Source: Enterococcus pallens ATCC BAA-351
Lineage (GTDB): Bacteria; Bacillota; Bacilli; Lactobacillales; Enterococcaceae
NCBI RefSeq assembly: GCF_000407485.1
Contig: NZ_ASWD01000001.1
Span: 1,178,001-1,242,000 of the forward strand
Reading direction: 5' to 3'
DNA length: 64,000 bases
This document shows, piece by piece, positions 1 through 64,000 of this stretch. Within the stretch, counting starts at the first letter, position 1; each line of letters begins with the position of its first letter. Both the position numbers and the translations under genes were made by a program. The notes under the pieces are model-generated. The model worked only from the letters and a program-made list of their open reading frames with translations. It searched no databases and was not told the origin of the DNA.

Positions 1-690
1 ATTTCTAAAGGAAATCTTTTGATTAAAAATCGAGTAATCACCGATGACAAAACCTACGTGGAAAATGGTTTTTGTGTAACGGATGTCAACTGGGTCGGTT
101 CGACACCTGAGAAATTTGCTTATCTGCAGTACAAAGGGCCAACTTTAGCTGGGAAGACGATGGGCTTAGTCGGCTTTGGGGCAATTGGTCGTGAAACGGC
201 TAAACGAGCATTAGCCTTTGACATGAAGGTTTTGGCTTATGATCCATTTGTTAAGCAAGAGGATATTTCAGCTGATATTCGGTTGGTGGAATTAGAGGAA
301 TTAATGGCAGAATCTGATTTTGTTTCGATCCATTTGCCAGTAAATGATGGGACGCGGGGAATTGTTTCAGCAGAAATACTGGGTAAAATGAAGCCGACTG
401 CTTATTTAATCAATACGGCTCGAGCAGCTGTAATGGATTATGACAAATTGATTGAGATGCTGCAAAAGGACGAGCTTGCTGGTGCGGCGTTGGATGTTTA
501 TCCAGTGGAGCCATTGCCAAATAATCATCCTTTGCTTGAATTAGACAATGTGGTGCTGACCCCCCATATCGGCGGCTGCAGCATGGACCCTTATGACCGC
601 TCGTATGATAAATTATTCACAGAGTTATCCTTGTTCTTGGATGGCGGCATGCCAGAAAAAGTATACAACCCAGAATTTGCCAACTACTAA
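1..690 (+). CDS. D-isomer-specific 2-hydroxyacid dehydrogenase (5' end outside window)
   Basis: The frame is open from base 1, so the N-terminus lies upstream; 229 residues are visible, against about 310-330 for the family. It would reduce a 2-oxoacid (or oxidise a D-2-hydroxyacid) with NAD(P)H. A Rossmann GFGAIG motif lies near residue 58 of the fragment. The catalytic triad of the family is present: Arg in NTARAA (about residue 141), Glu in PVEPLP (170) and His in TPHIGG (189). The lipoyl-protein gene follows 16 bases later, so it probably belongs to the same operon as the 2-oxoacid dehydrogenase subunits and acts on a related oxoacid. The substrate cannot be read from sequence. The TTG at 19 is not a convincing start. 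Confidence 0.85.
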   Translation: MSKGNLLIKNRVITDDKTYVENGFCVTDVNWVGSTPEKFAYLQYKGPTLAGKTMGLVGFGAIGRETAKRALAFDMKVLAYDPFVKQEDISADIRLVELEELMAESDFVSIHLPVNDGTRGIVSAEILGKMKPTAYLINTARAAVMDYDKLIEMLQKDELAGAALDVYPVEPLPNNHPLLELDNVVLTPHIGGCSMDPYDRSYDKLFTELSLFLDGGMPEKVYNPEFANY

Positions 691-706
691 ATTGGAGGAC
701 TAGCAG

Positions 707-949
707 ATGAGAAAAGAAGTAATTATGCCGAAAATCGGCTTGGATATGGATGAAGGAACCATCATCACTTGGTACAAAAAAGCAGGCGAAGCAGTGAAAA
801 AGGGTGAGGTTTTGCTGGAAATTGAAACCGATAAAGCGACGACTGATGTGGAGGCAGCCGTTGACGGTGTCTTAGCTGAAATTGTTGAAGAGGAAGATGC
901 AACAGTAGATATTGGCGAAACCATCGCATGGATTGAAGTCGATGAGTAG
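707..949 (+). CDS. Free-standing lipoyl domain protein of a 2-oxoacid dehydrogenase complex
   Basis: An 80-residue protein that is just one biotin/lipoyl attachment domain. The modified lysine sits in the ETDKA motif at about residues 42-46, preceded by the typical KKGEVLLEI strand. A GGAGG ribosome site precedes ATG 707. In ordinary E2 proteins this domain is the N-terminus of a single chain with an E3-binding domain and a catalytic domain. Here it ends in a stop at 947-949, and the next gene (catalytic domain only) starts at ATG 942 inside this gene, so the two are translationally coupled. It would carry acyl groups between E1 (presumably upstream), the catalytic E2 protein and E3. A recent frameshift in a fused gene is the alternative. 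Confidence 0.85.
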   Translation: MRKEVIMPKIGLDMDEGTIITWYKKAGEAVKKGEVLLEIETDKATTDVEAAVDGVLAEIVEEEDATVDIGETIAWIEVDE

Positions 950-1619
950 TGAAGGAAAAAAGCTGACGGGAATCAAAAAAGCCATGGCCAAACAAATGAT
1001 CCGCAGCTGGACCGATGTGCCTCAGTTTCAACTGAGCACAACGGTCCGCTGTGACAACTTGATGGCCTACCGTAAAAATTTACCAGAAAAAGTGTCCTTT
1101 ACAGCGATTATTGCCAAAGCAGTTGCACTGACTTTGAAGGAATTTCCAGAGATCAATCAACGGTTCGTGGATGGTTTGGTGGAGGCGGTAGACTCCGTGA
1201 ACATGGGAATTGCCAGTGACACGAAACGGGGACTGCTGGTACCGGTAATCAATCAAGCCGATGCAAAATCATTAACGGAAATGCAGCAGTCATTAAACGA
1301 AATCAAAGAAAAAAGCAAGCTAGGCAAGTTTTCAATGGAGGAATTAACCGGGGGAACCTTTACAATCAGCAACTTAGGCATGTTTAACATTGAAACTTTT
1401 TCTTCTATTGTAAATACACCGGAATTAGGCATTCTAGCCATCGGAAAAATTGCCAAGAAGCCTTATGTGGATGAAAACGATCAATTGATTGCGGCTTCGG
1501 TTCTGCAGCCGGTTCTAACCTTGGATCATCGCGTTGCTGACGGGGCTACCGGGGCAAGGTTTTTAACCCGCTTGGCAGAAGTGTTGGAAAATCCTACAGA
1601 GCTGCTGCCTTACGAATAG
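942..1619 (+). CDS. 2-oxoacid dehydrogenase E2 acyltransferase, catalytic domain only
   Basis: 225 residues covering the CoA-dependent acyltransferase domain. The active-site DHRVADG motif lies at about residue 195, and the family block TFTISNLGMFN is present near 140. ATG 942 overlaps the end of the lipoyl-protein gene; the frame is open to TTG 912, but 942 starts exactly where the domain does. There is no lipoyl domain and no recognisable peripheral E3-binding domain, so the complex must recruit E3 in another way or the E3-binding part has been lost. It would transfer the acyl group from lipoyl to CoA. Gene order (dehydrogenase, lipoyl, E2 core, E3) points to a catabolic branched- or short-chain oxoacid, or acetoin-like, system; the substrate is undetermined. 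Confidence 0.87.
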   Translation: MSSEGKKLTGIKKAMAKQMIRSWTDVPQFQLSTTVRCDNLMAYRKNLPEKVSFTAIIAKAVALTLKEFPEINQRFVDGLVEAVDSVNMGIASDTKRGLLVPVINQADAKSLTEMQQSLNEIKEKSKLGKFSMEELTGGTFTISNLGMFNIETFSSIVNTPELGILAIGKIAKKPYVDENDQLIAASVLQPVLTLDHRVADGATGARFLTRLAEVLENPTELLPYE

Positions 1620-1654
1620 AAGCAAGCTAAAACTAGCAATAAGGAGGATGCGAC

Positions 1655-3037
1655 TTGGAAACAACCATTGCAATTATCGGCGGCGGACCGGGTGGATACG
1701 TGGCAGCCATACGTGCAGCACAACTAGGTGGAAAAGTCATTTTAATTGAGAAAGAAAGACTGGGTGGCACCTGCTTGAATGTTGGTTGTATACCTACCAA
1801 AGCTTTACTGCAATCGGCAGAAGCCTTAGAACAAGTTCAGCAGGCCAAAAAATTTGGAATCTCGGCAGCTATAGAAGGCTTCGATTGGTCAACAGTGATG
1901 AAACGCAAGGATCGTGTGGTTAAGCAGCTGGTCAAAGGGGTTCAAGGCTTGATGAAAACCAATCAGATTGAAGTGCTGCAGGGAACCGCAAAATTTTTAG
2001 ATGATCAAACGCTTGAAGTCGCGAGGACAGATGGTGAAAAAATCAATTTACAACCCGATCAAATAATCATTGCAACCGGTTCTCAGCCTTTTATTCCACC
2101 GATTAAGGGATTGGACAGTTATTCTGATTGGCTAGATTCAAGCAAAGCTCTCAGCTTAGAAGCATTGCCAGCTTCGATGCTGATCATTGGTGGAGGCGTC
2201 ATCGGAATTGAGTTTGCATCTATTTTCAACCAATTTGGTGTGACAGTGACCATCGTGGAAGAACAACCAGAAATTTTACCCGCAATGGATCAAGAGCTGG
2301 CTGAATTATTACGGAAAAAACTGACTAAAGCAGGGATTAATTTCCAACTAGGTGTTCGAGTAGAAGAAGTAGCTTCTCATGAGAACGGCGTTGCCCTTTC
2401 CCTAGGTAACGAAAAACTTACTGCTGAAAAATTATTAATTGCTGTAGGGCGCAGAAGCTATACTCAAGGCTTAGGTTTAGAAAATACTTCAGTCAAAACG
2501 GATAAACAGCGGATTTTAGTCAATGAACGGACCCAAACCAATGTGGCTCATATTTATGCGATTGGCGATTGTACAGGCCAAGTAATGTTGGCTCATTATG
2601 CTTCAGCTCAAGGTGAAATTGCGGCAGAAAATGCTTTAGGTGCCAAGGAAATCTTTCATGGCGAGGTTACACCTGGTTGTGTTTACTCTGATCCGGAATT
2701 CGCAGGTGTGGGTTTAACAGAACAAATGGCAGCCGAAAAAGGAATGAACTATCGTGTAGGGAAGTTTCCGCTAAAAGCTAGCGGAAAGGCATTAGCAATG
2801 GATAAGACGTATGGCTTTGCGAAAGTGTTAGTGGAAGAAAAAACCAATAAACTCATTGGCGTTCATTTACTCTGTGAACGTGCCACTGATTTAATTACAG
2901 AAGCGGCAGTGGTGATGCAGCAGGGCGGAACGACTAAAGAAATTTTGGAAACCATTCATCCCCATCCAACCTTAAGCGAGGTTATTCGAGAAGCTGTAAT
3001 GGCTGCAGATCAACGAGCGATTCATATTCCGAACTAA
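1655..3037 (+). CDS. lpdA: Dihydrolipoyl dehydrogenase (E3)
   Basis: A 460-residue FAD flavoprotein that reoxidises dihydrolipoyl groups with NAD+. It starts at TTG 1655 behind an AAGGAGG site. Visible are the N-terminal FAD motif GGGPGG (about residue 10), the redox-active disulfide in GGTCLNVGCIP (Cys40 and Cys45), the NAD-binding GGGVIGIE (near 180) and the C-terminal HPHP with the catalytic His (435-438). It is the last gene of the operon and is followed at once by a strong terminator. Length and motifs are typical, so the function is secure; the partner oxoacid is not. Confidence 0.95.
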   Translation: METTIAIIGGGPGGYVAAIRAAQLGGKVILIEKERLGGTCLNVGCIPTKALLQSAEALEQVQQAKKFGISAAIEGFDWSTVMKRKDRVVKQLVKGVQGLMKTNQIEVLQGTAKFLDDQTLEVARTDGEKINLQPDQIIIATGSQPFIPPIKGLDSYSDWLDSSKALSLEALPASMLIIGGGVIGIEFASIFNQFGVTVTIVEEQPEILPAMDQELAELLRKKLTKAGINFQLGVRVEEVASHENGVALSLGNEKLTAEKLLIAVGRRSYTQGLGLENTSVKTDKQRILVNERTQTNVAHIYAIGDCTGQVMLAHYASAQGEIAAENALGAKEIFHGEVTPGCVYSDPEFAGVGLTEQMAAEKGMNYRVGKFPLKASGKALAMDKTYGFAKVLVEEKTNKLIGVHLLCERATDLITEAAVVMQQGGTTKEILETIHPHPTLSEVIREAVMAADQRAIHIPN

Positions 3038-3038
3038 G

Positions 3039-3077
3039 AACAGGAAGCAGATTCTTTTGAGTCTGTTTCCTGTTTTT
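3039..3077 (+). terminator. Rho-independent terminator after lpdA
   Basis: A 13-bp stem (3039-3051 with 3062-3074, one G-T pair) followed by a T run, directly behind the E3 stop codon. Confidence 0.9.
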
Positions 3078-3172
3078 ATGTATAGTGAAAAGATAGTTTA
3101 TTTTGTAACGCCATCGTATTTCCCATGGGATGTTTCCGTATTATAATAAACAGCGAAAAGGGAGTGTCGAGT

Positions 3173-3434
3173 ATGGCTGGATCTAGGTTAAACATCCGTA
3201 TTGATGAGAAACTAAAAGAACAAGCAAAAGAAGTTTTTTCTGAACTTGGTATGGATTTGACGACAGCTGTCACTATTTTTTTAAGCAAACAGTAAGAGAT
3301 GGGGGGGGGTGCCCTTCCGACCTCATTTAGAAGATCCTGACAGTATTCTGACAAGAAAACAGGCTGAAAATGGTGAAGGAGAAACGTTTTCGAGTGTGGA
3401 GGATTGGTGGGATAAGACCAACAATGAAAATTAG
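3173..3434 (+). pseudogene. RelB/DinJ-type antitoxin, broken by two frameshifts
   Basis: ATG 3173 reads into a RelB/DinJ-like N-terminus (NIRIDEKLKEQAKEV, then TTAVTIFL) and stops at TAA 3293. The remainder of the protein is still readable: VRDGG in the next frame, then PFRPHLEDPDSI through EDWWDKTNNEN to the stop at 3432-3434 in the third frame. The breaks fall in a T7/A run near 3276-3284 (one base missing) and in a G9 run at 3301-3309. The repaired ORF would overlap the toxin ATG at 3424, the standard arrangement. Both lesions are in homopolymers, so either slippage mutations or assembly errors are possible. The damaged toxin downstream argues for true decay. Confidence 0.85.
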
Positions 3435-3630
3435 AGAGACGCCAATTTTCAAAAGAGATTTCAAACGAATAAAAAAGAAGCATTATGACATGACTAAATT
3501 GAAAACAGCAGTAAATTTGATTGTTTCTCAAGATAAACAGCTGTTGGTCAGAAAATATAAAGATCATTCATTAGTAGGAAATTGGTAGGGGGTTCGGGAG
3601 TTACCTATTGAAAAACCGGTGAAGGTATAA
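3424..3630 (+). pseudogene. YafQ/RelE-type mRNA interferase toxin, truncated
   Basis: ATG 3424 gives MKIRETPIFKRDFKR and then a YafQ-like middle ending KDHSLVGNW at a TAG (3586-3588). In intact YafQ proteins GNW is followed by KGFRELHIEPDW and about 35 more residues containing catalytic positions. Here the same frame after the TAG reads GVRELPIE and then runs into unrelated sequence and a stop at 3630. So there is a nonsense codon (probably AAG to TAG) plus loss of the C-terminal third, replaced by the terminator of the neighbouring rpiR gene. It cannot encode an active RNase in the usual way. Together with 3173-3434 it is the remnant of one type II toxin-antitoxin operon. Confidence 0.85.
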
Positions 3631-3651
3631 AACCCCGTCACCGGTTTCTTC
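3613..3651. terminator. Bidirectional terminator, mainly for the rpiR-type gene
   Basis: Stem 3613-3622 with 3638-3647 (AAACCGGTGA / TCACCGGTTT). The minus strand has a T run just after the stem, 20 bases past the stop of the minus-strand regulator. Confidence 0.8.
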
Positions 3652-3667
3652 ATATTTTGGGCAGGAA

Positions 3668-4477
3668 CTATTCCTCCAGCCGTCTTTTTATAATTGTCCG
3701 CAGAGTCTTTTCACGAATTGTTAAAATGTCTTCTGCCCGATATTTATCTTCATAAAGCTCAACTAACAGGCCGGAAAGATACATTTGACTCATACGACCT
3801 GGAACAGGAGAACTGATAAATTCATCGTAAGAACTTTGCAGCACGATATCACTTAGCTGAGCGATGGGTGATAGCAAATAGTTTGTAATACCGATAATGG
3901 TTGCACCATTTTCCTTGGCAATTGAAAGTGCCTCTACTAAATCTGACGTTCTGCCAGTTAGTGAATAAGCAATCAGCAAATCCTCTTCAGTCATCGCAGC
4001 AGCAGCATTCACCTGAAAGTCAGAATCTATTAAGGCCGTCGATTGTACTCCGTTGCGCAATAATAGTTTTTCTAAATCCATAGCGGACATACCGCTTTGT
4101 CCCTTGCCGAAAATGTAAATATGCTTTTTCGTTTTGAACATCTCGACTACTTTTTCCAAGTCAGCTTCATTGATGTATTGATGCGTTCGCTTAAGAGAAT
4201 CATCAATCTTATTTAACATGGATGAATTATCGAAGGGTTCGTGAGCTGAGCCGATATTCATTTTTGCAATAGAAATTTTTAAGTCGGTGAATCCATTTAA
4301 GCCTAGTTTTTTACATAGTCGGATAATGGTGGCATCTCCTACTTCCAGCAATCGGCTCAAGTCGCTCATTGTGTTGTGGATAACCTTGTCTTGGTTGGAA
4401 ACAATATAATCAGCGACTTTTTTTTCTGATTTGGTTAATTGCTGGTAGAGATCATTAATGCGATCAATTATATTCAT
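3668..4477 (-). CDS. MurR/RpiR family transcriptional regulator
   Basis: 269 residues in the usual RpiR layout: an N-terminal helix-turn-helix domain (about 1-75, with LLEVGDATIIRLCKKLG as the recognition region) and a C-terminal SIS sugar-phosphate isomerase-like sensor domain (about 110-240, with YIFGKGQSG and AYSLTGRT). SIS domains of this family bind phosphosugars and modulate DNA binding. It is divergent from the oxidoreductase/mannose-type PTS operon starting at 4628, with 150 bases between, and is the obvious candidate regulator of that operon. The ligand is presumably the phosphorylated sugar or its derivative; this is inference. Confidence 0.9.
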   Translation of the reverse strand: MNIIDRINDLYQQLTKSEKKVADYIVSNQDKVIHNTMSDLSRLLEVGDATIIRLCKKLGLNGFTDLKISIAKMNIGSAHEPFDNSSMLNKIDDSLKRTHQYINEADLEKVVEMFKTKKHIYIFGKGQSGMSAMDLEKLLLRNGVQSTALIDSDFQVNAAAAMTEEDLLIAYSLTGRTSDLVEALSIAKENGATIIGITNYLLSPIAQLSDIVLQSSYDEFISSPVPGRMSQMYLSGLLVELYEDKYRAEDILTIREKTLRTIIKRRLEE

Positions 4478-4550
4478 GCGATCCTTCCTTTACTAATCTG
4501 TCGTATAACATTGTACCATGTTTGTTGGCAGTCAAATAGCTGATTTTATA

Positions 4551-4579
4551 TTGACAATCTCTCGCCAGGGGGTTATTAT
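4551..4579 (+). promoter_or_regulatory. Sigma-A promoter of the oxidoreductase/mannose-type PTS operon
   Basis: TTGACA (4551-4556), 17-base spacer, TATTAT (4574-4579). Near-consensus, 48 bases before the TTG start at 4628. Confidence 0.85.
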
Positions 4580-4627
4580 GGATTTGTGGAGTAATAATCC
4601 AAAATTAAAAAAATGGAGGAGAATAGT

Positions 4628-5641
4628 TTGGATCAAAAATTGAGAGTAGCGGTAGTCGGTGCAGGAATTTATGGAATTCATCATGTGGATGTCTACAACC
4701 AAAATCCGGCTGTAGAGTTAGTAGCGGTTTGTGATTTTAGTGAGGAAATTCGGGCAAAAGTGGAAGCGCTATATAAAGTAAAAACTTATGCTTCTGTTGA
4801 GGAAATGTTGTCAAATGAAAAATTGGATGCGGTTTCTATTGCTACGCCAGATCACTTACACTTAGAACCTGCTCTTGCGTGTATTAACAAAGGATTAGAC
4901 ATTTTAGTTGAAAAGCCTTTAGCAACTACGGTCCCAGATTGTGAAGCGATTTTGGAAGCCGCTGAAAAGAACAAGGTAAGGGTGGCGGTTGATTTTCATA
5001 AGCGATGGGATCCTGCAGCAATCTATACGTATAATCAGTTAAATGAAGGGGAGCATTATCCAATCCGTGGATACATGAATATGGATGACACGATTGATGT
5101 TCCAACTAAATGGTTCAAATGGGGCAATTCCTCTGACCCCATTAGCTTTTTAGGTATTCATTGTGCAGACTTAATGCGTTGGTACATGGGCTGTGAGGCA
5201 ACTGAGGTTCGTGCGGTGGGATCAAAAAAACTACTGCCAAGCATGGGGGTGGATACTTACGACAGTGTTCAATCAATGATAACCTTTGAAAATGGTTGTA
5301 CATGGCTATTGGAAAATTCATGGGTGCTGCCTTCGGGATTTGCTAAGGCGAATGATAGCAGAACAACTATTCTGACATCAGAAAAGTATATTCGCATCAA
5401 TAATCAAAATCGAGGGGTAGAAATGGTAGATAGTGATAAGACCCATACACCAAATGTATTTTTCTTTAATGATTTCAATGGGAAGGTTGTCGGTTTTGGT
5501 GCAGAACCAATCAATGATTTTGTAGATAGTTTGTTGAAGGGCTCAGACTTTCTAGCCACTGGCTACGATGGACTGCAGGCAGCGAAAATTACCGCAGCGA
5601 TTCATCAAAGCCTAGAAGAAGGCAAAACGGTTGCGATTTAA
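4628..5641 (+). CDS. Gfo/Idh/MocA family oxidoreductase
   Basis: 337 residues with an N-terminal Rossmann domain (AVVGAGIYGIHH near residue 8) and the family motif EKPLATT near residue 95, which contributes the catalytic Lys region. The C-terminal GFO/IDH/MocA fold follows (SDPISFLGIHCADLMRWY). Family members oxidise or reduce sugar, inositol or sugar-phosphate hydroxyls with NAD(P). I place the start at TTG 4628, because GGAGGA (4615-4620) lies seven bases upstream; the ATG at 4613 would have its ribosome site inside the gene. It is first in an operon with a complete mannose-type PTS, so it probably acts on the imported phosphosugar or a derivative. Substrate unknown. Confidence 0.88.
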   Translation: MDQKLRVAVVGAGIYGIHHVDVYNQNPAVELVAVCDFSEEIRAKVEALYKVKTYASVEEMLSNEKLDAVSIATPDHLHLEPALACINKGLDILVEKPLATTVPDCEAILEAAEKNKVRVAVDFHKRWDPAAIYTYNQLNEGEHYPIRGYMNMDDTIDVPTKWFKWGNSSDPISFLGIHCADLMRWYMGCEATEVRAVGSKKLLPSMGVDTYDSVQSMITFENGCTWLLENSWVLPSGFAKANDSRTTILTSEKYIRINNQNRGVEMVDSDKTHTPNVFFFNDFNGKVVGFGAEPINDFVDSLLKGSDFLATGYDGLQAAKITAAIHQSLEEGKTVAI

Positions 5642-5660
5642 TGAAATGGGGGAGTAAAAG

Positions 5661-6134
5661 ATGGCTACTCAAAAAATGGTAAGAATTGACTATCGACTAA
5701 TCCATGGACAGGTGGTAGCAAAATGGATTAAGTTTCGACCAGTGAATCGCTTGATTGTTGCAGATGATGAATTGTTAAAAGATGAGTTCATGAGCGATAT
5801 TTATAAAATGGCTGCTCCAGGAAATGAAGTTGAGATAGTTGCGGTAGATGATCTTCAAGAAGCGCTGGATCGTAAGAATGATCAAGTGATGCTCATTTTT
5901 CGGGATGTAGCTACTGCTAAGCGTATATTTGATGCAAACATCGAACTTGCGGAATTGAATGTCGGTGCGGTGCCGAGTGCGAAAGAGCGTCATTCTATAA
6001 CCCAGGGAGTTGCGTTATCTAAAGATGAATTTGAAGTATTGCAGGAAATGAAGAAGACAGGCTTAGATGTTTATATTCAGCCGATCCCCGAAAATGACAA
6101 GCTGACTTTGGATAGCATTCAGAACAAACTATAA
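5661..6134 (+). CDS. PTS mannose/fructose/sorbose-family IIB
   Basis: 157 residues, the full length of a IIB-Man protein. The phosphorylated His is His15 in the family signature RIDYRLIHGQV. It accepts phosphate from the separate IIA encoded at 7749-8153 and passes it to the sugar during transport through IIC/IID. A GGGGGAG site precedes ATG 5661. It is the second gene of the operon 4628-8153, which therefore has order oxidoreductase, IIB, IIC, IID, IIA. Confidence 0.93.
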   Translation: MATQKMVRIDYRLIHGQVVAKWIKFRPVNRLIVADDELLKDEFMSDIYKMAAPGNEVEIVAVDDLQEALDRKNDQVMLIFRDVATAKRIFDANIELAELNVGAVPSAKERHSITQGVALSKDEFEVLQEMKKTGLDVYIQPIPENDKLTLDSIQNKL

Positions 6135-6151
6135 AATTTGGAGGAGAAAAT

Positions 6152-6913
6152 ATGGATAACAATTTACTGATGGCTTTTTTGATGGCCCTCCTTTACTGGG
6201 TTAGTCGTGGGATGATTGGTGGTTATTTTGCGCTTTTCTTCATTGGTAATCCAATCTTTATTGGTTTAATTGCTGGAGCGGTTTTTGGTGATGTATCTAA
6301 GGGGCTTATCATTGGTGGAGGGATTGCTGCGGTGTTTGCAGGAATTATTGCACCAGGCGGGAATTTGCCGACGGATCAAGGAATGGCAGCAGCAACAATG
6401 ATTCCTATTGCTTTGAGAACTAACTTGTCAGTAGAGCAGGCCATCGCATTTGCGGTTCCTTTAGGACTTTTAGGAGCACAATTATTGAATCTGCGTAAGA
6501 TTATCAATGTTCCTCTAGTCCATAAGGCAGATGAATTTGCAGAACAGATTGATACGCGAGGGATTGAGCGAACGGCCATTCTATATCCAGCAGCCACATC
6601 GTTTTTGTTATTATTTGTACCGGTTTTCGTTGTTGTTCTATTTGGTCAAGATGCAATGCTGGGAATATTAGACTTCATTCCGGAGTGGATCATGCATGGT
6701 TTGGAGGTTGCCGGAGGTGTGCTGCCAGCCGTAGGGTTTGCTTTAATTATTAACTCGATTGGAAAGCCGCGATTGATTCCATATATTATTATCGGCTTCA
6801 TTTGTGTTTCTGTTTTAGGAATGAATAATTTAGTTACAGGAGTAGCAGCTATTTCAATAGCAGTGATTATTGTGATGAATCGCAGACAGATCACGGAACT
6901 GATAGGGGGATAA
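6152..6913 (+). CDS. PTS mannose-family IIC membrane subunit
   Basis: 253 residues, strongly hydrophobic with about seven to eight predicted membrane segments. Family features include the early IGGGIAAVFAG stretch and the HKADEFAEQID segment near residue 130. Together with IID it forms the transport channel. A GGAGGAG ribosome site precedes ATG 6152. The sugar cannot be predicted from sequence. Confidence 0.92.
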   Translation: MDNNLLMAFLMALLYWVSRGMIGGYFALFFIGNPIFIGLIAGAVFGDVSKGLIIGGGIAAVFAGIIAPGGNLPTDQGMAAATMIPIALRTNLSVEQAIAFAVPLGLLGAQLLNLRKIINVPLVHKADEFAEQIDTRGIERTAILYPAATSFLLLFVPVFVVVLFGQDAMLGILDFIPEWIMHGLEVAGGVLPAVGFALIINSIGKPRLIPYIIIGFICVSVLGMNNLVTGVAAISIAVIIVMNRRQITELIGG

Positions 6914-6915
6914 AC

Positions 6916-7734
6916 ATGTCGAAAGAGGAGAGCGTTAAATTAACGAAGAGTGATATTAGAAAGACGATGTTCAGATGGTATTTCTCAACCGAAATGCCCT
7001 TAAATTATGAACGTATGCAATCAGTTGCGTTTACTTATGCACTCATCCCTGTCTTAAAAAAGCTGTATAAGAATAAAGAAGATTTGAAAGAAGCATTGCA
7101 GAGGCACTTGGAGTTGTTTAATACAAATGCTACCGCAGGGGGGTTAATCTTGGGGACCGTTCTGGCGATGGAAGAAGACAAGGCTAATGGTGGAGGTGTT
7201 ACTGGTCAGTCAATTATTGGGATCAAAACCGGATTAATGGGGCCGGTAGCTGCCTTTGGAGATTCGTTTAGTGCAGGGACTCTCCAAACATTATGTATTC
7301 TAGCAGCTAGTACGTTAGCAGTCAGCGGTTCCTATTTTGGTTTAGTCATGCTGTTTTTAGGAAATTTTATTTTAATGACTGAATTATTTCTTACCACCAA
7401 TTTAACTTACAGCAAAGGAAGAGAGGCTATCAAGGATGTACTGTCTTCTAGAACCATGACGGATGTGCTTGAAGGAGCAAATATCTTGGGCATGATGATG
7501 ATGGGTGCCTTGACAGCTTCTATGGTTAGACTGGAAACCGTTCTGTCTGTCAAATTTGGTGAAACGGAGATGCTGATTCAAGAGAATATTGATCGCTTAA
7601 TCCCAGGATTATTTGCATTGCTGACCTTGCTTCTATTTTATTATTTGATCAATAAGAAAAATTTGAGTATTTCTAAGATTATTTTTGGAACGATCATTGC
7701 TTCTGTTGCTTTGTCATTTTTAGGGATTGTTTAA
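6916..7734 (+). CDS. PTS mannose-family IID membrane subunit
   Basis: 272 residues matching the IID family: the N-terminal RKTMFRWYFSTEMPLNYERMQ block, RHLELFNTNA, and the conserved GIKTGLMGPVAAFGDS region around residues 98-115, with hydrophobic segments in the C-terminal half. It starts two bases after the IIC stop. Partner of IIC in the transport complex. The conserved GLMGPLAG(V)GDP motif of the family reads GLMGPVAAFGDS here, a mild divergence suggesting a less common substrate group. Confidence 0.92.
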   Translation: MSKEESVKLTKSDIRKTMFRWYFSTEMPLNYERMQSVAFTYALIPVLKKLYKNKEDLKEALQRHLELFNTNATAGGLILGTVLAMEEDKANGGGVTGQSIIGIKTGLMGPVAAFGDSFSAGTLQTLCILAASTLAVSGSYFGLVMLFLGNFILMTELFLTTNLTYSKGREAIKDVLSSRTMTDVLEGANILGMMMMGALTASMVRLETVLSVKFGETEMLIQENIDRLIPGLFALLTLLLFYYLINKKNLSISKIIFGTIIASVALSFLGIV

Positions 7735-7748
7735 AGAAAGGATTGCGA

Positions 7749-8153
7749 ATGAAAGGAATACTATTAATTGGACATGCGACCATTTCACAGGGAGTGTTGG
7801 AGGCTTTAGAACTTTTTTGCGGGAATTTGGAACAGGTTGAGGCATTATCCTTGGAGCTGGAACAGGATATCCAGGAATTTAGTCAGAAATTAAAAGCTGC
7901 GGTTGATGCTGCAGATACAGGGCAAGGAGTGGTTGTCTTCTGCGATTTGGCTTTTGGTACTCCTTCCAATGTGGCTGCACAACTGCTGAACACAAAAGAG
8001 TATAAGGACCGGGTGCAGATCATTACCGGCATGAATTTGCCGATGGTGTTGGAATACACTCAATCACGTACAGCCGAACTAGATTTTAGTGAGGTTGTTC
8101 AAGTTGGGAAAGAAGGCATCATTGATTTGAACGAACGGATAAACAATAAGTAA
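7749..8153 (+). CDS. PTS mannose-family IIA
   Basis: 134 residues; IIA-Man domain with the active His9 in LLIGHATISQGV and the VVFCDLAFGTPSN block in the middle. It takes phosphate from HPr-His and gives it to the IIB at 5661. A GAAAGG site seven bases upstream supports ATG 7749 rather than TTG 7743. It is the last gene of the operon, with a terminator right behind. Confidence 0.9.
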   Translation: MKGILLIGHATISQGVLEALELFCGNLEQVEALSLELEQDIQEFSQKLKAAVDAADTGQGVVVFCDLAFGTPSNVAAQLLNTKEYKDRVQIITGMNLPMVLEYTQSRTAELDFSEVVQVGKEGIIDLNERINNK

Positions 8154-8160
8154 TTGGAAA

Positions 8161-8193
8161 AACGCCGAGGATTCATTTTCCTCGGCGTTCACC
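8161..8193. terminator. Bidirectional terminator after the mannose-type PTS operon
   Basis: An 11-bp stem (8161-8171 with 8179-8189, AACGCCGAGGA / TCCTCGGCGTT). On the minus strand it is followed by a T run and closes the esterase remnant as well. Confidence 0.8.
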
Positions 8194-8201
8194 TATTTAT
8201 C

Positions 8202-8727
8202 CTACATCAGCTTCCCAGCTGCTTGAAAGAATTCTTCCTGGCTGATTTTGCCTAAGACAAATTTCTTGCTAAGCAAGCACATTTCGATAGTGGCTGTAGG
8301 TGCTTCCTCCAGCTGTTCCTGCCATTTCTCTTCGTTGTCCAAAGGCTTAAACACAGATTGTTTTTTGGAGAAAGCTTGATAGTATCGCAAGCCCAATTTC
8401 CGCTGTGAAATTGCATTCAGGTGAATGCCGTCAGGGTTGGCAGTTAAACCTTCTGCGGTGAAAAAGTAGCAGTTCTCTCCTTGTGCTGCCACCTTCAGTT
8501 CAAGGAATTAATCCCAGTTTCTCGTCAGGATGCTGCTTCACCCATAGAAAGCAGCGGCCCTACTCCAGCGATTTCTCGATCAAAAGGAAGGGGCTCAGCC
8601 ACTGTTTGCAAACAACCATTGCGCAGCATTTGAAGTGCTCGTGATAAATTGGTGCTGTTTCCTCGATAAATCTGTGACCAGCCATGTTGGACTGACTGAA
8701 CTGATTGATTAATAAAATTGATTGCAT
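8202..8727 (-). pseudogene. SGNH/sialate O-acetylesterase-like protein, frameshifted and internally deleted
   Basis: On the minus strand, ATG 8727 gives MQSILLINQF then QSNMAGHRFIEE, the block I region of SASA-type esterases (the catalytic Ser of GQSNMAG is kept). The match moves to a second frame (MLRNG, EPLPFDREIAGVG), then to a third (HPDEKLGLIP, stop, TEGGS). It next jumps directly to the C-terminal block ENCYFFTAEGLTANPDGIHLNAISQ, which carries the catalytic D-x-x-H motif, ending at 8202. The central 100 or so residues of the family are missing. At least two frameshifts, one nonsense codon and a deletion make this a clear pseudogene. The intact family deacetylates sugars, so it may once have served the neighbouring PTS operon. 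Confidence 0.85.
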
Positions 8728-8961
8728 TGGGCACGCTTTTTTCAATGAGTAATGTGCTAAATATTTTGGGGAATAAAAATGGTTTTCCCTTTTTTTGCGT
8801 AACTTAATTATGAACCGATAAATGAAGGCGTCGAAAAAATTTGACAAACACTCTCTTTTCCACTCCTATCGCTGTCTTAAGGCGTCTTTGTTCTATCGGT
8901 TCTTTACTAAAATGACAACTGTGTTGACTATTTTTCACTCGGAAAATGACTAAAGCTAATC

Positions 8962-8993
8962 AAGATCGGAACGGATCGTTCGGGTCTTTTTTT
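8962..8993 (+). terminator. Orphan terminator-like hairpin upstream of the two-component operon
   Basis: Stem of about 11 bp with one mismatch (8962-8973 with 8977-8988) followed by seven T residues. No plus-strand gene precedes it within 800 bases, so it may shield the response regulator from upstream transcription or be a leftover. Confidence 0.5.
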
Positions 8994-9006
8994 CTGTATA
9001 CGGATT

Positions 9007-9036
9007 TTGCTGTGAAATCTAACCCCATGCTATACT
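9007..9036 (+). promoter_or_regulatory. Possible promoter of the two-component operon
   Basis: TTGCTG (9007-9012), 18-base spacer, TATACT (9031-9036), 57 bases before ATG 9094. The -35 element is imperfect. Confidence 0.5.
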
Positions 9037-9093
9037 TAAAAAGAAGCTGCTTGCCATCAAGACCAGTTTAGATATAGACAGGGGAGACTACTT

Positions 9094-9783
9094 ATGACAC
9101 ATATTTTTCTCGTTGAGGATGATCAGACGATTGCTAAAAATTTGATGCTGTTATTACGCACAGAGGGTTTTGCAGTTACGCATGCCGCTACCCGCAAGGA
9201 AGCATTGAAATTGTTGCCTGTTCAGCGGTTTGATTTGGCGTTGATCGACATCTCTTTGCCAGATGGAAATGGGTTCACCGTATGTACTGAAGTGAAAGAG
9301 TTTCAAACGATTCCGGTTATTTTTCTGACAGCTTCAGATGATGAAGCCAGTGTAGTAACCGGACTGAACATGGGAGCGGATGACTATATCACAAAGCCGT
9401 TTCGACCGAGAGAGTTAGTTGCTCGCATCAAAAATGCCTTGCGCAAGACTAGCGGCATCCCAGTTGCTTTTGAAATCCAAAACGTACAGGTAGACACCGC
9501 CAGTGGAGTTGTAAAAAAGGGCGGCAACGAAGTATTTCTTTCCGCTTTAGAGTATCGTCTGCTGTTGGTGTTTATTAACAATCCGACAAGTATCATTCCT
9601 AGAGCGCGGCTGTTGGATGAACTTTGGGACGCTGCTGGCGAATTTGTTAATGACAATACCTTGACTGTTTACATTAAACGGCTGCGGGAAAAGATTGAGG
9701 ATGATCCTGCTAAACCGCAGCTGATTTTAACGGTTCGGGGAACCGGCTATCGTTTAGGAGGCAGAGATCATGCTCCGAAATAA
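9094..9783 (+). CDS. OmpR/PhoB-family response regulator
   Basis: 229 residues: a receiver domain (1-115) with acidic pocket EDD near the N-terminus, phospho-acceptor Asp52 (LIDISLPDG) and the Lys of ITKPF near 103, then a winged-helix DNA-binding domain (LSALEYRLLL through LILTVRGTGYRL). Its stop overlaps the start of the sensor kinase gene (9770), so the pair is translationally coupled. It presumably controls the ABC transporter genes at 10836-14095, as in peptide-antibiotic or envelope-stress modules of Firmicutes. The target is inferred from position only. Confidence 0.93.
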   Translation: MTHIFLVEDDQTIAKNLMLLLRTEGFAVTHAATRKEALKLLPVQRFDLALIDISLPDGNGFTVCTEVKEFQTIPVIFLTASDDEASVVTGLNMGADDYITKPFRPRELVARIKNALRKTSGIPVAFEIQNVQVDTASGVVKKGGNEVFLSALEYRLLLVFINNPTSIIPRARLLDELWDAAGEFVNDNTLTVYIKRLREKIEDDPAKPQLILTVRGTGYRLGGRDHAPK

Positions 9784-10759
9784 AGAATTTCGCTGGTTGC
9801 TTTTAGTGCTTGGCGGACTAACGCTCGTTTTTACCATCGTTGGCTGGAAAATAAGTCCGGCGGCTGGCAGCTTACTGCTGATTTCAGCCGTTGTTTTCAG
9901 CGTGGTCTTTTTTATCTTTACTCAAAAACGCTATCAAAGCATCGCCCGCATTTCCCATCAAATTGATCTGGTGCTGCACAATGAGGAACGGTTATTCATG
10001 AACGAGCTGCAGGAGGGAGAACTGTCGATTTTACAAAGTGAAATTACTAAAATGACGCAGCGAATCCGCGAACAAAATGCGGCTCTAAAAAAAGAAAAAA
10101 CACATTTAGCAGATTCTTTGGCCGACGTAGCTCATCAGCTCCGCACGCCATTGACTTCCGCCAATCTAGCGTTGTCGCTGCTGGAAGATACAACTGATCA
10201 AAAGGAGCGCAAGGTTTTGGTACGGGAAACTGAAGATTTACTGCTGCGGATGGATTGGCTCTTAACCTCTTTGTTGAAAATTTCTCGTTTGGATGCTGGA
10301 GTGGTGACGTTCCAAAATGAAACTATTGCTATGAATACGTTGCTTCAAACGGCATTGCGGCCTTTAGCTATTCCAATGGAGCTGCGAAGCATTCGAATTC
10401 AGCTGGAAGTTCCAGCAACGGTTACAATCACTGGCGATCCGGGCTGGTTGTCAGAGGCCTTGCAGAATATTTTAAAAAATTGTATGGAAAGCTTGGATGA
10501 AGGCGGCCAAATTGAGCTAACCTGCAGTGACAATCCACTGTTCACTGAGCTGAGGATTCATGATAGTGGTCATGGGTTTCGGCAGGCGGATTTACCGCAT
10601 GTGTTTGAACGGTTTTATCGGGGAGAAAAGGATCAAGCCACGGGCTATGGAATTGGCTTGGCGCTTTGCAAAATGATTATTACTCGCCAAAATGGAACGA
10701 TTACTGCTCAGAATCATCCGCAGGGTGGCGCGCTTTTTGTTCTCCGTTTTCCAAAGTGA
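9770..10759 (+). CDS. Sensor histidine kinase
   Basis: 329 residues. Two N-terminal membrane segments (about 8-28 and 33-53) are separated by only a few residues, so there is almost no extracellular domain. They are followed by a short linker, the H-box VAHQLRTPLTSA with phospho-accepting His122, an N-box (NILKNCMES) and the ATP lid (GYGIGLALCKMI). This small-loop design is that of intramembrane-sensing kinases, several of which sense through an ABC transporter partner; the transporter genes are immediately downstream. ATG 9770 overlaps the response regulator gene by 14 bases. Confidence 0.92.
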   Translation: MLRNKEFRWLLLVLGGLTLVFTIVGWKISPAAGSLLLISAVVFSVVFFIFTQKRYQSIARISHQIDLVLHNEERLFMNELQEGELSILQSEITKMTQRIREQNAALKKEKTHLADSLADVAHQLRTPLTSANLALSLLEDTTDQKERKVLVRETEDLLLRMDWLLTSLLKISRLDAGVVTFQNETIAMNTLLQTALRPLAIPMELRSIRIQLEVPATVTITGDPGWLSEALQNILKNCMESLDEGGQIELTCSDNPLFTELRIHDSGHGFRQADLPHVFERFYRGEKDQATGYGIGLALCKMIITRQNGTITAQNHPQGGALFVLRFPK

Positions 10760-10835
10760 CGAATCTCTCACTTTAAAGTCACTTGGTTGCAAGCTAGAGG
10801 TTCTATGATAAAAGAAAAGAAAGGAGCCGCCTATC

Positions 10836-11522
10836 ATGGAGCTTTTGAGAATTGAAAATGTAAGGAAGATTTATGGCACGGGAGAAAATCAAGTCGCCGC
10901 CTTAGATGGGGTTTCACTGACGATTGAGAAGGGGGAATTTGTTGCTATTATTGGTTCTTCCGGTTCAGGGAAATCAACCCTGCTGCATATTATTGGTGGG
11001 GTAGATGTGCCCACTAGTGGAAAAGTGTACGTTGATGGACAGGATGTTTATGCGCAAACGAACGAAAAGCTGGCAATTTTTCGGCGCCGGCAGGTGGGCT
11101 TGATTTATCAATTTCATAATTTGATTCCCACATTGAACGTAGTTGAAAATATTACTTTGCCAGTGCTAATGGATAAACGAAGGGTAAATCAAGAGCGGTT
11201 GAAGGAATTATTAGAGCTGTTGGGTCTGGAAAAAAGGCAAAATCATTTGCCCAATCAGCTTTCGGGCGGTCAACAGCAGCGCGTTTCGGTGGGGCGGGCA
11301 TTGATGAATGCTCCAGCGGTTATGCTGGCGGATGAACCAACAGGCAGCTTGGACAGCCGAAATGGGCACGAAATTATCCAATTGCTGAAGCTTAGTAACC
11401 GCAAGTATGGACAAACCTTAATCGTGGTTACTCATGATGAGAGCATTGCGTTGCAGGCTGATCGGATCATTGGGATTTCTGATGGTAAAGTGGTGCGAGA
11501 TGAGCGGACGGTGCGTCCATGA
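10836..11522 (+). CDS. ABC transporter ATP-binding protein, MacB/LolD type
   Basis: 228 residues with Walker A GSSGSGKST (about residue 38), Q-loop, signature LSGGQQQR (about 140), Walker B VMLADEPTG (about 160) and the H-loop VTHD. The sequence is of the family that pairs with FtsX-type permeases. ATG 10836 follows an AAAGGAG site, and its end overlaps the permease start (11519) by four bases. It powers the permease 11519-14095. A role in antimicrobial peptide resistance or lipoprotein/signal handling is plausible but not shown. Confidence 0.93.
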   Translation: MELLRIENVRKIYGTGENQVAALDGVSLTIEKGEFVAIIGSSGSGKSTLLHIIGGVDVPTSGKVYVDGQDVYAQTNEKLAIFRRRQVGLIYQFHNLIPTLNVVENITLPVLMDKRRVNQERLKELLELLGLEKRQNHLPNQLSGGQQQRVSVGRALMNAPAVMLADEPTGSLDSRNGHEIIQLLKLSNRKYGQTLIVVTHDESIALQADRIIGISDGKVVRDERTVRP

Positions 11523-14095
11523 GTATTTTCAATAAGGTAACCATGGAAAGTATGAAGAAAAGCCGGACACGTACGTTAGTTACAATCATTGGTGTTGCTT
11601 TGTCAGCGGCGATGATTACCGCGGTAGCAACCTTCGCGCTGTCACTGCAGGATTACACGATACGAGGAGCCAGTGAAAAATATGGCAGCTGGCACGTGTC
11701 TTTTCCTGACGCAACGGCTTCTTTTGTGGAAAAGCAAGAGCATAATGACGAAGTAGCTAGTCTCACTACTTTTGAAAATCTAGGCTATGCTTCTTTGTCT
11801 GATGGGAAAAATCCTAATAAGCCCTATTTGTTTATGGCTGGTTTTAATCAGTCGACCTTTGAACAGCTACCGCTTCAGTTAGTTTCTGGTCGATTGCCAA
11901 AGAATAGCAGTGAGGTTCTTATTCCTGAGCATTTGGCCTCAAATGGTGGCGTGCACATTGCAGTAGGAGACAGCATTACCTTGGATCTTGGCGAACGAAG
12001 ACAGGAAAATCAAGTTCTCGGGCAACATGATCCATACTCAATTGAAGGAGAGCCTGGAGCATTCAAAGAAAAACTGGTACCCAAAATGACGAAAACCTAC
12101 AAGGTTGTGGGAATTTGCCAACGTCCTAGCTTTGAGGAATTCACTGCACCGGGCTATACCTTAATCACAGCAGCTGATCCGGCCGTCCCAGCGATTAGCC
12201 GTAATGCATTTGTCACCCTGAAGAATCCAAGAATGGTGAAAGACTATGCAGAAAAGGTCGCAGGTAAAAATTCTTACGTTTTAAATGAAAACGTGCTGCG
12301 CTTTATGGGATTATCTGAGGACACGATTTTTAATACACTGCTCTTTTCGGTTGGCGGAATATTAGTGCTGCTGGTAATGGTGGGTTCGATTTTTCTGATT
12401 TATAATTCCTTCGTCATTTCTCTGAATGAACGTACTCAGCAGTTCGGGATTCTTTCCTCCGTTGGGGCCACACCAAAACAGCTGCGTAATTCTGTCCTGT
12501 TTGAAGGGATTTGTATTGGAGCAATTGGGATTCCTTTAGGGATGCTTGCTGGACTGGGCAGCATTCGTTTGGTTATTTCCTTAGTAGCTAGAAATTTTAG
12601 CAACATTATGTATGCCAATGTGCCGTTGAAATTAATCCTCTCAGTACCGGTGCTGCTTTTTGCCGCCTTGATCAGCTTAATTACTATTTTAATTTCAGCT
12701 TATTTACCAGCACGCAAAGCAGCAAATACACCTATAATGGAAAGCATTCGTCAAACGAATGAGGTAAAGCTGGAAGTAAAGAATATCCGAACATCAAAGC
12801 TCGCTGAAAGGTTGTATGGTTTAGAAGGAACCTTGGCGTTGAAAAATTTCAAACGCAACAAAAAACGTTACCGCAGCATCGTGCTGTCATTAACCTTGAG
12901 TGTGGTATTGTTTGTAGCTGCTCGTTCCTTTGGGGCGCATTTGCAGCAGGCTGCCGAACAATCAGTTGTAGACAGTGATTACGATTTGGTTTTTACCACA
13001 CCAGATATGCCGGAAAACCAACTGTTCCAGCTGTATGATGAATTGAAAACAGTCGATGGTGTTAGCGCGAGTTCTTATCAGGCTAACGTAAATTATTCTA
13101 CGGTAGTGCCTACGACAGAATTATCGTCCGCTTATCGAAGCAAGCTGCAAGAGCCGACAGCCCAAACCCATACGTTTCCGCTGACAATTCAATTTATCGA
13201 AGATCGTGAGTACCGAAAATTTCTTCAAAGCTTGAATTTACCAGTGGAAGAATACATGGGCACAAATGCTAAAATGACAGCAGTGGCTAAGTCCAAAGCT
13301 GGAAAACCAAAGAATGGAAAAAGCGAGCTGATTGATTTATTTGCACAGGACAAACAGACACTGACAATAACGCCTAAGACAGAAGCTCCCAATGCTGCTC
13401 AGCAACAGGTGGACGTAACCTTTGTTGATACCATTCCACTGGATACCCTGCCAAGCCAGCCGGGAGAACGTAAATCCGATGTTTTTATGATTGTGGCGCC
13501 TTATCAGCTGAAGGAACAGTTTTCTCCAGCCGGAATCCAGCAGCAATTAGGCTTGACCTTCTTATCTGACCGCCCAGCGCAATCGGTGAAGGAAATGGAG
13601 AATATCCTTCAACAAAAGGGGATCACGTCAGCTTATACCTTGTACAATGCAAAAGAAATCTTCGATCAGAATCGCAACATTATTTTCGTAGTCAATGTTT
13701 TCGCCTATGTCTTTGTAGGAATGATTTCTTTAATTGCTGTTGCCAATGTATTCAATACGATTTCGACCAATATCAAGCTGCGTAGAAGAGAATTAGCGAT
13801 GCTGCGATCAGTAGGAATGTCCGATCGGGGCTTCAATAAGATGATGCTTTTTGAATGTGCCCTGTATGGCTTGCGGGCATTACTGTTGGGAATACCTGCT
13901 GCAGCAATCATTGCGTGGTTGATCTATAAAGGAATGGTTGCAGGTGGCGCTGAAATATCCTTCCTGTTTCCTTGGGGCAGTCTATTAATTAGTATGACAA
14001 GTGTCTTTCTAATTGTATTGATCACCATGTTTTATGCTGTCAGCAAATTGAAAAAAGAAAATATCATTGATGCCTTACGCGATGACTTAGCGTAA
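11519..14095 (+). CDS. FtsX-family ABC transporter permease
   Basis: 858 residues with two FtsX core domains. The first membrane helix lies at about 19-41, then an extracytoplasmic region to about 270, three helices in 275-400, a helix near 445-460, a second large extracytoplasmic region (about 465-720) and three helices in 725-850. Signature pieces are GILSSVGATPKQLR and LAMLRSVGMSDRGF, each after a membrane helix. That is about eight helices and 200 residues more than BceB-type permeases (about 650), so it is a duplicated FtsX layout rather than a BceB. Such mechanotransmission transporters usually do not move small solutes but act on peptides, lipids or envelope enzymes. Confidence 0.92.
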   Translation: MSIFNKVTMESMKKSRTRTLVTIIGVALSAAMITAVATFALSLQDYTIRGASEKYGSWHVSFPDATASFVEKQEHNDEVASLTTFENLGYASLSDGKNPNKPYLFMAGFNQSTFEQLPLQLVSGRLPKNSSEVLIPEHLASNGGVHIAVGDSITLDLGERRQENQVLGQHDPYSIEGEPGAFKEKLVPKMTKTYKVVGICQRPSFEEFTAPGYTLITAADPAVPAISRNAFVTLKNPRMVKDYAEKVAGKNSYVLNENVLRFMGLSEDTIFNTLLFSVGGILVLLVMVGSIFLIYNSFVISLNERTQQFGILSSVGATPKQLRNSVLFEGICIGAIGIPLGMLAGLGSIRLVISLVARNFSNIMYANVPLKLILSVPVLLFAALISLITILISAYLPARKAANTPIMESIRQTNEVKLEVKNIRTSKLAERLYGLEGTLALKNFKRNKKRYRSIVLSLTLSVVLFVAARSFGAHLQQAAEQSVVDSDYDLVFTTPDMPENQLFQLYDELKTVDGVSASSYQANVNYSTVVPTTELSSAYRSKLQEPTAQTHTFPLTIQFIEDREYRKFLQSLNLPVEEYMGTNAKMTAVAKSKAGKPKNGKSELIDLFAQDKQTLTITPKTEAPNAAQQQVDVTFVDTIPLDTLPSQPGERKSDVFMIVAPYQLKEQFSPAGIQQQLGLTFLSDRPAQSVKEMENILQQKGITSAYTLYNAKEIFDQNRNIIFVVNVFAYVFVGMISLIAVANVFNTISTNIKLRRRELAMLRSVGMSDRGFNKMMLFECALYGLRALLLGIPAAAIIAWLIYKGMVAGGAEISFLFPWGSLLISMTSVFLIVLITMFYAVSKLKKENIIDALRDDLA

Positions 14096-14173
14096 TCTTT
14101 TCTCAATAAAAGTTCTCGTTGACTTTCCCCTTACTGGAACCTTTACCATAGGATCAGAAACGGGGGAATGAAA

Positions 14174-15145
14174 ATGACGAACGAAAAATTTAGGGCCTTA
14201 GAGAATAGGATTCAAACAACGTATGGCAACACAGCAGGAATTGCTGTAGTAAAGAATGGGGATTTGGTTTATGAACAGTATTTTGGCGACTGTGACGCAG
14301 ATAATTTTATCCATGTTTTTTCAGTTACCAAAAGTGTCATTTCAGCATTGATCGGAATTGCTTTAGACAAAGGCTATATCAGCAGTCTTGATCAGAAAGT
14401 GCTGGAGTTTTTCCCGGACTACCAGGTGGATCAACAGGAAAAAATGATTCAAGAGGTTACTATACGAGACTTGCTGACAATGACAGCGCCTTATAAGGAA
14501 AAGCAGAATCCTTATCCAGAATATTTCACTAGTCTTGATTGGGTGGAATTTTCATTAGACATGTTAGGCGGTAATGGAAAAATTGGCGACTTTCAATACG
14601 CCCCATTAATTGGTCCTGATATTTTATCCGGTATTTTGGAAAAGGTCAGCGGACAAACTGTTTTAGAATTTGCTCGCGAACAATTATTTGCCCCGATGGA
14701 CATTTCAGTGGCCGAAGCAATCACCTTTCCTAGCCAAGAAGAACAGATGGCCTTTTATGATTCAACCACTACCAGCGGGTGGGTAGCTGGTCCGACTGGT
14801 GTGAATACGGCGGGGTGGGGCCTAACCTTGACGACTAAAGATATGGCAAAAATCGGCCAGCTATATTTGGCTGGGGGTGTTTGGAACCAGCAGCAGCTGG
14901 TGCCTAAAAAATGGATTGAAGAGAGTACTCGAGAGCATAGCTGCTGGAAGGAGATGAATCTTCACTATGGGTATCTATGGTGGGTACTGGGAGAGGGAAC
15001 TTTTGCCGCACTAGGCGATGGCGGAAACACGATTTATGTAAATCCGCAAAAACAGCTGGCCGTAGCGATCTCAGCTTTGTTTGTCCCAGAAGCAGAGGAT
15101 CGGATTGAGTTAATTAAGACTGAAATTGAGCCGTTGTTTGACTAA
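14174..15145 (+). CDS. Serine hydrolase of the beta-lactamase/class C family
   Basis: 323 residues. The SxxK motif is Ser50-Val-Thr-Lys53 (FSVTKSVISALIGIAL), and the C-terminal GDGGNTIYVNPQ block matches the third family box. No signal peptide or membrane segment is visible, so it is probably cytoplasmic. It is more likely an esterase or peptidase-like hydrolase than a resistance beta-lactamase. The G5 tract at 14162-14166 lies seven bases before ATG 14174, so I prefer this start over ATG 14168. It has its own transcription unit; no functional link to the transporter upstream can be shown. Confidence 0.85.
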   Translation: MTNEKFRALENRIQTTYGNTAGIAVVKNGDLVYEQYFGDCDADNFIHVFSVTKSVISALIGIALDKGYISSLDQKVLEFFPDYQVDQQEKMIQEVTIRDLLTMTAPYKEKQNPYPEYFTSLDWVEFSLDMLGGNGKIGDFQYAPLIGPDILSGILEKVSGQTVLEFAREQLFAPMDISVAEAITFPSQEEQMAFYDSTTTSGWVAGPTGVNTAGWGLTLTTKDMAKIGQLYLAGGVWNQQQLVPKKWIEESTREHSCWKEMNLHYGYLWWVLGEGTFAALGDGGNTIYVNPQKQLAVAISALFVPEAEDRIELIKTEIEPLFD

Positions 15146-15187
15146 AAAATACCAGACTGGAATGCAATCATTCCATCTGGTATTTTT
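15146..15187. terminator. Bidirectional terminator between serine hydrolase and XRE gene
   Basis: Long stem (15146-15164 with 15169-15187), A-rich on one side and T-rich on the other, so it works in both directions between the convergent genes. Confidence 0.88.
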
Positions 15188-15188
15188 T

Positions 15189-15398
15189 CTATTCTTCATC
15201 TTCGATATACTCCAAAATATCTCCTGGCTGGCAGTTCAATACCTTGCAAATTTCATTTAAGGTAGAAAAGCGAATAGCCTTGGCCTTTCCAGTCTTCAGA
15301 ATGGAGATATTGGCATTGGACATGCCAACCCGTTTGGCTAGTTCGCCAGAGGGCATTTTATTCTTGGCTAAAACGACATCCAGATTTACTTGAATCAT
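15189..15398 (-). CDS. Small XRE-family transcriptional regulator
   Basis: 69 residues, essentially only a Cro/C1-type helix-turn-helix: GELAKRVGMSNANISILKTGKAKAIRFSTLNEICKV split over helices 2-4, ending in QPGDILEYIEDEE. An AAGGAGG site precedes ATG 15398. The membrane protein gene at 15421-15939 ends 22 bases upstream, so the two are co-transcribed; this XRE plus DUF2975 pairing is common in Firmicutes. It probably autoregulates the pair through the ATATCGA boxes at 16013-16067. Confidence 0.9.
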   Translation of the reverse strand: MIQVNLDVVLAKNKMPSGELAKRVGMSNANISILKTGKAKAIRFSTLNEICKVLNCQPGDILEYIEDEE

Positions 15399-15420
15399 TG
15401 GTTTTCCTCCTTGTAAAGTC

Positions 15421-15939
15421 TCAGATTGTCAACTTGTTTTCTTCAGCAATCAAATTAGCTCTTTCCAAAATCTTAGCTAAGGCCCAAACGATGGCAGCCC
15501 CTACCATATAGGTTAGATCTAGTGAGAATCCTCCCGTACTAAAGCCCTGTAACTGCGCCATTACATCAGGCAAGCTGCTGGCAAAGGATAAGATCAGCAA
15601 TAAAGCTGCAACTTTTTTAGCAGTAGTTACATTTTCGGAAACGAAGATTCGATCCATTTCCAAATTTTTGAAGAAACTGCGAGTGAAGTAGAACAAGATA
15701 CCATTCAAAATAAAGAGAATCATCAGGGAGCCAATAATTAATGGTGAGGCAAACAGCATAGGAGTTTTTGCTCCGTAGATTAAGTCACCATCGAAAATAG
15801 ATTGGATAAAACTTTGAGCTTGAGAGGTGTGCAATACGAAAGCCATCCCCAGCACAGCGACAGCCGCGATCACCATTAAGCCAATTGCCAAACTAAAAAT
15901 AATTTTCAAACCTTTATATACATTTTTTTCTGCGTTCAT
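15421..15939 (-). CDS. DUF2975-type membrane protein
   Basis: 172 residues with four predicted membrane helices (about 14-36, 60-82, 105-125 and 132-152) and the typical DUF2975 sequence between. Its molecular role is unknown; the family is nearly always encoded beside a tiny XRE regulator, as here. On the minus strand AGGAG lies nine bases before ATG 15939, so this start is preferred to ATG 15945; the open frame to 16053 has no ribosome site. Sensing or immunity functions have been suggested for such pairs, but nothing in the sequence proves this. Confidence 0.82.
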   Translation of the reverse strand: MNAEKNVYKGLKIIFSLAIGLMVIAAVAVLGMAFVLHTSQAQSFIQSIFDGDLIYGAKTPMLFASPLIIGSLMILFILNGILFYFTRSFFKNLEMDRIFVSENVTTAKKVAALLLILSFASSLPDVMAQLQGFSTGGFSLDLTYMVGAAIVWALAKILERANLIAEENKLTI

Positions 15940-16012
15940 TGTCATACACTCCTTTTTTTGGTTAAACGTTAACCTTGAACACAGTTTATACCTTTGTTTA
16001 AAGTAAGTCAAC

Positions 16013-16067
16013 AAAAATATATCGATAATCGATAAAAAAATATCGCTTTTCACTAAAAATATATCGA
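16013..16067 (-). promoter_or_regulatory. Repeated ATATCGA boxes upstream of the DUF2975/XRE operon
   Basis: AAAAATATATCGA occurs at 16013-16025 and again at 16055-16067, with a partial copy (AAAAAATATCG) between and a nearby ATCGAT. They lie just upstream of a weak minus-strand promoter (AGTCAA at 16006-16011 and TTTATA at 15985-15990 on the plus strand). Candidate operator for the XRE protein. Confidence 0.5.
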
Positions 16068-16167
16068 ATTTCGGTTTGAGGAAGTATTGGAAATGGCTCT
16101 GTGGCGTAGTTTAGGGCAGGAAATCGTTTAGAAAAAATACCATTAAAAAAATTTTTCAAATTAGTGA

Positions 16168-16196
16168 TTGACAGCGTTTTCTCACCGTGCTATGAT
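16168..16196 (+). promoter_or_regulatory. Promoter of the licT/beta-glucoside operon with overlapping cre site
   Basis: TTGACA (16168-16173), 17-base spacer, TATGAT (16191-16196). A CcpA cre-like sequence TGACAGCGTTTTCT (16169-16182, one mismatch to the WGAAARCGYTTWCW form) overlaps the -35 box, indicating glucose repression. Confidence 0.85.
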
Positions 16197-16212
16197 TTAT
16201 TCAGATATATGA

Positions 16213-16284
16213 GGAGTGTAACTGATCCGATCAGGCACCACCAAATCTACTGTAGTTATAACTACTTTAGTTTGGTGTTTTTTT
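16213..16284 (+). promoter_or_regulatory. RAT antiterminator and overlapping terminator ahead of licT
   Basis: GGAGTGTAACTGATCC followed by GATCAGGCACCACC (16213-16242) matches the ribonucleic antiterminator targets of LicT/SacY proteins. It overlaps the first bases of a terminator stem (16239-16245 with 16271-16277) followed by a T run. LicT bound to the RAT would prevent the terminator from forming, giving autoregulation. Confidence 0.85.
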
Positions 16285-16327
16285 GTTTTTCTGGCCATAA
16301 AGATAAGAGGTGATCAACATTTATTCG

Positions 16328-17167
16328 ATGATAAAATCACTAAACAACAATCTCGTTTTGGCAGTGGATGAACACCAAGAAGAATTTGTATTGTTTGGCA
16401 AAGGTATTGGCTTCAGAATGAAGAAGGGGGACATTGTTGATCAAAGTTTAGTGATAAAAACTTTTCAAGCAAAGGATCGGGAACAAGATTTTAGTACTTT
16501 TTTTGACGCGATCTCACCAGAGGTATTAACTGCCTGTGAGAAAATTATTGAACAAGGAGAGGCGGCATTAAACAAGAAGCTCAATGCCAGCATCATTGTT
16601 TCATTAGCTGACCATCTACAGTCAGCGGTAGATCGTTTCCAAGAGAATCAGGTAATTCCAGAAAACGCGTTGCAATGGGAGATCCCATTTCTCTATTATA
16701 AGGAATATCAGTTGGGGAAAATGGCCTTGGAGATTGTCGAGCAAGTAGTCGGTGTCCAGCTGCCTAAACTAGAGGCTTCCTTTATTGCGTTGCATTTTGT
16801 CAATGCCCAAGATGGTTTGGAATCGATGGATGAAACCTTGTTAATCACGGAAATTACTAAAAGCATTGTAAAAATTATCCAGTCATTGTACGATGTGTCA
16901 CTGAACAAGGAAAGTATTAATTATTCGCGGTTTGTGACCCATATCCGCTATTTCATGAATCGACAGCTGCATAATAAAGTACTAAAGCCCCATTCAGATA
17001 ATAAATTATTTGAAATTATTCAAGCTCAGTATCCTATGAGCTATGCCTGTGGCCTAATGGTTCGGGAAATGTTAAAAAAGGACTATCAAATGCAAATTAG
17101 TAATGATGAAATGGTGTATTTAATTATCCATATTGAACGAGTGGTTTCTGAAATGAAAACTGAATAA
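16328..17167 (+). CDS. licT: LicT/BglG-family transcription antiterminator
   Basis: 279 residues from ATG 16328: an RNA-binding CAT domain (IKSLNNNLVLAVDEHQEE, then GKGIGFRMKKGDIVD; about 1-55) and two PRD domains with their regulatory histidines (SLADHLQSAVDR and FIALHFVNAQ; later RFVTHIRYFMNRQL and VYLIIHIERV). It binds the RAT hairpins at 16213 and 17177 when beta-glucoside is present and activates transcription through both. The start is uncertain: the only good ribosome site (AAGAGGTGATC, 16305-16315) is 17 bases from ATG 16328, but eight bases from an in-frame ATT at 16319, and it overlaps GTG 16310. Confidence 0.92.
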   Translation: MIKSLNNNLVLAVDEHQEEFVLFGKGIGFRMKKGDIVDQSLVIKTFQAKDREQDFSTFFDAISPEVLTACEKIIEQGEAALNKKLNASIIVSLADHLQSAVDRFQENQVIPENALQWEIPFLYYKEYQLGKMALEIVEQVVGVQLPKLEASFIALHFVNAQDGLESMDETLLITEITKSIVKIIQSLYDVSLNKESINYSRFVTHIRYFMNRQLHNKVLKPHSDNKLFEIIQAQYPMSYACGLMVREMLKKDYQMQISNDEMVYLIIHIERVVSEMKTE

Positions 17168-17176
17168 ACGTAACTA

Positions 17177-17246
17177 GGTGTGTAACATAATTGGCATTAA
17201 CCTAAACAACTATTCTGCGGGAGCAGTGTATTTGTTTAGGTTTTTT
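17177..17246 (+). promoter_or_regulatory. Second RAT and terminator between licT and bglP
   Basis: GGTGTGTAACATAATTGGCA at 17177-17196, continuing to TTAACC (17202), is a RAT-like hairpin. It overlaps a terminator whose stem pairs 17199-17209 with 17232-17242 and ends in a T6 run. It gives LicT-dependent read-through into the PTS gene. Confidence 0.82.
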
Positions 17247-17272
17247 GTTTGCTGACAAGGGAGGATAAAACG

Positions 17273-19132
17273 ATGACAAATAAAGAATTAGCGGAAAGCA
17301 TCATTGAAAAAATGGGCGGGAAAAACAATATCACGCAAAGCTGGCATTGCATCACTCGGCTGCGCTTTAACGTTCGTGATAAAAACGCGGTAAATCTGAC
17401 GGAGATTAAAGAGCTGGAGGGTGTGATTGGTGCCCAATATCAAGGAGGACAATTTCAGATTATTATCGGTAATGAGGTAGTCAATGTCTTTAATGAGGTC
17501 AGCAAAATTCTCGGCTTGAATCCAGAAGCAGGTGCTCAGCAGGGAGTGAAGGGGAATCTGATTGAACGAGTTTTTGATGTTATCTCAGGAGTATTTACGC
17601 CAATTTTACCAGCGATTATCGGAAGTGGGTTACTGAAGGGCTTCATGGCGATTCTGATAGCTACCAGCCTACTGTCGGATCAAAGTGCCACCTACTTGAT
17701 TTTAAACGGGATTTCGGATGCTGCCTTCAAGTTTCTGCCTTTTCTCGTAGCTTTTTCAGCAGCGAAGAAATTCCAAACCAGTGCTTCTGTGGCCGTGGCT
17801 CTAGCTGGGGTATTAATGTATCCGTGGCAAGAGCTGATTAATAATCCAGAAATTACTAACTTGAGCTTTCTAGGCTTTATGAACGTGCCAGTGGGCAACA
17901 GCTACGCTTCTTCGGTCTTACCAATTATTTTAGGTGTTTGGCTGCTAAGCTTTGTGGAAAGGTTAGCTAAGAAGGTCGTACCTAATTCACTGACCATTGT
18001 ATTTGTGCCACTGATTTGTTTGATTATCACTGCGCCCTTACTTTTGACATTTATTGCTCCGCTGGGAACCATGATTGGAACCTATTTGGAACGTTTCTTT
18101 ACGATGTTGTTTGATGTAGCTGGTCCTTTTGCAGGGGCGTTATTGGGAGGATTAATGCCGCTGATTGTGATTACCGGCATGCATTATGCCTTCTTCCCAG
18201 GCTCCTTTGCCAGCTTCGAAAAGTTTGGTTACGACATCATGCTGCTGCCAATGAGTTTGGTTTCTAATATGGCACAGGCTGGTGCTACCTTGGGTGTTTT
18301 CTTCAAAACGAAGGATTCCAAGATGAAGCAAGTGGCTTTTTCGGCTTTTGTGCCTGCGATGTTTGGGATTACTGAACCGGCGATTTATGGTGTAACCATG
18401 AAGCTGAAGAAACCATTTTATGCTAGCCTAATCGGTGGAGCAGTCGGTGGTGCGATCTTTGGTTCCTTTACTGTAAAGGCACTAAGTTTTACTGTGCCAG
18501 GTGTGTTGGCTTTGCCAACATACTTAGATGAAGTTTCAAACAACTTTATCTTTGCTTTAGTTGGCGTGTTTGCCAGCTTTGCCGTTTCTTTTATAATGAC
18601 TTGGATTTTGAAGTTTGAAGAAACTGAAGTTAAAGAAACGCCAGCTAGTGAAGTGGTTGCTAGAAGTGGAGGTCCTACCCATATTGTGGCTCCTATCACT
18701 GGTGAAGTGAAGCAGCTAGCTGATTGTCCAGATGCGACTTTTGCAGGAGAGCTGGTGGGAAAGGGCGTGGGTATCATTCCTAGCGAAGGAAAGGTAGTTG
18801 CACCTTTTGATGGCGTAGTCACGCTGACAACAGAAACGAATCATGCTATTGGGATAACTTCAACCGATGGAGTAGAACTGCTGATTCATATCGGAATTGA
18901 TACAGTTGATTTAAAAGGAGAAGGCTTTTCGAGAGAAGTCAATGAGGGCGACTCCATCAAATTGGGGGATACCCTGCTGCAGTTTGATATCGAAAAAATT
19001 CAGGCAGCCGGTATGAGTTTATATTCACCAGTCGTTGTAACTAACACAGCAGATTTTCTGGATTTAGTTTCCGCAGTTACAACGGGCAAGGTGTTATCAG
19101 GAAAAGATGATTTAATTATTGGGATCAATTGA
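17273..19132 (+). CDS. bglP: PTS beta-glucoside-specific IIBCA
   Basis: 619 residues in domain order IIB-IIC-IIA: IIB with phospho-Cys26 (HCITRLRF), a membrane IIC of about ten helices (100-450), and IIA with phospho-His539 in LLIHIGIDTVDLKGEGF. It imports and phosphorylates aryl- or cellobiose-type beta-glucosides. GGGAGG eight bases upstream supports ATG 17273; the TTG at 17249 is not needed. It lies behind a RAT/terminator and directly before the 6-phospho-beta-glucosidase gene, the classic bgl arrangement. Confidence 0.95.
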   Translation: MTNKELAESIIEKMGGKNNITQSWHCITRLRFNVRDKNAVNLTEIKELEGVIGAQYQGGQFQIIIGNEVVNVFNEVSKILGLNPEAGAQQGVKGNLIERVFDVISGVFTPILPAIIGSGLLKGFMAILIATSLLSDQSATYLILNGISDAAFKFLPFLVAFSAAKKFQTSASVAVALAGVLMYPWQELINNPEITNLSFLGFMNVPVGNSYASSVLPIILGVWLLSFVERLAKKVVPNSLTIVFVPLICLIITAPLLLTFIAPLGTMIGTYLERFFTMLFDVAGPFAGALLGGLMPLIVITGMHYAFFPGSFASFEKFGYDIMLLPMSLVSNMAQAGATLGVFFKTKDSKMKQVAFSAFVPAMFGITEPAIYGVTMKLKKPFYASLIGGAVGGAIFGSFTVKALSFTVPGVLALPTYLDEVSNNFIFALVGVFASFAVSFIMTWILKFEETEVKETPASEVVARSGGPTHIVAPITGEVKQLADCPDATFAGELVGKGVGIIPSEGKVVAPFDGVVTLTTETNHAIGITSTDGVELLIHIGIDTVDLKGEGFSREVNEGDSIKLGDTLLQFDIEKIQAAGMSLYSPVVVTNTADFLDLVSAVTTGKVLSGKDDLIIGIN

Positions 19133-19142
19133 TTTTAGATAA

Positions 19143-20636
<1,494 letters not shown>

Positions 20637-20640
20637 AGTA

Positions 20641-20689
20641 AAAAAACAAACGAAGAGTGACTATTCATGTCAGTTTTCGTTTGTTTTTT
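20641..20689. terminator. Terminator after the beta-glucoside operon
   Basis: A 14-bp A/T-flanked stem (20641-20654 with 20676-20689, core CAAACGAA / TTCGTTTG) with poly-T end. Confidence 0.88.
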
Positions 20690-20773
20690 CTTCATTTTAA
20701 GCTGAAATATGTTCATTCTGAAAAGTTTCCTCTATAGTAAGAATAAGAAAGCAAAAAAAGGAGCGGATTCCCC

Positions 20774-22165
20774 TTGGCAGAAGAATGGACGGAACAAGAA
20801 GCCAAACAATTGCTGGAAAAGCACCAGCAGTTTTTTGCCACGCATCAAACCAAAGACCCAAATTTTCGGGTGAGGCAATTAAAAAATTTGCGGCAAAGTA
20901 TTGTGGACTATGAACAACAATTAATGGAGGCCTTGCAGCAGGATTTAGGCAAGCATCCCTTGGAATCCTATGCTACAGAAATCGGTTTTGTCTTAAAAAG
21001 TCTCAGCAGTATGATTAAAAAGGTTCCCAAGTGGGCGAAGGATCAGCGAGTCAGTACGCCGTTTTTCTTATGGCCCTCCAGCAGCCGGATTCATTACGAG
21101 CCTTATGGAACTGTGTTGGTAATTGGTCCCTTTAATTATCCTTTCCAGTTGTTGATTGAACCATTAGTTGGCGCTTTGGCGGCCGGTAATTGTGCGGTAA
21201 TTAAACCTTCTGAATTGACGCCGAATTTTTCGCGGGTCGTGAGTGAGCTGATCAAGAATACCTTTGATTCGAACTATGTTTCGGTAGTTGAAGGTGGCGT
21301 GGCCACGAATAATGCATTATTAAGCTGTCCTTTTGATTATATTTTTTTCACAGGCAGCGAAAAGGTCGGCAAAATTGTCATGCAGGCAGCAGCCGAGCAT
21401 TTAACACCGATAACCTTGGAATTAGGTGGCAAGAGTCCTGCGATTGTTACGGAGAATGCCGATGTACGCTTGGCGGCCAAACGAATTATTTGGGGAAAGA
21501 CCGTCAATGCTGGGCAAACCTGTGTAGCCCCTGATTATGTGGTCGTTCATCAACGTGTCAAGGATGCCTTTATTCAGGAGGTTCAAAATGTGCTGACGGA
21601 GTTTTACGGCACACGCATGGAAAGAAGTGACAGCTATGCGCGGATTATTAACGAGAAGCACTTTATCCGCTTGGCTGATTTATTGGAAAAAACACAGGAT
21701 GAATGGTTGTCTGGCGGTCAAATAAATCCGGATGATCGGTATATCGAGCCGACTCTTTTAGAGGCTTCTTGGAATTCGGCTGCTATGGAGGAGGAAATTT
21801 TTGGACCGATTTTACCGGTGATTTCCTACAGCAATCTGGATGCAGCCATTACGGAAATAAATAAAATGGCTAAACCGTTGGCGATGTACATTTTCTCGCA
21901 AAACAAGCAGCAGCAGGAGAAAATAATTAACGAAACCAGCTCAGGTGGGCTGTGCATCAATAATACGGTGATGCATTTGGTTTCTGATAAGCTGCCTTTT
22001 GGTGGGGTGGGCATGTCGGGAATCGGGTCCTATCATGGCAGGTACAGCTTTGAAACATTTTCGAATGCCCGCAGTGTGCTGTCCTCTAAGAAAATGGATA
22101 CGCCATTTATTTTCCCACCCTATACTGAGAAGAATTTGAAATGGATACGCCGAATATTGAAATAG
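20774..22165 (+). CDS. Aldehyde dehydrogenase (class 3-like)
   Basis: 463 residues of the short ALDH3-type family. Catalytic Cys250 lies in NAGQTCVAPDYV and the general-base Glu in ITLELGGKSP (about residue 216); GSEKVGKIV of the NAD site is also present. It oxidises an aldehyde to the acid with NAD(P)+. A GGAG site nine bases upstream supports TTG 20774. It is a monocistronic unit with two terminators behind it. The substrate is unknown; fatty or aromatic aldehydes are usual for this subfamily. Confidence 0.92.
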   Translation: MAEEWTEQEAKQLLEKHQQFFATHQTKDPNFRVRQLKNLRQSIVDYEQQLMEALQQDLGKHPLESYATEIGFVLKSLSSMIKKVPKWAKDQRVSTPFFLWPSSSRIHYEPYGTVLVIGPFNYPFQLLIEPLVGALAAGNCAVIKPSELTPNFSRVVSELIKNTFDSNYVSVVEGGVATNNALLSCPFDYIFFTGSEKVGKIVMQAAAEHLTPITLELGGKSPAIVTENADVRLAAKRIIWGKTVNAGQTCVAPDYVVVHQRVKDAFIQEVQNVLTEFYGTRMERSDSYARIINEKHFIRLADLLEKTQDEWLSGGQINPDDRYIEPTLLEASWNSAAMEEEIFGPILPVISYSNLDAAITEINKMAKPLAMYIFSQNKQQQEKIINETSSGGLCINNTVMHLVSDKLPFGGVGMSGIGSYHGRYSFETFSNARSVLSSKKMDTPFIFPPYTEKNLKWIRRILK

Positions 22166-22172
22166 TTTTACT

Positions 22173-22202
22173 AGGTCTGTTAGGATCGACAGGCCTTTTT
22201 TG
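22173..22202 (+). terminator. Terminator after aldehyde dehydrogenase
   Basis: Stem 22173-22180 with 22189-22196 (AGGTCTGT / ACAGGCCT), T-run to 22202, eight bases behind the stop codon. Confidence 0.8.
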
Positions 22203-22237
22203 TCTGCAAGCAAAGAGCGACAGTCCAACAGACGAAA

Positions 22238-22276
22238 CACCCTCACAGCAGCTTTTGTGTGAGGGTGCATTTTTTT
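22238..22276. terminator. Bidirectional terminator between ALDH and the unknown paralog genes
   Basis: A perfect 10-bp stem (22238-22247 with 22258-22267, CACCCTCACA / TGTGAGGGTG) and a T7 run on the plus strand, two bases from the end of the convergent minus-strand gene. Confidence 0.82.
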
Positions 22277-22278
22277 GC

Positions 22279-22941
22279 TTAAGGCGTAAGTTTAGGCAGA
22301 TTATAGGTTTTCGGTTCTGCTCCTCGGTAGTCCTCCCGATACCGTTCAACAACATAATCAGTATGGGCTTTAATAATTTTCGCGAAGCAAGTAACCCCAT
22401 TTCTCTGAAAAATGGATAAATAGGTCATGATATGCAATAGATCCCGTGAATGGGCGGGAGGGACTACTTGGCGAGCAATTCGTCTTATTTTTAATATTTT
22501 GGGCTTTTTGGCCCCATCCTCAAATTGAGCAACCAAGGTAGCATCCTCTTCGACCTCGCGGCTGCCAGAAGATAAGTAAGGACCTAAAGTTTTCAAAGTA
22601 GCTTGGTTTTTAGAAGCATAGGTCAGATATTCCTCAGGACTTTCAAACAGCTGTTTAACGAGTGTTCGCCATTCTTCCTCAGTAAAATAATCACGGAAGA
22701 AGAAATACAGGTTGCGGTTTTCAGGAAGCTTTTTCCCAGTCAGGAACAATGAGCGGATGAAATCCTTCATGAAAAATGAAAAGTCATCTCTGCTGTAAGC
22801 ATTTCGTACTTGGACAGCAACAGCGCATTCGATCATATAGGCACTATCCTGAGTTTCCTGGTAGTATTCTAAAAATCGCTGTTCTAATTTTTCACGGCTG
22901 GTGTTAAAAAGCTGCCGCTGCTCCAATGGTTTTGTTGGCAT
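22279..22941 (-). CDS. Uncharacterised protein, member 1 of a local three-paralog family
   Basis: 220 residues that I do not recognise. It shares with 22997-23677 and 28381-29358 a run of motifs in the same order: RQ(L/V)F near the N-terminus, LE(Q/K)R(F/L) followed by Y(Y/F)(Q/K)ET, VRNA/G, FSF then KD(F/L)IRSL(F/L)L, FFR(D/G)YF then EW, a conserved L(S/N)SG(S/E) before a less conserved second half, and RNGV(T/R). No membrane segment or signal peptide; charged and probably helical and cytosolic. AAGGAG lies eight bases before ATG 22941. It follows 22997-23677 after 55 bases, so the pair looks like one operon. Function unknown. Confidence 0.8.
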   Translation of the reverse strand: MPTKPLEQRQLFNTSREKLEQRFLEYYQETQDSAYMIECAVAVQVRNAYSRDDFSFFMKDFIRSLFLTGKKLPENRNLYFFFRDYFTEEEWRTLVKQLFESPEEYLTYASKNQATLKTLGPYLSSGSREVEEDATLVAQFEDGAKKPKILKIRRIARQVVPPAHSRDLLHIMTYLSIFQRNGVTCFAKIIKAHTDYVVERYREDYRGAEPKTYNLPKLTP

Positions 22942-22996
22942 ATTGATGGCTCCTTAATAATAGTTTAGGCAAAGCAGAACTGAAGGAATCAGAAGA

Positions 22997-23677
22997 TTAT
23001 TTGTCATTAATAAACCATTCACGTGAGAAAAGGGGCTTATCTCCCAACCGATCATTGATAAAGACTAAATCATTCTTGCGTACTTCGATAATGCGCTCGC
23101 GATTTGCACTAATAGCCTTTACAAAGCTGCGAACACCATTTCGTTTAAGCCCGGTTAACAAAATCAAAACCCGAGAAAGCTCCCGAGTATCGTAGGGTGA
23201 AATATCTATAATAGCATTTTTTATCTTTATCTCGTGAAAATAACCTGCACCGTCTTTAAAACGAGCAATCAAGGTTGCCCTGTCAGGGACCTCGCGGCTG
23301 CCGGAGGATAATAAGGGCTCCAATGAATTGATCGTCGGGGCATATTTATTAGCAGCAGATAGATAATCTCCTGGGCACTCAAACTGACGGACAAGTACGC
23401 TGCGCCACTCGTCTTCTGAAAAATACCCGCGGAAAAAAAGACAAAGGTGATTCTTTGAAGGAAGACGCTCGCCTGTAAGCAGCAAAGAACGAATCAGGTC
23501 TTTGGCTAAAAAAGAAAAGTCCTCTTTACTGTGAGCATTGCGCACTTGGGCGGCAACAGCACATTCAATAATATATTCAGCATCGTCGGTCTCTTTAAAA
23601 TAAGCCAACAAACGCTTTTCAAGGCTTTGGCGGGTGAGGTTAAAGACTTGACGGAAGCCAAGTAGTGTTTTGGTCAT
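22997..23677 (-). CDS. Uncharacterised protein, member 2 of a local three-paralog family
   Basis: 226 residues, the closest relative of the product of 22279-22941 (both keep LLSSGSREV and RNAxSxxDFSF, with E for D in this member). AAGGAG lies eight bases before ATG 23677, and a minus-strand promoter lies upstream (TTGATT-18-CATAAT; plus-strand positions 23736-23741 and 23712-23717). The gene is divergent from the PRD regulator at 24063, separated by 385 bases holding the activator-type operator at 23914-23951. No known domain, membrane segment or catalytic motif is visible. Its tail (DRLGDKPLFSREWFINDK) has no counterpart in the paralogs. Confidence 0.8.
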   Translation of the reverse strand: MTKTLLGFRQVFNLTRQSLEKRLLAYFKETDDAEYIIECAVAAQVRNAHSKEDFSFLAKDLIRSLLLTGERLPSKNHLCLFFRGYFSEDEWRSVLVRQFECPGDYLSAANKYAPTINSLEPLLSSGSREVPDRATLIARFKDGAGYFHEIKIKNAIIDISPYDTRELSRVLILLTGLKRNGVRSFVKAISANRERIIEVRKNDLVFINDRLGDKPLFSREWFINDK

Positions 23678-23711
23678 TTGATTCTCTCCTTGCTAGACGG
23701 AATACGTTTTC

Positions 23712-23741
23712 ATTATGGACTAAATTTAGGTGAAAAATCAA
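23712..23741 (-). promoter_or_regulatory. Promoter of the two-paralog operon
   Basis: Read on the minus strand: TTGATT, 18-base spacer, CATAAT, 35 bases before ATG 23677. Confidence 0.55.
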
Positions 23742-23913
23742 GCATATTTTCAGATTTTTTTCAGTTGTTTTTGTTTATAAATTAAGCAATAAATGAGGCT
23801 TTTGAAAATCAAGCGGGAGTATATTTGCCTTTAACTCAGCAGCAGTCCGCCTAAAGCAATTCTCAGCTATAATAAGAAAAGGTTGTTTCTACAACAGCAG
23901 CTTCTTTTTTTTT

Positions 23914-23990
23914 GCAACAAGTGTACAAGATGTTGAAGCGACTTGTTGCAACGAATTGTTATATTCAAGCATTTAAATACCACTTATACT
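23914..23990 (+). promoter_or_regulatory. Activator site and weak-35 promoter of the PRD/fructose-type PTS operon
   Basis: Inverted repeat GCAACAAGT (23914-23922) and ACTTGTTGCAA (23941-23951), then TATTCA (23962-23967), 17-base spacer, TATACT (23985-23990). The same parts at the same distances occur at 30854-30929. The poor -35 with an upstream palindrome is the hallmark of an activated promoter, presumably by the PRD regulator it drives. Confidence 0.75.
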
Positions 23991-24003
23991 TAGGTCATGA
24001 TCA

Positions 24004-24017
24004 TGATAACGCTATCA
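24004..24017 (+). promoter_or_regulatory. Candidate CcpA cre site
   Basis: TGATAACGCTATCA differs at one position from TGWAANCGNTNWCA and lies just downstream of the -10 box, where CcpA would block transcription. Confidence 0.55.
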
Positions 24018-24062
24018 GAGATACAGGCCTTTATTCCAGATAGTTAGGAAGTGTTTATCATT

Positions 24063-25979
24063 ATGCTCACCAAAAGACAAAAAGAGTTATTGGAATTGTT
24101 AACACAAGAGCACGATTTTCAAACCGTTGAGTATTTTGCCAGCAAGCTGGGGGTTTCCAAACGAACCACACACATCGAGTTGGGGATTATTGAGGACTAT
24201 GTCCAAAGCTCTGGTGATTATCTTGAAAAGAAGCGTGGCGTGGGAATTGCTCTGCGGGGACTAAAGGAAATCGAGCTGACTAAGGAGCAAGAAGGAAGTG
24301 ATGTATACGACACCTTTAACCGCAGAATCCAAATTATGAATCTGCTGCTGTTTAAAGAACGGTTAGTAAGTTTTAACCATTTATCAGACAGCTTTATGGT
24401 AAGCAAGTCTTCCATTATTAAAGATTTTGAGTTCATCATGAAAATTTTGAATGTTGGATCAGATATCAAATTGTGCAGTGATGTTCACGGAACCTCTTTG
24501 CTTGGCTCAGAGGAAGATATTCAAAAAGCGTTGCTGCAGTTTAACCGCTATTTGTTAAGCAATTCGGATATTTATTCGGAGGATGACTTTGCGGAAAAGA
24601 TTAAACTGCTGAATCCCTATTATGGGGAAAGACTGATTAATGTGTGCTCCAATATTTTGTATACCTATGTCAGAGAAAACGTTAATGCCATTTCTGATTA
24701 CTATGTTCAAAATATTTTGAATATTTTTATTATTTTAGTCTTCAGGATAATGAAGCAGCATCACCTGGAGGAACAAACCAGCAGCAGTACAGTAGAAGCA
24801 AATGTTTTCTTTGAAGAAAGTGCTGTCCGAATGCTGCACAAAGCAGCGTTGCGATTGGAGCTTTCTTATACCAATGAAGATGTGCAGTATTTGTCACTGC
24901 ATTTAGTGTCTAACCGGTTTGAGCCTTTGCCAGAGGATGAGATTGATGAAGTAATTGTTGATCAGCTGCTAAACAAGGTGTCAGCAGCCTTAAACATCAA
25001 CTTCTCCAGTGATCAAAAGCTGGAGGAGCAGCTGAAAAATCATATTCCGCCCATGATCTACCGGTTGAAATCAAACAATAAAACTGAAAATCCCTTTACG
25101 GCACAAATCAAAAACGAATTTTCGCTGACCTTTAATGTGATCTGGGTGGTCCTAAGTGAATGCGAGCAGGAGTTGGGAATTAGTTTCAATGAAGATGAGA
25201 TTGCCTTTTTGACGATGTACTTTCAGGCTGCGATCGAACGAGCAAGAATGAATCGCAAGGTCCTAATCGTTTGTCAGATGGGAATTGCCACATCTGAATT
25301 GCTGATTAATCGCATCAAAAATGTACTGCCTTCCTTAGACACCTTTGAAGCAGCATCGGTGCCAGAACTGGAGCATACGGATTTTGATCAGTACGATTTG
25401 ATCATTTCAACGATTAAAGTAGATATTCCGGAAAAAGAAGTAATCATGGTTTCACCCTTTTTAACCAGTAAGGATATTGAACGGATTAAAAATTCAGGTT
25501 ACGGACCTAACAAGGTGAACAAGGTTGTTCAGTTAGTACAGAGTCATCATCTAAAGAAGTTCGTTCGAATGGAATCGCTGTATGTAAATTCAGCGTTCAT
25601 TTCCAAAGAGGAATTGATTACTCAAATTGGAGAAATGTTGATTGAACGCCAGATTGTACAGCCGGAATTTACGGAAACGGTGCTGGAAAGAGAAGAACTA
25701 GGAGGCACTGATTTGCCTTCAGGAACCGCGGTACCCCATGGAAATTCAATTTATGTGAATCAAACGACCATTGTTGTAGTAAAAAACAGCAAAAAATTTA
25801 AATGGAACAAGTATTACGTGGATATTGTTTTTCTGATTTGTATTGCCAAACAAGATACTTTCCAAACACGAAATATCTTATCAGACATTTACAACATTAT
25901 CGACAACAGTGAACAATTGCGGGAGATACGCGAAGCAACCTCGAAAGATGAGTTGTACAAAAAGCTTGGGAGTGATTAG
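24063..25979 (+). CDS. PRD-containing PTS-regulated transcriptional activator
   Basis: 638 residues. Order: N-terminal helix-turn-helix domains (about 1-150, beginning KRQKELLELLTQEHDFQTVEYFASKL split over helices), two PRD domains (about 170-385), a galactitol-type IIB domain (VLIVCQMGIATSELL, Cys near 402) and a C-terminal IIA-like domain (PSGTAVPHGNSI, His near 558). This is the MtlR/ManR-type activator layout, whose activity is set by phosphorylation from HPr and the cognate PTS. I choose ATG 24063; GTG 24051 sits too close to the AGGAAG site. The IIA gene follows one base after the stop. The palindrome at 23914 is its likely target. Confidence 0.9.
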   Translation: MLTKRQKELLELLTQEHDFQTVEYFASKLGVSKRTTHIELGIIEDYVQSSGDYLEKKRGVGIALRGLKEIELTKEQEGSDVYDTFNRRIQIMNLLLFKERLVSFNHLSDSFMVSKSSIIKDFEFIMKILNVGSDIKLCSDVHGTSLLGSEEDIQKALLQFNRYLLSNSDIYSEDDFAEKIKLLNPYYGERLINVCSNILYTYVRENVNAISDYYVQNILNIFIILVFRIMKQHHLEEQTSSSTVEANVFFEESAVRMLHKAALRLELSYTNEDVQYLSLHLVSNRFEPLPEDEIDEVIVDQLLNKVSAALNINFSSDQKLEEQLKNHIPPMIYRLKSNNKTENPFTAQIKNEFSLTFNVIWVVLSECEQELGISFNEDEIAFLTMYFQAAIERARMNRKVLIVCQMGIATSELLINRIKNVLPSLDTFEAASVPELEHTDFDQYDLIISTIKVDIPEKEVIMVSPFLTSKDIERIKNSGYGPNKVNKVVQLVQSHHLKKFVRMESLYVNSAFISKEELITQIGEMLIERQIVQPEFTETVLEREELGGTDLPSGTAVPHGNSIYVNQTTIVVVKNSKKFKWNKYYVDIVFLICIAKQDTFQTRNILSDIYNIIDNSEQLREIREATSKDELYKKLGSD

Positions 25980-25980
25980 T

Positions 25981-26451
25981 GTGGAAAAAATTCAGGAAAG
26001 CAAGACTGTCATTTCAACAGATTTAATTTTTTTAGACAGCGAATTGAAGCAACAAGCCGAAGTGCTGAGCTTCATTATTGAAACTGCCGAATTTGTCGGG
26101 TATGTGGCTGAAGCAGACGAATTGTACGAGGCAGTAAAACGCCGGGAGGAAGAAATACCCACGGCGATCGGTTATGACATTGCGATGCCGCACGGAAAAA
26201 CCGATGCAGTGGTTCATCCGTTTATTGCTTTTTTAAGAACCAAGGAACCCTTCCAATGGACAACAAAAAATGAGGAAATGGTCCGTTTAGTCTTTCTAAT
26301 TGGCGTTCCTAAAAATAGCGAAGGCAAGCTGCATCTTAAATTCATTTCACAATTAAGCAAAAAATTATTGGATACAGAGTTTAGAGCAAAATTATTAATC
26401 GAGACGGACAAAAACAAAATCTTCGAACAATTAAGTTCAATTTCAATCTAA
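25981..26451 (+). CDS. PTS fructose-family IIA
   Basis: 156 residues with the IIA-2 fold; phospho-His71 lies in AMPHGKTDAVV. It receives phosphate from HPr and passes it to the separate IIB at 26765. The start is GTG 25981, one base after the regulator stop, with GGGAGTG upstream; the longer frame back to 25843 overlaps the regulator gene and does not look like coding sequence of this family. The fructose-type EII is split into three proteins here (IIA, IIB, IIC), unlike the fused FruA of most Firmicutes. Confidence 0.9.
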   Translation: MEKIQESKTVISTDLIFLDSELKQQAEVLSFIIETAEFVGYVAEADELYEAVKRREEEIPTAIGYDIAMPHGKTDAVVHPFIAFLRTKEPFQWTTKNEEMVRLVFLIGVPKNSEGKLHLKFISQLSKKLLDTEFRAKLLIETDKNKIFEQLSSISI

Positions 26452-26452
26452 G

Positions 26453-26752
26453 CTGCCAGTTCCACTTTTTGCAGGAACCAAAGATCGGAAGCAAGTTAAG
26501 CAGCAAAATCCAACCAAATTACGGCAAGTTTAGTGGAATGGTACTCGTGGAGAGAAACAGACTTATTTTTCAGAGAAAAATAAATACCATAATACGAAAT
26601 AGTTGCCAGTTCCACTTTTTGCAGGAACCAAAGATCGGAAACCGGTCAAGCAGCAAAATCCAGCTAAAATACGATAAGTTTAGTGGAATGGTACTCGTGG
26701 AGAGAAACAGACTTATTTTTCAGAGAAAAATAAATACTTTAATACGAAGTAG
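26453..26752 (+). repeat. Tandem duplication of a 150-bp structured leader
   Basis: Two adjacent 150-base copies (26453-26602 and 26603-26752), by eye about 90% identical, fill the gap between the IIA and IIB genes. Each copy holds GTTCC (26459-26463 in copy 1), which can pair with nearby GGAAC (26474-26478). The overlapping TTCCACT (26460-26466) can instead pair with AGTGGAA (26532-26538). A TTATTTTTC/GAAAAATAA hairpin lies near the end of each copy. Two exclusive pairings suggest a regulatory RNA or mRNA-processing element. Because 150 is a multiple of three, a 99-codon frame is open across both copies, but it lacks a ribosome site. Confidence 0.85.
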
Positions 26753-26764
26753 GAGGAAAACAAC

Positions 26765-27079
26765 ATGAAAGTAGTAGCAGTAACAGCGTGTCCAACAGGG
26801 ATCGCACACACTTATATGGCCCAGGAAGCTATTGAAAAGGAATGTAAAAAACGTGGGTATGAGGTTCAGGTAGAAACGCAGGGCAGTATGGGAATTGAGA
26901 ACGAATTGGAGCAGGAAACGATTGATGAAGCTGATGTACTGATTTTGGCTGTAGCGATTGATGTGGAAGATGGTGAACGCTTCGAAGAAAAGATTGATGC
27001 GGGCAAATCACTCTCAGTTGAGCCTGGAGAGATCATTAAATACCCAGAAAAATATCTGGATCAAGCTGAAAAACTATAA
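26765..27079 (+). CDS. PTS fructose-family IIB
   Basis: 104 residues, a complete PTS IIB-fruc domain with phospho-Cys9 in VTACPTGIAHTYMA and the QGSMGIEN block. AGGAGG precedes ATG 26765, directly after the tandem leader repeat. It transfers phosphate from IIA (25981-26451) to sugar bound in IIC. Confidence 0.94.
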   Translation: MKVVAVTACPTGIAHTYMAQEAIEKECKKRGYEVQVETQGSMGIENELEQETIDEADVLILAVAIDVEDGERFEEKIDAGKSLSVEPGEIIKYPEKYLDQAEKL

Positions 27080-27100
27080 AAGGGTAGGGAGAGAGAAAAA

Positions 27101-28195
27101 ATGAAAAAAGAAAATAAATTCTTTAAAGACGTTCAAAAAGCCTTTAACACTGGGGTTTCCTTCATGCTGCCGTCAGTAGTAGTCGGAGGTATTTTCTTAG
27201 CGGTGGCGTTGGCAACTGGAACGGCTACTGATGCTGGCATGGAAATCACCAGTCCCTTTATGCAAAATCTGAACGATTTGGGTGCCGCTGGTTTTGCCAT
27301 GATGATTCCGCTATTATCTGGCTACATTGCTAATTCATTAGCGGGTAAACCTGGCTTGGTACCCGGAATGATTCTAGGCTTTGTCGCCAATAACCCAATT
27401 GGAGAAGGACAGGTTAAAACAGGATTCTTGGGCGCTATGATTATGGGTGTGGCAGCCGGTTACTTTGTCCGTTGGTGCAAAACCTGGAAGGTGCCCGCAA
27501 CCATTCGCACTATTATGCCGATTCTAATCGTGCCAGTTGTCTCTACCTTTGTTTTAGGCATGTTCTACATTTATGTTATCTCCATTCCGATTGGCGCAGC
27601 AATGGATTGGCTGGTTCAGGTGCTTGGTCAAATGCAAGGCGGCAGTGCTATCCTGCTGGGACTGATTATTGGTGCCATGACCGCTATCGACATGGGAGGC
27701 CCTATCAACAAAACAGCCACTGCATTTACTTTAGCATTAATGGCTGAAGGCGTGTATGGACCAAACGGCGCTCACCGGATTGCTTGCGCGATTCCACCCT
27801 TGGCGTTAGCCATGTCCACCTTTATCGATCGCAAAAAATATACGGCGGAAGATCGCGACTTGGGGATTTCAGCGTTCTTCATGTCCTTAATCGGAATCAC
27901 GGAAGGAGCCATTCCCTTTGCCGCTAAAGATATTAAGCGGGTGTTGCCAGCAATCATTATCGGTAGTGCAGTCGGTGGCGCACTTGGAATGGCTACCGGG
28001 GTGGAAGCCTTAGTTCCTCATGGCGGCTTCATAATTCTGCCAGTGGTGAACGGTAAAGTCTGGTACGCGATTGCCATCGTTGCTGGAGCCGCTGTTTCCG
28101 CAGCCATTCTGCACTTCACTAAACCAAGTCTAGTGGAGGAAAAGACTGAGGCGAAAAAAGAAAAGACCAACGAGCAAGTCGAAGTAGCTAAATAG
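27101..28195 (+). CDS. PTS fructose-family IIC
   Basis: 364 residues, about nine to ten membrane helices, with the family sequence GVSFMLPSVVVGGIFLAV near the N-terminus, the MTAIDMGGPINKTA loop near 205 and SLIGITEGAIPFA near 265. It is the transport domain for a ketose-like sugar. No 1-phosphofructokinase gene lies in the operon, so the substrate may not be fructose. The co-regulated gatZ-like gene at 30986 hints at tagatose or another ketohexose; this is inference. Confidence 0.93.
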   Translation: MKKENKFFKDVQKAFNTGVSFMLPSVVVGGIFLAVALATGTATDAGMEITSPFMQNLNDLGAAGFAMMIPLLSGYIANSLAGKPGLVPGMILGFVANNPIGEGQVKTGFLGAMIMGVAAGYFVRWCKTWKVPATIRTIMPILIVPVVSTFVLGMFYIYVISIPIGAAMDWLVQVLGQMQGGSAILLGLIIGAMTAIDMGGPINKTATAFTLALMAEGVYGPNGAHRIACAIPPLALAMSTFIDRKKYTAEDRDLGISAFFMSLIGITEGAIPFAAKDIKRVLPAIIIGSAVGGALGMATGVEALVPHGGFIILPVVNGKVWYAIAIVAGAAVSAAILHFTKPSLVEEKTEAKKEKTNEQVEVAK

Positions 28196-28208
28196 ACACA
28201 AGGATTGG

Positions 28209-28237
28209 ACCGGTTCTCTTTTTAGGGAATCGGTTCT
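28209..28237. terminator. Weak terminator after the fructose-type PTS operon
   Basis: An 8-bp stem with one G-T pair (28209-28216 with 28227-28234) and a short T-rich tail. Confidence 0.4.
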
Positions 28238-28380
28238 TACAGGTAACGGTACGTAAATGAGTAGTCGAAGACAGCTATTTCCGTTTTTTACCCCTTTTGT
28301 TAATCTGATTGATCAGTCCTTGCCTGCCGTATGTAGTTCGCTGCTTTTGCTCCAGCAGTTGTTTGAAGCGCTCTTTGGTG

Positions 28381-29358
28381 CTAAGTGGTTTTTGGGGGGG
28401 ACGGATTTTCTGCCTGCTGTTCTTTGCCAGCCTGGACCTGTTCTTGCTGCATTTCCAGCTGCACCTCCCTTAATGATTTGTCTTCCAGGATGGCCTTCAT
28501 AGCCAGATTAGGAAGTTCCTCCTCCGGTACAGTGGACCGATCAAAGTCTTTCAAAAGAAACTCTCGCTTGGCTTGAATTTCTTGTTCTTTTTGTGCTTCC
28601 TCAGCAGAAGCTGTCTCTGGATGTTGATCTGCTGTGCGTTCTTCATTCAAAATTTCTTCGCTTTCAACGGTTTCGATTTCTTTAGTATTCACTGGCAGCA
28701 ATTTACCAGGATGGGCTTGTAATGTAGCCAGCTCTTCTTCAGTTCTGCTGTCAAAGCCTGATTTATAGACTAAGAAATCAGCATAAATCGGCTCAACAAA
28801 ACGACGTACGCCATCCTTTTCAAAAATATCTAAGGTTCCTAAGATTGACAGCAGGGCATAATGCTGCTCTTTTGTGATCGATGGATTCACATTGCTTAGA
28901 TTCCAGCTGTGTCTTTTGCCATTGGCATCCTTGAAGAAGGAAATCATATTGGTTTTCGTATTGGTGGGCTGTTCTCCAGAATTCAATAACGGACGCAGGT
29001 TCTCTATATATAATCGGGTACTTTCAGTTAACTGGGTAAATTCTTCTTGACTGCTGAATAGTCGGTTAATGATTACTTGCCATTCGGCATCATTAAAATA
29101 ATCGCGGAAATAGATGCAGGAAAGAGGGATAGCACGAACATCATCATTTTCGAGAAACAGGGAACGAATTAAGTCCTTAGCGATGAAGGAAAAATTAGAC
29201 GCACTTAACCCATTGCGTACTAATAGCGCAATCGCCCAATAGATAACGTGAATAGCATCTTGAGTCTCTTTAAAATAGTTGTTAAAACGTTTTTCTAAAG
29301 TGTCCCTTCTTTTGATTGTAAATACTTGTCTTTGCCCTAATTTTTCCACTTTTTCCAT
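28381..29358 (-). CDS. Uncharacterised protein, member 3 of the local paralog family, with frameshifted C-terminus
   Basis: 325 residues. Its first 215 or so align with the two paralogs at 22279-23677 (GQRQVF, LEKRFNNYFKETQD, FSFIAKDLIRSLFL, YFRDYF, LLNSGE, EKDGVRRFV). A long charged extension rich in Glu and Gln follows, likely coiled coil (about 230-320). GGGAG lies nine bases before ATG 29358. The frame ends at 28381 just after a run of seven C residues (G7 at 28394-28400). In the next frame the sequence goes on as KPLSTKERFKQLLEQKQ and on to a basic end, GKKRK, stopping at 28275. So the natural C-terminus is probably 35 residues longer, and an indel in the tract removes it. Function unknown. 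Confidence 0.75.
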   Translation of the reverse strand: MEKVEKLGQRQVFTIKRRDTLEKRFNNYFKETQDAIHVIYWAIALLVRNGLSASNFSFIAKDLIRSLFLENDDVRAIPLSCIYFRDYFNDAEWQVIINRLFSSQEEFTQLTESTRLYIENLRPLLNSGEQPTNTKTNMISFFKDANGKRHSWNLSNVNPSITKEQHYALLSILGTLDIFEKDGVRRFVEPIYADFLVYKSGFDSRTEEELATLQAHPGKLLPVNTKEIETVESEEILNEERTADQHPETASAEEAQKEQEIQAKREFLLKDFDRSTVPEEELPNLAMKAILEDKSLREVQLEMQQEQVQAGKEQQAENPSPPKTT

Positions 29359-29404
29359 TATTTCATCTCCCATAAAAAATACCAAATGTTTTTTGTTTGA
29401 ATTT

Positions 29405-29434
29405 ATTCTAATGGAAACGGTTATCTTTTGTCAA
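29405..29434 (-). promoter_or_regulatory. Promoter of paralog 3
   Basis: Minus strand TTGACA (plus 29429-29434), 18-base spacer, TAGAAT (plus 29405-29410), 47 bases before ATG 29358. Confidence 0.75.
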
Positions 29435-30004
29435 TAGTATGTTTTATCTGGTGTTTGTTGTGAAAAATAAAGTTATTATCGATGTTATTATTATAAAGAG
29501 TTAAATTGATCAAAAAAGCGGGTTTTAGAACAAGAGATCCGGATTTTATTAGCAGTTGCTCTTTGATTTTTATGAAATATTAATGAGATTTTTATAAAAA
29601 TAACTATGAATAATAGAAACGATTTTTTGGTTGTTTCAGGATTGACGCAGGGTTTATAAAAAAATGAACGGATGGAAAATCTCTTTTATCTTTTGCGTCC
29701 ATGAAGTGGAGAGCAATAAATGAATACGATAGATCTAATGGATAATATAACAGCTGATTTCATAAGTGCTTTCCATGCAGACTACATCACCGAGACGAGA
29801 ACCAGAGAAGTATCTCTCGTCAAAAGGTTAATCACAAATGATTAAATAATTTATAAAATAACAAAAAGATAGGAGAGAGCGGGATGGCTAGCTCACTTCT
29901 AAATAGACCAATGAGCACTCAGAATGCAAACTCGAATTAAATAAGGGGCAGCTTAATTTACGTACACAGGTCGTAACGACGAAGCATTTATTGTAAAATG
30001 AGAG
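29435..30004. other. Long AT-rich intergenic stretch with only tiny ORFs
   Basis: About 600 bases between paralog 3 and the HAD gene. It holds no recognisable gene or remnant. The first half is very AT-rich. Two short reading frames with possible ribosome sites occur: 29720-29845 and an 18-codon frame at 29884-29940 (AGGAGAG upstream; MASSLLNRPMSTQ start). Either could be a leader peptide or chance. Confidence 0.5.
29720..29845 (+). CDS. Possible 41-residue small protein
   Basis: ATG 29720 with GGAGAG eight bases upstream opens a 41-codon frame (MNTIDLMDNITADF start, LVKRLITND end), acidic in the first half and basic at the end. No homology is recognised, and codon use does not clearly separate it from random AT-rich sequence. 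Listed as a candidate only. Confidence 0.25.
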   Translation: MNTIDLMDNITADFISAFHADYITETRTREVSLVKRLITND

Positions 30005-30044
30005 AGTGCGAAGTAGAGGTCTGATTGCTTGCTTCACACTTTTT
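30005..30044 (+). terminator. Terminator-like hairpin just ahead of the HAD gene
   Basis: AGTGCGAAG (30005-30013) pairs with CTTCACACT (30032-30040) with one mismatch, followed by T4. It ends 19 bases before ATG 30063, so it could attenuate the gene or stop upstream transcription. Confidence 0.45.
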
Positions 30045-30062
30045 AACACAGGGGGAGAAAAA

Positions 30063-30773
30063 ATGACGACCATTATTTTTGATGTTGACGATACACTATA
30101 CGACCAGTTGACACCTTTTCAGCTGGCTTTTGAAGATGTTTTTCATGATCCGACCATTCCGATTGAGGAGCTTTTTAAGTACAGCCGCATTTACAGCGAT
30201 GAAGTCTTCCAGCAGTCCGAGGATGGTGTGATCAGCAAACTGGAGATGCAGATTTATCGCATAAAGAAAGCTCTGGAGCATTTTGATCGTCGAATTACTG
30301 ATCAAGAGGGCGCTGAGTTTCAAGCAAAATATCAAGATTATCAAAGTCAGCTGCAGTTAGATCCAGATATGGAGGAAGCGTTGGATTTATGTCTGAAGCA
30401 CGGAATTCAGCTTGGCGTCATTACCAATGGTCCAGCTGAGCATCAGCGGAAAAAGATTCAACAGCTAAAGCTGCACAAATGGGTGCCTGAGGAATACCTG
30501 TTTGTCTCTGGCGAGCTGGGAATTGCCAAACCAGATCCTCAGATTTTCCAGCAGGTGGAAGCTGTCATGCAGTTAGATAAGGCTAACACCTATTACATCG
30601 GCGACTCTTACTTCAATGACATCATTGGCGCAAAAAAAGCCGGCTGGCAGGCGATTTGGATTAACCGCCGCAACCATCCAATACTTTCTCAGGAGTATCT
30701 GCCAGATTATACCATCGACGGCAGCAGCAAAATTCAATCGCTGATTTATGACTTAATCACACCTGAAACTTAA
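30063..30773 (+). CDS. HAD-superfamily hydrolase
   Basis: 236 residues. Motif I is FDVDDTLYD with nucleophile Asp7 and Asp9, motif II is GVITNGP (about 120), motif III Lys is in GIAKPDPQIF (about 157) and motif IV is YIGDSYFNDI (about 178). An alpha-helical cap lies between motifs I and II (subfamily IA). The YjjG-like spacing suggests a nucleotidase or sugar-phosphate phosphatase. GGGGGAG precedes ATG 30063; the frame open back to 30006 covers a hairpin. It stands between the fructose-type PTS operon and gatZ but has its own terminator. Confidence 0.9.
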   Translation: MTTIIFDVDDTLYDQLTPFQLAFEDVFHDPTIPIEELFKYSRIYSDEVFQQSEDGVISKLEMQIYRIKKALEHFDRRITDQEGAEFQAKYQDYQSQLQLDPDMEEALDLCLKHGIQLGVITNGPAEHQRKKIQQLKLHKWVPEEYLFVSGELGIAKPDPQIFQQVEAVMQLDKANTYYIGDSYFNDIIGAKKAGWQAIWINRRNHPILSQEYLPDYTIDGSSKIQSLIYDLITPET

Positions 30774-30798
30774 GCCTTATGTTACTAAAAAAATTGTT

Positions 30799-30830
30799 CT
30801 CGGTTAAATCCAGCTGAGGGCTTTTTTTTT
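30799..30830 (+). terminator. Terminator after the HAD gene
   Basis: A 7-bp stem with G-T pairs (30799-30805 with 30812-30818), then a run of nine T. Confidence 0.75.
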
Positions 30831-30833
30831 GCT

Positions 30834-30929
30834 GCAACAAGTAATTTTTACCTGCAACAAGTTCTAGGTTGATGCACAGACTTGTTGCAAGGAAATGTAA
30901 TATTCACCCGCCGCAATCCAGCCTATACT
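30834..30929 (+). promoter_or_regulatory. Activator site and weak-35 promoter of gatZ-like gene
   Basis: Half-sites GCAACAAGT at 30834-30842 and 30854-30862 and ACTTGTTGCAA at 30880-30890, then TATTCA (30901-30906), 17-base spacer, TATACT (30924-30929). The 33-base distance from ACTTGTTGCAA to TATACT is the same as at 23941-23990, so both promoters probably respond to the PRD activator at 24063. Confidence 0.78.
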
Positions 30930-30985
30930 TTAGTTGTGATAAGGATCTGATATCAAAAAAGTTAGGAAATGGAGAGGGACTTAAC

Positions 30986-32263
30986 ATGGAAAAATTACCG
31001 ATTAAAGCAGTCGTAGAGGGACTATTAGATTTACAGGCTACAGGGGAAAGTGCCACACTTCTTGGCATTGGACCGATGTCAAAAAACTGTGTACAAGCAA
31101 CCTTGGAGTTATCTAAAGAAGACGATTATCCGGTCATGTTTATTGCCAGCCGAAACCAAGTGGATGCCGACGAATTAGGCGGCGGTTATGTGAATGGCTG
31201 GAACCAATTTACGTTTGCCAAAGCAGTGGAAGAAGTAGCCGCGGAAATCGATTATGACAACTTATACTATTTATGTCGCGACCACGGTGGTCCATGGCAG
31301 CGGGATAAAGAACGCAACGATCACCTGCCAACGGAAAAAGCGATGGCGCTGGGTAAACAATCTTACCTGGCAGATATTGAAGCTGGCTTTGATCTATTGA
31401 TGATTGATCCAACCAAAGATCCATTTGAAGTAGGCAAGGTTATTCCTTTAGATACTGTATTGTCTCGAACGGTGGATTTAATCGAATACTGTGAACAAGA
31501 GCGGAAAGCCCGCAATTTACCAGAAATCGGTTATGAAGTAGGAACAGAAGAAACGAACGGCGGCTTAACCTCGACTGAGACCTATGAAACCTTTATTCTG
31601 CGATTGAAAGAGGAGTTGGAAAAACGCGGATTGCCAATGCCGACCTTTATCGTTGGACAAACTGGCACTTTAACCCGTAAAACAGAGCAAGTCGGCACCT
31701 TTAATTTCAAAAATGCGTATGACTTGGCACAAATGGCCAAATCCTATGGTGTTGGCTTGAAGGAACACAATGGTGATTACTTAGATGATGTAACCTTGTT
31801 GGAGCACATTCCCTCACAAATTACGGCAACCAACGTGGCACCTCAATATGGAACGGAAGAAACACGAGCTTACTTGAATCTGGCAGCTGTTGAAGCCAAA
31901 TTAGTTGAGTACGGCCTAATTGAAGAGGCATCTAATACACACGATGTACTATTAAAGCATGCGATCGAAAGTGAACGCTGGAGAAAATGGATGGTCGGCG
32001 AACAAAAAGAACTAACCGTTGACCAAATCATGGAACAAAATGATCCGCAGCTGCAGGCTGAGATTTTGGATATCGCTGGTCACTACACCTTTAATGATGA
32101 CGAAGTTAAGACTGAAATCGAAAAAATGTACGTAAACCTGAAAGCACACAATATTGATGGTCAACGCTATGTAATCGACCACATCAAACGTCCAATTCGT
32201 GATTACGCAGAATGCTACAACTTAAGCGGTGTGACCACACGGATTAAAAATAATATGAAGTAA
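30986..32263 (+). CDS. GatZ/KbaZ-like protein (class II tagatose-bisphosphate aldolase 'non-catalytic subunit' family)
   Basis: 425 residues spanning the whole GatZ/KbaZ family fold (ASRNQVD near residue 55, LCRDHGGPWQRD near 95, IGYEVGTEETNGG near 190, PTFIVGQTGT, KEHNGDYL). GAGAGGGAC before ATG 30986 fixes the start; the frame upstream to 30869 covers the promoter. Classical GatZ assists GatY aldolase, but no gatY or tagatose-6-phosphate kinase gene is present in the window. Some family members are known to be stand-alone sugar-phosphate epimerases. With a promoter matching that of the fructose-type PTS operon, a role such as ketohexose-phosphate epimerisation (for example tagatose 6-phosphate to fructose 6-phosphate) is attractive but inferred. 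Confidence 0.88.
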   Translation: MEKLPIKAVVEGLLDLQATGESATLLGIGPMSKNCVQATLELSKEDDYPVMFIASRNQVDADELGGGYVNGWNQFTFAKAVEEVAAEIDYDNLYYLCRDHGGPWQRDKERNDHLPTEKAMALGKQSYLADIEAGFDLLMIDPTKDPFEVGKVIPLDTVLSRTVDLIEYCEQERKARNLPEIGYEVGTEETNGGLTSTETYETFILRLKEELEKRGLPMPTFIVGQTGTLTRKTEQVGTFNFKNAYDLAQMAKSYGVGLKEHNGDYLDDVTLLEHIPSQITATNVAPQYGTEETRAYLNLAAVEAKLVEYGLIEEASNTHDVLLKHAIESERWRKWMVGEQKELTVDQIMEQNDPQLQAEILDIAGHYTFNDDEVKTEIEKMYVNLKAHNIDGQRYVIDHIKRPIRDYAECYNLSGVTTRIKNNMK

Positions 32264-32273
32264 CCTAAAAAGG

Positions 32274-32310
32274 GTACTGCATCTATGACAAAATGATGCA
32301 GTACTTTTTT
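32274..32310 (+). terminator. Terminator after the gatZ-like gene
   Basis: A 10-bp stem (32274-32283 with 32295-32304, GTACTGCATC / GATGCAGTAC) and T6. Confidence 0.9.
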
Positions 32311-32389
32311 AGATAAGGAGCTAAGATCAGAACAAGCTTCCCAATTTAGGTTTAACAGCTAACTAATAACTACCCAAAAAAATCCCTTT

Positions 32390-32427
32390 ATCAGCGGCCC
32401 AAAAAATTGTGTACAAAGGGATTTTTT
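32390..32427. terminator. Bidirectional terminator upstream of the DeoR remnant
   Basis: Stem 32390-32399 with 32415-32424 (AAATCCCTTT / AAAGGGATTT) with T runs on both strands; it closes the minus-strand regulator genes. Confidence 0.75.
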
Positions 32428-32448
32428 CATGTATTAATGATTGACTAC

Positions 32449-32735
32449 TCAATCAATCAACAACAATTTCTTCTTATTGTACTCCTTGCGCACCTTCTCT
32501 GGAATATCCTCGGAAATCAGAAAGCTCAAATCATCTACCGGCCCCACGATAGCATTGCTGATGGTACCGAATTTGTCGTTAGTGATCATTCCCAGAACTT
32601 CGGTGGAGACCCGGGTCATTTGCTGTTTAATTTCGGCTTCCTGCAGGGTTGGTACGCTGGTTCCGGCATCAATGTCGATATTGTAGATGCCCATCACGTA
32701 TAAGTCGGCACGAATGTTTTGCAGGTTTTGCGTTG
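32449..32735 (-). pseudogene. Partial duplicate of the 3' end of the DeoR regulator gene at 49031
   Basis: Positions 32452-32729 match 49034-49311 without gaps and with only about half a dozen base differences. They encode the last 90 or so residues (NLQNIRADLYVMGIYNIDID to KKKLLLID) of a DeoR sensor domain. The match ends abruptly within GCAGGTTTT, after which the sequence is unrelated. An ORF continues upstream to 32796, but the added 23 residues (MCFYQGLPSSHVITF start) have no family resemblance and there is no helix-turn-helix. It is therefore a non-functional fragment, probably from recent duplication or recombination. Confidence 0.88.
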
Positions 32736-32854
32736 ACAAATTGCTTAGGAGAAAAGTGATCACGTGAGATGATGGTAGTCCTTGGTAAAAGCACATTAAA
32801 TAACAAAATTATCATATCGTTTCTAACGTGATTTTCAATATGTCCTAACCAAAA

Positions 32855-33610
32855 CTACTCATCATCCTCACAATACAAAACTTTAATACCTGCTTCAGCA
32901 TAGGCTTCGGTGTCCTTTACAGTTGTTATCATGGTATCCAGCATATTGATAGGGCCGATCACATAGGTAGATATTGTGTCTAGTTTGTCGGAAGTGGCTA
33001 AGCTGATGGTTTCCGTTGCAACTTCCGCCATCTGTTTTTTTAATAATGATTCTTCAAAGGTAGGTACTGTTAAACCAGCACTAACGTCGATATTATACAT
33101 GCCCATCAGATAATAATCTGGTCGGATTTTAGCCACCTTGTTAGCCACCTCACTCCCCATGTTCACCATATATTTATGATTTAAAGTGCCGCCTAAAACA
33201 ATGATTTCCAAGTTTTGATGCATTTCCAAAGCCATCACGACTGGAGGGCTGTTAGTAATAATGGTTGCTCGGAAAGATTTAGGTAGGGCTTTAGCAAAGG
33301 CTAGATTGCTGGTTCCTCAATCCACTAAAATAACGCTTCCCTCATGAATCAACGAAACTGCTTTTTTTGCCAATAATTTTTTTTCGTGGGTTTTGCTATT
33401 GACTCTGTATTGGAACATTGTTTCTGGTGGACCTACTTGGATAGCCCCGCTGTGAATTCGCCTGATAAGCTTTTTTTGATCCAACTCTCTTAAGTCTCGG
33501 CGAATGGTATCCTCGGAGACCTTTAATTTTGTTGCTAAATCTTTAGCTAAAACTTTTTTTTCTTCATTTACCAGCTCGACAATCCGCTGCTGCCTCTCCA
33601 CTCTGTTCAT
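32855..33610 (-). pseudogene. DeoR-family regulator with an internal stop codon
   Basis: ATG 33610 opens a DeoR helix-turn-helix (LAKDLATKLKVSEDTIRRDL, then HSGAIQVGPPE). The frame meets TGA at plus 33317-33319 exactly where the sensor domain should read D-G/S-G-T-S-N-L. After the TGA the same frame continues GTSNLAFAKALPKSF, ATIITNSPPVV and on through the whole sensor domain to 32855 (251 codons, no other lesion). A single nonsense mutation therefore splits an otherwise intact regulator; recoding or a base error are alternatives. It is divergent from the operon at 33807 and close to direct repeats that could be its operator. Confidence 0.85.
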
Positions 33611-33703
33611 TCATTTTCCTCCGTAAATGTCATAACTGTAATAAGCAACTGTACAGCTATAATTATAACAAATTCGACCTTTGATTTGGGTACACAAGCG
33701 AAG

Positions 33704-33740
33704 AAACATGCAAGATTTTACTTAAACGTGCAAAAATTTA
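33704..33740. promoter_or_regulatory. Two 17-bp direct repeats, candidate DeoR operator
   Basis: AAACATGCAAGATTTTA (33704-33720) and AAACGTGCAAAAATTTA (33724-33740) are spaced exactly 20 bases, two helical turns, and abut the plus-strand promoter. Confidence 0.6.
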
Positions 33741-33742
33741 GC

Positions 33743-33770
33743 TTGTTTACAATTTTTTAGGTGATATAAT
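33743..33770 (+). promoter_or_regulatory. Promoter of the 33807-LevR operon
   Basis: TTGTTT (33743-33748), 16-base spacer, TATAAT (33765-33770); 37 bases before ATG 33807. Confidence 0.7.
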
Positions 33771-33806
33771 GTCCGTAAAATAAAAAAGACCCTGGGAGGA
33801 CGAACA

Positions 33807-34226
33807 ATGGCCTTACTAATCTCTGAAAATACCTTTACTAATTACATGGATTCTCTCAAGCCAAATGCTTCTAAAACAGCCGGAATTTCTTTAATTTCTT
33901 TAAATATCCGTTCGCTGAATCCTATCACGAATATGATCTACTTAGCAGAAAATTTTATTTTTGCGGCTAGATACAATGAAAAAAACGGGCACTATTCTGA
34001 CGGCTTTTTCCTTAAGCAAAAGGAAATTATCAGCTTTGAACTGACTAAAGGGATTTTGTCAGATAGTTTGGTGGTGAATACAGCAATTGGTTTGAAGGAT
34101 GAAAAAACGATGCAATTGAAGATGAGCTTTCCCAAAGCTTCCGCCAGTTCTTGGCACCGTCAAAGTTTAATCCGTTTGCCGACATTTATTAAAGAAAACT
34201 GGGAGCGACCTTATGAAGAGAATTGA
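33807..34226 (+). CDS. Uncharacterised protein coupled to the LevR-type regulator
   Basis: 139 residues that I do not recognise. No membrane segment, signal peptide or metal motif is visible; the sequence alternates beta-like and charged stretches (IYLAENFIFAARYNEKNG, QKEIISFELTKGILSDSLVV) and could be a small beta domain of PH-like type, but that is guesswork. GGGAGGAC lies before ATG 33807. Its last 14 bases overlap the start of the sigma-54 activator gene, so the two are translated together, suggesting a role in the same regulatory circuit. Confidence 0.75.
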   Translation: MALLISENTFTNYMDSLKPNASKTAGISLISLNIRSLNPITNMIYLAENFIFAARYNEKNGHYSDGFFLKQKEIISFELTKGILSDSLVVNTAIGLKDEKTMQLKMSFPKASASSWHRQSLIRLPTFIKENWERPYEEN

Positions 34227-37017
34227 CCGGATTTTTCATTATTTACTAGAGGAATGGGAGGACAGTACGGCTGAGACTTTGCAGAAACAGGCGGGCAGCA
34301 CAGCTAAAGAAGTCTCTCTGGCCTTGGAAATAGCCCGTTCCAATGTGAGTGCCGAGCTTAATAAGCTGGTTCGAGAAGAGCGAGTTGTAAAGATTAAGTC
34401 TTACCCTGTAAGATACATTCCCTTAAAAATTCTATTAGATAATCATCTAATGGAACCTAGCGATCTGAATTTCGAAATTGAAGATTTCGTTAGCTTGGAT
34501 GAGGAAAAGCCGCTTAAACTTTCTTCGGCTTCCATCACATCCAATAGACGAGAGAGTGATCCCTTTCAGTCGGTGATCGGTCATAATGACAGCCTGAAAA
34601 AAGCTATTTCACAGGCTAAGGCCGCAATTCACTACCCACCTAACGGATTGCATATGCTTTTGTTAGGACCAACTGGCTCAGGTAAGACGTTTTTTGCGAA
34701 GAAGGTTTTCCAGTATGCACAGTATGCTGGCATTGTCGATGAAGGACGACCGTTTATCAGCTTTAATTGTGCTGATTATTACAACAACCCGCAGTTGCTG
34801 ATGTCTCAGCTGTTTGGTTATGTTGAAGGGGCTTTTACGGGGGCCGCTTCAGAAAAAAGCGGACTAATCGAACAAGCTAATGGTGGAATCTTGCTGCTGG
34901 ACGAGGTCCATCGCCTCCCGCCAGAGGGGCAAGAGATGTTGTTTTACTTTTTGGATAATAAGACTTTTTCTCGTTTAGGTGAAAGTGGGAAGAGCCGTAC
35001 AGCCAATGTATTAATCATTTTTGCCACTACCGAGAATCCATCTTCAGTACTGTTGTCTACCTTTACCCGACGCATTCCGATGACGATAGAAATTCCACCC
35101 TTATCTAAGCGTTCGCTGCCGGAAAGAATTGAGCTGTTGAAATATCTGTTTAGAGTTGAGGCTAAACGGATTGAGAAGATTCTTAGTATCGATATTGATG
35201 TCATTAATGTTTTACTATCAAGTGCTACTTTTGGCAATGTGGGACAATTAAAATCACAAGTTCAGCTGGTCTGTGCACAGGCCTTTGTAAATAATCTCAA
35301 CTCAAAAGAGAAAATTGAGATTCACGTCCAGGATTTGCCTAGTCAAGTAGGTCAGGAGTGGATGACTAGTCGCTCCAACATGATTGGCACCAAGAATATT
35401 TCTGAATATTTGGATGTAGTTACGCTGGTCTATCCCACCAATGATGAAGAAGAAAACCATGAAGATGCGGATTTTAATATTTATGAGTCCATTGAGAAAA
35501 AAGTCAAAATATTACGAGAAGAAGGTGTTTCTCAGGAGGATATTTATCAGTACATTTTGACAGATTTGCATATTCATATCCGAAATGTCGTTGAAAATGA
35601 TTCGCCTAAATATTCGCTGCAAAAATTTGTTAATCCTAAAATCACTAAGATTGTGGATGTACTGAAGGCGCAGGCTGAGCGGCAGTTAAATCGTAAATTT
35701 GACCGGCGCTTCAATTATTATGTGGGCATGCATTTGGATGCCTATTTAAAAAGAGGGGAAAAAACTAATTTGTTTCTTTCCACCAGCCATCAGGAAATTA
35801 TTGATACAAACAAAAAGGAATATGAGGCTGCTTTGATGATCTGTACTACGCTTCAGGAAAGATACGATATTCATCTGCCTGAAATCGAAGTAGTATATTA
35901 TACAATGCTTCTTTCCTCGATCATCTCATTAGAGACTGTCAAAAAAGTCAGCGCGCTAGTTGCAACTCATGGTAACTCCACTGCAAGCTCGATGGTGGAT
36001 GTCGCCACAGAATTGCTGGGTTATGCCCCTATTGAAGCGGTGGATATGCCTTTAACAGTGTCTCCGGCTGAAATAATCGATATTTTATGTGAAAAGGTGA
36101 GTAATATTGATAACGGCAAAGGGGTACTTTTGTTGGTAGACATGGGATCTCTAGCCATGATGGATAAGAATATCCAAAAGCAAACGGGAGTAAAAGTTCT
36201 TTCGATTCCCAATGTTACTACTGCAGTTGTCTTAGATGTAGTCAGAAAAATCAACTACACCAACTTTGATTTACATTCTATTTACAGCTCAGTCAAAAAG
36301 GATTTCATGAATTCCCTACAGCTTTATGAAGATCGCAGCCAGCGGCCAAAAGCAATCCTCTCGATTTGCATGTCAGGGGAAGGAACCGCCAAGAAGCTTG
36401 AGCAAATGATTAACAGTATTATTTCATGGAATGGTAGCGAAGTAATTGAAGTACTGACACTTTCGGTTTTAGAAATGAAGCAGAAAATTCCAGTATTGGT
36501 TGAACAATATGAGCTCCTGGCAGCAGTGGGAACGAAAGATCCTGAAGCAGATTGTCCATTTATTTCACTAGAGTCCTTGATTGAAGGTGAGGGTGAGCAG
36601 CTGTTGCGATCAATTGTCTCAGGAGAGGATATAGCGAATCTCCCTCCAGACAGTTCGCCCAACGGCAGCATGCTAATAAAGGAACTCTGCGAAGAAACTT
36701 TGCGTTCTTATCTAGTTTATTTGAATCCGGTTCACATTACCGACTTACTGTTGCAATGGATGAGCGAATTGGAGAATTATAGTAAAACCACTTTTTCGAA
36801 CTCGACTATTTTGAAGATGGTTGTCCATACATCCTTTGCTTTTGAACGGGTAATCAAAGGCAACTCTTTAAAATACTCTGAACAGGTCACGCCGATATTA
36901 GAGGAATACCTTGTTAAAGTGGAAAAAAGTATTGCTAATGTTGAGGAAAAGCTGGACTTAGTTTTATCGCGGGATGAGAAATTGTTTATCGCTGAAATAG
37001 TAAAAGAGATCAGCTGA
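34213..37017 (+). CDS. LevR/ManR-type sigma-54-dependent activator with PRD and PTS domains
   Basis: 934 residues. Order: winged-helix N-terminus (1-75), AAA+ sigma-54 activator domain (about 115-345) with Walker A GPTGSGKT (near 153), the sigma-54 contact loop GAFTGA (near 206) and Walker B GGILLLDEVHR (near 225), a first PRD (about 450-560), a mannose-type IIA-like domain (LVATHGNSTASS, near 585), a galactitol-type IIB-like domain (SICMSGEGTAKKL, near 715) and a second PRD (about 830-930). It should activate the sigma-54 promoter at 37131, which drives the mannose-type PTS operon 37184-40990, when dephosphorylated by sugar transport. An efficient terminator separates the two. Confidence 0.95.
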   Translation: MKRIDRIFHYLLEEWEDSTAETLQKQAGSTAKEVSLALEIARSNVSAELNKLVREERVVKIKSYPVRYIPLKILLDNHLMEPSDLNFEIEDFVSLDEEKPLKLSSASITSNRRESDPFQSVIGHNDSLKKAISQAKAAIHYPPNGLHMLLLGPTGSGKTFFAKKVFQYAQYAGIVDEGRPFISFNCADYYNNPQLLMSQLFGYVEGAFTGAASEKSGLIEQANGGILLLDEVHRLPPEGQEMLFYFLDNKTFSRLGESGKSRTANVLIIFATTENPSSVLLSTFTRRIPMTIEIPPLSKRSLPERIELLKYLFRVEAKRIEKILSIDIDVINVLLSSATFGNVGQLKSQVQLVCAQAFVNNLNSKEKIEIHVQDLPSQVGQEWMTSRSNMIGTKNISEYLDVVTLVYPTNDEEENHEDADFNIYESIEKKVKILREEGVSQEDIYQYILTDLHIHIRNVVENDSPKYSLQKFVNPKITKIVDVLKAQAERQLNRKFDRRFNYYVGMHLDAYLKRGEKTNLFLSTSHQEIIDTNKKEYEAALMICTTLQERYDIHLPEIEVVYYTMLLSSIISLETVKKVSALVATHGNSTASSMVDVATELLGYAPIEAVDMPLTVSPAEIIDILCEKVSNIDNGKGVLLLVDMGSLAMMDKNIQKQTGVKVLSIPNVTTAVVLDVVRKINYTNFDLHSIYSSVKKDFMNSLQLYEDRSQRPKAILSICMSGEGTAKKLEQMINSIISWNGSEVIEVLTLSVLEMKQKIPVLVEQYELLAAVGTKDPEADCPFISLESLIEGEGEQLLRSIVSGEDIANLPPDSSPNGSMLIKELCEETLRSYLVYLNPVHITDLLLQWMSELENYSKTTFSNSTILKMVVHTSFAFERVIKGNSLKYSEQVTPILEEYLVKVEKSIANVEEKLDLVLSRDEKLFIAEIVKEIS

Positions 37018-37044
37018 GGTAGTATCAAACCTGAATAGTCATGA

Positions 37045-37084
37045 ACAAAGTGTATCAAAGAACGATTGATACACTTTGTTTTTT
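37045..37084. terminator. Terminator after the LevR-type gene
   Basis: A perfect 13-bp stem (37045-37057 with 37067-37079, ACAAAGTGTATCA / TGATACACTTTGT) followed by T6. Confidence 0.9.
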
Positions 37085-37097
37085 GCCAATAAAGATA

Positions 37098-37115
37098 CTA
37101 AATAAATACATTTAG
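37098..37115 (+). promoter_or_regulatory. Possible upstream activator site for the LevR-type regulator
   Basis: Inverted repeat CTAAAT-N6-ATTTAG, 15 bases before the sigma-54 promoter element; GATAC also recurs around it. Its closeness to the promoter is unusual for an enhancer site, so the call is tentative. Confidence 0.35.
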
Positions 37116-37130
37116 ATTGATACAACTACT

Positions 37131-37147
37131 TTGGCACGTAAATTGCT
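37131..37147 (+). promoter_or_regulatory. Sigma-54 (-24/-12) promoter
   Basis: TTGGCACGTAAATTGCT matches the consensus TTGGCACN5TTGCW exactly, with ten bases between the invariant GG (37133-37134) and GC (37145-37146). It lies 36 bases before the IIA gene and next to a sigma-54 activator gene. Confidence 0.93.
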
Positions 37148-37183
37148 TTTAGTTAAGTAACTGAAAAGGAAAGGAGCGAAAAA

Positions 37184-37612
37184 ATGTCAGTCATCATTGT
37201 TAGTGGTCACGGAGAATTTTCATTGGGATTGCTGGATGCCTTTGAGATGGTGTTCGGTACTGATGAAAAGGTCAAAGCTGTTCCATTTAAAAAAGGAGAA
37301 GGTATTCCTCAATTACAGGAGAAATATCAGGAGCAGATTTGTCTATTTCCAGATGAAGAGGTTCTATTTCTGGTAGATGTTTACGGAGGAACGCCTTACA
37401 ACGCAGCCACCCAGCTAATTTATGGTCAAATGAACTGTGACGTTGTAACGGGAGTGAATTTACCCATGCTGTTAGAGACGGCAGCACAAAAGGACCAGAC
37501 GTTAGTTGAATTAACCAAGGTGGCCAAAACCATTGGAGAAAGCAGCGCTAAGGTTTTTTCGGAGGAAATAAGTAAAATCAAACACACTGATTTGGAGGAT
37601 GATGAGTTATGA
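37184..37612 (+). CDS. PTS mannose-family IIA
   Basis: 142 residues; IIA-Man domain with phospho-His9 (IIVSGHGEFSLGL) and the LFLVDVYGGTPYNAA block near 65. First gene of the sigma-54-driven operon IIA-IIB-IIC-IID-hxlA-hxlB. AAAGGAG precedes ATG 37184. Ends by overlapping the IIB start. Confidence 0.93.
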   Translation: MSVIIVSGHGEFSLGLLDAFEMVFGTDEKVKAVPFKKGEGIPQLQEKYQEQICLFPDEEVLFLVDVYGGTPYNAATQLIYGQMNCDVVTGVNLPMLLETAAQKDQTLVELTKVAKTIGESSAKVFSEEISKIKHTDLEDDEL

Positions 37613-38100
37613 AAATTGAATTAGCACGAATTGACGACCGGTTTATTCATGGGCAGGTTTTAACAAAATGGGTGAAGCTGCGTCCGGTTGAACGGATCAT
37701 TGTTGTATCCGATGCAGTAGCCAGTGATGAAATGCGCAAAACCCTGGTTTTGTCGGTAGCACCATCCAATATCAAAGCGAGTGCCGTCAGCGTTGATAAA
37801 ATGGCCCGGGCCTATAAATCGCCTAAATATGCAGATGCTAAAGCGATGTTGTTGTTTGAAAATCCCGAGGATATTGTTCGGCTCGTGAAACAGGGTGTGG
37901 ATATCAAAGAAGTAAACGTGGGGGGCATGAGGTTTGAAACGGACCGTAAGCAGATAACCAAAGCGGTCAGTGTAAAGGAATCAGATATCAAAGCCTTCAA
38001 CGAGCTGGATCAGCTGGGAGTGAAACTGGAATTGCGTCAACTGCCAGGGGACCAAAGTGTTGATTTTATACGTATGCTGCAAAATGAGTTAAACAAATAA
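37609..38100 (+). CDS. PTS mannose-family IIB
   Basis: 163 residues, IIB-Man family, phospho-His14 in ARIDDRFIHGQVLTKW. ATG 37609 overlaps the IIA stop by four bases. Complete in length; it phosphorylates the incoming sugar, normally at C6. Confidence 0.93.
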   Translation: MKIELARIDDRFIHGQVLTKWVKLRPVERIIVVSDAVASDEMRKTLVLSVAPSNIKASAVSVDKMARAYKSPKYADAKAMLLFENPEDIVRLVKQGVDIKEVNVGGMRFETDRKQITKAVSVKESDIKAFNELDQLGVKLELRQLPGDQSVDFIRMLQNELNK

Positions 38101-38118
38101 AAGTTAGGAGTTGTAAAA

Positions 38119-38922
38119 ATGAGTGTCATTCAAATTATTCTTTTAATGATTGTGGCAGCCATCACAGGTGTGGGAAGTGTCTTGGACGAAGCGCAAACTC
38201 ATCGGCCCTTAGTTGCCTGTACTCTAGTTGGATTGGTATTAGGAGATGTAACCACTGGCATTATTTTGGGTGGAACGTTGGAAATGATGGCGCTGGGCTG
38301 GATGAACGTAGGGCTGGCAATGGCACCAGACACCGCAATTGCTTCTGTTATTTCAACTATTTTAGTTATCACAGCTAATCAAGGCGTTGGTGAGGGAATA
38401 GCTATTGCCGTACCTTTAGCAGCAGCAGGACAAGCTTTAACTATTTTTGTTCGAACAATTACCGTATTTTTTATTCACCGCGCAGATACGTATGCAGAAA
38501 ACGGCAATTATAAAGGAATTGAAATTATGCATGTAACGGCCATGGGTCTCCAGGCGTTGCGAGTAATGATTCCAACCTTGATCATTTGTTTAATTAACGC
38601 GCAGGCAGTACGTAATTTTCTAGGTCAAATTCCTGAAGTAATTACTGGCGGGCTGCAAATCGGCGGTGGAATTATTGTTGTTGTTGGTTATGCCATGGTA
38701 ATAAATATGATGGACGTTCCTCATTTAAAACCATTTTTCTATATCGGTTTCTTGTTCGCAGCCTTTACTGAATTCAACTTAGTTGGTTTTGGTGGCTTGG
38801 GATTATGTATGGCCTTTCTGTTCTTGCAATTGAAATACCGCAACGAAGGAACAGTTGTCCAAACAGCTACCGCGAATGCCGGAATGATCGATGACAGTTT
38901 AGATGATGATCTGGATATGTAA
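38119..38922 (+). CDS. PTS mannose-family IIC
   Basis: 267 residues with about seven to eight hydrophobic segments. The N-terminal region has the family pattern around THRPLVACTLVGLVLGD and GGTLEMMALGWMNVG, typical of mannose/sorbose-type IIC. It forms the channel with IID. Starts 18 bases after IIB with a TAGGAG site. Confidence 0.93.
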   Translation: MSVIQIILLMIVAAITGVGSVLDEAQTHRPLVACTLVGLVLGDVTTGIILGGTLEMMALGWMNVGLAMAPDTAIASVISTILVITANQGVGEGIAIAVPLAAAGQALTIFVRTITVFFIHRADTYAENGNYKGIEIMHVTAMGLQALRVMIPTLIICLINAQAVRNFLGQIPEVITGGLQIGGGIIVVVGYAMVINMMDVPHLKPFFYIGFLFAAFTEFNLVGFGGLGLCMAFLFLQLKYRNEGTVVQTATANAGMIDDSLDDDLDM

Positions 38923-38937
38923 AGGGGAGGAACGAAA

Positions 38938-39768
38938 ATGGAACAAAAAGGATTAACCAAAAAAGATATCAACAGCATGTTTCTGCGATCAAATTTTCTT
39001 TTAGGCTCGATGAATTTTGAACGGGTACAGGCAATGGGGTACTGCTTTATTATGATCCCGGCTATCAAACGTTTTTACAAGCCCGGACCAGAAAGAAATG
39101 CGGCCTTGAAAAGACATTTGGAATGGTTCAATACCCATCCATGGTTGACAGCTCCAATTTTTGGGGTAACGGCAGCCATGGAGGAAGAACATGCTTTAGT
39201 TGGCGAACAGCAGCTGCCGGGTTCATCTATTTCTGCGATGAAGATTGGTTTGATGGGGCCATTGGCTGGGGTCGGAGATCCGATTTTTTGGGGAACTCTT
39301 CGTCCGGTTTTGGCAGCATTAGGTGCTTCTTTAGCATTAAGCGGTAGTATTGGTGGACCTCTATTGTTCTTTTTATCAATTAATGCCATTCGTTTAGTAA
39401 CCAAATATTTCGGTTTAAAATACGGCTACGAAAAAGGAAATGAAATTATTAAGGAAATGGCTGGTAACCGTGTAAAGAAATTGACCGAAGGGGCATCAAT
39501 TGTCGGGTTGTTTGTTATGGGAGCTTTAGTCAGCAAGTGGACAACTATAAATATTCCGATTGTGGCTACCAGAATTACTGGCGATGATGGGAAGATTGTT
39601 ACCCAAACGGTTCAAGATATTTTAGACAGTATTATGCCTGGAATGTTGGCATTGATTTTAACCCTGTTCGTTTCTTGGTTATTAAAGAAAAATGTGAGTC
39701 CATTGTTGATTATTTTTGTCATTTTCGGTATCGGTATTTTAGGAAAAGCATTTGGATTTTTAGGATAG
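38938..39768 (+). CDS. PTS mannose-family IID
   Basis: 276 residues. Family blocks are all standard: DINSMFLRSNFLLGSMNFER, RHLEWFNTHPW and the signature SAMKIGLMGPLAGVGDPIFWG. It is closer to classical IID than the product of 6916-7734. Last transport gene before the hxlAB pair. Confidence 0.94.
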   Translation: MEQKGLTKKDINSMFLRSNFLLGSMNFERVQAMGYCFIMIPAIKRFYKPGPERNAALKRHLEWFNTHPWLTAPIFGVTAAMEEEHALVGEQQLPGSSISAMKIGLMGPLAGVGDPIFWGTLRPVLAALGASLALSGSIGGPLLFFLSINAIRLVTKYFGLKYGYEKGNEIIKEMAGNRVKKLTEGASIVGLFVMGALVSKWTTINIPIVATRITGDDGKIVTQTVQDILDSIMPGMLALILTLFVSWLLKKNVSPLLIIFVIFGIGILGKAFGFLG

Positions 39769-39785
39769 AAGGATGGGATTGAACA

Positions 39786-40418
39786 GTGAAATTACAGTTA
39801 GCAATTGATGAATTAAGTTTAGAAGAAGCCTTAGTACAATTGGAAATACTAAATGAATATGTAGACATCGTGGAGGTTGGTACGCCTTTTTTGATAGATG
39901 CCGGTAGAGAGGCTGTTCGTCAAATCAAGACTAAATTCCCCCAACTGGAGGTTCTATGTGATGCCAAAATAATGGATGCAGGAGCTTATGAAGCACAGCT
40001 GGCCTTTAATGCTGGCGCCGAATATGTAACCGTACTAGGAGTGACTGATGATTTAACGATTAGAGGCTGTGTTGAAGAAGCAACCAAGCAAGGCAAGAAA
40101 GTTATGGTGGACATGATTTGCGTGGAAGATTTGGCTACTCGGGTTGCTGTCGTAGAAAGTCTGGGTGTTGATGTGATTGCCGTTCATACTGGAGCTGATC
40201 AACAAGCCGCAGGTCGGACGCCTCTACAAGATTTAGCAGAAATGAAAAAGCATGTAAAAAAGGTTCAGGTCGCGGTAGCTGGCGGAATCAGCAGTCATAC
40301 CATTTATGATTATTTAGCACTTGAGCCGGATATTGTTATTGTGGGAAGTGGGATTTTGAATGCAGAAGATCCGGTGAAAGAAGCGCGTAGAATTTCTGAA
40401 GCGTTGAAAAAGGAGTAA
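39786..40418 (+). CDS. hxlA: 3-hexulose-6-phosphate synthase (copy 1)
   Basis: 210 residues from GTG 39786. It is of the orotidine-decarboxylase suprafamily and matches HPS rather than the ketogulonate decarboxylases: VDIVEVGTPF, the active-site CDAKIMDAGAYEA (57-69), VLGVTDDLTI, VHTGADQQAAG and VAVAGGIS. HPS condenses formaldehyde with ribulose 5-phosphate to D-arabino-3-hexulose 6-phosphate, and also runs backwards. It is nearly the same protein as that of 46519-47151 (about 25 differences in 210). Its place at the end of a mannose-type PTS operon suggests use in the reverse, pentose-forming direction or on an imported hexose phosphate; this is inference. Confidence 0.9.
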   Translation: MKLQLAIDELSLEEALVQLEILNEYVDIVEVGTPFLIDAGREAVRQIKTKFPQLEVLCDAKIMDAGAYEAQLAFNAGAEYVTVLGVTDDLTIRGCVEEATKQGKKVMVDMICVEDLATRVAVVESLGVDVIAVHTGADQQAAGRTPLQDLAEMKKHVKKVQVAVAGGISSHTIYDYLALEPDIVIVGSGILNAEDPVKEARRISEALKKE

Positions 40419-40423
40419 AGCAA

Positions 40424-40990
40424 ATGATAGATGTAAAAAAGAATACCGCAATAATTTTAAAGGAATTGACAATCAATTTAGATAAAGTGGATGGTGCTCA
40501 GCTTAATGAGTTTGTGGAATTGATTCCGAAAGCCAAGAAGATTTTTGTTGCTGGTGCTGGTCGTTCTGGATTAGCGATTCGTGGTTTTGCAAATCGGATG
40601 ATGCATTTAGGACTTGATGTGAGTGTAGTGGGAGATATTACAACGACCAGTGCTCATGAAGGGGATCTGCTAATCATTGGTTCTGGTTCAGGAGAAACCC
40701 AAAGCTTGGTAGCAATGGCGAAAAAGGCTAAGAAAAATGGGGTGAAGGTAGCGCTGAATACTATAAATCCTCAGTCAACTATTGGCAAAATGGCAGATGC
40801 TGTTTTTGTTCTGCCAGGTGCTTCGCCTAAGGTTGAGGACGAAAAACTAGTAGGGAAATCAGTTCAGCCGATGGGTTCTTCTTATGAACAACTGAGTTTT
40901 TTGATTTATGATGCCATGATTATGGCTCTGATGGAATTAGTCAATGAAACAACTGATACCATGTTTCCACGACATGCCAATCTCGAATAG
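40424..40990 (+). CDS. hxlB: 6-phospho-3-hexuloisomerase (copy 1)
   Basis: 188 residues, a single SIS domain (FVAGAGRSGLAIRGFANRMMHLG; TTTSAHEGDLLIIGSGSGET; ending MFPRHANLE), full length for PHI. It interconverts D-arabino-3-hexulose 6-phosphate and fructose 6-phosphate. It starts five bases after hxlA, exactly as in copy 2 (47157-47723), from which it differs at roughly two dozen residues. Last gene of the sigma-54 operon, apart from a possible tiny ORF. Confidence 0.92.
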   Translation: MIDVKKNTAIILKELTINLDKVDGAQLNEFVELIPKAKKIFVAGAGRSGLAIRGFANRMMHLGLDVSVVGDITTTSAHEGDLLIIGSGSGETQSLVAMAKKAKKNGVKVALNTINPQSTIGKMADAVFVLPGASPKVEDEKLVGKSVQPMGSSYEQLSFLIYDAMIMALMELVNETTDTMFPRHANLE

Positions 40991-41003
40991 GAAAAAGGAG
41001 AGC

Positions 41004-41156
41004 GTGCTATTAGTGGAACATATAATTTTTTGGAAAAGCAATTCTTTTCGTAATAGCTCAATCGATTCGTTTTATCTCAAGACTAATGGTGACTTCAGTT
41101 TTAGCAGGAACGATCGTTACTGGTTTGTTAGCCAGGCTGTTAACCCAAAATTCTAG
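41004..41156 (+). CDS. Possible 50-residue small protein behind hxlB
   Basis: GTG 41004 with AAAGGAG just upstream opens a 50-codon frame (VLLVEHIIFWKSNSF start; RYWFVSQAVNPKF end) that lies before the operon terminator. The composition is rich in Ser, Asn and aromatics, and no family is recognised. A second GTG at 41013 is also possible. It could be a genuine small protein or random; weak support. Confidence 0.25.
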   Translation: MLLVEHIIFWKSNSFRNSSIDSFYLKTNGDFSFSRNDRYWFVSQAVNPKF

Positions 41157-41170
41157 ATAGCTTTTAATGA

Positions 41171-41208
41171 AACAGTTTCTACTGGTTTTCCGGCAGAAGC
41201 TGTTTTTT
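41171..41208 (+). terminator. Terminator of the sigma-54/hxlAB operon
   Basis: AACAGTTTCT (41171-41180) pairs with AGAAGCTGTT (41195-41204) with one mismatch; T6 follows. Confidence 0.8.
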
Positions 41209-41236
41209 CTATTTAGAAACTAGGTCTTTAAGAACA

Positions 41237-41267
41237 GTGACAATACTTGCTGGCACAAAAATGTCAC
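41237..41267 (+). promoter_or_regulatory. Candidate MtlR activator site
   Basis: Inverted repeat GTGACA (41237-41242) and TGTCAC (41262-41267), with TGGCACA between, resembling the TGNCACA/TGTGNCA half-sites known for MtlR-type activators. It lies upstream of the weak promoter at 41301. Confidence 0.5.
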
Positions 41268-41300
41268 ACTCTTCTTTGAAATATTTAGCACTACCAACGA

Positions 41301-41351
41301 TAGACTCGGGGCCTAAAACAACTTATGATAAGAATGTAGAAAGCGCTTATA
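41301..41351 (+). promoter_or_regulatory. Mannitol-type operon promoter and cre site
   Basis: TAGACT (41301-41306), 17-base spacer, TATGAT (41324-41329). A CcpA cre sequence AGAAAGCGCTTATA (41338-41351) lies at the transcription start, matching WGAAARCGYTTW fully. The operon is therefore probably activated by MtlR and repressed by glucose. Confidence 0.78.
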
Positions 41352-41387
41352 CAATTAATTAAGATGATTCGTTAAGGAGGATATTCA

Positions 41388-42845
41388 ATGGAAGGTAAAG
41401 TTTCCGTTCCAAGTAAAAGTGTTGATTGGAAAACGAAGGTACAAAAATTTGGCGGTATGCTAAGTTCGATGATTATGCCGAATATTGGCGCTTTTATCGC
41501 TTGGGGATTAATTACAGCCTTATTTATTCCAACCGGTTGGTTCCCAAATGAAACGCTGGGTCAGTTGGTAGACCCTTCAATCAAATATTTGTTGCCATTA
41601 TTAATTGCCTACACAGCAGGTGCAAATGTGTACGACCGACGAGGTGGAGTAATTGGAGCTGTCGCAACAATGGGTATTATCATTGGATCAGATATGCCAA
41701 TGCTGATGGGAGCAATGGTTATGGGACCAATCGCTGCCATAATTATTCGTAAGGTCGATAAATTGTATGAAGGAAAAGTCAAACCAGGTTTAGAAATGCT
41801 GGTAGACAATTTCTCAATCGGTATAGTGGGTGGCATACTGATGATTCTTGGCCTAATTGCAATTGAACCGATTTTCAATGTCATTCTATCAGGCTTATCA
41901 ACTGGTGTTAACTGGTTTGTCGATAAGAATCTGATTCCTTTAACTAGTATTTTTGTTGCTCCAGCTCAAGTTTTATTCTTAAACAATGCAATCAACCACG
42001 GGATCATGTCACCATTGGGAATTGAACAAGTGGTGGAAACTGGTAAATCAATTTTATTCCTAGTTGAAGGAAACAGTGGTCCACTGGTAGGTGTTATGCT
42101 GGCTTTCTGTTTCTTTGGTAAAGGAGTCGCAAAGAAAACTGCACCAGCTTCTACTATCATCGTCATGTTCGGTGGAATTGCGGAAGTTTACTTCCCGTAC
42201 ATTTTGATGAAACCGATCTTGGTATTGGCGCCGATTTTTGGCAGTATGACTTCACTGACGATCTTCCAGTTTTTCGGTGGCGGAACAGTAGCAGTACCAT
42301 CACCGGGAAGTATCATTGCTTTCTTATTGATGACACCAAAGGGAAGCTTTATTGTAAATATCGTGGGCTACTTCGCCGGAATGGGTGTCTCCTGCTTAAT
42401 TGCCAGCTTCCTGCTGAAGCGAGACAAAACCATGGTAGACGATACCGAAGAGTTAATCGAAACGGAAGTGGGTCCTATCAATGATGGGGCAGCTTTAGAA
42501 CATGTTGCTGCGGCGACCAATACTGGACAAACAATCACTGGCGAAATTGATCCAAGTCGAATCCACAAAATTGTGGTAGCTTGTGACGCCGGAATGGGTT
42601 CCAGCGCAATGGGTGCTTCAATGCTAAAGACCAAGGTGAACAAGGCGATGTTGAATATGGAAGTCATTAATAAATCCATCAATAATATTCCTAATGATGC
42701 TGATTTAGTCATTACTCATGAAGACTTGCTGGATCGTGCTATGGAGAATAATAAGGATAAACCCAACATTCAATATCTAACTTTAAGTGCTTTTATGGAT
42801 GGTGCTCAGTATGACGCCATTGTTAAGAAATTAAAAGATGAATAG
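41388..42845 (+). CDS. mtlA: PTS mannitol-type IICB
   Basis: 485 residues: IIC membrane domain (about 1-345; MIMPNIGAFIAWGLITALF near the start, then GGIAEVYFPYILMKP near 265) and a C-terminal IIB domain with phospho-Cys in VVACDAGMGSSAMGAS (near 400). There is no IIA domain; IIA is separate at 44946. Gene order mtlA-mtlR-mtlF-mtlD copies the mannitol operons of Firmicutes. A second IICB of the same family lies at 52907, so one of the two may carry a hexitol other than mannitol. Confidence 0.92.
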   Translation: MEGKVSVPSKSVDWKTKVQKFGGMLSSMIMPNIGAFIAWGLITALFIPTGWFPNETLGQLVDPSIKYLLPLLIAYTAGANVYDRRGGVIGAVATMGIIIGSDMPMLMGAMVMGPIAAIIIRKVDKLYEGKVKPGLEMLVDNFSIGIVGGILMILGLIAIEPIFNVILSGLSTGVNWFVDKNLIPLTSIFVAPAQVLFLNNAINHGIMSPLGIEQVVETGKSILFLVEGNSGPLVGVMLAFCFFGKGVAKKTAPASTIIVMFGGIAEVYFPYILMKPILVLAPIFGSMTSLTIFQFFGGGTVAVPSPGSIIAFLLMTPKGSFIVNIVGYFAGMGVSCLIASFLLKRDKTMVDDTEELIETEVGPINDGAALEHVAAATNTGQTITGEIDPSRIHKIVVACDAGMGSSAMGASMLKTKVNKAMLNMEVINKSINNIPNDADLVITHEDLLDRAMENNKDKPNIQYLTLSAFMDGAQYDAIVKKLKDE

Positions 42846-42854
42846 GTGATTAGT

Positions 42855-44933
42855 GTGATCATTACTCCTCGAACAAGAGAAATCTTGCGACTCTTAATGG
42901 AAAATTTGAATAGTTATGTCTCAGTACGTGAGATTGCAGAACATTTGAACGTGACCAATCGGACGGTCTATCGTCAGCTAGAAGAAGTGTACGAAACCGT
43001 AGAACATTATGGCCTAAAAGTCATTAATGAAGCTGGCAAAGGGATGAAACTGTCTGGTTCCTCAACCGAGGTAGACGCATTGAACACCTTGTTCGAGAGT
43101 GAGGATCAGGAATATGAACTGACAACAGAGGATCGGGTCAATGCCACACTCTTTTATTTGCTGCATGAACAGGAATATGTGAAGGCTCAGTATTTTGCTG
43201 AGACACTGAATGTTTCAGTTCAATCAATCCGCAATGACCTGCAGCAGATCAAAAGAGAATTAGACTTTTACGATCTGGATTTAGTCGTAAAAAAAGGAGA
43301 CGGCTTTCTAATTACTGGATCTGAAACGAAGAAACGAGTGCTTTTGTCTAATATTTTTCGTGATCACATTTCCTTTGTAGAGTTGGTTCACTGGATTGAT
43401 CAAGAGCACAGTAGTTCAATTTATTTTAAGCTGTTGAGTGATTTTCAATATCATTCAATCATTAAAAAGAGTTTCCAGCTTTTAGAACAATTGTTTCGGG
43501 ATAAGAAAATTCAAGTGGCCGATACCATGTTTCAAGATTACGTTTTCCTAGTTTCTATTATGGTGAAACGGCTTAACTGGGATCACAACAACAATTATTA
43601 TTTAGATAATATGGTCAAACGCAAGGATAATCCCGTCGAAATTTATCAGGAATTCAAGGAACTTATCCAAAGAACTTTTGATATTACCTTAAGTGAAAGT
43701 GAAGAGAATTATTTAGAATGGTTAATATCTATTAACAATAATTTTCAGAGCTTGGAGCTTTCCGAAGATATACAGGAATTGGACTTAGTCAATAAAGTAC
43801 ATGATTTCATTGTCTTTGTAGAAACTAGCATGGGTTGTCGTCTGCGAACAGATGCTCATTTACAAAAGGCGCTGTTTGAACATCTGGATCGAGCCTTGGC
43901 ACGAACTAGGAGCGGCATTACCATTAAGAATCCAATGTTGAAGGAAATTCGTCGCAGCTATGAGAAATTGTATTCAACGATTAAGATTGCAGCGGAATAT
44001 GTATTTAAAGAAGACAAATTTCCTGAAGATGAGATTGGCTTTTTGGTTCTCCATTTTGCAGTGGCTTTAGACAAGGTTTTGGATAAATCAATTTCGGCGC
44101 TAGTGGTGTGCTCTAGCGGGATGGGCTCCTCCAAAATGCTGGCAAACCGTTTGATCCGCGAAATTCCTGAAATTGAAATTAAAAAAATTGTGAGCTTTCT
44201 TAAGCTAACACAAGAAGACTTAGAACAATACGATGTAATCTTCTCCACTGTTTCACTACCGTTGGATGTTCAGGATTATGTGATGGTTTCGCCACTGCTG
44301 AATAAGAAAGAATTAGCGGAAGTCAAAAAACTGTTAGAAACGATTCGTTTCAGTAAGCTCCATCGCAAAGAGCTGTTGATTCCAAAAAAACCGATAGATG
44401 TGTCACAGCTCCCAAGTGAACTGGAGGAGTTGAGTCTAATCGCCAGATACAGTAGTCAGGTGTTGAAAAATTTCCATACCATAAGAATTGATCCTGAATT
44501 TCAAGATTTACCGATTTTGAATATTTTAGGCACTTACTTGGTTGAAAAAGGCTATACGAAGGATACTGAACTGCTGGTGGATTATGCGGAAAAGGCCAAG
44601 CTGGAATCGTATTTTGGTATTCCCAACACTCGACTAGGTTATATTCATTGCCAGACTGAAAAAATTGAGCAGCCCTTGTTCATTGTTTTTGATTTAGAAA
44701 AAAACATTGTTTTCTCCTCTATGGAAAAAGAATTGATGGAAGTAACCAGTGTGATTTTAGTCGTGTCACCTAAAAAGGATCAAAGTATTATAGCAGATCT
44801 GTTAAGTATGATCACTATGCTGATTATTGAAACGCCGGAATCCATCCAATTATTTGAGCAATGTGAAGAAAACAAAATCCGCGAATTATTGGGTGAACGA
44901 ATTAAAAATTACGTTACCGAAAAACTATTGTAG
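42855..44933 (+). CDS. mtlR: MtlR-type PRD transcriptional activator
   Basis: 692 residues: two N-terminal helix-turn-helix units (VREIAEHLNVTNRTVYRQL, then FAETLNVSVQSIRNDL), two PRD domains (about 190-410), a galactitol-type IIB domain (ALVVCSSGMGSSKML, near 420) and a C-terminal mannitol-type IIA-like domain (FGIPNTRLGYIH). Its DNA binding is controlled by HPr and PTS phosphorylation. The AGGTGA ribosome site at 42844-42849 favours GTG 42855 over GTG 42846. It should activate the promoter at 41301. Confidence 0.92.
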   Translation: MIITPRTREILRLLMENLNSYVSVREIAEHLNVTNRTVYRQLEEVYETVEHYGLKVINEAGKGMKLSGSSTEVDALNTLFESEDQEYELTTEDRVNATLFYLLHEQEYVKAQYFAETLNVSVQSIRNDLQQIKRELDFYDLDLVVKKGDGFLITGSETKKRVLLSNIFRDHISFVELVHWIDQEHSSSIYFKLLSDFQYHSIIKKSFQLLEQLFRDKKIQVADTMFQDYVFLVSIMVKRLNWDHNNNYYLDNMVKRKDNPVEIYQEFKELIQRTFDITLSESEENYLEWLISINNNFQSLELSEDIQELDLVNKVHDFIVFVETSMGCRLRTDAHLQKALFEHLDRALARTRSGITIKNPMLKEIRRSYEKLYSTIKIAAEYVFKEDKFPEDEIGFLVLHFAVALDKVLDKSISALVVCSSGMGSSKMLANRLIREIPEIEIKKIVSFLKLTQEDLEQYDVIFSTVSLPLDVQDYVMVSPLLNKKELAEVKKLLETIRFSKLHRKELLIPKKPIDVSQLPSELEELSLIARYSSQVLKNFHTIRIDPEFQDLPILNILGTYLVEKGYTKDTELLVDYAEKAKLESYFGIPNTRLGYIHCQTEKIEQPLFIVFDLEKNIVFSSMEKELMEVTSVILVVSPKKDQSIIADLLSMITMLIIETPESIQLFEQCEENKIRELLGERIKNYVTEKLL

Positions 44934-44945
44934 AGGTGAAAGAAT

Positions 44946-45380
44946 ATGAAAGAAATCCTGCCATTAAAAAATATTAAATTAGGCCTTACCTTAGCCGACA
45001 AAGAGGAGGCTATTAAAACGGCTGGTCGTGTGCTGGTAGAAAACGGCTATGTTGATGAAAACTATATCGACTGCATGCTGCAAAGAGAGGAAGTTGTTTC
45101 AACTTATATTGGCAGTCAGGTCGCTATTCCTCATGGAGTAGATGGCTCGCAGCAATACATCAAGCATTCGGGTCTTTCCTTTCTACAAGTGCCAGAAGGA
45201 GTATCCTTTGGACCAGGTAAAGAAGCCAAATTGCTGATCGGTATTGCTGGAAAAAATGACGAACATTTAGAAATGCTGGCGAAGATTGCCGGACTTTTAG
45301 GTGATGAAGAAAATATTGAAAAGCTAGTCAGCGCTCAATCTCAAGAAGAGGTCGCTGCGTTATTTGAAGGAGTGGTTTAA
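44946..45380 (+). CDS. mtlF: PTS mannitol-type IIA
   Basis: 144 residues, IIA-Mtl domain with phospho-His63 in YIGSQVAIPHGVDGS. It feeds phosphate to the IIB domain of the IICB at 41388. AGAGGTGAAAG precedes ATG 44946. Full length and typical. Confidence 0.93.
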   Translation: MKEILPLKNIKLGLTLADKEEAIKTAGRVLVENGYVDENYIDCMLQREEVVSTYIGSQVAIPHGVDGSQQYIKHSGLSFLQVPEGVSFGPGKEAKLLIGIAGKNDEHLEMLAKIAGLLGDEENIEKLVSAQSQEEVAALFEGVV

Positions 45381-45382
45381 AC

Positions 45383-46510
45383 GTGAAAGCATTACATTTT
45401 GGAGCCGGAAATATTGGTCGCGGATTTATCGGAGACTTGCTGCATAAAAGCGGCTACGATATTACCTTTGTAGAAGTGACTGACAAAGTGGTACGTCAAT
45501 TGAATCAAGAGCAAAGCTATGAGCTGTATATCTTAAATGAAGACAATCGAAAAGTGGTGATCAACAATATCAAAGCAGTCAGCTCTCTAACTGAAGAACA
45601 AAAGGTAATTGAAGCCATTTGTGAAGCTGACTTGGTAACAACATCAGTTTGGGCTGATAATCTGCCAAGGATTGCGCCAGTTCTAGCCAAAGGTCTACAT
45701 GTTCGTCATAACCGTGGCCTGCTGCCAGTTAATGTCATTGCCTGTGAGAATGCACTATTTGCTTCAGATATTTTGCGAGGTGTGCTGCTGAAGCATGTGT
45801 CTGAAGAAGTATTGTCGGAGATTGCCCAATTTGCTAATACCTCAGTAGACCGTTTAGCTTTGGGGAAAGAAGTTGATGGCAAGAGCTGTGTTGAAATTGA
45901 TTCTGCCTTTGAATTGGTTATTGAAGAAAAACCACTATTCCGTAAAGAACCAATTAAGGGAGCTACGTACGTTGCGGAGCTTCAACCTTACTTAGAACGC
46001 AAGCTTTATATTGTCAATTGTGGGCATGCAGCACTGGCTTACTTGGGCTTTGTTAAAGGATTTCCAACTGTGCAGGATGCTTTGAAGGATCAAGAAATTA
46101 AAGCAACTGCCATTGCAGCTATGGAGGAGTCAGCAAAACTGCTTGAACAAAAATATGGTTTTACACCACAGGAGTTAACTAAGAAAATCGATGAATCAAT
46201 TGATCGTTTTTCAGCTACTTTTGTGATGGATGATGTTTTAAGAGTTGGTCGCTCACCATTAAGAAAATTAGATCCAACTGACCGCTTAGTAGCACCTGCA
46301 GTTCAATTAGCCAAAAAAGGCCTCACAAATGACGCCTTGGCAAAATGTATCGCAGCTTTGTTGAAATTTGAAAATCCAGCCGATGAACAAGCAGTAGAAC
46401 TGCAGCAGGAAATTCAAGCTAACGGTATAGAAGTAGCCTTAAGCAAATTTAGTAAAATCAAAAAGGATACACCATTGTTCCAAAAAATCTTAGCAGAATA
46501 TAAGGGGTAG
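45383..46510 (+). CDS. mtlD: Mannitol-1-phosphate 5-dehydrogenase family protein
   Basis: 375 residues from GTG 45383, a long-chain polyol-phosphate dehydrogenase: NAD motif FGAGNIGRGFIG, NVIACENALF (115-125), catalytic Lys in LERKLYIVN and the following CGHAALAYLG. Positions normally strongly kept in MtlD are changed (TTSVWADNLPRIAP instead of a TTAVGPN-type loop; FELVIEEKP in place of FFEWVID-type), so substrate preference may be shifted from mannitol 1-phosphate. It yields a ketohexose 6-phosphate, probably fructose 6-phosphate, the substrate or product of the hxlB enzyme encoded two genes downstream. Confidence 0.85.
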   Translation: MKALHFGAGNIGRGFIGDLLHKSGYDITFVEVTDKVVRQLNQEQSYELYILNEDNRKVVINNIKAVSSLTEEQKVIEAICEADLVTTSVWADNLPRIAPVLAKGLHVRHNRGLLPVNVIACENALFASDILRGVLLKHVSEEVLSEIAQFANTSVDRLALGKEVDGKSCVEIDSAFELVIEEKPLFRKEPIKGATYVAELQPYLERKLYIVNCGHAALAYLGFVKGFPTVQDALKDQEIKATAIAAMEESAKLLEQKYGFTPQELTKKIDESIDRFSATFVMDDVLRVGRSPLRKLDPTDRLVAPAVQLAKKGLTNDALAKCIAALLKFENPADEQAVELQQEIQANGIEVALSKFSKIKKDTPLFQKILAEYKG

Positions 46511-46518
46511 AATAAACC

Positions 46519-47151
46519 ATGAAATTACAATTAGCGATCGACGAATTAAACTTAGAAGAAGCATTAGTCCAGTTGGAACCATTAGCGGAATACGTAGACA
46601 TTGTTGAAGTGGGTACACCATTTGTTATCGATGCGGGTCGAGAAGCTGTTCGTCAAATTAAAGCCAAATTTCCTCAACTAGAAGTATTGTGTGATGCCAA
46701 AATTATGGATGCAGGTGCTTATGAAGCGCAACTGGCTTTCGATGTCGGTGCAGAATATGTGACTGTATTAGGTGTAACCGACGATTTGACTATCAAAGGT
46801 TGTGTAGAAGAAGCTACTAAGCAAGGCAGACAAATTATGGTGGATATGATTTGTGTAGATGATCTAGCAACCCGAGTTCCGGCTGTAGAAAGTTTAGGTG
46901 TTGATGTCATCGCCGTCCACACTGGAGCAGACCAGCAGGCAGCTGGGCGAACACCGTTGGAAGATCTAACTGAAATGAAAAAGCACGTCAAAAATGTCAA
47001 AGTCGCAGTAGCTGGCGGCATCAGCAGTAAAACTATCAATGATTATATGGCATTAAATCCTGATATCGTAATCGTTGGCAGTGGCATTTTGAACGCCGAA
47101 GATCCGGTCAAAGAAGCACGTCTGATTGCAGAAGCATTGAAAAAGGGGTAA
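46519..47151 (+). CDS. hxlA: 3-hexulose-6-phosphate synthase (copy 2)
   Basis: 210 residues, about 88% identical by eye to the product of 39786-40418 and of identical length, including all active-site blocks (VEVGTPFVIDAG, CDAKIMDAGAYEA, VHTGADQQAAG). It starts eight bases after mtlD, so it is part of the mannitol-type operon. In this setting the imported hexitol becomes fructose 6-phosphate, and HPS with PHI could split that to ribulose 5-phosphate and formaldehyde. The forward formaldehyde-fixing role is the textbook activity. Direction in vivo is not visible in sequence. Confidence 0.9.
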   Translation: MKLQLAIDELNLEEALVQLEPLAEYVDIVEVGTPFVIDAGREAVRQIKAKFPQLEVLCDAKIMDAGAYEAQLAFDVGAEYVTVLGVTDDLTIKGCVEEATKQGRQIMVDMICVDDLATRVPAVESLGVDVIAVHTGADQQAAGRTPLEDLTEMKKHVKNVKVAVAGGISSKTINDYMALNPDIVIVGSGILNAEDPVKEARLIAEALKKG

Positions 47152-47156
47152 GCAGA

Positions 47157-47723
47157 ATGGTAAATGTAAAAAAAAACACAGAGATGATTCTAAAAGAATT
47201 AAGCATTAATCTGGAAAAAGTAAATGGTTCACAGTTGAATGCCTTTGTAGAAATGATCCCGAAGGCTAAGAAAGTTTTTGTGGCTGGAGCGGGACGTTCC
47301 GGATTAGCGATTCGAGCGTTTGCCAATCGTATGATGCATTTGGGTATTAATGTAAGCATCGTGGGTGATATAACAACTACCAGTGCTCATGAAGGAGATC
47401 TGTTGATTATTGGTTCTGGCTCAGGGGAAACCCAAAGCTTAGTAGCGATGGCGGAAAAGGCTCAGAAAAACGGGGTCAAAATTGCTTTGAATACCATTAA
47501 TCCTGATTCAACTATTGGACAAATGGCTGATGTGAAATTTGTTTTACCAGGAGCTTCGCCTAAGGTTGAGGATGAGGAATTAGTCGGAAAATCAGTTCAG
47601 CCAATGGGTTCATCCTACGAACAATTAAGCTTCTTGATCTATGATGCCATGATTATGGCCCTGATGGAATTGGTCAATGAAACCACAGATACCATGTTTC
47701 CACGTCACGCAAATTTAGAGTAA
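47157..47723 (+). CDS. hxlB: 6-phospho-3-hexuloisomerase (copy 2)
   Basis: 188 residues, a SIS domain protein nearly identical to that of 40424-40990, with the last 50 or so residues unchanged (SVQPMGSSYEQLSFLIYD and on to MFPRHANLE). The hxlA-hxlB block here has the same length and five-base gap as copy 1 (1,205 bases each), showing that the pair was duplicated as a unit. Last gene before the terminator of the mannitol-type operon. Confidence 0.92.
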   Translation: MVNVKKNTEMILKELSINLEKVNGSQLNAFVEMIPKAKKVFVAGAGRSGLAIRAFANRMMHLGINVSIVGDITTTSAHEGDLLIIGSGSGETQSLVAMAEKAQKNGVKIALNTINPDSTIGQMADVKFVLPGASPKVEDEELVGKSVQPMGSSYEQLSFLIYDAMIMALMELVNETTDTMFPRHANLE

Positions 47724-47727
47724 GAGG

Positions 47728-47749
47728 AACTGCTCAGGAAGCAGTTTTT
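47728..47749 (+). terminator. Short terminator between hxlB copy 2 and the alcohol dehydrogenase
   Basis: A 7-bp stem (47728-47734 with 47740-47746, AACTGCT / AGCAGTT) and T run; may be partly read through, since no clear promoter for the dehydrogenase was found. Confidence 0.65.
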
Positions 47750-47798
47750 CTATCGCAAGGTTTAGGTAAAAAAAATAAAAAATGGAGGGTTCATTTTT

Positions 47799-48950
47799 AT
47801 GGCAGAACATGTATTTTATGTACCAGCAACAAACATCATGGGTAGAGGGTGTATCAACAATATCGGTGAGCACATCAAACCGCTAGGCTTCAAAAAAGCC
47901 TTATTGGTTACCGACAAATTTTTAAGCAGCAGCGATATTTTGCCGAAGGTTACAAAACCGTTGGATGAAATTGGTGTAGAATATTTGATTTTTGACAATG
48001 TTAAAGCAAACCCAACTGTTGCCAGTGTGGAAGAAGGTTTAGCTTTACTAAAGGAAAACAATTGTGATTTCATTATTTCATTAGGCGGTGGTTCACCCCA
48101 AGATGCTGCCAGCGGAATTGCTATCTTGGCTACCAATGGTGGCAAGATGCAAGACTATGAAGGAATGCACAAAACTACAGAAAAAGCGTTGCCGGTCGTG
48201 GCTATTAATACCACAGCTGGAACTTCAGCCGAGATTACAATTAATTATGTGATTACTGATGAAGATCGTGGTGTGAAAATGATCATGATTGATCGCAACA
48301 GCTTAGCACTGATGTCGGTAAACGATCCAGAATTAATGGTAGACAAGCCGGCTGATTTAACAGCAGCTACTGGCATTGATGCCTTGACTCACTCGATTGA
48401 AGCTCTAGTTACCCCGGGAGCTTTCCCAGTTACCGATGTAGTGGCAGAAGCAGCAGTAAAACTGATTTTTGACAACCTGCCAACTGCGGTTAAGGATGGT
48501 CATAATCTTGATGCTCGAGAAAACATGGTTTATGCTATTTTCTTAGCGGGGATGGCTTTCAACAATGCAGGCTTAGGTTATGTTCATGCAATGGCTCATC
48601 AATTAGGTGGTTTGTACGATTTACCTCATGGTGTATGTAATGCGATGCTGTTACCAATTGTTGAACGCGAAAATGCTAAAGTGGTACCTGAACGCTTCCG
48701 TCGAATTGCAGAAGTTATCGGTCTAGATACTGTTGGAAAATCTGATCAAGAATGTGCTGATTATGTGATTGAGCAAATCAAGGCTCTTTCAAAAACAGTC
48801 GGTATTCCTGAGAAATTATCTGATTTGGGCGTTCATGAGGTTGATTTGCAAAAATTAGCAGAAAATTCTCAATTGGATGCTTGTGCAGGGGCCAATCCGT
48901 ACCTACCGACAGTTGAAGAAACTATTGAAATGTTCAAAGAAATCCTTTAA
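47799..48950 (+). CDS. Iron-containing alcohol dehydrogenase
   Basis: 383 residues, the group III Fe-ADH family that includes 1,3-propanediol and methanol dehydrogenases. All four metal ligands are at canonical positions: Asp194, His198, His263 and His277 (TGIDALTHSIEA; YVHAMAHQLG; LPHGVC). The NAD-binding GGGSPQDAA is near 97. GGAGGG precedes ATG 47799. It follows the hxlAB genes, so reduction of formaldehyde to methanol (reoxidising the NADH made by MtlD), or oxidation of a short alcohol, are tempting roles. Lactaldehyde or propanediol chemistry is equally possible; the substrate is unproven. Confidence 0.9.
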   Translation: MAEHVFYVPATNIMGRGCINNIGEHIKPLGFKKALLVTDKFLSSSDILPKVTKPLDEIGVEYLIFDNVKANPTVASVEEGLALLKENNCDFIISLGGGSPQDAASGIAILATNGGKMQDYEGMHKTTEKALPVVAINTTAGTSAEITINYVITDEDRGVKMIMIDRNSLALMSVNDPELMVDKPADLTAATGIDALTHSIEALVTPGAFPVTDVVAEAAVKLIFDNLPTAVKDGHNLDARENMVYAIFLAGMAFNNAGLGYVHAMAHQLGGLYDLPHGVCNAMLLPIVERENAKVVPERFRRIAEVIGLDTVGKSDQECADYVIEQIKALSKTVGIPEKLSDLGVHEVDLQKLAENSQLDACAGANPYLPTVEETIEMFKEIL

Positions 48951-48970
48951 ATACTACTTAAGAACTAAAA

Positions 48971-49028
48971 AAACACCTAACTATCATTCTCTGCTGATTC
49001 GTGCAGGTTTGAGTAGTTAGGTGTTTTT
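48971..49028. terminator. Bidirectional terminator between Fe-ADH and DeoR regulator
   Basis: A perfect 13-bp stem (48971-48983 with 49014-49026, AAACACCTAACTA / TAGTTAGGTGTTT) with T runs on both strands. Confidence 0.88.
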
Positions 49029-49030
49029 CT

Positions 49031-49780
49031 TTAGTCAATCAACAACAATTTCTTCTTATTGTATTCCTTGCGCACCTTTTCCGGAATATCCTCGGAAATC
49101 AGAAAGCTCAAATCATCTACCGGCCCCACGATAGCATTGCTGATAGTACCGAATTTGTCGTTAGTGATCATTCCCAGAACTTCGGTGGAGACACGGGTCA
49201 TTTGCTGTTTAATTTCGGCTTCCTGCAGGGTTGGTACGCTGGTTCCGGCATCAATGTCGATATTGTAGATGCCCATCACGTACAAGTCGGCACGAATGTT
49301 TTGCAGGTTTTTGTAGGTTTCTACACCTAGATTGATCATAGACTGCTTATAAAAAATCCCGCCGATATTGATGACCTCGACCTGTGCATGCTGAGCCAGC
49401 TCCACAGCAATCGGGGGACTGTTGGTAATAATAGTTGCCCGAAAATCGTGGGGGATTTCTTTGACTAAGGCCAAATTTGTCGTGCTGCCATCAATAATAA
49501 TCACCGAATCTTCTTTTAAAAAAGGCAGTGCCTTATGGGCGAGGGCCTTTTTTATTTCGCTGTCGACGGTTTCTCGATAAGAAAAGTCGGTAATTGGCGG
49601 ACCTACCCGTAAGGCCCCACTGTGCACACGCTTCAGCATACCCTGACTGTCCAACTCCTTCAAATCCCGCCGAATAGTATCCTCCGAAACATTGAAGCGT
49701 TGGCTTAAATCACTGGCGATAACCTTTTGTTCAATATTTAAAATATCGATGATTTTTTGCTGTCTTTCTTCTTTCAACAT
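49031..49780 (-). CDS. DeoR-family regulator of the second hexitol-type cluster
   Basis: 249 residues: DeoR helix-turn-helix (DLSQRFNVSEDTIRRDLKEL, then RVHSGALRVG) and an isomerase-like sensor domain (IIDGSTTNLALV, ITNSPPIAVELA, NIGGIFYKQ). GGAGG is eight bases before ATG 49780 on the minus strand; the frame to 49795 starts inside that site. It is divergent from the epimerase operon at 50018 and sits beside a palindrome over the promoter, so it most likely represses that operon until a phosphosugar binds. The last 90 residues are duplicated almost exactly at 32449. Confidence 0.92.
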   Translation of the reverse strand: MLKEERQQKIIDILNIEQKVIASDLSQRFNVSEDTIRRDLKELDSQGMLKRVHSGALRVGPPITDFSYRETVDSEIKKALAHKALPFLKEDSVIIIDGSTTNLALVKEIPHDFRATIITNSPPIAVELAQHAQVEVINIGGIFYKQSMINLGVETYKNLQNIRADLYVMGIYNIDIDAGTSVPTLQEAEIKQQMTRVSTEVLGMITNDKFGTISNAIVGPVDDLSFLISEDIPEKVRKEYNKKKLLLID

Positions 49781-49860
49781 GGCTGATTCCTCCATCTTTT
49801 ACTGCTTCTATTTTCCCATGCATGCGGGTTTGTGTCAATTCGTTTCTGTTTTACCAGCAT

Positions 49861-49897
49861 AAACAAGCATATAAAAAGCAAAAATATGCATGTTTGT
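49861..49897. promoter_or_regulatory. Palindromic operator candidate for the DeoR regulator
   Basis: AAACAAGCATAT (49861-49872) mirrors ATATGCATGTTTGT (49884-49897), with a two-base bulge in the second arm. It lies immediately upstream of the -35 box of the epimerase operon. Confidence 0.6.
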
Positions 49898-49898
49898 A

Positions 49899-49927
49899 TT
49901 GACTTGTGCTAGTGGAGCGTTTACAAT
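49899..49927 (+). promoter_or_regulatory. Promoter of the epimerase/hexitol-type PTS operon
   Basis: TTGACT (49899-49904), 17-base spacer, TACAAT (49922-49927), 90 bases before ATG 50018. Confidence 0.85.
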
Positions 49928-50017
49928 GAATGTGTAATCAAGAAATATTTCGTTGTTACTCAAACGCGCGGACGGAGGATTTCTTGGACACGACATTCCA
50001 ATGGAGGAGCAGGAGCA

Positions 50018-50725
50018 ATGAAAAACCAAGTGAAGTTGTCCCCGTCAATTATGTGTGCTGATTTAGTGAATTTAGAGCAAGGAATGCAGGAACTGGCAGA
50101 TATCGGCATTGATACGCTGCACATTGATGTGATCGATGGCAGCTTTAGTCCCAGCATGCCGCTAGGATTAGAGACGATTAAACGGATGCGTGAAGTATCC
50201 TCAATGAATTTTGATATCCATATTATGGCTAATGATAATGAGTACTTTATTCAGGAAATGTTGAAGATCGGCGTGGAAAGCATTACCTTTCACCATGAAA
50301 CCAGCTTGCATGTCGATCGTTACATTCAATTAATCAAGCAGTCTGGAACCAAGGTTGGCTTGGCGTTAAACCCAGCGACTTCCTTGTCTGTATTGGATTA
50401 TGTATTACCAGAAATCGACCTGGTGTGCCTAATGCTGATTAATCCAGGCTTTGCTACAAATAAAAATGAAAAACAGGTGCCTTATGCTGCTAAGAAAATT
50501 CGTGACCTGCGCACAAAAATTCAAGCAGTTAATCCCGTAGCTGAGCTGCAGGTGGATGGCCGTGTTTCCTTAGACAGCATCGCACAGTTGGTCGAAGCTG
50601 GAGCTGACAATTTAGTTTTGGGCAGTACTAGTTTGTTTGTCAAAGGCGCAACGCTTGCGGAGAATAAGGAAAAAGTTTTGCAGGCAGTGGCAGAAGGGAC
50701 ACAGGTGAAGGCAAATGTCATTTAG
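50018..50725 (+). CDS. Ribulose-phosphate/allulose-phosphate 3-epimerase family protein
   Basis: 235 residues, a TIM-barrel RPE family member: KLSPSIMCADL (catalytic region), the metal-binding HIDVIDGSFSP, HIMANDNEYF, FHHETS, LMLINPGFA and the acidic QVDGRVS, with LGSTSLF at the phosphate site. It is more divergent than housekeeping RPE and reads like AlsE (D-allulose-6-phosphate 3-epimerase) relatives. In a hexitol-type PTS cluster it would epimerise a ketohexose 6-phosphate at C3 to fructose 6-phosphate. GGAGCAGGAG precedes ATG 50018. The exact substrate is inferred. Confidence 0.88.
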   Translation: MKNQVKLSPSIMCADLVNLEQGMQELADIGIDTLHIDVIDGSFSPSMPLGLETIKRMREVSSMNFDIHIMANDNEYFIQEMLKIGVESITFHHETSLHVDRYIQLIKQSGTKVGLALNPATSLSVLDYVLPEIDLVCLMLINPGFATNKNEKQVPYAAKKIRDLRTKIQAVNPVAELQVDGRVSLDSIAQLVEAGADNLVLGSTSLFVKGATLAENKEKVLQAVAEGTQVKANVI

Positions 50726-51272
50726 AACGTCAGAACAAAAAATTGCCGAAGAATTAACCGCAACTTTGGCAGGAATTTCAGAAGAACAGGTGGATCAGCT
50801 GATGCAGGCGATCCAGCAGGCGGAAAAAGTTTTCTTCGTCGGAGTTGGCCGAGTGCTGCTTTCTTTAGAAGCAATTGCCAAACGGTTGGCTCATATTGGC
50901 ATCCACACCGTGGTCGTTGGTCAGATTACCGAGCCGGCAATCACCGACAAAGATCTATTGATCGTCGGATCAGGCAGCGGAGAAAGTGCTTTTCCTTTGA
51001 CCATCGCCAGAAAAGCCAAGAGCTTCGACGCAGCGGTGGCTCATATTGGTTCGAATCCCAATAGTTCAATGGGGGAATATGCCGATATCTTCGTACGAAT
51101 TCCGGTTCAAACCAAGCTGAATCTAGCTGGAGAGATTCCCTCGATTCAGCCAATGACCAGCTTATTTGAACAATGCTTGTTATTGCTGGGGGATTCGATT
51201 GCCTTGACATTAATTGAAGAAAAAGAAATCGACATGCATGGCCTGTGGCGCTATCATGCGAATTTAGAGTAG
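50715..51272 (+). CDS. 6-phospho-3-hexuloisomerase-like SIS protein (third copy, diverged)
   Basis: 185 residues with one SIS domain (VFFVGVGRVLLSLEAIAKRL; LLIVGSGSGESAFP) and the same ending as the two hxlB products (RYHANLE). It has drifted much further: the hxlB SAHEGD segment reads TEPAITDKD and the late VQPMGSSYEQL reads IQPMTSLFEQC. ATG 50715 overlaps the epimerase gene by 11 bases. No HPS gene accompanies it, so here the isomerase acts alone on a ketohexose phosphate, moving the keto group between C2 and C3. Confidence 0.88.
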   Translation: MSFRTSEQKIAEELTATLAGISEEQVDQLMQAIQQAEKVFFVGVGRVLLSLEAIAKRLAHIGIHTVVVGQITEPAITDKDLLIVGSGSGESAFPLTIARKAKSFDAAVAHIGSNPNSSMGEYADIFVRIPVQTKLNLAGEIPSIQPMTSLFEQCLLLLGDSIALTLIEEKEIDMHGLWRYHANLE

Positions 51273-51281
51273 GTGACAGGA

Positions 51282-52463
51282 ATGAAGGCAGTTCATTTTG
51301 GCGCGGGCAATATTGGTCGCGGCTTTATAGGCCAGGTGCTGCATGACAATGGATTTCAAATTTGTTATGCAGACACTGCTCAGTCGTTGATTAATCAATT
51401 GAATCAAGATGCTGGTTACTCGGTAGAGCTGCTGGCGGAGGAAGAAACGACAGTGTTTATTGATCAGGTGCAGGCTTTCAATTCACTTGAGGAACCGGAA
51501 AAAGTGATTGACGCAATTCAAACGGCAGATTTGATTACGACTTCGGTAGGGGCAAATAATCTTTCTCGCATCGCTCCGCTTTTGGCGCAAGCCTTGACAA
51601 AACGCTTCAAAGAGCGGCAGCAGCCTATCAATATTTTAGCTAATGAAAATATTATTAATGCTAGTACCCTGCTTAAAAAAGCAGTAGAAGAACATTTAGT
51701 AGAAGCAGACCGCTCGCTCTTTAATTGCTATGCTTTTTTCGTTGATACTGCAATTGACCGCCAAGCCCTATCAAATGAAGTAGCTGGCAAAGCGGTAGCT
51801 GTTGTTGAGCCTTATTTTGAATGGGTGATCAGCCAAGAGCAGTGGGATCCAGCAACACCTTTTACGATTGAAGGAGCAACGTTTGTTAAAGAGATGCAGC
51901 CCTATATTGAACGAAAGTTGTATATCGTTAATGCGGCGCATGCGGCTTTTGCCTATCTAGGCGCGTTATTTGATTATCCAACGATACAAGCCGCCATGAA
52001 GGATGCACGACTGGAAAAAATCGTACATGGATTTTTAGCGGAAAACAAACAGTACTTTATGAAAAAGTATCAAACACCAGAAGCAGAGCTAGACAGCTTT
52101 ATTGCTAAGACCTTGAAGCGTCATGGCAATTCACGTTTGTCTGATAGTGTTGATCGAGTGGGGCGTTCGCCGATCCGAAAATTACAAGGCGACGATCGGT
52201 TGGTTGCGCCGGTAAAAGGATTAGCTGAATTGAACTTAGCTTATCGAAATGGCTTGATAATCATCGCAGCTGCCTATCTTTATCGTAATGATGAAGATGA
52301 CGAGGCAGTTAAACTAGAGAACATGATTCAAGAAAAAGGTTTTTCAACTACTGCGACAGAAATATCGCAAATGAATAGCCAACTAGTAAAAGAAGTCGCT
52401 GATATTTATCAAGCGGTCAGCCAAGACAAAGGAGTATTACTGGAAGGAGAATCCCATGCTTAG
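51282..52463 (+). CDS. Polyol-phosphate dehydrogenase of the MtlD family
   Basis: 393 residues, a diverged mannitol-1-phosphate dehydrogenase relative: HFGAGNIGRGFIG, TTSVGANNLSRIAP, NILANENIINAS (the usual ACEN is ANEN), catalytic Lys in IERKLYIVN, then AAHAAFAYLG where MtlD has a GHA segment. AGGTGA six bases upstream supports ATG 51282. It should oxidise the hexitol phosphate made by the IIA/IICB encoded next. With an epimerase and a 2,3-isomerase in the operon, the hexitol is probably not mannitol but one whose ketose needs C3 correction. Confidence 0.85.
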   Translation: MKAVHFGAGNIGRGFIGQVLHDNGFQICYADTAQSLINQLNQDAGYSVELLAEEETTVFIDQVQAFNSLEEPEKVIDAIQTADLITTSVGANNLSRIAPLLAQALTKRFKERQQPINILANENIINASTLLKKAVEEHLVEADRSLFNCYAFFVDTAIDRQALSNEVAGKAVAVVEPYFEWVISQEQWDPATPFTIEGATFVKEMQPYIERKLYIVNAAHAAFAYLGALFDYPTIQAAMKDARLEKIVHGFLAENKQYFMKKYQTPEAELDSFIAKTLKRHGNSRLSDSVDRVGRSPIRKLQGDDRLVAPVKGLAELNLAYRNGLIIIAAAYLYRNDEDDEAVKLENMIQEKGFSTTATEISQMNSQLVKEVADIYQAVSQDKGVLLEGESHA

Positions 52464-52887
52464 AGAACAGTTGCAAGGAAATTGTCAGTTTTTACCAATG
52501 GCGGAAACCTGGCAGCAAGCGATCGAAACTGCTGCGCAGCCCTTGCTGCAAAAAGGCATCATTCAACCAAGCTATATTCAAGCGATGATCCAAAATGTCA
52601 TCGACAACGGCAATTACATTATTATTTTGCCAAAAATCGCTATGCCCCATGCCCGACCTGAATTAGGCAGCAACGGGGTAGGGATCAGTTTTATGAAGCT
52701 GGAACAGCCAGTCCTGTTTCCGAAGGAGGAACCGGTAGAGCAATTTTTCGTACTAGCTTCAGATTCGCCGGACGGACATTTGGAACTGATGGCTGACTTG
52801 GCTGAAATCTTAAGTGATGTAGACTTATATGAGATGCTGTTAAATATACAAACTGAAGAAGCGTTGTTAGCGTTAGTGGAAGAGTAA
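52456..52887 (+). CDS. PTS IIA (mannitol/ascorbate-type)
   Basis: 143 residues, IIA-2 fold with phospho-His65 in IIILPKIAMPHARPELG. The sequence around the His is nearer to ascorbate-type (UlaC-like) IIA than to mtlF, though the partner IICB is mannitol-type. ATG 52456 overlaps the dehydrogenase stop by eight bases. Confidence 0.9.
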   Translation: MLREQLQGNCQFLPMAETWQQAIETAAQPLLQKGIIQPSYIQAMIQNVIDNGNYIIILPKIAMPHARPELGSNGVGISFMKLEQPVLFPKEEPVEQFFVLASDSPDGHLELMADLAEILSDVDLYEMLLNIQTEEALLALVEE

Positions 52888-52906
52888 ATTTCAAGGAGGA
52901 AAAAAG

Positions 52907-54340
52907 ATGGAAATGTCCAATGAGAAAAAGCAAGTATCTACCAGAGCTAAAGTGCAAGCCTTTGGCGGATTTTTAACCAATATGGTGCTTCCTAATATCG
53001 GTGCCTTTATTGCTTGGGGAATTGTCACCGCACTATTTATCCCGACCGGCTGGTTTCCCAATGAATCGTTGAATGAATTGGTTAGTCCAACAGTTAGTTA
53101 TTTATTGCCCTTATTGTTAGCTTATACTGGCGGACGAATGGTTGGTGGACAACGGGGAGCCGTATTAGGAGCATTGGGTACGATGGGCTTGATTATTGGA
53201 GCCGATATTCCAATGTTCATGGGCGCAATGGTGGTTGGGCCTTTAGGCGGCTGGTTAATGAAGAAAACCGATGAGTTTCTAGATGGAAAAATTCCTGCAG
53301 GTTTTGAGATGGTGGTAAATAATTTCTCAATTGGAATTATTGGTTTTCTATTGATGATTTTGTCCTATCTCTTGATTGGTCCGACGATTCAAGCAGCCAA
53401 TCAGGGTGTGACCAATGCTATTGAAGCGTTAGTTTCGACCGGCTTTTTGCCCTTGCTGTCTTTAATCAATGAACCAGCTAAAGTTTTATTTTTAAACAAT
53501 GTGATTGACCAAGGGGTATACTATCCGCTAGGCATGCAACAAACTCTGGAAGCGGGCAAATCAATTTATTTTATGGTGGCGTCTAATCCTGGACCTGGTT
53601 TGGGCTTGTTACTGGCGTATTCCTTCTTTGGCAAAAAAGCAGCCAAGCGGACTGCACCGGGTGCGATTATCATCCATTTCTTTGGCGGAATTCATGAATT
53701 GTATTTTCCTTATGTACTAATGAAACCGATTACGATTCTTTCAATGATTGCTGGTGGAATGACCGGGATCATCACCTTCCAATTATTTGGCGCGGGTCTT
53801 GTGGCTGGTCCAAGTCCAGGTTCGATTTTCTCTTATCTAGCTTTGACACCAAGAGGAAATTTCGTAGGAGTTATTGCAGGCGTAGCGACAGCTACGATTG
53901 TGTCTTTCTTAGTGACTTCAGTGATTTTGAAGGCTGACAAGACGACTGATGAGGAAGAAGACACCTTTGCAGCCGCTGCTGAAAAATCAAAATCTATGAA
54001 ATCAGAAGGAAAAGAATTGTTAGCAGGTCAAGCTACTGCATCAACTAATTATACTAAAATCTCTTTCGCCTGCGATGCCGGTATGGGCAGCAGTGCGATG
54101 GGGGCAACAACCTTCAAGAACAAGTTGAAAAAAGCCGGAGTGACTGATATTGAAGTCAAAAATTACCGAATTGAAGATGTTCCAAGCGACAGCGACATTG
54201 TTGTGGTTCATCAGGATTTAGAAGAACGAACACGTAAATCGCATCCGAATATGCAGGTTATCACCTTGAAGAACTATCTACAGGATCCTGTGATCGACCA
54301 GCTAGTGGAGGATGTCGTACAGCTAAAAAAACCTGACTAA
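52907..54340 (+). CDS. PTS mannitol-type IICB (second system)
   Basis: 477 residues: IIC membrane domain (NMVLPNIGAFIAWGIVTALF near the start; GGIHELYFPYVLMKP near 265) and C-terminal IIB with phospho-Cys in FACDAGMGSSAMGAT (near 390). It is clearly related to the IICB at 41388, but the two differ along their length. AAGGAGG precedes ATG 52907. Last gene of the cluster, followed by a terminator. Confidence 0.92.
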   Translation: MEMSNEKKQVSTRAKVQAFGGFLTNMVLPNIGAFIAWGIVTALFIPTGWFPNESLNELVSPTVSYLLPLLLAYTGGRMVGGQRGAVLGALGTMGLIIGADIPMFMGAMVVGPLGGWLMKKTDEFLDGKIPAGFEMVVNNFSIGIIGFLLMILSYLLIGPTIQAANQGVTNAIEALVSTGFLPLLSLINEPAKVLFLNNVIDQGVYYPLGMQQTLEAGKSIYFMVASNPGPGLGLLLAYSFFGKKAAKRTAPGAIIIHFFGGIHELYFPYVLMKPITILSMIAGGMTGIITFQLFGAGLVAGPSPGSIFSYLALTPRGNFVGVIAGVATATIVSFLVTSVILKADKTTDEEEDTFAAAAEKSKSMKSEGKELLAGQATASTNYTKISFACDAGMGSSAMGATTFKNKLKKAGVTDIEVKNYRIEDVPSDSDIVVVHQDLEERTRKSHPNMQVITLKNYLQDPVIDQLVEDVVQLKKPD

Positions 54341-54364
54341 TTAAATTTGTAAAAGCAATAAGCA

Positions 54365-54398
54365 ACCGCCTTACTGAAGAAAAAGTAAGGCGGTTTTT
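54365..54398. terminator. Bidirectional terminator after the second hexitol-type cluster
   Basis: An 11-bp stem (54365-54375 with 54384-54394, ACCGCCTTACT / AGTAAGGCGGT) with T5. Confidence 0.88.
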
Positions 54399-54406
54399 GT
54401 GCTGAA

Positions 54407-55159
54407 TCAATAGATCACCTGAATCCCTTCCTGCTGATAAGGTGTAATCAAATTATCCGGTATGTCTTTTTCCGTCACGAGAACATCCAGAGCCTTGGCT
54501 TCATCTACGAAATAAGTAGATGATGACCCGATTTTATCTGCTGTGATAATGGTAATCACGTGAGAGCTTTGTTTAATGACCTGTTGCTTCAACAAGGATT
54601 CCTCCATCATAGGAACAGTGATGCCTTTATTAATATCGATCGAAGAGACTCCTAAAATACATAAATCAAAATTGATGTTTCGAATGGCCGAAATGGTGTC
54701 AGAACCCTCAATGACTTTGGTCTCTTTGTTTAATTCCCCGGGCAGCAGCCGAATTCTCAATTCGGAGTGATCTGAAAGATTCAGGGCAATGGAGGGACTG
54801 TTGGTTACTACCGTTCCTTTAAAGCTTAGTGGAATTTCGCTGCTAAAGCTCAGATTAGTAGTTCCGCTGTCAATATAAATTACCTGATCAGGGTGCAGAA
54901 ACTGTACCGCTTCCTTGGCAATGGCCTGCTTTCTGCTGCTGTCTTGATTGATTCGCTGCTCAAAAGGTTTAAGTGATTTATCGGTTCGAATGGCTCCCCC
55001 ATGAACCCGCCGCACCAATCCAGCCTTGGATAATTCCTGAAGATCTTTGCGAATGGTGTCTTCCGTCACGGCTAATTCTTCCGTCAGCTCGTTGACGACA
55101 ACTTTTCCGTATTGCTCCACCCGGTTTAAAATCAGCTCTTGTCTTTCACTTTTTAGCAT
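54407..55159 (-). CDS. DeoR-family regulator of the 55316-60108 operon
   Basis: 250 residues with DeoR helix-turn-helix (LTEELAVTEDTIRKDLQEL, then RRVHGGAIRTDK) and sensor domain (IYIDSGTTNLSFS, VTNSPSIALNLSD, ICILGVSSIDI with L in place of the first I). Start ATG 55159 has GAGGGATA upstream on the minus strand. It is divergent from the isomerase/oxidoreductase/glucose-type PTS operon, and the intervening DNA carries four copies of CGATAA, its probable operator. Inducer unknown, presumably the phosphorylated substrate of that operon. Confidence 0.92.
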   Translation of the reverse strand: MLKSERQELILNRVEQYGKVVVNELTEELAVTEDTIRKDLQELSKAGLVRRVHGGAIRTDKSLKPFEQRINQDSSRKQAIAKEAVQFLHPDQVIYIDSGTTNLSFSSEIPLSFKGTVVTNSPSIALNLSDHSELRIRLLPGELNKETKVIEGSDTISAIRNINFDLCILGVSSIDINKGITVPMMEESLLKQQVIKQSSHVITIITADKIGSSSTYFVDEAKALDVLVTEKDIPDNLITPYQQEGIQVIY

Positions 55160-55178
55160 AGTATCCCTCTTTTATTGT

Positions 55179-55287
55179 TTTTTATCGAAATATATTGATT
55201 TTTATCGTTATCCATTGTATCATGCAAGTATAGTAAGTTTTAGTAATTGTTTCTAATGGTTTATACCAAAACGATAAGAAACGATAA
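55179..55287. promoter_or_regulatory. Four CGATAA boxes, candidate DeoR operators
   Basis: TTTTTATCG at 55179-55187 and 55199-55207 (20 bases apart) and AACGATAA at 55270-55277 and 55280-55287 (10 bases apart) flank the divergent promoter region; the first pair is the reverse complement of the second. Confidence 0.65.
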
Positions 55288-55315
55288 ATTGATTATAGCA
55301 TACGGAGGTAGGGAA

Positions 55316-56152
55316 ATGGAACTTGGGATTTTTTCAAAAGGGTATAAGAACTACGAATTAACTGAAGCCTTTACTAGAATCAAACAGTCGGGTTTATCGT
55401 CTGTTCAGTTCAATTTTGCTAATGTGGGCTTGGCCAGCTTGCCTGAAGCAATTCCGGAAGAAACTCTTCAACAAATTCAAACGGCAGCTGAACGTACTGG
55501 AATTTCGCTTGCCGTTATTTCAGGCACCTTTAATACGCTTGAACTGGAGGAAGCAACCCATCAGCAAAATCTGCACAATTTTCAACAGGTAGTTCAGGCT
55601 GCGGCCAAGCTGGGGGTTCCGTTTGTTTCGATATCAACGGGAAGCTTCAACCAAGAGGATTTCTGGAGTCCGCACCCGGACAATCATACTGAGAAGGCTT
55701 GGTCCAGGCTCTATCGCTCCTTAGATGAAATGATAGCGATTGCAGCGGGACATCAGGTGGTGATTGTGGTTGAGCCGGAGCAGGCCAATGTGGTTAGTAC
55801 AGTGGAGGATACGTTGCGGTTAATGGCGCATTATCAGCAGTCGCCTTATTTAAAAGTTTTGTTTGATGCAGCGAATATTGTGACTACCGAGGATGCAGAT
55901 CAGCTGGAAAAGAAAATTTTGACCGCCTTGGACAAATTGAAGGACTATGTTGCAGTTGCACATTGTAAGGATGCTCAGGTCACTAAAGAAAAAATCGAAT
56001 TTAAGGCTGTTGGCAAGGGCAATCTGCCCTTAAAGAGTTATTTAGAAAAGTTGAGGGAGTCTTACCAAGGACCAGTAATCATGCACGGACTTGAAGAGGA
56101 TGAGGTTGAATTTGCGCTAAATTATTTAGAACAGGGACAGGGGGAGTTGTAA
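55316..56152 (+). CDS. Sugar-phosphate isomerase/epimerase, xylose isomerase-like TIM barrel
   Basis: 278 residues of the AP-endonuclease-2/xylose-isomerase-like TIM-barrel family: N-terminal ELGIFSKGY, FVSISTGSFN near 118, metal-site Glu in VIVVEPEQANV (near 167), VLFDAANI (near 205), VAHCKDAQ (near 236) and the last acidic site in MHGLEEDEV. Such proteins isomerise or epimerise sugars, inosoles or hydroxyacids. GGAGGTAGGG precedes ATG 55316; the frame to 55247 lies over the operator. First gene of an operon shared with a MocA-type oxidoreductase, a common pairing in catabolism of unusual sugars or cyclitols. Confidence 0.88.
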   Translation: MELGIFSKGYKNYELTEAFTRIKQSGLSSVQFNFANVGLASLPEAIPEETLQQIQTAAERTGISLAVISGTFNTLELEEATHQQNLHNFQQVVQAAAKLGVPFVSISTGSFNQEDFWSPHPDNHTEKAWSRLYRSLDEMIAIAAGHQVVIVVEPEQANVVSTVEDTLRLMAHYQQSPYLKVLFDAANIVTTEDADQLEKKILTALDKLKDYVAVAHCKDAQVTKEKIEFKAVGKGNLPLKSYLEKLRESYQGPVIMHGLEEDEVEFALNYLEQGQGEL

Positions 56153-57228
56153 TGGCAAACGCAGAGGAAAGAAAAGTAAAAATTGGTGTTTTAGGAGCCG
56201 GTCAGATTTCACAAGCTGCGCATTTTGATTCGATTCGGCGGGCAAATAATGCTGAGTTGTATGCAATTTGTGATGTGGATCAATACTTGTTAAACGAGAT
56301 GGCCCACATCTATCATCCAGAAAAGCTGTTTACGGATTTTGACGAGATGTTAAAGGACCCTGAGCTGGAGGCAGTGGTGATTGGAATTGCGGATAATTTT
56401 CACGTCCCAATGACCATGAAGGCCATCGAAGCAGGCAAGCATGTACTGGTAGAAAAGCCATTGGGTATGTCAATTGAAGAGGTGGAGGAGTTAGGCCAGC
56501 GGGTAAAGGAAACCAAGGTTCATGTGCAGGTAGGAAACATGAAGCGTTTTGATCCAGGAATTGAAGCCGCCAAGGAGTTTATTGATACGGAAATGGGAGA
56601 AATGTTGGCATTGAAGGCTTGGTATTGTGATAATACCTACCGTTATACCACTACAGACAATGTTCAACCGGTCATTTTAACGGGCCCTAACATGAAAAAG
56701 CCCGCGGGCAATCCCAAAGCTGATAAACGGCGGTATTATATGCGCGGGCACGGCAGTCATTTGTACGATACAGCTAGATATTTAGGTGGAAATATTCTAG
56801 CAGTCACTGCTTGGTTGACCGAAAAATATGGCTCTTATTCTTGGATGGTTACGGCAGAATTTGAGAACGGGTTTGTAGGGCAATTGGATTTAACTTTGCA
56901 GGTACGGATGGATTGGCACGAAGGGTTTGAGGTTTATGGCGAACACGGTTCGATTATCGCTAAAACCTATAATCCGTGGACCTTTAAAAGCAGTGACGTA
57001 GAAATATTTAAGTCAGCTGATGACAGCTACCATCGACCAATCGCAGTAGACGGCCATTTTTATCGGCGACAGATTGAAGATTTTGCGCAAGCAATTTTGA
57101 CCGGCAAACCAGGCAAAGGAGCAACAGTCAATGACGGAATCGCTGCAATGAAAATCATGCAGGCTGTTCAAGAGTCAGTGAAGACTGGTAAACGAGTAGT
57201 GGTAAGTTCTGTTTCTGGCGAATTGTAA
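56152..57228 (+). CDS. Gfo/Idh/MocA family oxidoreductase
   Basis: 358 residues: Rossmann domain (IGVLGAGQISQAAH near residue 12), family motif EKPLGMS (near 101) and the GFO/IDH/MocA C-terminal domain (GHGSHLYDTARYLGG near 200 with the usual H-x-x-D arrangement). ATG 56152 overlaps the stop of the isomerase gene (TAATG). It probably oxidises the sugar or cyclitol derivative shared with the preceding TIM-barrel enzyme. Only distantly like the other family member at 4628. Confidence 0.9.
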   Translation: MANAEERKVKIGVLGAGQISQAAHFDSIRRANNAELYAICDVDQYLLNEMAHIYHPEKLFTDFDEMLKDPELEAVVIGIADNFHVPMTMKAIEAGKHVLVEKPLGMSIEEVEELGQRVKETKVHVQVGNMKRFDPGIEAAKEFIDTEMGEMLALKAWYCDNTYRYTTTDNVQPVILTGPNMKKPAGNPKADKRRYYMRGHGSHLYDTARYLGGNILAVTAWLTEKYGSYSWMVTAEFENGFVGQLDLTLQVRMDWHEGFEVYGEHGSIIAKTYNPWTFKSSDVEIFKSADDSYHRPIAVDGHFYRRQIEDFAQAILTGKPGKGATVNDGIAAMKIMQAVQESVKTGKRVVVSSVSGEL

Positions 57229-57239
57229 AGGAGAAAATA

Positions 57240-58067
57240 ATGCCATTTCATACATTTGATCAGATTACGTTTCACTATGAAGACGATGGGAATACGGGAA
57301 CGCCCTTCATTTTTCTCCATGGATTAGGAGGAGACACGCAGCAAACGATGGGGGTACTGAAAAAGACCACGGGACTTCGACGGATTTCTATTGACTTTCG
57401 AGGTCATGGGGAAACCATTCAGTATGGTTCGCCAGAAAAGTTTTCCTTCCAGCAGTTTGCCGCCGATGTGTTGGCCTTAGCGGACTATTTGCAGCTGGAG
57501 CAATTCATTATTGGCGGGATCTCAACCGGAGCGGGAGTGGCTTTGCATCTTGCCTTAAATAATCCAGAAAGGGTAACTCATTTAATTTTGTCGCGCCCGG
57601 CATGGGAGGATCGTCCACAGGAGCCGGCAATTCAAGAAGCGTTTCAGCAGATTTATACGATTTTGCAGGATGATACGATCTTAACCAAAAAGGCGGCCTA
57701 TCGGGAAACTAGGATTTATCAGCAAATGGATGAGCTGGCTCACTACGCTGGCGATACTTTATTAGGACAGTTCGATTATGCCTATACAAAGAAAACGAGT
57801 GAGAAGCTGGTACGTATTCCCAAAGACTGTCCGAACAGTGATCGGGAGGAGTGGCGGCGGATTTCTGTACCTACGTTAATCCTAGCCTCCAAACAGGACC
57901 CGATTCATCCGTTTAACTATGGTGTTTTGTTGAGCCAGTATATTCCTGACAGTCAGTTTGTTGAAATTACACCAAAGGAGGTTTCTGGTAAAAAGCACAA
58001 TGAAGATTCTTATGTTGCCATCCAGCATTTTTTGTTGTCGCAGGGGTTAGAGATTAGTAAGGAGTGA
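57240..58067 (+). CDS. Alpha/beta hydrolase
   Basis: 275 residues with oxyanion region FLHGLGGD (near 25), nucleophile Ser in GGISTGAGVA (near 98; G-x-S-x-G), and late acid and base positions (LASKQDPIHP near 218 and a His near the C-terminus). No signal peptide, so intracellular. GGAG precedes ATG 57240. Within this operon an esterase or lactonase acting on an acylated or lactone form of the substrate would fit, for example opening a lactone made by the MocA-type dehydrogenase; this is inference. Confidence 0.88.
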   Translation: MPFHTFDQITFHYEDDGNTGTPFIFLHGLGGDTQQTMGVLKKTTGLRRISIDFRGHGETIQYGSPEKFSFQQFAADVLALADYLQLEQFIIGGISTGAGVALHLALNNPERVTHLILSRPAWEDRPQEPAIQEAFQQIYTILQDDTILTKKAAYRETRIYQQMDELAHYAGDTLLGQFDYAYTKKTSEKLVRIPKDCPNSDREEWRRISVPTLILASKQDPIHPFNYGVLLSQYIPDSQFVEITPKEVSGKKHNEDSYVAIQHFLLSQGLEISKE

Positions 58068-58071
58068 CAAA

Positions 58072-60108
58072 ATGAAAAATTATTTTATGAAGTTTGTAAA
58101 TAAGTTAACCAATATTGGCGGCTCGCTGCAAACACCGATTGCTATTTTGCCGGCTGCTGGGTTGTTGTTGGCGTTAGGAACAATTTTTACCAATCCGGCC
58201 TTTGTAGAAATGATTCCTTTTGCACAAAACCAGACCTTTGCCAATATTTTCGGCGTGCTCCTGTCAACGGGGAATATCATTTTTGCTAATCTACCGCTGA
58301 TTTTTGCGGCAGGGGTAGCGATTGGTTTAACGAATAATGACGGGGTTGCGGCTCTTTCAGCAATTGTTGGGTATTTAATTATGAATGTTACCATTGGCGG
58401 AACTATGGGAATCACTGCTGAAATGGTTGCAGAATCGAACATGTATGTAGAGATTTTAGGGATTCCCACTATTCAAACGGGAGTTTTGGGCGGTATTATT
58501 ATCGGTGTTCTTGCTTCAGCAGTCTTTAATAAATTCCATGACGTCGAACTGCCGCAGGCTTTGTCGTTTTTCGCAGGAAAACGGTGTGTCCCAATTATCA
58601 CAGCGTTTGCTTCACTGTTCTTAGGCTTCTTAATGATTTTAATTTGGCCGCCGATTCAAGTCGGTATTAACAATCTTTCTAATTTTATCGTCAATTTGAA
58701 TCCTGGCTTCTCGGGCTTTATGTTTGGTTTTATTGAACGATTGACGATTCCATTTGGGATGAATCACGTGTGGTGGCCGACTTTCTGGCTGCAGGCGGGG
58801 GAGTATGTCAACAAAGCCGGTCAGTTAGTAGTCGGCGATCAGTTAATTTTCTTCTCGCAATTATCAGATGGGGTGCCGATTACGGCCGGCAACTTTATGA
58901 ATGGCTTGTTCGTTCTGAAAATTTTCTCCATGCCTGCAGTGGCGTTGGCCATGTACCATACCGCCAACAAAGAGCAGAGAGGGAAAGTGTACGGGATTTT
59001 GGTTTCTGCGGCTATTACCTCACTAGTGGCTGGAGTAACCGAGCCTTTGGAATTCTTATTTATCTTCACAGCTCCAGCACTGTTTTTAGTTTATGCAGTA
59101 GTGACAGGGTTGGGCTTTGCGGTAATGAATTTGTTGGGGGCTCACTTGGGGCTGTCCTTCTCAGGGGGATTGCTGGATTTCTTATTCTTTAATTTGTTAA
59201 CCTCTCGCACACACTGGTGGCTGCTTATTCCTGTTGGCTTGGCTTTTGCGGCAATTAACTATTTCTTGTTCCGTTTTGCAATTTTGAAATTTGACCTGAA
59301 AACGCCTGGGCGAACCAAAGAATCTGAGAAAAAGACTCTCTCTAGCCGGGTTTATGATGGCAATCAGATTACGAATATCATCCAAGCCTTAGGCGGCAAG
59401 GCGAACATTAAGAATGTTAATGCCTGCTACTCAAGATTAAGAGTAGATGTTGAAAATGCCGAAATGGTGGACAAAGATATTTTTGCAGCAGAGCTGGAGG
59501 CTTCAGGAGTCAGTGTCCTCGGGAAAAATATTCAGATAATCTATGGCAATAAAGCCGTCGGGATAAAAGAAGCGGTTTTAGCAAAACTGCGCGGAGAAGA
59601 AGCAGCTGCGGTAGTTGAAGCAGCACCAGTGCAAGCGAAAGCGGGCGATCCTGAAAAACTATTGACGATTGTGTCGCCGGCAACAGGGCGCTTAGTTCCT
59701 TTAGGTGAAGTGCCGGACGAAGTTTTTGCATCCAAAGCAATGGGGGACGGCTTTGCTGTTGATCCGCAAGATAGTATTATTTATGCCCCTGTCAGTGGGA
59801 AAGTAACCGGTATTTTTCCAACGAAGCATGCGATTTCATTGTTGGATAATGCTGGCAATGAAGTGCTGCTGCACATTGGGCTTGATACGGTGAACCTTGA
59901 GGGGGAAGGGTTCCGACTGCAAGTGGCAGAAGGCGATGTTGTTCATCAAAATGAGGTGCTGGCTGAATTAGATACGGAAACGATCAAAGCTAAAGGCTAC
60001 TCCTTGATGACCTTAGTCATTTTTACTAACTTGGACAAGGAGCGTTACCAGGTACAATTGAAAAAGGATCTGGTTAAAGCTGGAGAAGGCAATCTACTAA
60101 AGCTCTAA
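58072..60108 (+). CDS. PTS glucose/maltose-type IICBA
   Basis: 678 residues, all three domains in order IIC (about 1-410, LPAAGLLLALGTIF at the start, MNHVWWPTFW near 230), IIB (phospho-Cys452 in VNACYSRLRV) and IIA (phospho-His601 in LLHIGLDTVNLEGEGF). This is the glucose/N-acetylglucosamine/maltose superfamily. The membrane domain reads most like the maltose/glucoside (MalX-like) branch, but the substrate is not fixed. AAGGAG precedes ATG 58072. As last gene of the DeoR-controlled operon it would import the sugar then handled by the hydrolase, oxidoreductase and isomerase. Confidence 0.93.
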   Translation: MKNYFMKFVNKLTNIGGSLQTPIAILPAAGLLLALGTIFTNPAFVEMIPFAQNQTFANIFGVLLSTGNIIFANLPLIFAAGVAIGLTNNDGVAALSAIVGYLIMNVTIGGTMGITAEMVAESNMYVEILGIPTIQTGVLGGIIIGVLASAVFNKFHDVELPQALSFFAGKRCVPIITAFASLFLGFLMILIWPPIQVGINNLSNFIVNLNPGFSGFMFGFIERLTIPFGMNHVWWPTFWLQAGEYVNKAGQLVVGDQLIFFSQLSDGVPITAGNFMNGLFVLKIFSMPAVALAMYHTANKEQRGKVYGILVSAAITSLVAGVTEPLEFLFIFTAPALFLVYAVVTGLGFAVMNLLGAHLGLSFSGGLLDFLFFNLLTSRTHWWLLIPVGLAFAAINYFLFRFAILKFDLKTPGRTKESEKKTLSSRVYDGNQITNIIQALGGKANIKNVNACYSRLRVDVENAEMVDKDIFAAELEASGVSVLGKNIQIIYGNKAVGIKEAVLAKLRGEEAAAVVEAAPVQAKAGDPEKLLTIVSPATGRLVPLGEVPDEVFASKAMGDGFAVDPQDSIIYAPVSGKVTGIFPTKHAISLLDNAGNEVLLHIGLDTVNLEGEGFRLQVAEGDVVHQNEVLAELDTETIKAKGYSLMTLVIFTNLDKERYQVQLKKDLVKAGEGNLLKL

Positions 60109-60118
60109 CTATAGAAGA

Positions 60119-60156
60119 AAACAACCTCTGGAAGTCAGAACTTTCAGAGGTTGTTT
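60119..60156. terminator. Bidirectional terminator between IICBA and threonine aldolase
   Basis: A 12-bp stem (60119-60130 with 60145-60156, AAACAACCTCTG / CAGAGGTTGTTT). Confidence 0.88.
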
Positions 60157-60164
60157 ATATGGAA

Positions 60165-61190
60165 TTAGATCATCGCCAACAATTGTTCCACCGATTCCTG
60201 CGTTGTCGCCCACGAGGTAGCAAAACGCACGACGGTATGGCTGTCATCCAGTTTTTCCCAGACAGAAAAGCGAACCTGCTCCTGCAAAGCCTGCATCTTC
60301 TCGTTTTCCAGGATAATGAACTGCTGGTTGGTTAGTGAATCGATAAATATTTGATAGCCCTTTTGCAAAAAGCCATTCTTCAATAATTGTGCCATTTCAA
60401 TCCCGTGGCGGCTAATGTCGAAATACAAATTGTCGCTGAAAAGGGCTAAAAATTGAACGCCTAGTAAACGACCTTTGGCTAAAAGCGCTCCGTGCTGTTT
60501 AATGGTAGAAACAAAATGCTTTGGCATATTTTGCTTAGTGAACACCAGCGCTTCACCGCACAAAGCCCCCACCTTGGTTCCGCCAATATAAAAAACATCG
60601 CATAAACGGGCAAGATCGGCCATGGTTACATCGGTTTCCTCGCTCATTAAGCCATAGCCTAAGCGAGCACCATCCAAATAAAGTGGAAGCTCAAATTCCC
60701 GACAGACAGCTGACAGTGCCGTAAGCTCTTCTAAAGAATAAAGCGTGCCGTACTCTGTAGGATGAGAAATATAGACCATGCCAGGAGCTACCATGTGTTC
60801 GTAGGTGACATCGGCATAAAAATTTTCCACATACTCCCGTACTTGACCCGCATCAATTTTGCCTAAATGATGAGGCAGAGTTAACACCTTATGACCGCAA
60901 AACTCAATGGCGCCAGCTTCATGGGTGCTGATGTGTCCGGTATCAGCTGCCAAAACACCTTCGTAATTTTTCAGCAGTGCTGTAATCACGATTTGATTGG
61001 TTTGAGTGCCGCCCACTAAGAATTTAATTTCCGCCTCTGGGCAGTCCAGCTGTTGGTGAATTTTTGCCATCGCCTGTTGGGTGAAGCTGTCGGTTCCATA
61101 GCCTGGCTCTTGCTGCAGATTGGTTTCCAGCAACAGCTGCAGCACCTTTTCGTGGGCACCTTCAGAATAATCGTTTTCAAATGATAGCAT
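60165..61190 (-). CDS. ltaE: Low-specificity L-threonine aldolase
   Basis: 341 residues, PLP fold-type I beta-eliminating lyase family: N-terminal FENDYSEGAHEKVL, VADTGHISTHEAGAIE-type segment (VLAADTGHISTHEAG) near 80, LDGARLGYG near 168 and the PLP lysine in YIGGTKVGALCG (near 205). It splits threonine or allo-threonine to glycine and acetaldehyde. Its start overlaps the MarR gene stop by one base (minus strand), so the two form an operon. Confidence 0.93.
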   Translation of the reverse strand: MLSFENDYSEGAHEKVLQLLLETNLQQEPGYGTDSFTQQAMAKIHQQLDCPEAEIKFLVGGTQTNQIVITALLKNYEGVLAADTGHISTHEAGAIEFCGHKVLTLPHHLGKIDAGQVREYVENFYADVTYEHMVAPGMVYISHPTEYGTLYSLEELTALSAVCREFELPLYLDGARLGYGLMSEETDVTMADLARLCDVFYIGGTKVGALCGEALVFTKQNMPKHFVSTIKQHGALLAKGRLLGVQFLALFSDNLYFDISRHGIEMAQLLKNGFLQKGYQIFIDSLTNQQFIILENEKMQALQEQVRFSVWEKLDDSHTVVRFATSWATTQESVEQLLAMI

Positions 61191-61633
61191 TAATTTTCCT
61201 CCATTTCCTTGGGAACCACTTGGCCCAAAATTGTTTCAATCGTATTCATAGCTGTTTCCAGCTGAGTAATTTCCTTGGTCTCCAAGGAGTGAAGCAGCTC
61301 TAAAATCTGCTTATTCGACTGTTCTTCAATGTAGCGATTCAACGCTTCGCCTTCATCAGTTAGAAATAGACGAAAGATTCGCTTATCGTTAGGATCATTT
61401 TCTCGCAGGATATAGCCGGCTTTTTCCAATTTGTTGACTATGCGACTCAAGTAGCTGCGATCCATGCGCATGAATTTGGCTAGCTGATTGGCAGTGGTTC
61501 CTTTATTACGGGCAATTTCGCCCAAAATCCGCATGTCAATCATGGAATAGTCCAGATTAAAGACTCTTTTGTCAAATACTCCTAAAATCCGAGTGTAGTA
61601 GCGATTGAACTGCCGAATGTTTTCAATAGTCAT
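61190..61633 (-). CDS. MarR-family transcriptional regulator
   Basis: 147 residues, MarR winged-helix protein: MIDMRILGEIARNKGTTANQ in two pieces (helix 2 region), recognition helix MRMDRSYLSRIVNKLEKAG, wing NDKRIFRLFLTDEG. On the minus strand GGGAG lies eight bases before ATG 61633, favoured over ATG 61639 (two bases from it) and the longer frame to 61690. It is co-transcribed with ltaE and probably represses the pair; ligand unknown. Confidence 0.9.
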   Translation of the reverse strand: MTIENIRQFNRYYTRILGVFDKRVFNLDYSMIDMRILGEIARNKGTTANQLAKFMRMDRSYLSRIVNKLEKAGYILRENDPNDKRIFRLFLTDEGEALNRYIEEQSNKQILELLHSLETKEITQLETAMNTIETILGQVVPKEMEEN

Positions 61634-61855
61634 AAGCATTGCTCCCTCGTATGTTAAAGTAAGCATAATTATTTTAGTGGACTTTGTCAACTGTTTTTTT
61701 GCATTTGATTGGTGATTGTGTTTGGCAAAGCTAAATGGCTTCTATAAACACCCTGAACAGTTTTGAAATTTGTAAGGAGGGACTAGCTATTAATCAACTA
61801 TTGTATTCCCTTTCATGATTGTGCTACCCTTTAGAAGGGGAAATGGGGGATAAGG

Positions 61856-64000
61856 ATGCGTTTGATTGAGCCTTGGGAAAATATTGAGATTACCGTGTTG
61901 ACCGCCAACAGTGTGTGGCAGCATTTTGACAACAATATTCATCTGCTTTATGTTTTGGCAGGAGAAGTGACGATTGAAAAAGAAGACACGGTTTTAGCTT
62001 TGCAGAAAAATGATTTTTACCTTTTATCGAAATCGGCGGTGCATACCGTGTACGCAGAAGATGCTCGTGCTTTTGAGATTGTGCTGCATTACTTCTTTGA
62101 GGATCAGGAGGGAGTTGTGTTTGCGGGAAATTCCGCAACTGAAAGCAAAAGCTTGGATCATCAGGTGATTCAATCCATTGAACAGCTGCTGAAATTGTAT
62201 ATTTTGCAAGACAAGCATCCAGCTGCGGAAGTTTTTGAAGCTTACTTTCATTTGATTCGTTTGCTGGAGAAGGAGTATACGCAGCCAGCCAGTGTGGAAG
62301 AAGAACGCAGTATTAAACAAAAGGTGTATGAGTTAAAGTTCTACATTGATAACAACTTCGATAAGGATATTCGTTTGTCAGATATTGCCAATAAGCTTTA
62401 TATTTCAGAACAGTATTTGTCACGGCTGTTTTCGACCGAAATTGGGATGCCCATGAACGAATATTTGATTCGCAAGCGGTTAGAAAAGGTGCGTAAGGAT
62501 TTGCTGGAAACGGAGAAATCGATCACGGATATTGCTTTTTCGGCAGGCTTTTCCAATATCAACTCCTTTAATCGATTGTTCAAAAAGTACCAGGGCTTGA
62601 CGCCTAGTGAATTTCGCAAGGAAGTAAAGGCTGAAGCCAAGGTGGCACCACAGTACTACAGTTTAGGGGAAGAGGACATTCACAATTTAGCGAGCTATTT
62701 TAAGGAAAAAGAAGCGCAGGTGGATGATGAAACCATTCAAGTCTCAATGCAGCAGGTGCTTCAGCAAAATTTCCAAAAAAATATGATTAATTTGGGTTAC
62801 GCCGGAGATTTGACCCATGCCACCTTCGTTGATCAAATCGGCTATCTGCAGCAGAACAATCCGTTTGCCTATGGGCGAATTTGGGGGCTGTTCAGTGAAA
62901 AAATTCTGGAGCAGGTGGGGGAGCTGTATGATTTTTCAACAGTGGACGAGATTTTGCAGACGATGGTCAAAGCGGGGATTAAGCCTTTTTTGGAGCTGGG
63001 GTTTAAAGGCAAATTGATTCATGAGACGCATACGCAGATTATTAAGAGTCACTTATTTACTCGCAAGTCTAATCAGTTGTCGGATTTGCTGCACCGCTAC
63101 CAAGCTTTTTTCCACCATTGTATCGATGTTTTCGGACTGGAGGAGGTTTCCAGCTGGATTATCGAGATTTGGAAACCTAATCGGCTGGTGCTGCAAACGA
63201 TTGGCTGTGAGGAATTAACTAGGATTGAAGAGCAAGGCAGGGTGCTGAACCTCACGCGGGAAAAGGATTATATCCACGTTTTTTCTTTGATTAAGGAGCT
63301 GATTCAGCAAATTGTTCCCGGCATTCAAGTGGGCGGCTGCGGGTTAAGTCTGGATATTGAGGCCAACGATTTGAGTACCTTCCTAGCTCAGTGGACCAAA
63401 AGCAAGGCGGCACCGGATTTCATCAGTCTAGGAATTTATCCTATGGACGCGGTGAAGCAGCAGATCAATCAGCACAAAAAACGCCACGAGCCGATCTCGC
63501 CGGATTCCAATTACATGTTTCATCGCATGAAAAAGGTTCGGGATATTTTGTCAGAAATTGGCTACCAAGGGAAGGTATACATTACCGAATTTAATGTCAC
63601 CATTTTGAATCGGGACATTATTAATGATACGGCTTTTAAAGGCAGCTATATTCTAAAGAACGTGTTGGCTGTGATTCCTTATTGTGACTTAATCGGCTAC
63701 TGGCAGCTGACGGATTTATCCGTAACCACCTTTGATACAGCTAATAAGGAAATTTTTGGCGGCTCTGGCCTGATTTCTAAAAGCGGCATTCCTAAAATCG
63801 GTTACTATGCGTATCTCTTTTTAAGCAAGCTAAGTGATCAAGTAGTCTATCAGTCGGAGGATTTGTTGATTACTAAGGAAGCCCCGAATCGGATTCAACT
63901 GCTGTGCTTTTCCTACAGCCATCTGAATTCTACCTATTATTATGATTTCAACAGTGCCTTTACGCGAAGAAATGCTTCTGCCTTGTTTGCTTCAGCCAAC
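61856..64000 (+). CDS. AraC-family regulator fused to a GH39-like domain (3' end outside window)
   Basis: At least 715 residues, still open at the window end. N-terminal cupin-like sensing domain (about 1-90, with FYLLSKSAVHTVY), AraC helix-turn-helix pair (about 155-260: LSDIANKLYISEQYLSRLFS, then SITDIAFSAGFSNINSFNRL), then a beta-xylosidase-like GH39 domain from about 285. In GH39 enzymes the acid/base Glu sits in W-N-E-P-N; here the place reads IEIWKPNRL (Trp439), so that Glu is missing. The nucleophile segment YITEFNVT (Glu578) is kept. The domain therefore probably binds a glycoside as a sensor. GGGGG six bases before ATG 61856 supports the start. Confidence 0.88.
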   Translation, partial: MRLIEPWENIEITVLTANSVWQHFDNNIHLLYVLAGEVTIEKEDTVLALQKNDFYLLSKSAVHTVYAEDARAFEIVLHYFFEDQEGVVFAGNSATESKSLDHQVIQSIEQLLKLYILQDKHPAAEVFEAYFHLIRLLEKEYTQPASVEEERSIKQKVYELKFYIDNNFDKDIRLSDIANKLYISEQYLSRLFSTEIGMPMNEYLIRKRLEKVRKDLLETEKSITDIAFSAGFSNINSFNRLFKKYQGLTPSEFRKEVKAEAKVAPQYYSLGEEDIHNLASYFKEKEAQVDDETIQVSMQQVLQQNFQKNMINLGYAGDLTHATFVDQIGYLQQNNPFAYGRIWGLFSEKILEQVGELYDFSTVDEILQTMVKAGIKPFLELGFKGKLIHETHTQIIKSHLFTRKSNQLSDLLHRYQAFFHHCIDVFGLEEVSSWIIEIWKPNRLVLQTIGCEELTRIEEQGRVLNLTREKDYIHVFSLIKELIQQIVPGIQVGGCGLSLDIEANDLSTFLAQWTKSKAAPDFISLGIYPMDAVKQQINQHKKRHEPISPDSNYMFHRMKKVRDILSEIGYQGKVYITEFNVTILNRDIINDTAFKGSYILKNVLAVIPYCDLIGYWQLTDLSVTTFDTANKEIFGGSGLISKSGIPKIGYYAYLFLSKLSDQVVYQSEDLLITKEAPNRIQLLCFSYSHLNSTYYYDFNSAFTRRNASALFASAN

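Follow-up and report, generated by a model that had tools for sequence, protein, structure and literature searches.

Hexulose-phosphate synthase and isomerase gene pairs in PTS operons of Enterococcus pallens and their possible role in sugar catabolism

Genes for 3-hexulose-6-phosphate synthase (HPS) and 6-phospho-3-hexuloisomerase (PHI), when annotated, are usually taken as formaldehyde-assimilating or detoxifying. What is their function when they lie in operons for sugar uptake? The question is raised by a 64,000-nt stretch (the window) of Enterococcus pallens ATCC BAA-351 (GCF_000407485.1, NZ_ASWD01000001.1, positions 1,178,001-1,242,000, forward strand). A sequence-only reading had described HPS-PHI pairs closing a mannose-type and a mannitol-type PTS operon, with an iron alcohol dehydrogenase (Fe-ADH) after the second. 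This arrangement was confirmed: the open reading frames lie exactly where they had been placed, and both pairs pass the curated cut-offs (Table 1).

Table 1. Operon genes and control elements in the window, with model scores and cut-offs
Feature	Position	Strand	Evidence
LevR/DagR-type sigma-54-dependent PTS regulator	34213..37017	+	NCBIfam DagR 569.4 bits, full length, below cut-off 1400
Promoter-like sigma-54 site with exact -24/-12 consensus, preceding operon 1	37132..37147	+	
Mannose-type PTS EIIA, operon 1	37184..37612	+	TIGR00824 132 bits, cut-off 98
Mannose-type PTS EIIB, operon 1	37609..38100	+	TIGR00854 208.5, cut-off 163.6
Mannose-type PTS EIIC, operon 1	38119..38922	+	TIGR00822 375.5, cut-off 339.9
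Mannose-type PTS EIID, operon 1	38938..39768	+	TIGR00828 414, cut-off 292.8
HPS1, HPS family, sugar-operon branch	39786..40418	+	TIGR03128 273.8, cut-off 200; trees
PHI1, PHI family	40424..40990	+	TIGR03127 226.7, cut-off 160
Mannitol-type PTS EIICB, operon 2	41388..42845	+	NF011663 587.3 (cut-off 589), TIGR00851 455.4 (cut-off 468.4); both slightly below
MtlR-type (PRD/BglG) regulator, operon 2	42846..44933	+	Weak antiterminator matches only, e.g. GlcT 55 bits
Mannitol/fructose-type PTS EIIA, operon 2	44946..45380	+	NF008319 126 bits; cut-off 302, set for longer protein
MtlD-like polyol-phosphate dehydrogenase (MtlD2), operon 2	45383..46510	+	NF002652 371.9, cut-off 356
HPS2, sugar-operon branch	46519..47151	+	TIGR03128 277.2, cut-off 200; closest solved structure 3F4W, putative HPS
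PHI2	47157..47723	+	TIGR03127 224.7, cut-off 160
Type III Fe-ADH, proposed formaldehyde reductase	47799..48950	+	No equivalog cut-off reached
DeoR-type regulator between operons 2 and 3	49031..49795	-	GlpR/AgaR-type models, all below cut-off
RPE-like epimerase, operon 3	50018..50725	+	TIGR01163 184.7 (cut-off 212.6), NF004076 subfamily 169.6 (cut-off 165), AlsE model 151 (cut-off 271)
PHI3, diverged PHI-like isomerase, operon 3	50715..51272	+	TIGR03127 181.6, cut-off 160
MtlD-like dehydrogenase, operon 3	51273..52463	+	NF002652 350.6, cut-off 356
PTS EIIA, operon 3	52456..52887	+	NF007358 87.9 bits, cut-off 192
Mannitol-type PTS EIICB, operon 3	52907..54340	+	NF011663 639.4, cut-off 589

The sigma-54 site upstream of operon 1 is the only exact -24/-12 match in the window (shuffled sequences gave a mean of 0.06 matches, with at least one match in 6 of 100). 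EIID and HPS1 are separated by 17 nt, HPS and PHI by 5 nt in both operons, MtlD2 and HPS2 by 8 nt and PHI2 and the ADH by 75 nt; 397 nt lie between PHI1 and EIICB. Sigma-70 promoters (34 against 32.4 in shuffles) and terminators (12 against 10.8) showed no excess in the window, and cre sites, searched there with up to two mismatches, numbered 38 against 46 expected, with a single palindromic candidate at 41337-41352. The MtlR label of the operon 2 regulator is based on gene position and size. A third operon (50018-54340), overlooked in the sequence-only reading as was the sigma-54 site, encodes RPE-like, PHI-like and MtlD-like proteins, EIIA and EIICB.

The sequences of both enzymes were compared with characterized relatives. 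PHI1, PHI2 and PHI3 retain the conserved Glu of the S-x-x-E(Q) stretch and the C-terminal HANLE, which have a catalytic role; the PHI3 loop reads GVGRVLL instead of GAGRSGL. HPS2 keeps the DAKIMD (DxKxxD) motif and HPS-type determinants. When its VDM, HTGA and AVAGG segments were aligned with 1XBX, they matched the KGPDC variant at the Asp in VDM, the small residue after HTG and the Ala before GG, the three positions reportedly altered in KGPDC to raise HPS activity. HPS1 and HPS2 are identical at 185 of 210 amino acids and 491 of 633 nucleotides, PHI1 and PHI2 at 165 of 188 and 456 of 567; with DNA identity of 78-80%, recent duplication of the pair was ruled out.

Association with sugar genes is repeated in related genomes. 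HPS over the curated cut-off was found at 18 loci in 11 of 20 genomes of the genus, and sugar genes adjoin all of them: a mannitol-type PTS with MtlD at eight (EIICB confirmed in this type), ManA-PHI-HPS at six, a mannose-type PTS alone at two, a mannose-type PTS with S6PDH and MtlD at one, and a galactitol-type PTS with RPE and a Zn-dehydrogenase at one. These labels come from blastp against our own reference set within 4.5 kb and from reading, some of the neighbours being profiled as well. The 395 genomes covered at order level contain another 12 HPS loci over the cut-off, and nine of these lie with sugar genes. At class level 132 of 398 genomes have HPS over the cut-off, and none of 40 sampled HPS rows, from regions hand-picked to spread over families, lies beside PTS, MtlD or ManA genes of the reference set. 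Locus L019, from a relative outside the genus, is a sorbitol PTS operon with SrlA, SrlE and S6PDH over cut-off, and in L137 a fructose-6-phosphate aldolase over cut-off is placed between a PHI-like gene and HPS. The gene order in L013 is DeoR-ManA-HPS-PHI; in L018 ManA and HPS read as a single ORF followed by PHI, and no PTS gene was recognised at either locus. If the family names hold (ManA, S6PDH with sorbitol PTS, MtlD), most HPS-linked modules would make fructose 6-phosphate (F6P).

The HPS proteins of these operons form a separate branch. In a tree of 75 rows, a branch with 100/100 support sets the 38 rows of sugar context, without exception, apart from the 21 HxlR/zwf rows. Near the active site, sugar-operon HPS have Ala/Val137 and Ala/Glu60 where the HxlR/zwf-linked type has Tyr and Leu (residue counts exclude locus L137). 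Two HPS trees were made. The first lacked L024 and L025 (no recognised neighbours) and L018, L028, L029, L033, L034, L171 and L196 (HPS missed by the ORF caller). All of these are in the second, the one of 75 rows, where the labels of L018, L028 and L196 were assigned by hand and none of L024, L025 and L029 is on the HxlR side. Its outgroup comprised 3 of 17 PfkB/KDPG rows; it omits L184, L190 and the row for Ula/KGPDC. L008 is in neither tree, and L009, L011, L012, L014-L017 and L023 were excluded as being the same contigs as the G-handle loci. The finding of a distinct HPS branch with several different sugar modules suggests that the pair may split a sugar phosphate, releasing formaldehyde.

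The explanation that we favour, tentatively and as something short of probable, is that in these operons the ribulose monophosphate enzymes take a sugar-catabolic form, converting F6P to ribulose 5-phosphate (Ru5P) and formaldehyde, the latter being reduced here by the Fe-ADH. The PTS would phosphorylate a hexose or hexitol on import, and a dehydrogenase or isomerase would yield F6P. PHI would convert this to 3-hexulose 6-phosphate and HPS would cleave it to Ru5P and formaldehyde; Ru5P would be channelled through an epimerase to phosphoketolase or transketolase. In E. pallens the Fe-ADH would reduce formaldehyde to methanol with NADH from the MtlD-like enzyme. The regulators at the operons, of LevR, MtlR or DeoR type, and the sigma-54 site speak for a sugar-catabolic role, as does the location of all six HxlR-family matches of the genome outside the window. 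In B. subtilis and B. methanolicus, HxlR controls the formaldehyde-induced pair (PMC8879981). The two phosphoketolase matches in the genome also agree with cleavage. NAD-dependent methanol oxidation is given as +34.2 kJ/mol in PMC6008399, and the ADH would therefore favour formaldehyde reduction. Coupled F6P cleavage, calculated with assumed HPS/PHI constants, appeared feasible.

Cleavage has been considered for other organisms. A Thermococcales HPS-PHI fusion is proposed to run from F6P to Ru5P and formaldehyde in a non-methylotroph (PMC12628685), and a transcriptome account of L. casei assigns hxlAB to the conversion of F6P into Ru5P (PMC7716342). However, the archaeal fusion replaces a missing pentose phosphate pathway, whereas in E. 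pallens zwf and gnd are both present and the genes lie in sugar operons. Of the titles and abstract openings listed by literature searches, none places HPS/PHI within mannitol-, mannose- or sorbitol-type PTS operons.

Several observations count against cleavage. With zwf and gnd in the genome, pentose can be supplied by other means; the pair as a substitute for a missing pentose pathway was thus rejected. Given these genes and the two phosphoketolases, the "oxidation-free entry into pentose phosphates" of the sequence-only reading, which had itself called for a search for oxidative pentose phosphate genes, is dispensable for pentose formation. Diverting F6P from an operon that makes it serves no obvious need. 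The ManA-like protein scores below the manA cut-off (76.9 against 116.2), HPS lacks an adjacent PHI in L097 and L128, and position 137 varies also in HPS of known structure (Ile in 9LJ9, Leu in 3AJX). Finally, dihydroxyacetone kinase genes (DhaKL) replace the Fe-ADH in 7 of 11 MtlD-type loci, which F6P cleavage does not directly explain.

The nearest solved structure to the Fe-ADH is Alcohol dehydrogenase 2 (3OWO), followed by an NAD-dependent methanol dehydrogenase (8ZRL); with the former as best match, assignment to the methanol dehydrogenases, and of formaldehyde as substrate, is putative. Its segments DALTH and HAMAHQLGG..LPHGVCNA can be aligned with those of 3OWO, and the metal-binding Asp and His are kept. 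At high similarity the ADH occurs in 2 of the 20 genus genomes, and it therefore cannot be a general C1 sink; in the one other carrier it is 97% conserved and adjoins an HPS-PHI pair. Class III (glutathione-type) formaldehyde dehydrogenase gave no match over the cut-off in the genome (best 237 bits against 544). The cleavage hypothesis of the sequence-only reading thus gained from the true HPS and PHI tied to PTS genes, the mostly F6P-making modules of relatives, the sugar-type regulators and the conserved ADH, and lost by the rarity of the latter. Its redox argument, recycling by the ADH of NADH made by MtlD, is inapplicable to mannose-type and ManA-type operons.

The relatives' DhaKL genes, which sit between MtlD and HPS, would be accommodated by a wider scheme that we consider somewhat unlikely: a formaldehyde-releasing sugar fermentation, in which the specialised HPS branch cleaves PTS-derived F6P and the C1 unit passes to methanol through the Fe-ADH here, and elsewhere to dihydroxyacetone (by transketolase), phosphorylated by DhaKL. 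If phosphoketolase took part, mannitol would be fermented to methanol, acetate and lactate with redox exactly balanced (C6H14O6 = CH4O + C2H4O2 + C3H6O3).

Mannitol itself is doubtful as the imported substrate. Operon 2 follows the canonical mtlA-mtlR-mtlF-mtlD operon in the order and families of EIICB, regulator, EIIA and dehydrogenase, but HPS, PHI and the ADH are added (DhaLK in relatives), and the genome has a separate mannitol operon elsewhere (L099). MtlD2 shares 38% identity with the E. coli enzyme, and in a tree with several very long branches the E. coli and L099 MtlD pair (99/98) and MtlD2 lies outside. The HPS-linked MtlD, a putative clade at most, were set apart together in 16% of 200 bootstrap trees. 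The identity of the operon 2 product as F6P is thus uncertain, and a polyol other than mannitol may be imported.

The best-known relatives of the pairs, HxlAB of Bacillus subtilis and of methylotrophs that use RuMP, share both enzyme families, the HPS-PHI order and scores over curated cut-offs, and differ in their regulator, their HPS branch, Tyr at position 137 and the absence of joined PTS and polyol genes. Their role, formaldehyde fixation or detoxification (PMC8879981, PMC4776306), would carry over to E. pallens if the pairs worked in the forward direction, onto Ru5P from an imported pentitol or sugar, with the Fe-ADH oxidising methanol and C1 and sugar being co-used. We regard this as unlikely. 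Without a strong sink condensation is the thermodynamically favoured direction of HPS and PHI, the ADH has an NAD methanol dehydrogenase among its relatives, and further points in its favour are the RPE-like gene of operon 3, an FGGY kinase adjoining HPS in L030 and, in L028, an RPE gene at a distance of about 6 kb from HPS. However, the ManA and sorbitol modules yield F6P, the product of this direction, rather than the Ru5P acceptor; the window has no HxlR match; the HxlR/zwf type is a separate branch; and oxidising methanol next to a polyol dehydrogenase that makes NADH would be uphill (PMC6008399).

A different substrate, such as the phosphorylated ketose of a rare hexitol or hexose (e.g. 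a 3-ketohexose or a C3 epimer of F6P), with formaldehyde not the main product, seems slightly less likely still. It would fit the branch-specific residues 60 and 137, which flank catalytic ones, the linked MtlD lying in the tree apart from those of E. coli and L099, the separate mannitol operon, the HPS genes without adjacent PHI and the PHI3 loop; against it, HPS2 retains DxKxxD and HPS-type determinants with a score far above the cut-off, and residue 137 varies elsewhere too. The idea that ordinary formaldehyde-tolerance genes entered sugar operons as passengers or through chance was rejected as highly improbable: although HPS over the cut-off is patchy (in 13 of the order's 395 genomes) and two enterobacterial genomes carry the genes at 73-74% identity, indicating that the genes have moved, the several kinds of sugar context at all 18 loci of the genus and at 9 of the 12 others in the order, against 0 of 40 class-level rows, are too regular, and the gene spacing is 5-17 nt.

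If the sugar-operon branch is a catabolic aldolase module, as the favoured explanation has it, many annotations from lactic acid bacteria, and some from elsewhere, would be misread, gut and fermented-food bacteria would release formaldehyde and methanol naturally, and naturally occurring enzymes would be available for reverse operation of the pathway. The putative HPS 3F4W, from Salmonella, matches HPS2 with 250.9 bits; together with the ManA-HPS-PHI loci of Acerihabitans and Klebsiella it is close in sequence and has the DAKIMD and HTGxDQQ motifs.

The layout that the sequence-only reading had given for operons 1 and 2 agreed with the ORFs found. HPS1 and HPS2 scored 273.8 and 277.2 bits with the curated HxlA model (cut-off 200), and PHI1 and PHI2 scored 226.7 and 224.7 bits with the HxlB model (cut-off 160). 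Intergenic distances around HPS and PHI are 5-17 nt, and 75 nt separate PHI2 from the start of the ADH. The exact -24/-12 match upstream of operon 1 is the only one in the window (mean in shuffles, 0.06). A third operon was absent from the earlier reading (Table). Judged by HPS2, the nearest named relative of the strain (genome size 5.44 Mb) is Enterococcus sp. 665A of the genome collection (locus L008, 98% identical).

HPS over the cut-off was detected at 18 loci in 11 of the 20 genomes searched in the genus, and sugar genes adjoin it at all 18. Eight loci carry a mannitol-type PTS with MtlD (the window, G005 in another genome of the genus, L089 and L091-L095; EIICB was confirmed in the last two sets), six have a ManA-like/PHI/HPS arrangement (DeoR-type regulator recognised in four), and two a mannose-type PTS alone. 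L096 combines a mannose-type PTS with sorbitol-6-phosphate dehydrogenase and MtlD. The remaining locus, L097 of the same strain, encodes a galactitol-type PTS (EIIC of galactitol type), RPE (just over the cut-off), a Zn-dehydrogenase and HPS; no PHI was found beside this HPS, and the gene set fits a dehydrogenase making 3-hexulose phosphate directly. The ManA-like protein matched the solved mannose-6-phosphate isomerase 1QWR with 143 bits and fell below the manA equivalog cut-off (76.9 vs 116.2). In L088 the ManA-like gene is represented by two ORFs, though the neighbouring PHI and HPS are open.

An order-level search found HPS over the cut-off in 13 of 395 genomes. Sugar genes lie near nine of the 12 loci of the order outside the genus and were not found at the other three (L131, L135, L138). 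In Oceanobacillus jeddahense (L019) HPS-PHI directly follow a sorbitol PTS operon (S6PDH 403.6 bits, cut-off 304; SrlA 321, cut-off 150; SrlE 525, cut-off 400; EIIA matching PTSIIA_gutA), and in locus L137 a PHI-like gene and HPS flank a fructose-6-phosphate aldolase gene (236.7 bits, cut-off 214). In Klebsiella spallanzanii (L018) ManA-like protein and HPS form a single ORF without the first 25 HPS residues, which may reflect gene fusion, deletion or faulty assembly.

The modules ahead of HPS-PHI belong mostly to families making F6P, by different routes, so the pair is naturally read as an F6P consumer: PHI and HPS would split F6P into Ru5P and formaldehyde. Without a sink the cleavage direction is uphill. 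The converse, that HPS-PHI run forward in formaldehyde fixation or detoxification, is less likely, because F6P-making modules are hard to explain if the task is fixation on Ru5P. F6P cleavage by this route is known in Thermococcales (PMC12628685); a Thermoanaerobacterium labelling study names 'reverse RuMP' and 'formaldehyde transketolase' as alternative pentose routes, which did not fit the data (PMC7380578). The equilibrium was estimated from the +34.2 kJ/mol published for NAD-dependent methanol oxidation (PMC6008399), together with assumed equilibrium constants for HPS and PHI. With methanol at 1 mM and an NAD/NADH ratio of 10, the ADH would keep formaldehyde at about 10 nM, and Ru5P/F6P could reach about 10; raising methanol to 10 mM and NAD/NADH to 30 lowers the permitted Ru5P/F6P ratio to about 0.35. 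Two phosphoketolase matches were found in the genome; such enzymes would take up xylulose 5-phosphate.

The proposal that the F6P-cleaving route offers an oxidation-free entry into pentose phosphates is weakened: zwf and gnd are present in the genome, so HPS-PHI are not needed for pentose supply. Balancing of MtlD-derived NADH by the Fe-ADH could apply to operon 2 alone, since operon 1 has neither a dehydrogenase nor an ADH. A mannitol operon lies elsewhere in the genome, and its MtlD clusters with E. coli MtlD (99/98), apart from MtlD2 (38% identical to the E. coli enzyme) and MtlD3; operons 2 and 3 may therefore serve a polyol other than mannitol, and F6P formation by MtlD2 is putative.

Candidate sinks were counted in 11 MtlD-containing HPS operons (nine of the genus plus L127 and L129; L021, with an MtlD of another lineage, was excluded). 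Fe-ADH occurs in two (window and G005), DhaL-DhaK in seven, neither in two and both together in none. ADH at this similarity was present in 2/20 genus genomes, both times beside HPS-PHI. The dihydroxyacetone kinase genes DhaL and DhaK lie between MtlD and HPS in L091-L096 and L127, and in L096 PHI is followed by a further DhaK-DhaL. In L091, DhaL was over its cut-off (172.8 vs 138.3) and DhaK under (334.6 vs 406.3). Here transketolase might make dihydroxyacetone, with DhaKL recapturing the C1 unit.

In 40 regions sampled from other Bacilli, none of the 40 HPS rows called had MtlD, ManA or PTS genes of the reference set at a distance of up to 4.5 kb; an HxlR-type regulator or zwf was nearby in 18, and PfkB kinase or KDPG aldolase in 16 (profile checks of the HxlR, zwf and gnd names covered L179 and L181 only). 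In a 75-row HPS tree a 100/100 branch separated all 21 HxlR/zwf rows and 10 unlabelled rows from all 38 sugar-context rows, three unassigned fragments and three outgroup rows; L131, L135 and L138 fell on the HxlR side. Position 137 is Ala/Val in 36/36 sugar-branch rows vs Tyr in 21/21 HxlR rows, and position 60, which the catalytic Asp and Lys flank, is Ala/Glu in 34/36 vs Leu in 18/21. That the sugar-operon enzymes act on another phosphorylated ketose, formaldehyde not being the main product, is a little less likely than the forward reaction. The position-137 difference is no proof of a new reaction, since 9LJ9 has Ile and 3AJX Leu there. HPS2 also shares three residues (Asp, a small residue and Ala) with 1XBX, a KGPDC variant in which these changes reportedly raise HPS activity.

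In PHI3 and its relative in L137, GVGRVLL replaces the GAGRSGL loop. In L137 this PHI-like type and a normal PHI are encoded close together on the same strand, so the PHI3-type substrate is probably different.

In Bacilli loci L170, L178, L179, L181, L183, L186, L188, L191, L195 and L200, hxlAB are close to zwf, and in some loci gnd is nearby as well; Ru5P for formaldehyde capture could come from this source. A second HPS-like type shares about 30-37% identity with HPS1/2 and neighbours PfkB kinase and/or KDPG aldolase, often with a SIS protein. In the window, a DeoR-type regulator gene adjoining that of a GatZ/KbaZ-like protein is divided by a stop into two ORFs of the same frame and is probably broken. 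Members of a multi-copy family (about 220-340 aa, 30-43% alike) without assigned function are scattered over the genome.

Table. Positions of features in the window and in other loci
Feature	Locus	Position	Remark
LevR/DagR-type activator	window		934 aa; upstream of operon 1
Sigma-54-type -24/-12 site, exact	window	37132-37147	upstream of operon 1, after the activator
Operon 3	window	50018-54340	RPE-like, PHI-like, MtlD, EIIA, mannitol-type EIICB
PHI3	window	50715-51272	
PHI3 relative	L137	8433-9011	
GatZ/KbaZ-like protein	window	30869-32263	
Split DeoR-type regulator gene	window	32855-33610 (-)	
Multi-copy family	window	22279-22941, 22997-23677, 28381-29385 (-)	
Multi-copy family	L099	4460-5098	same strain
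Multi-copy family	L100	12924-13812	
ManA-like gene, two ORFs	L088	6608-7558	
ManA-like/HPS joined ORF	L018	9164-10564	K. spallanzanii
Galactitol-type HPS locus	L097	6160-9763	same strain
Second HPS-like type	L098	8835-11615	same strain
Second HPS-like type	L173, L182, L185, L187, L192, L193, L199, L201-L209		other Bacilli
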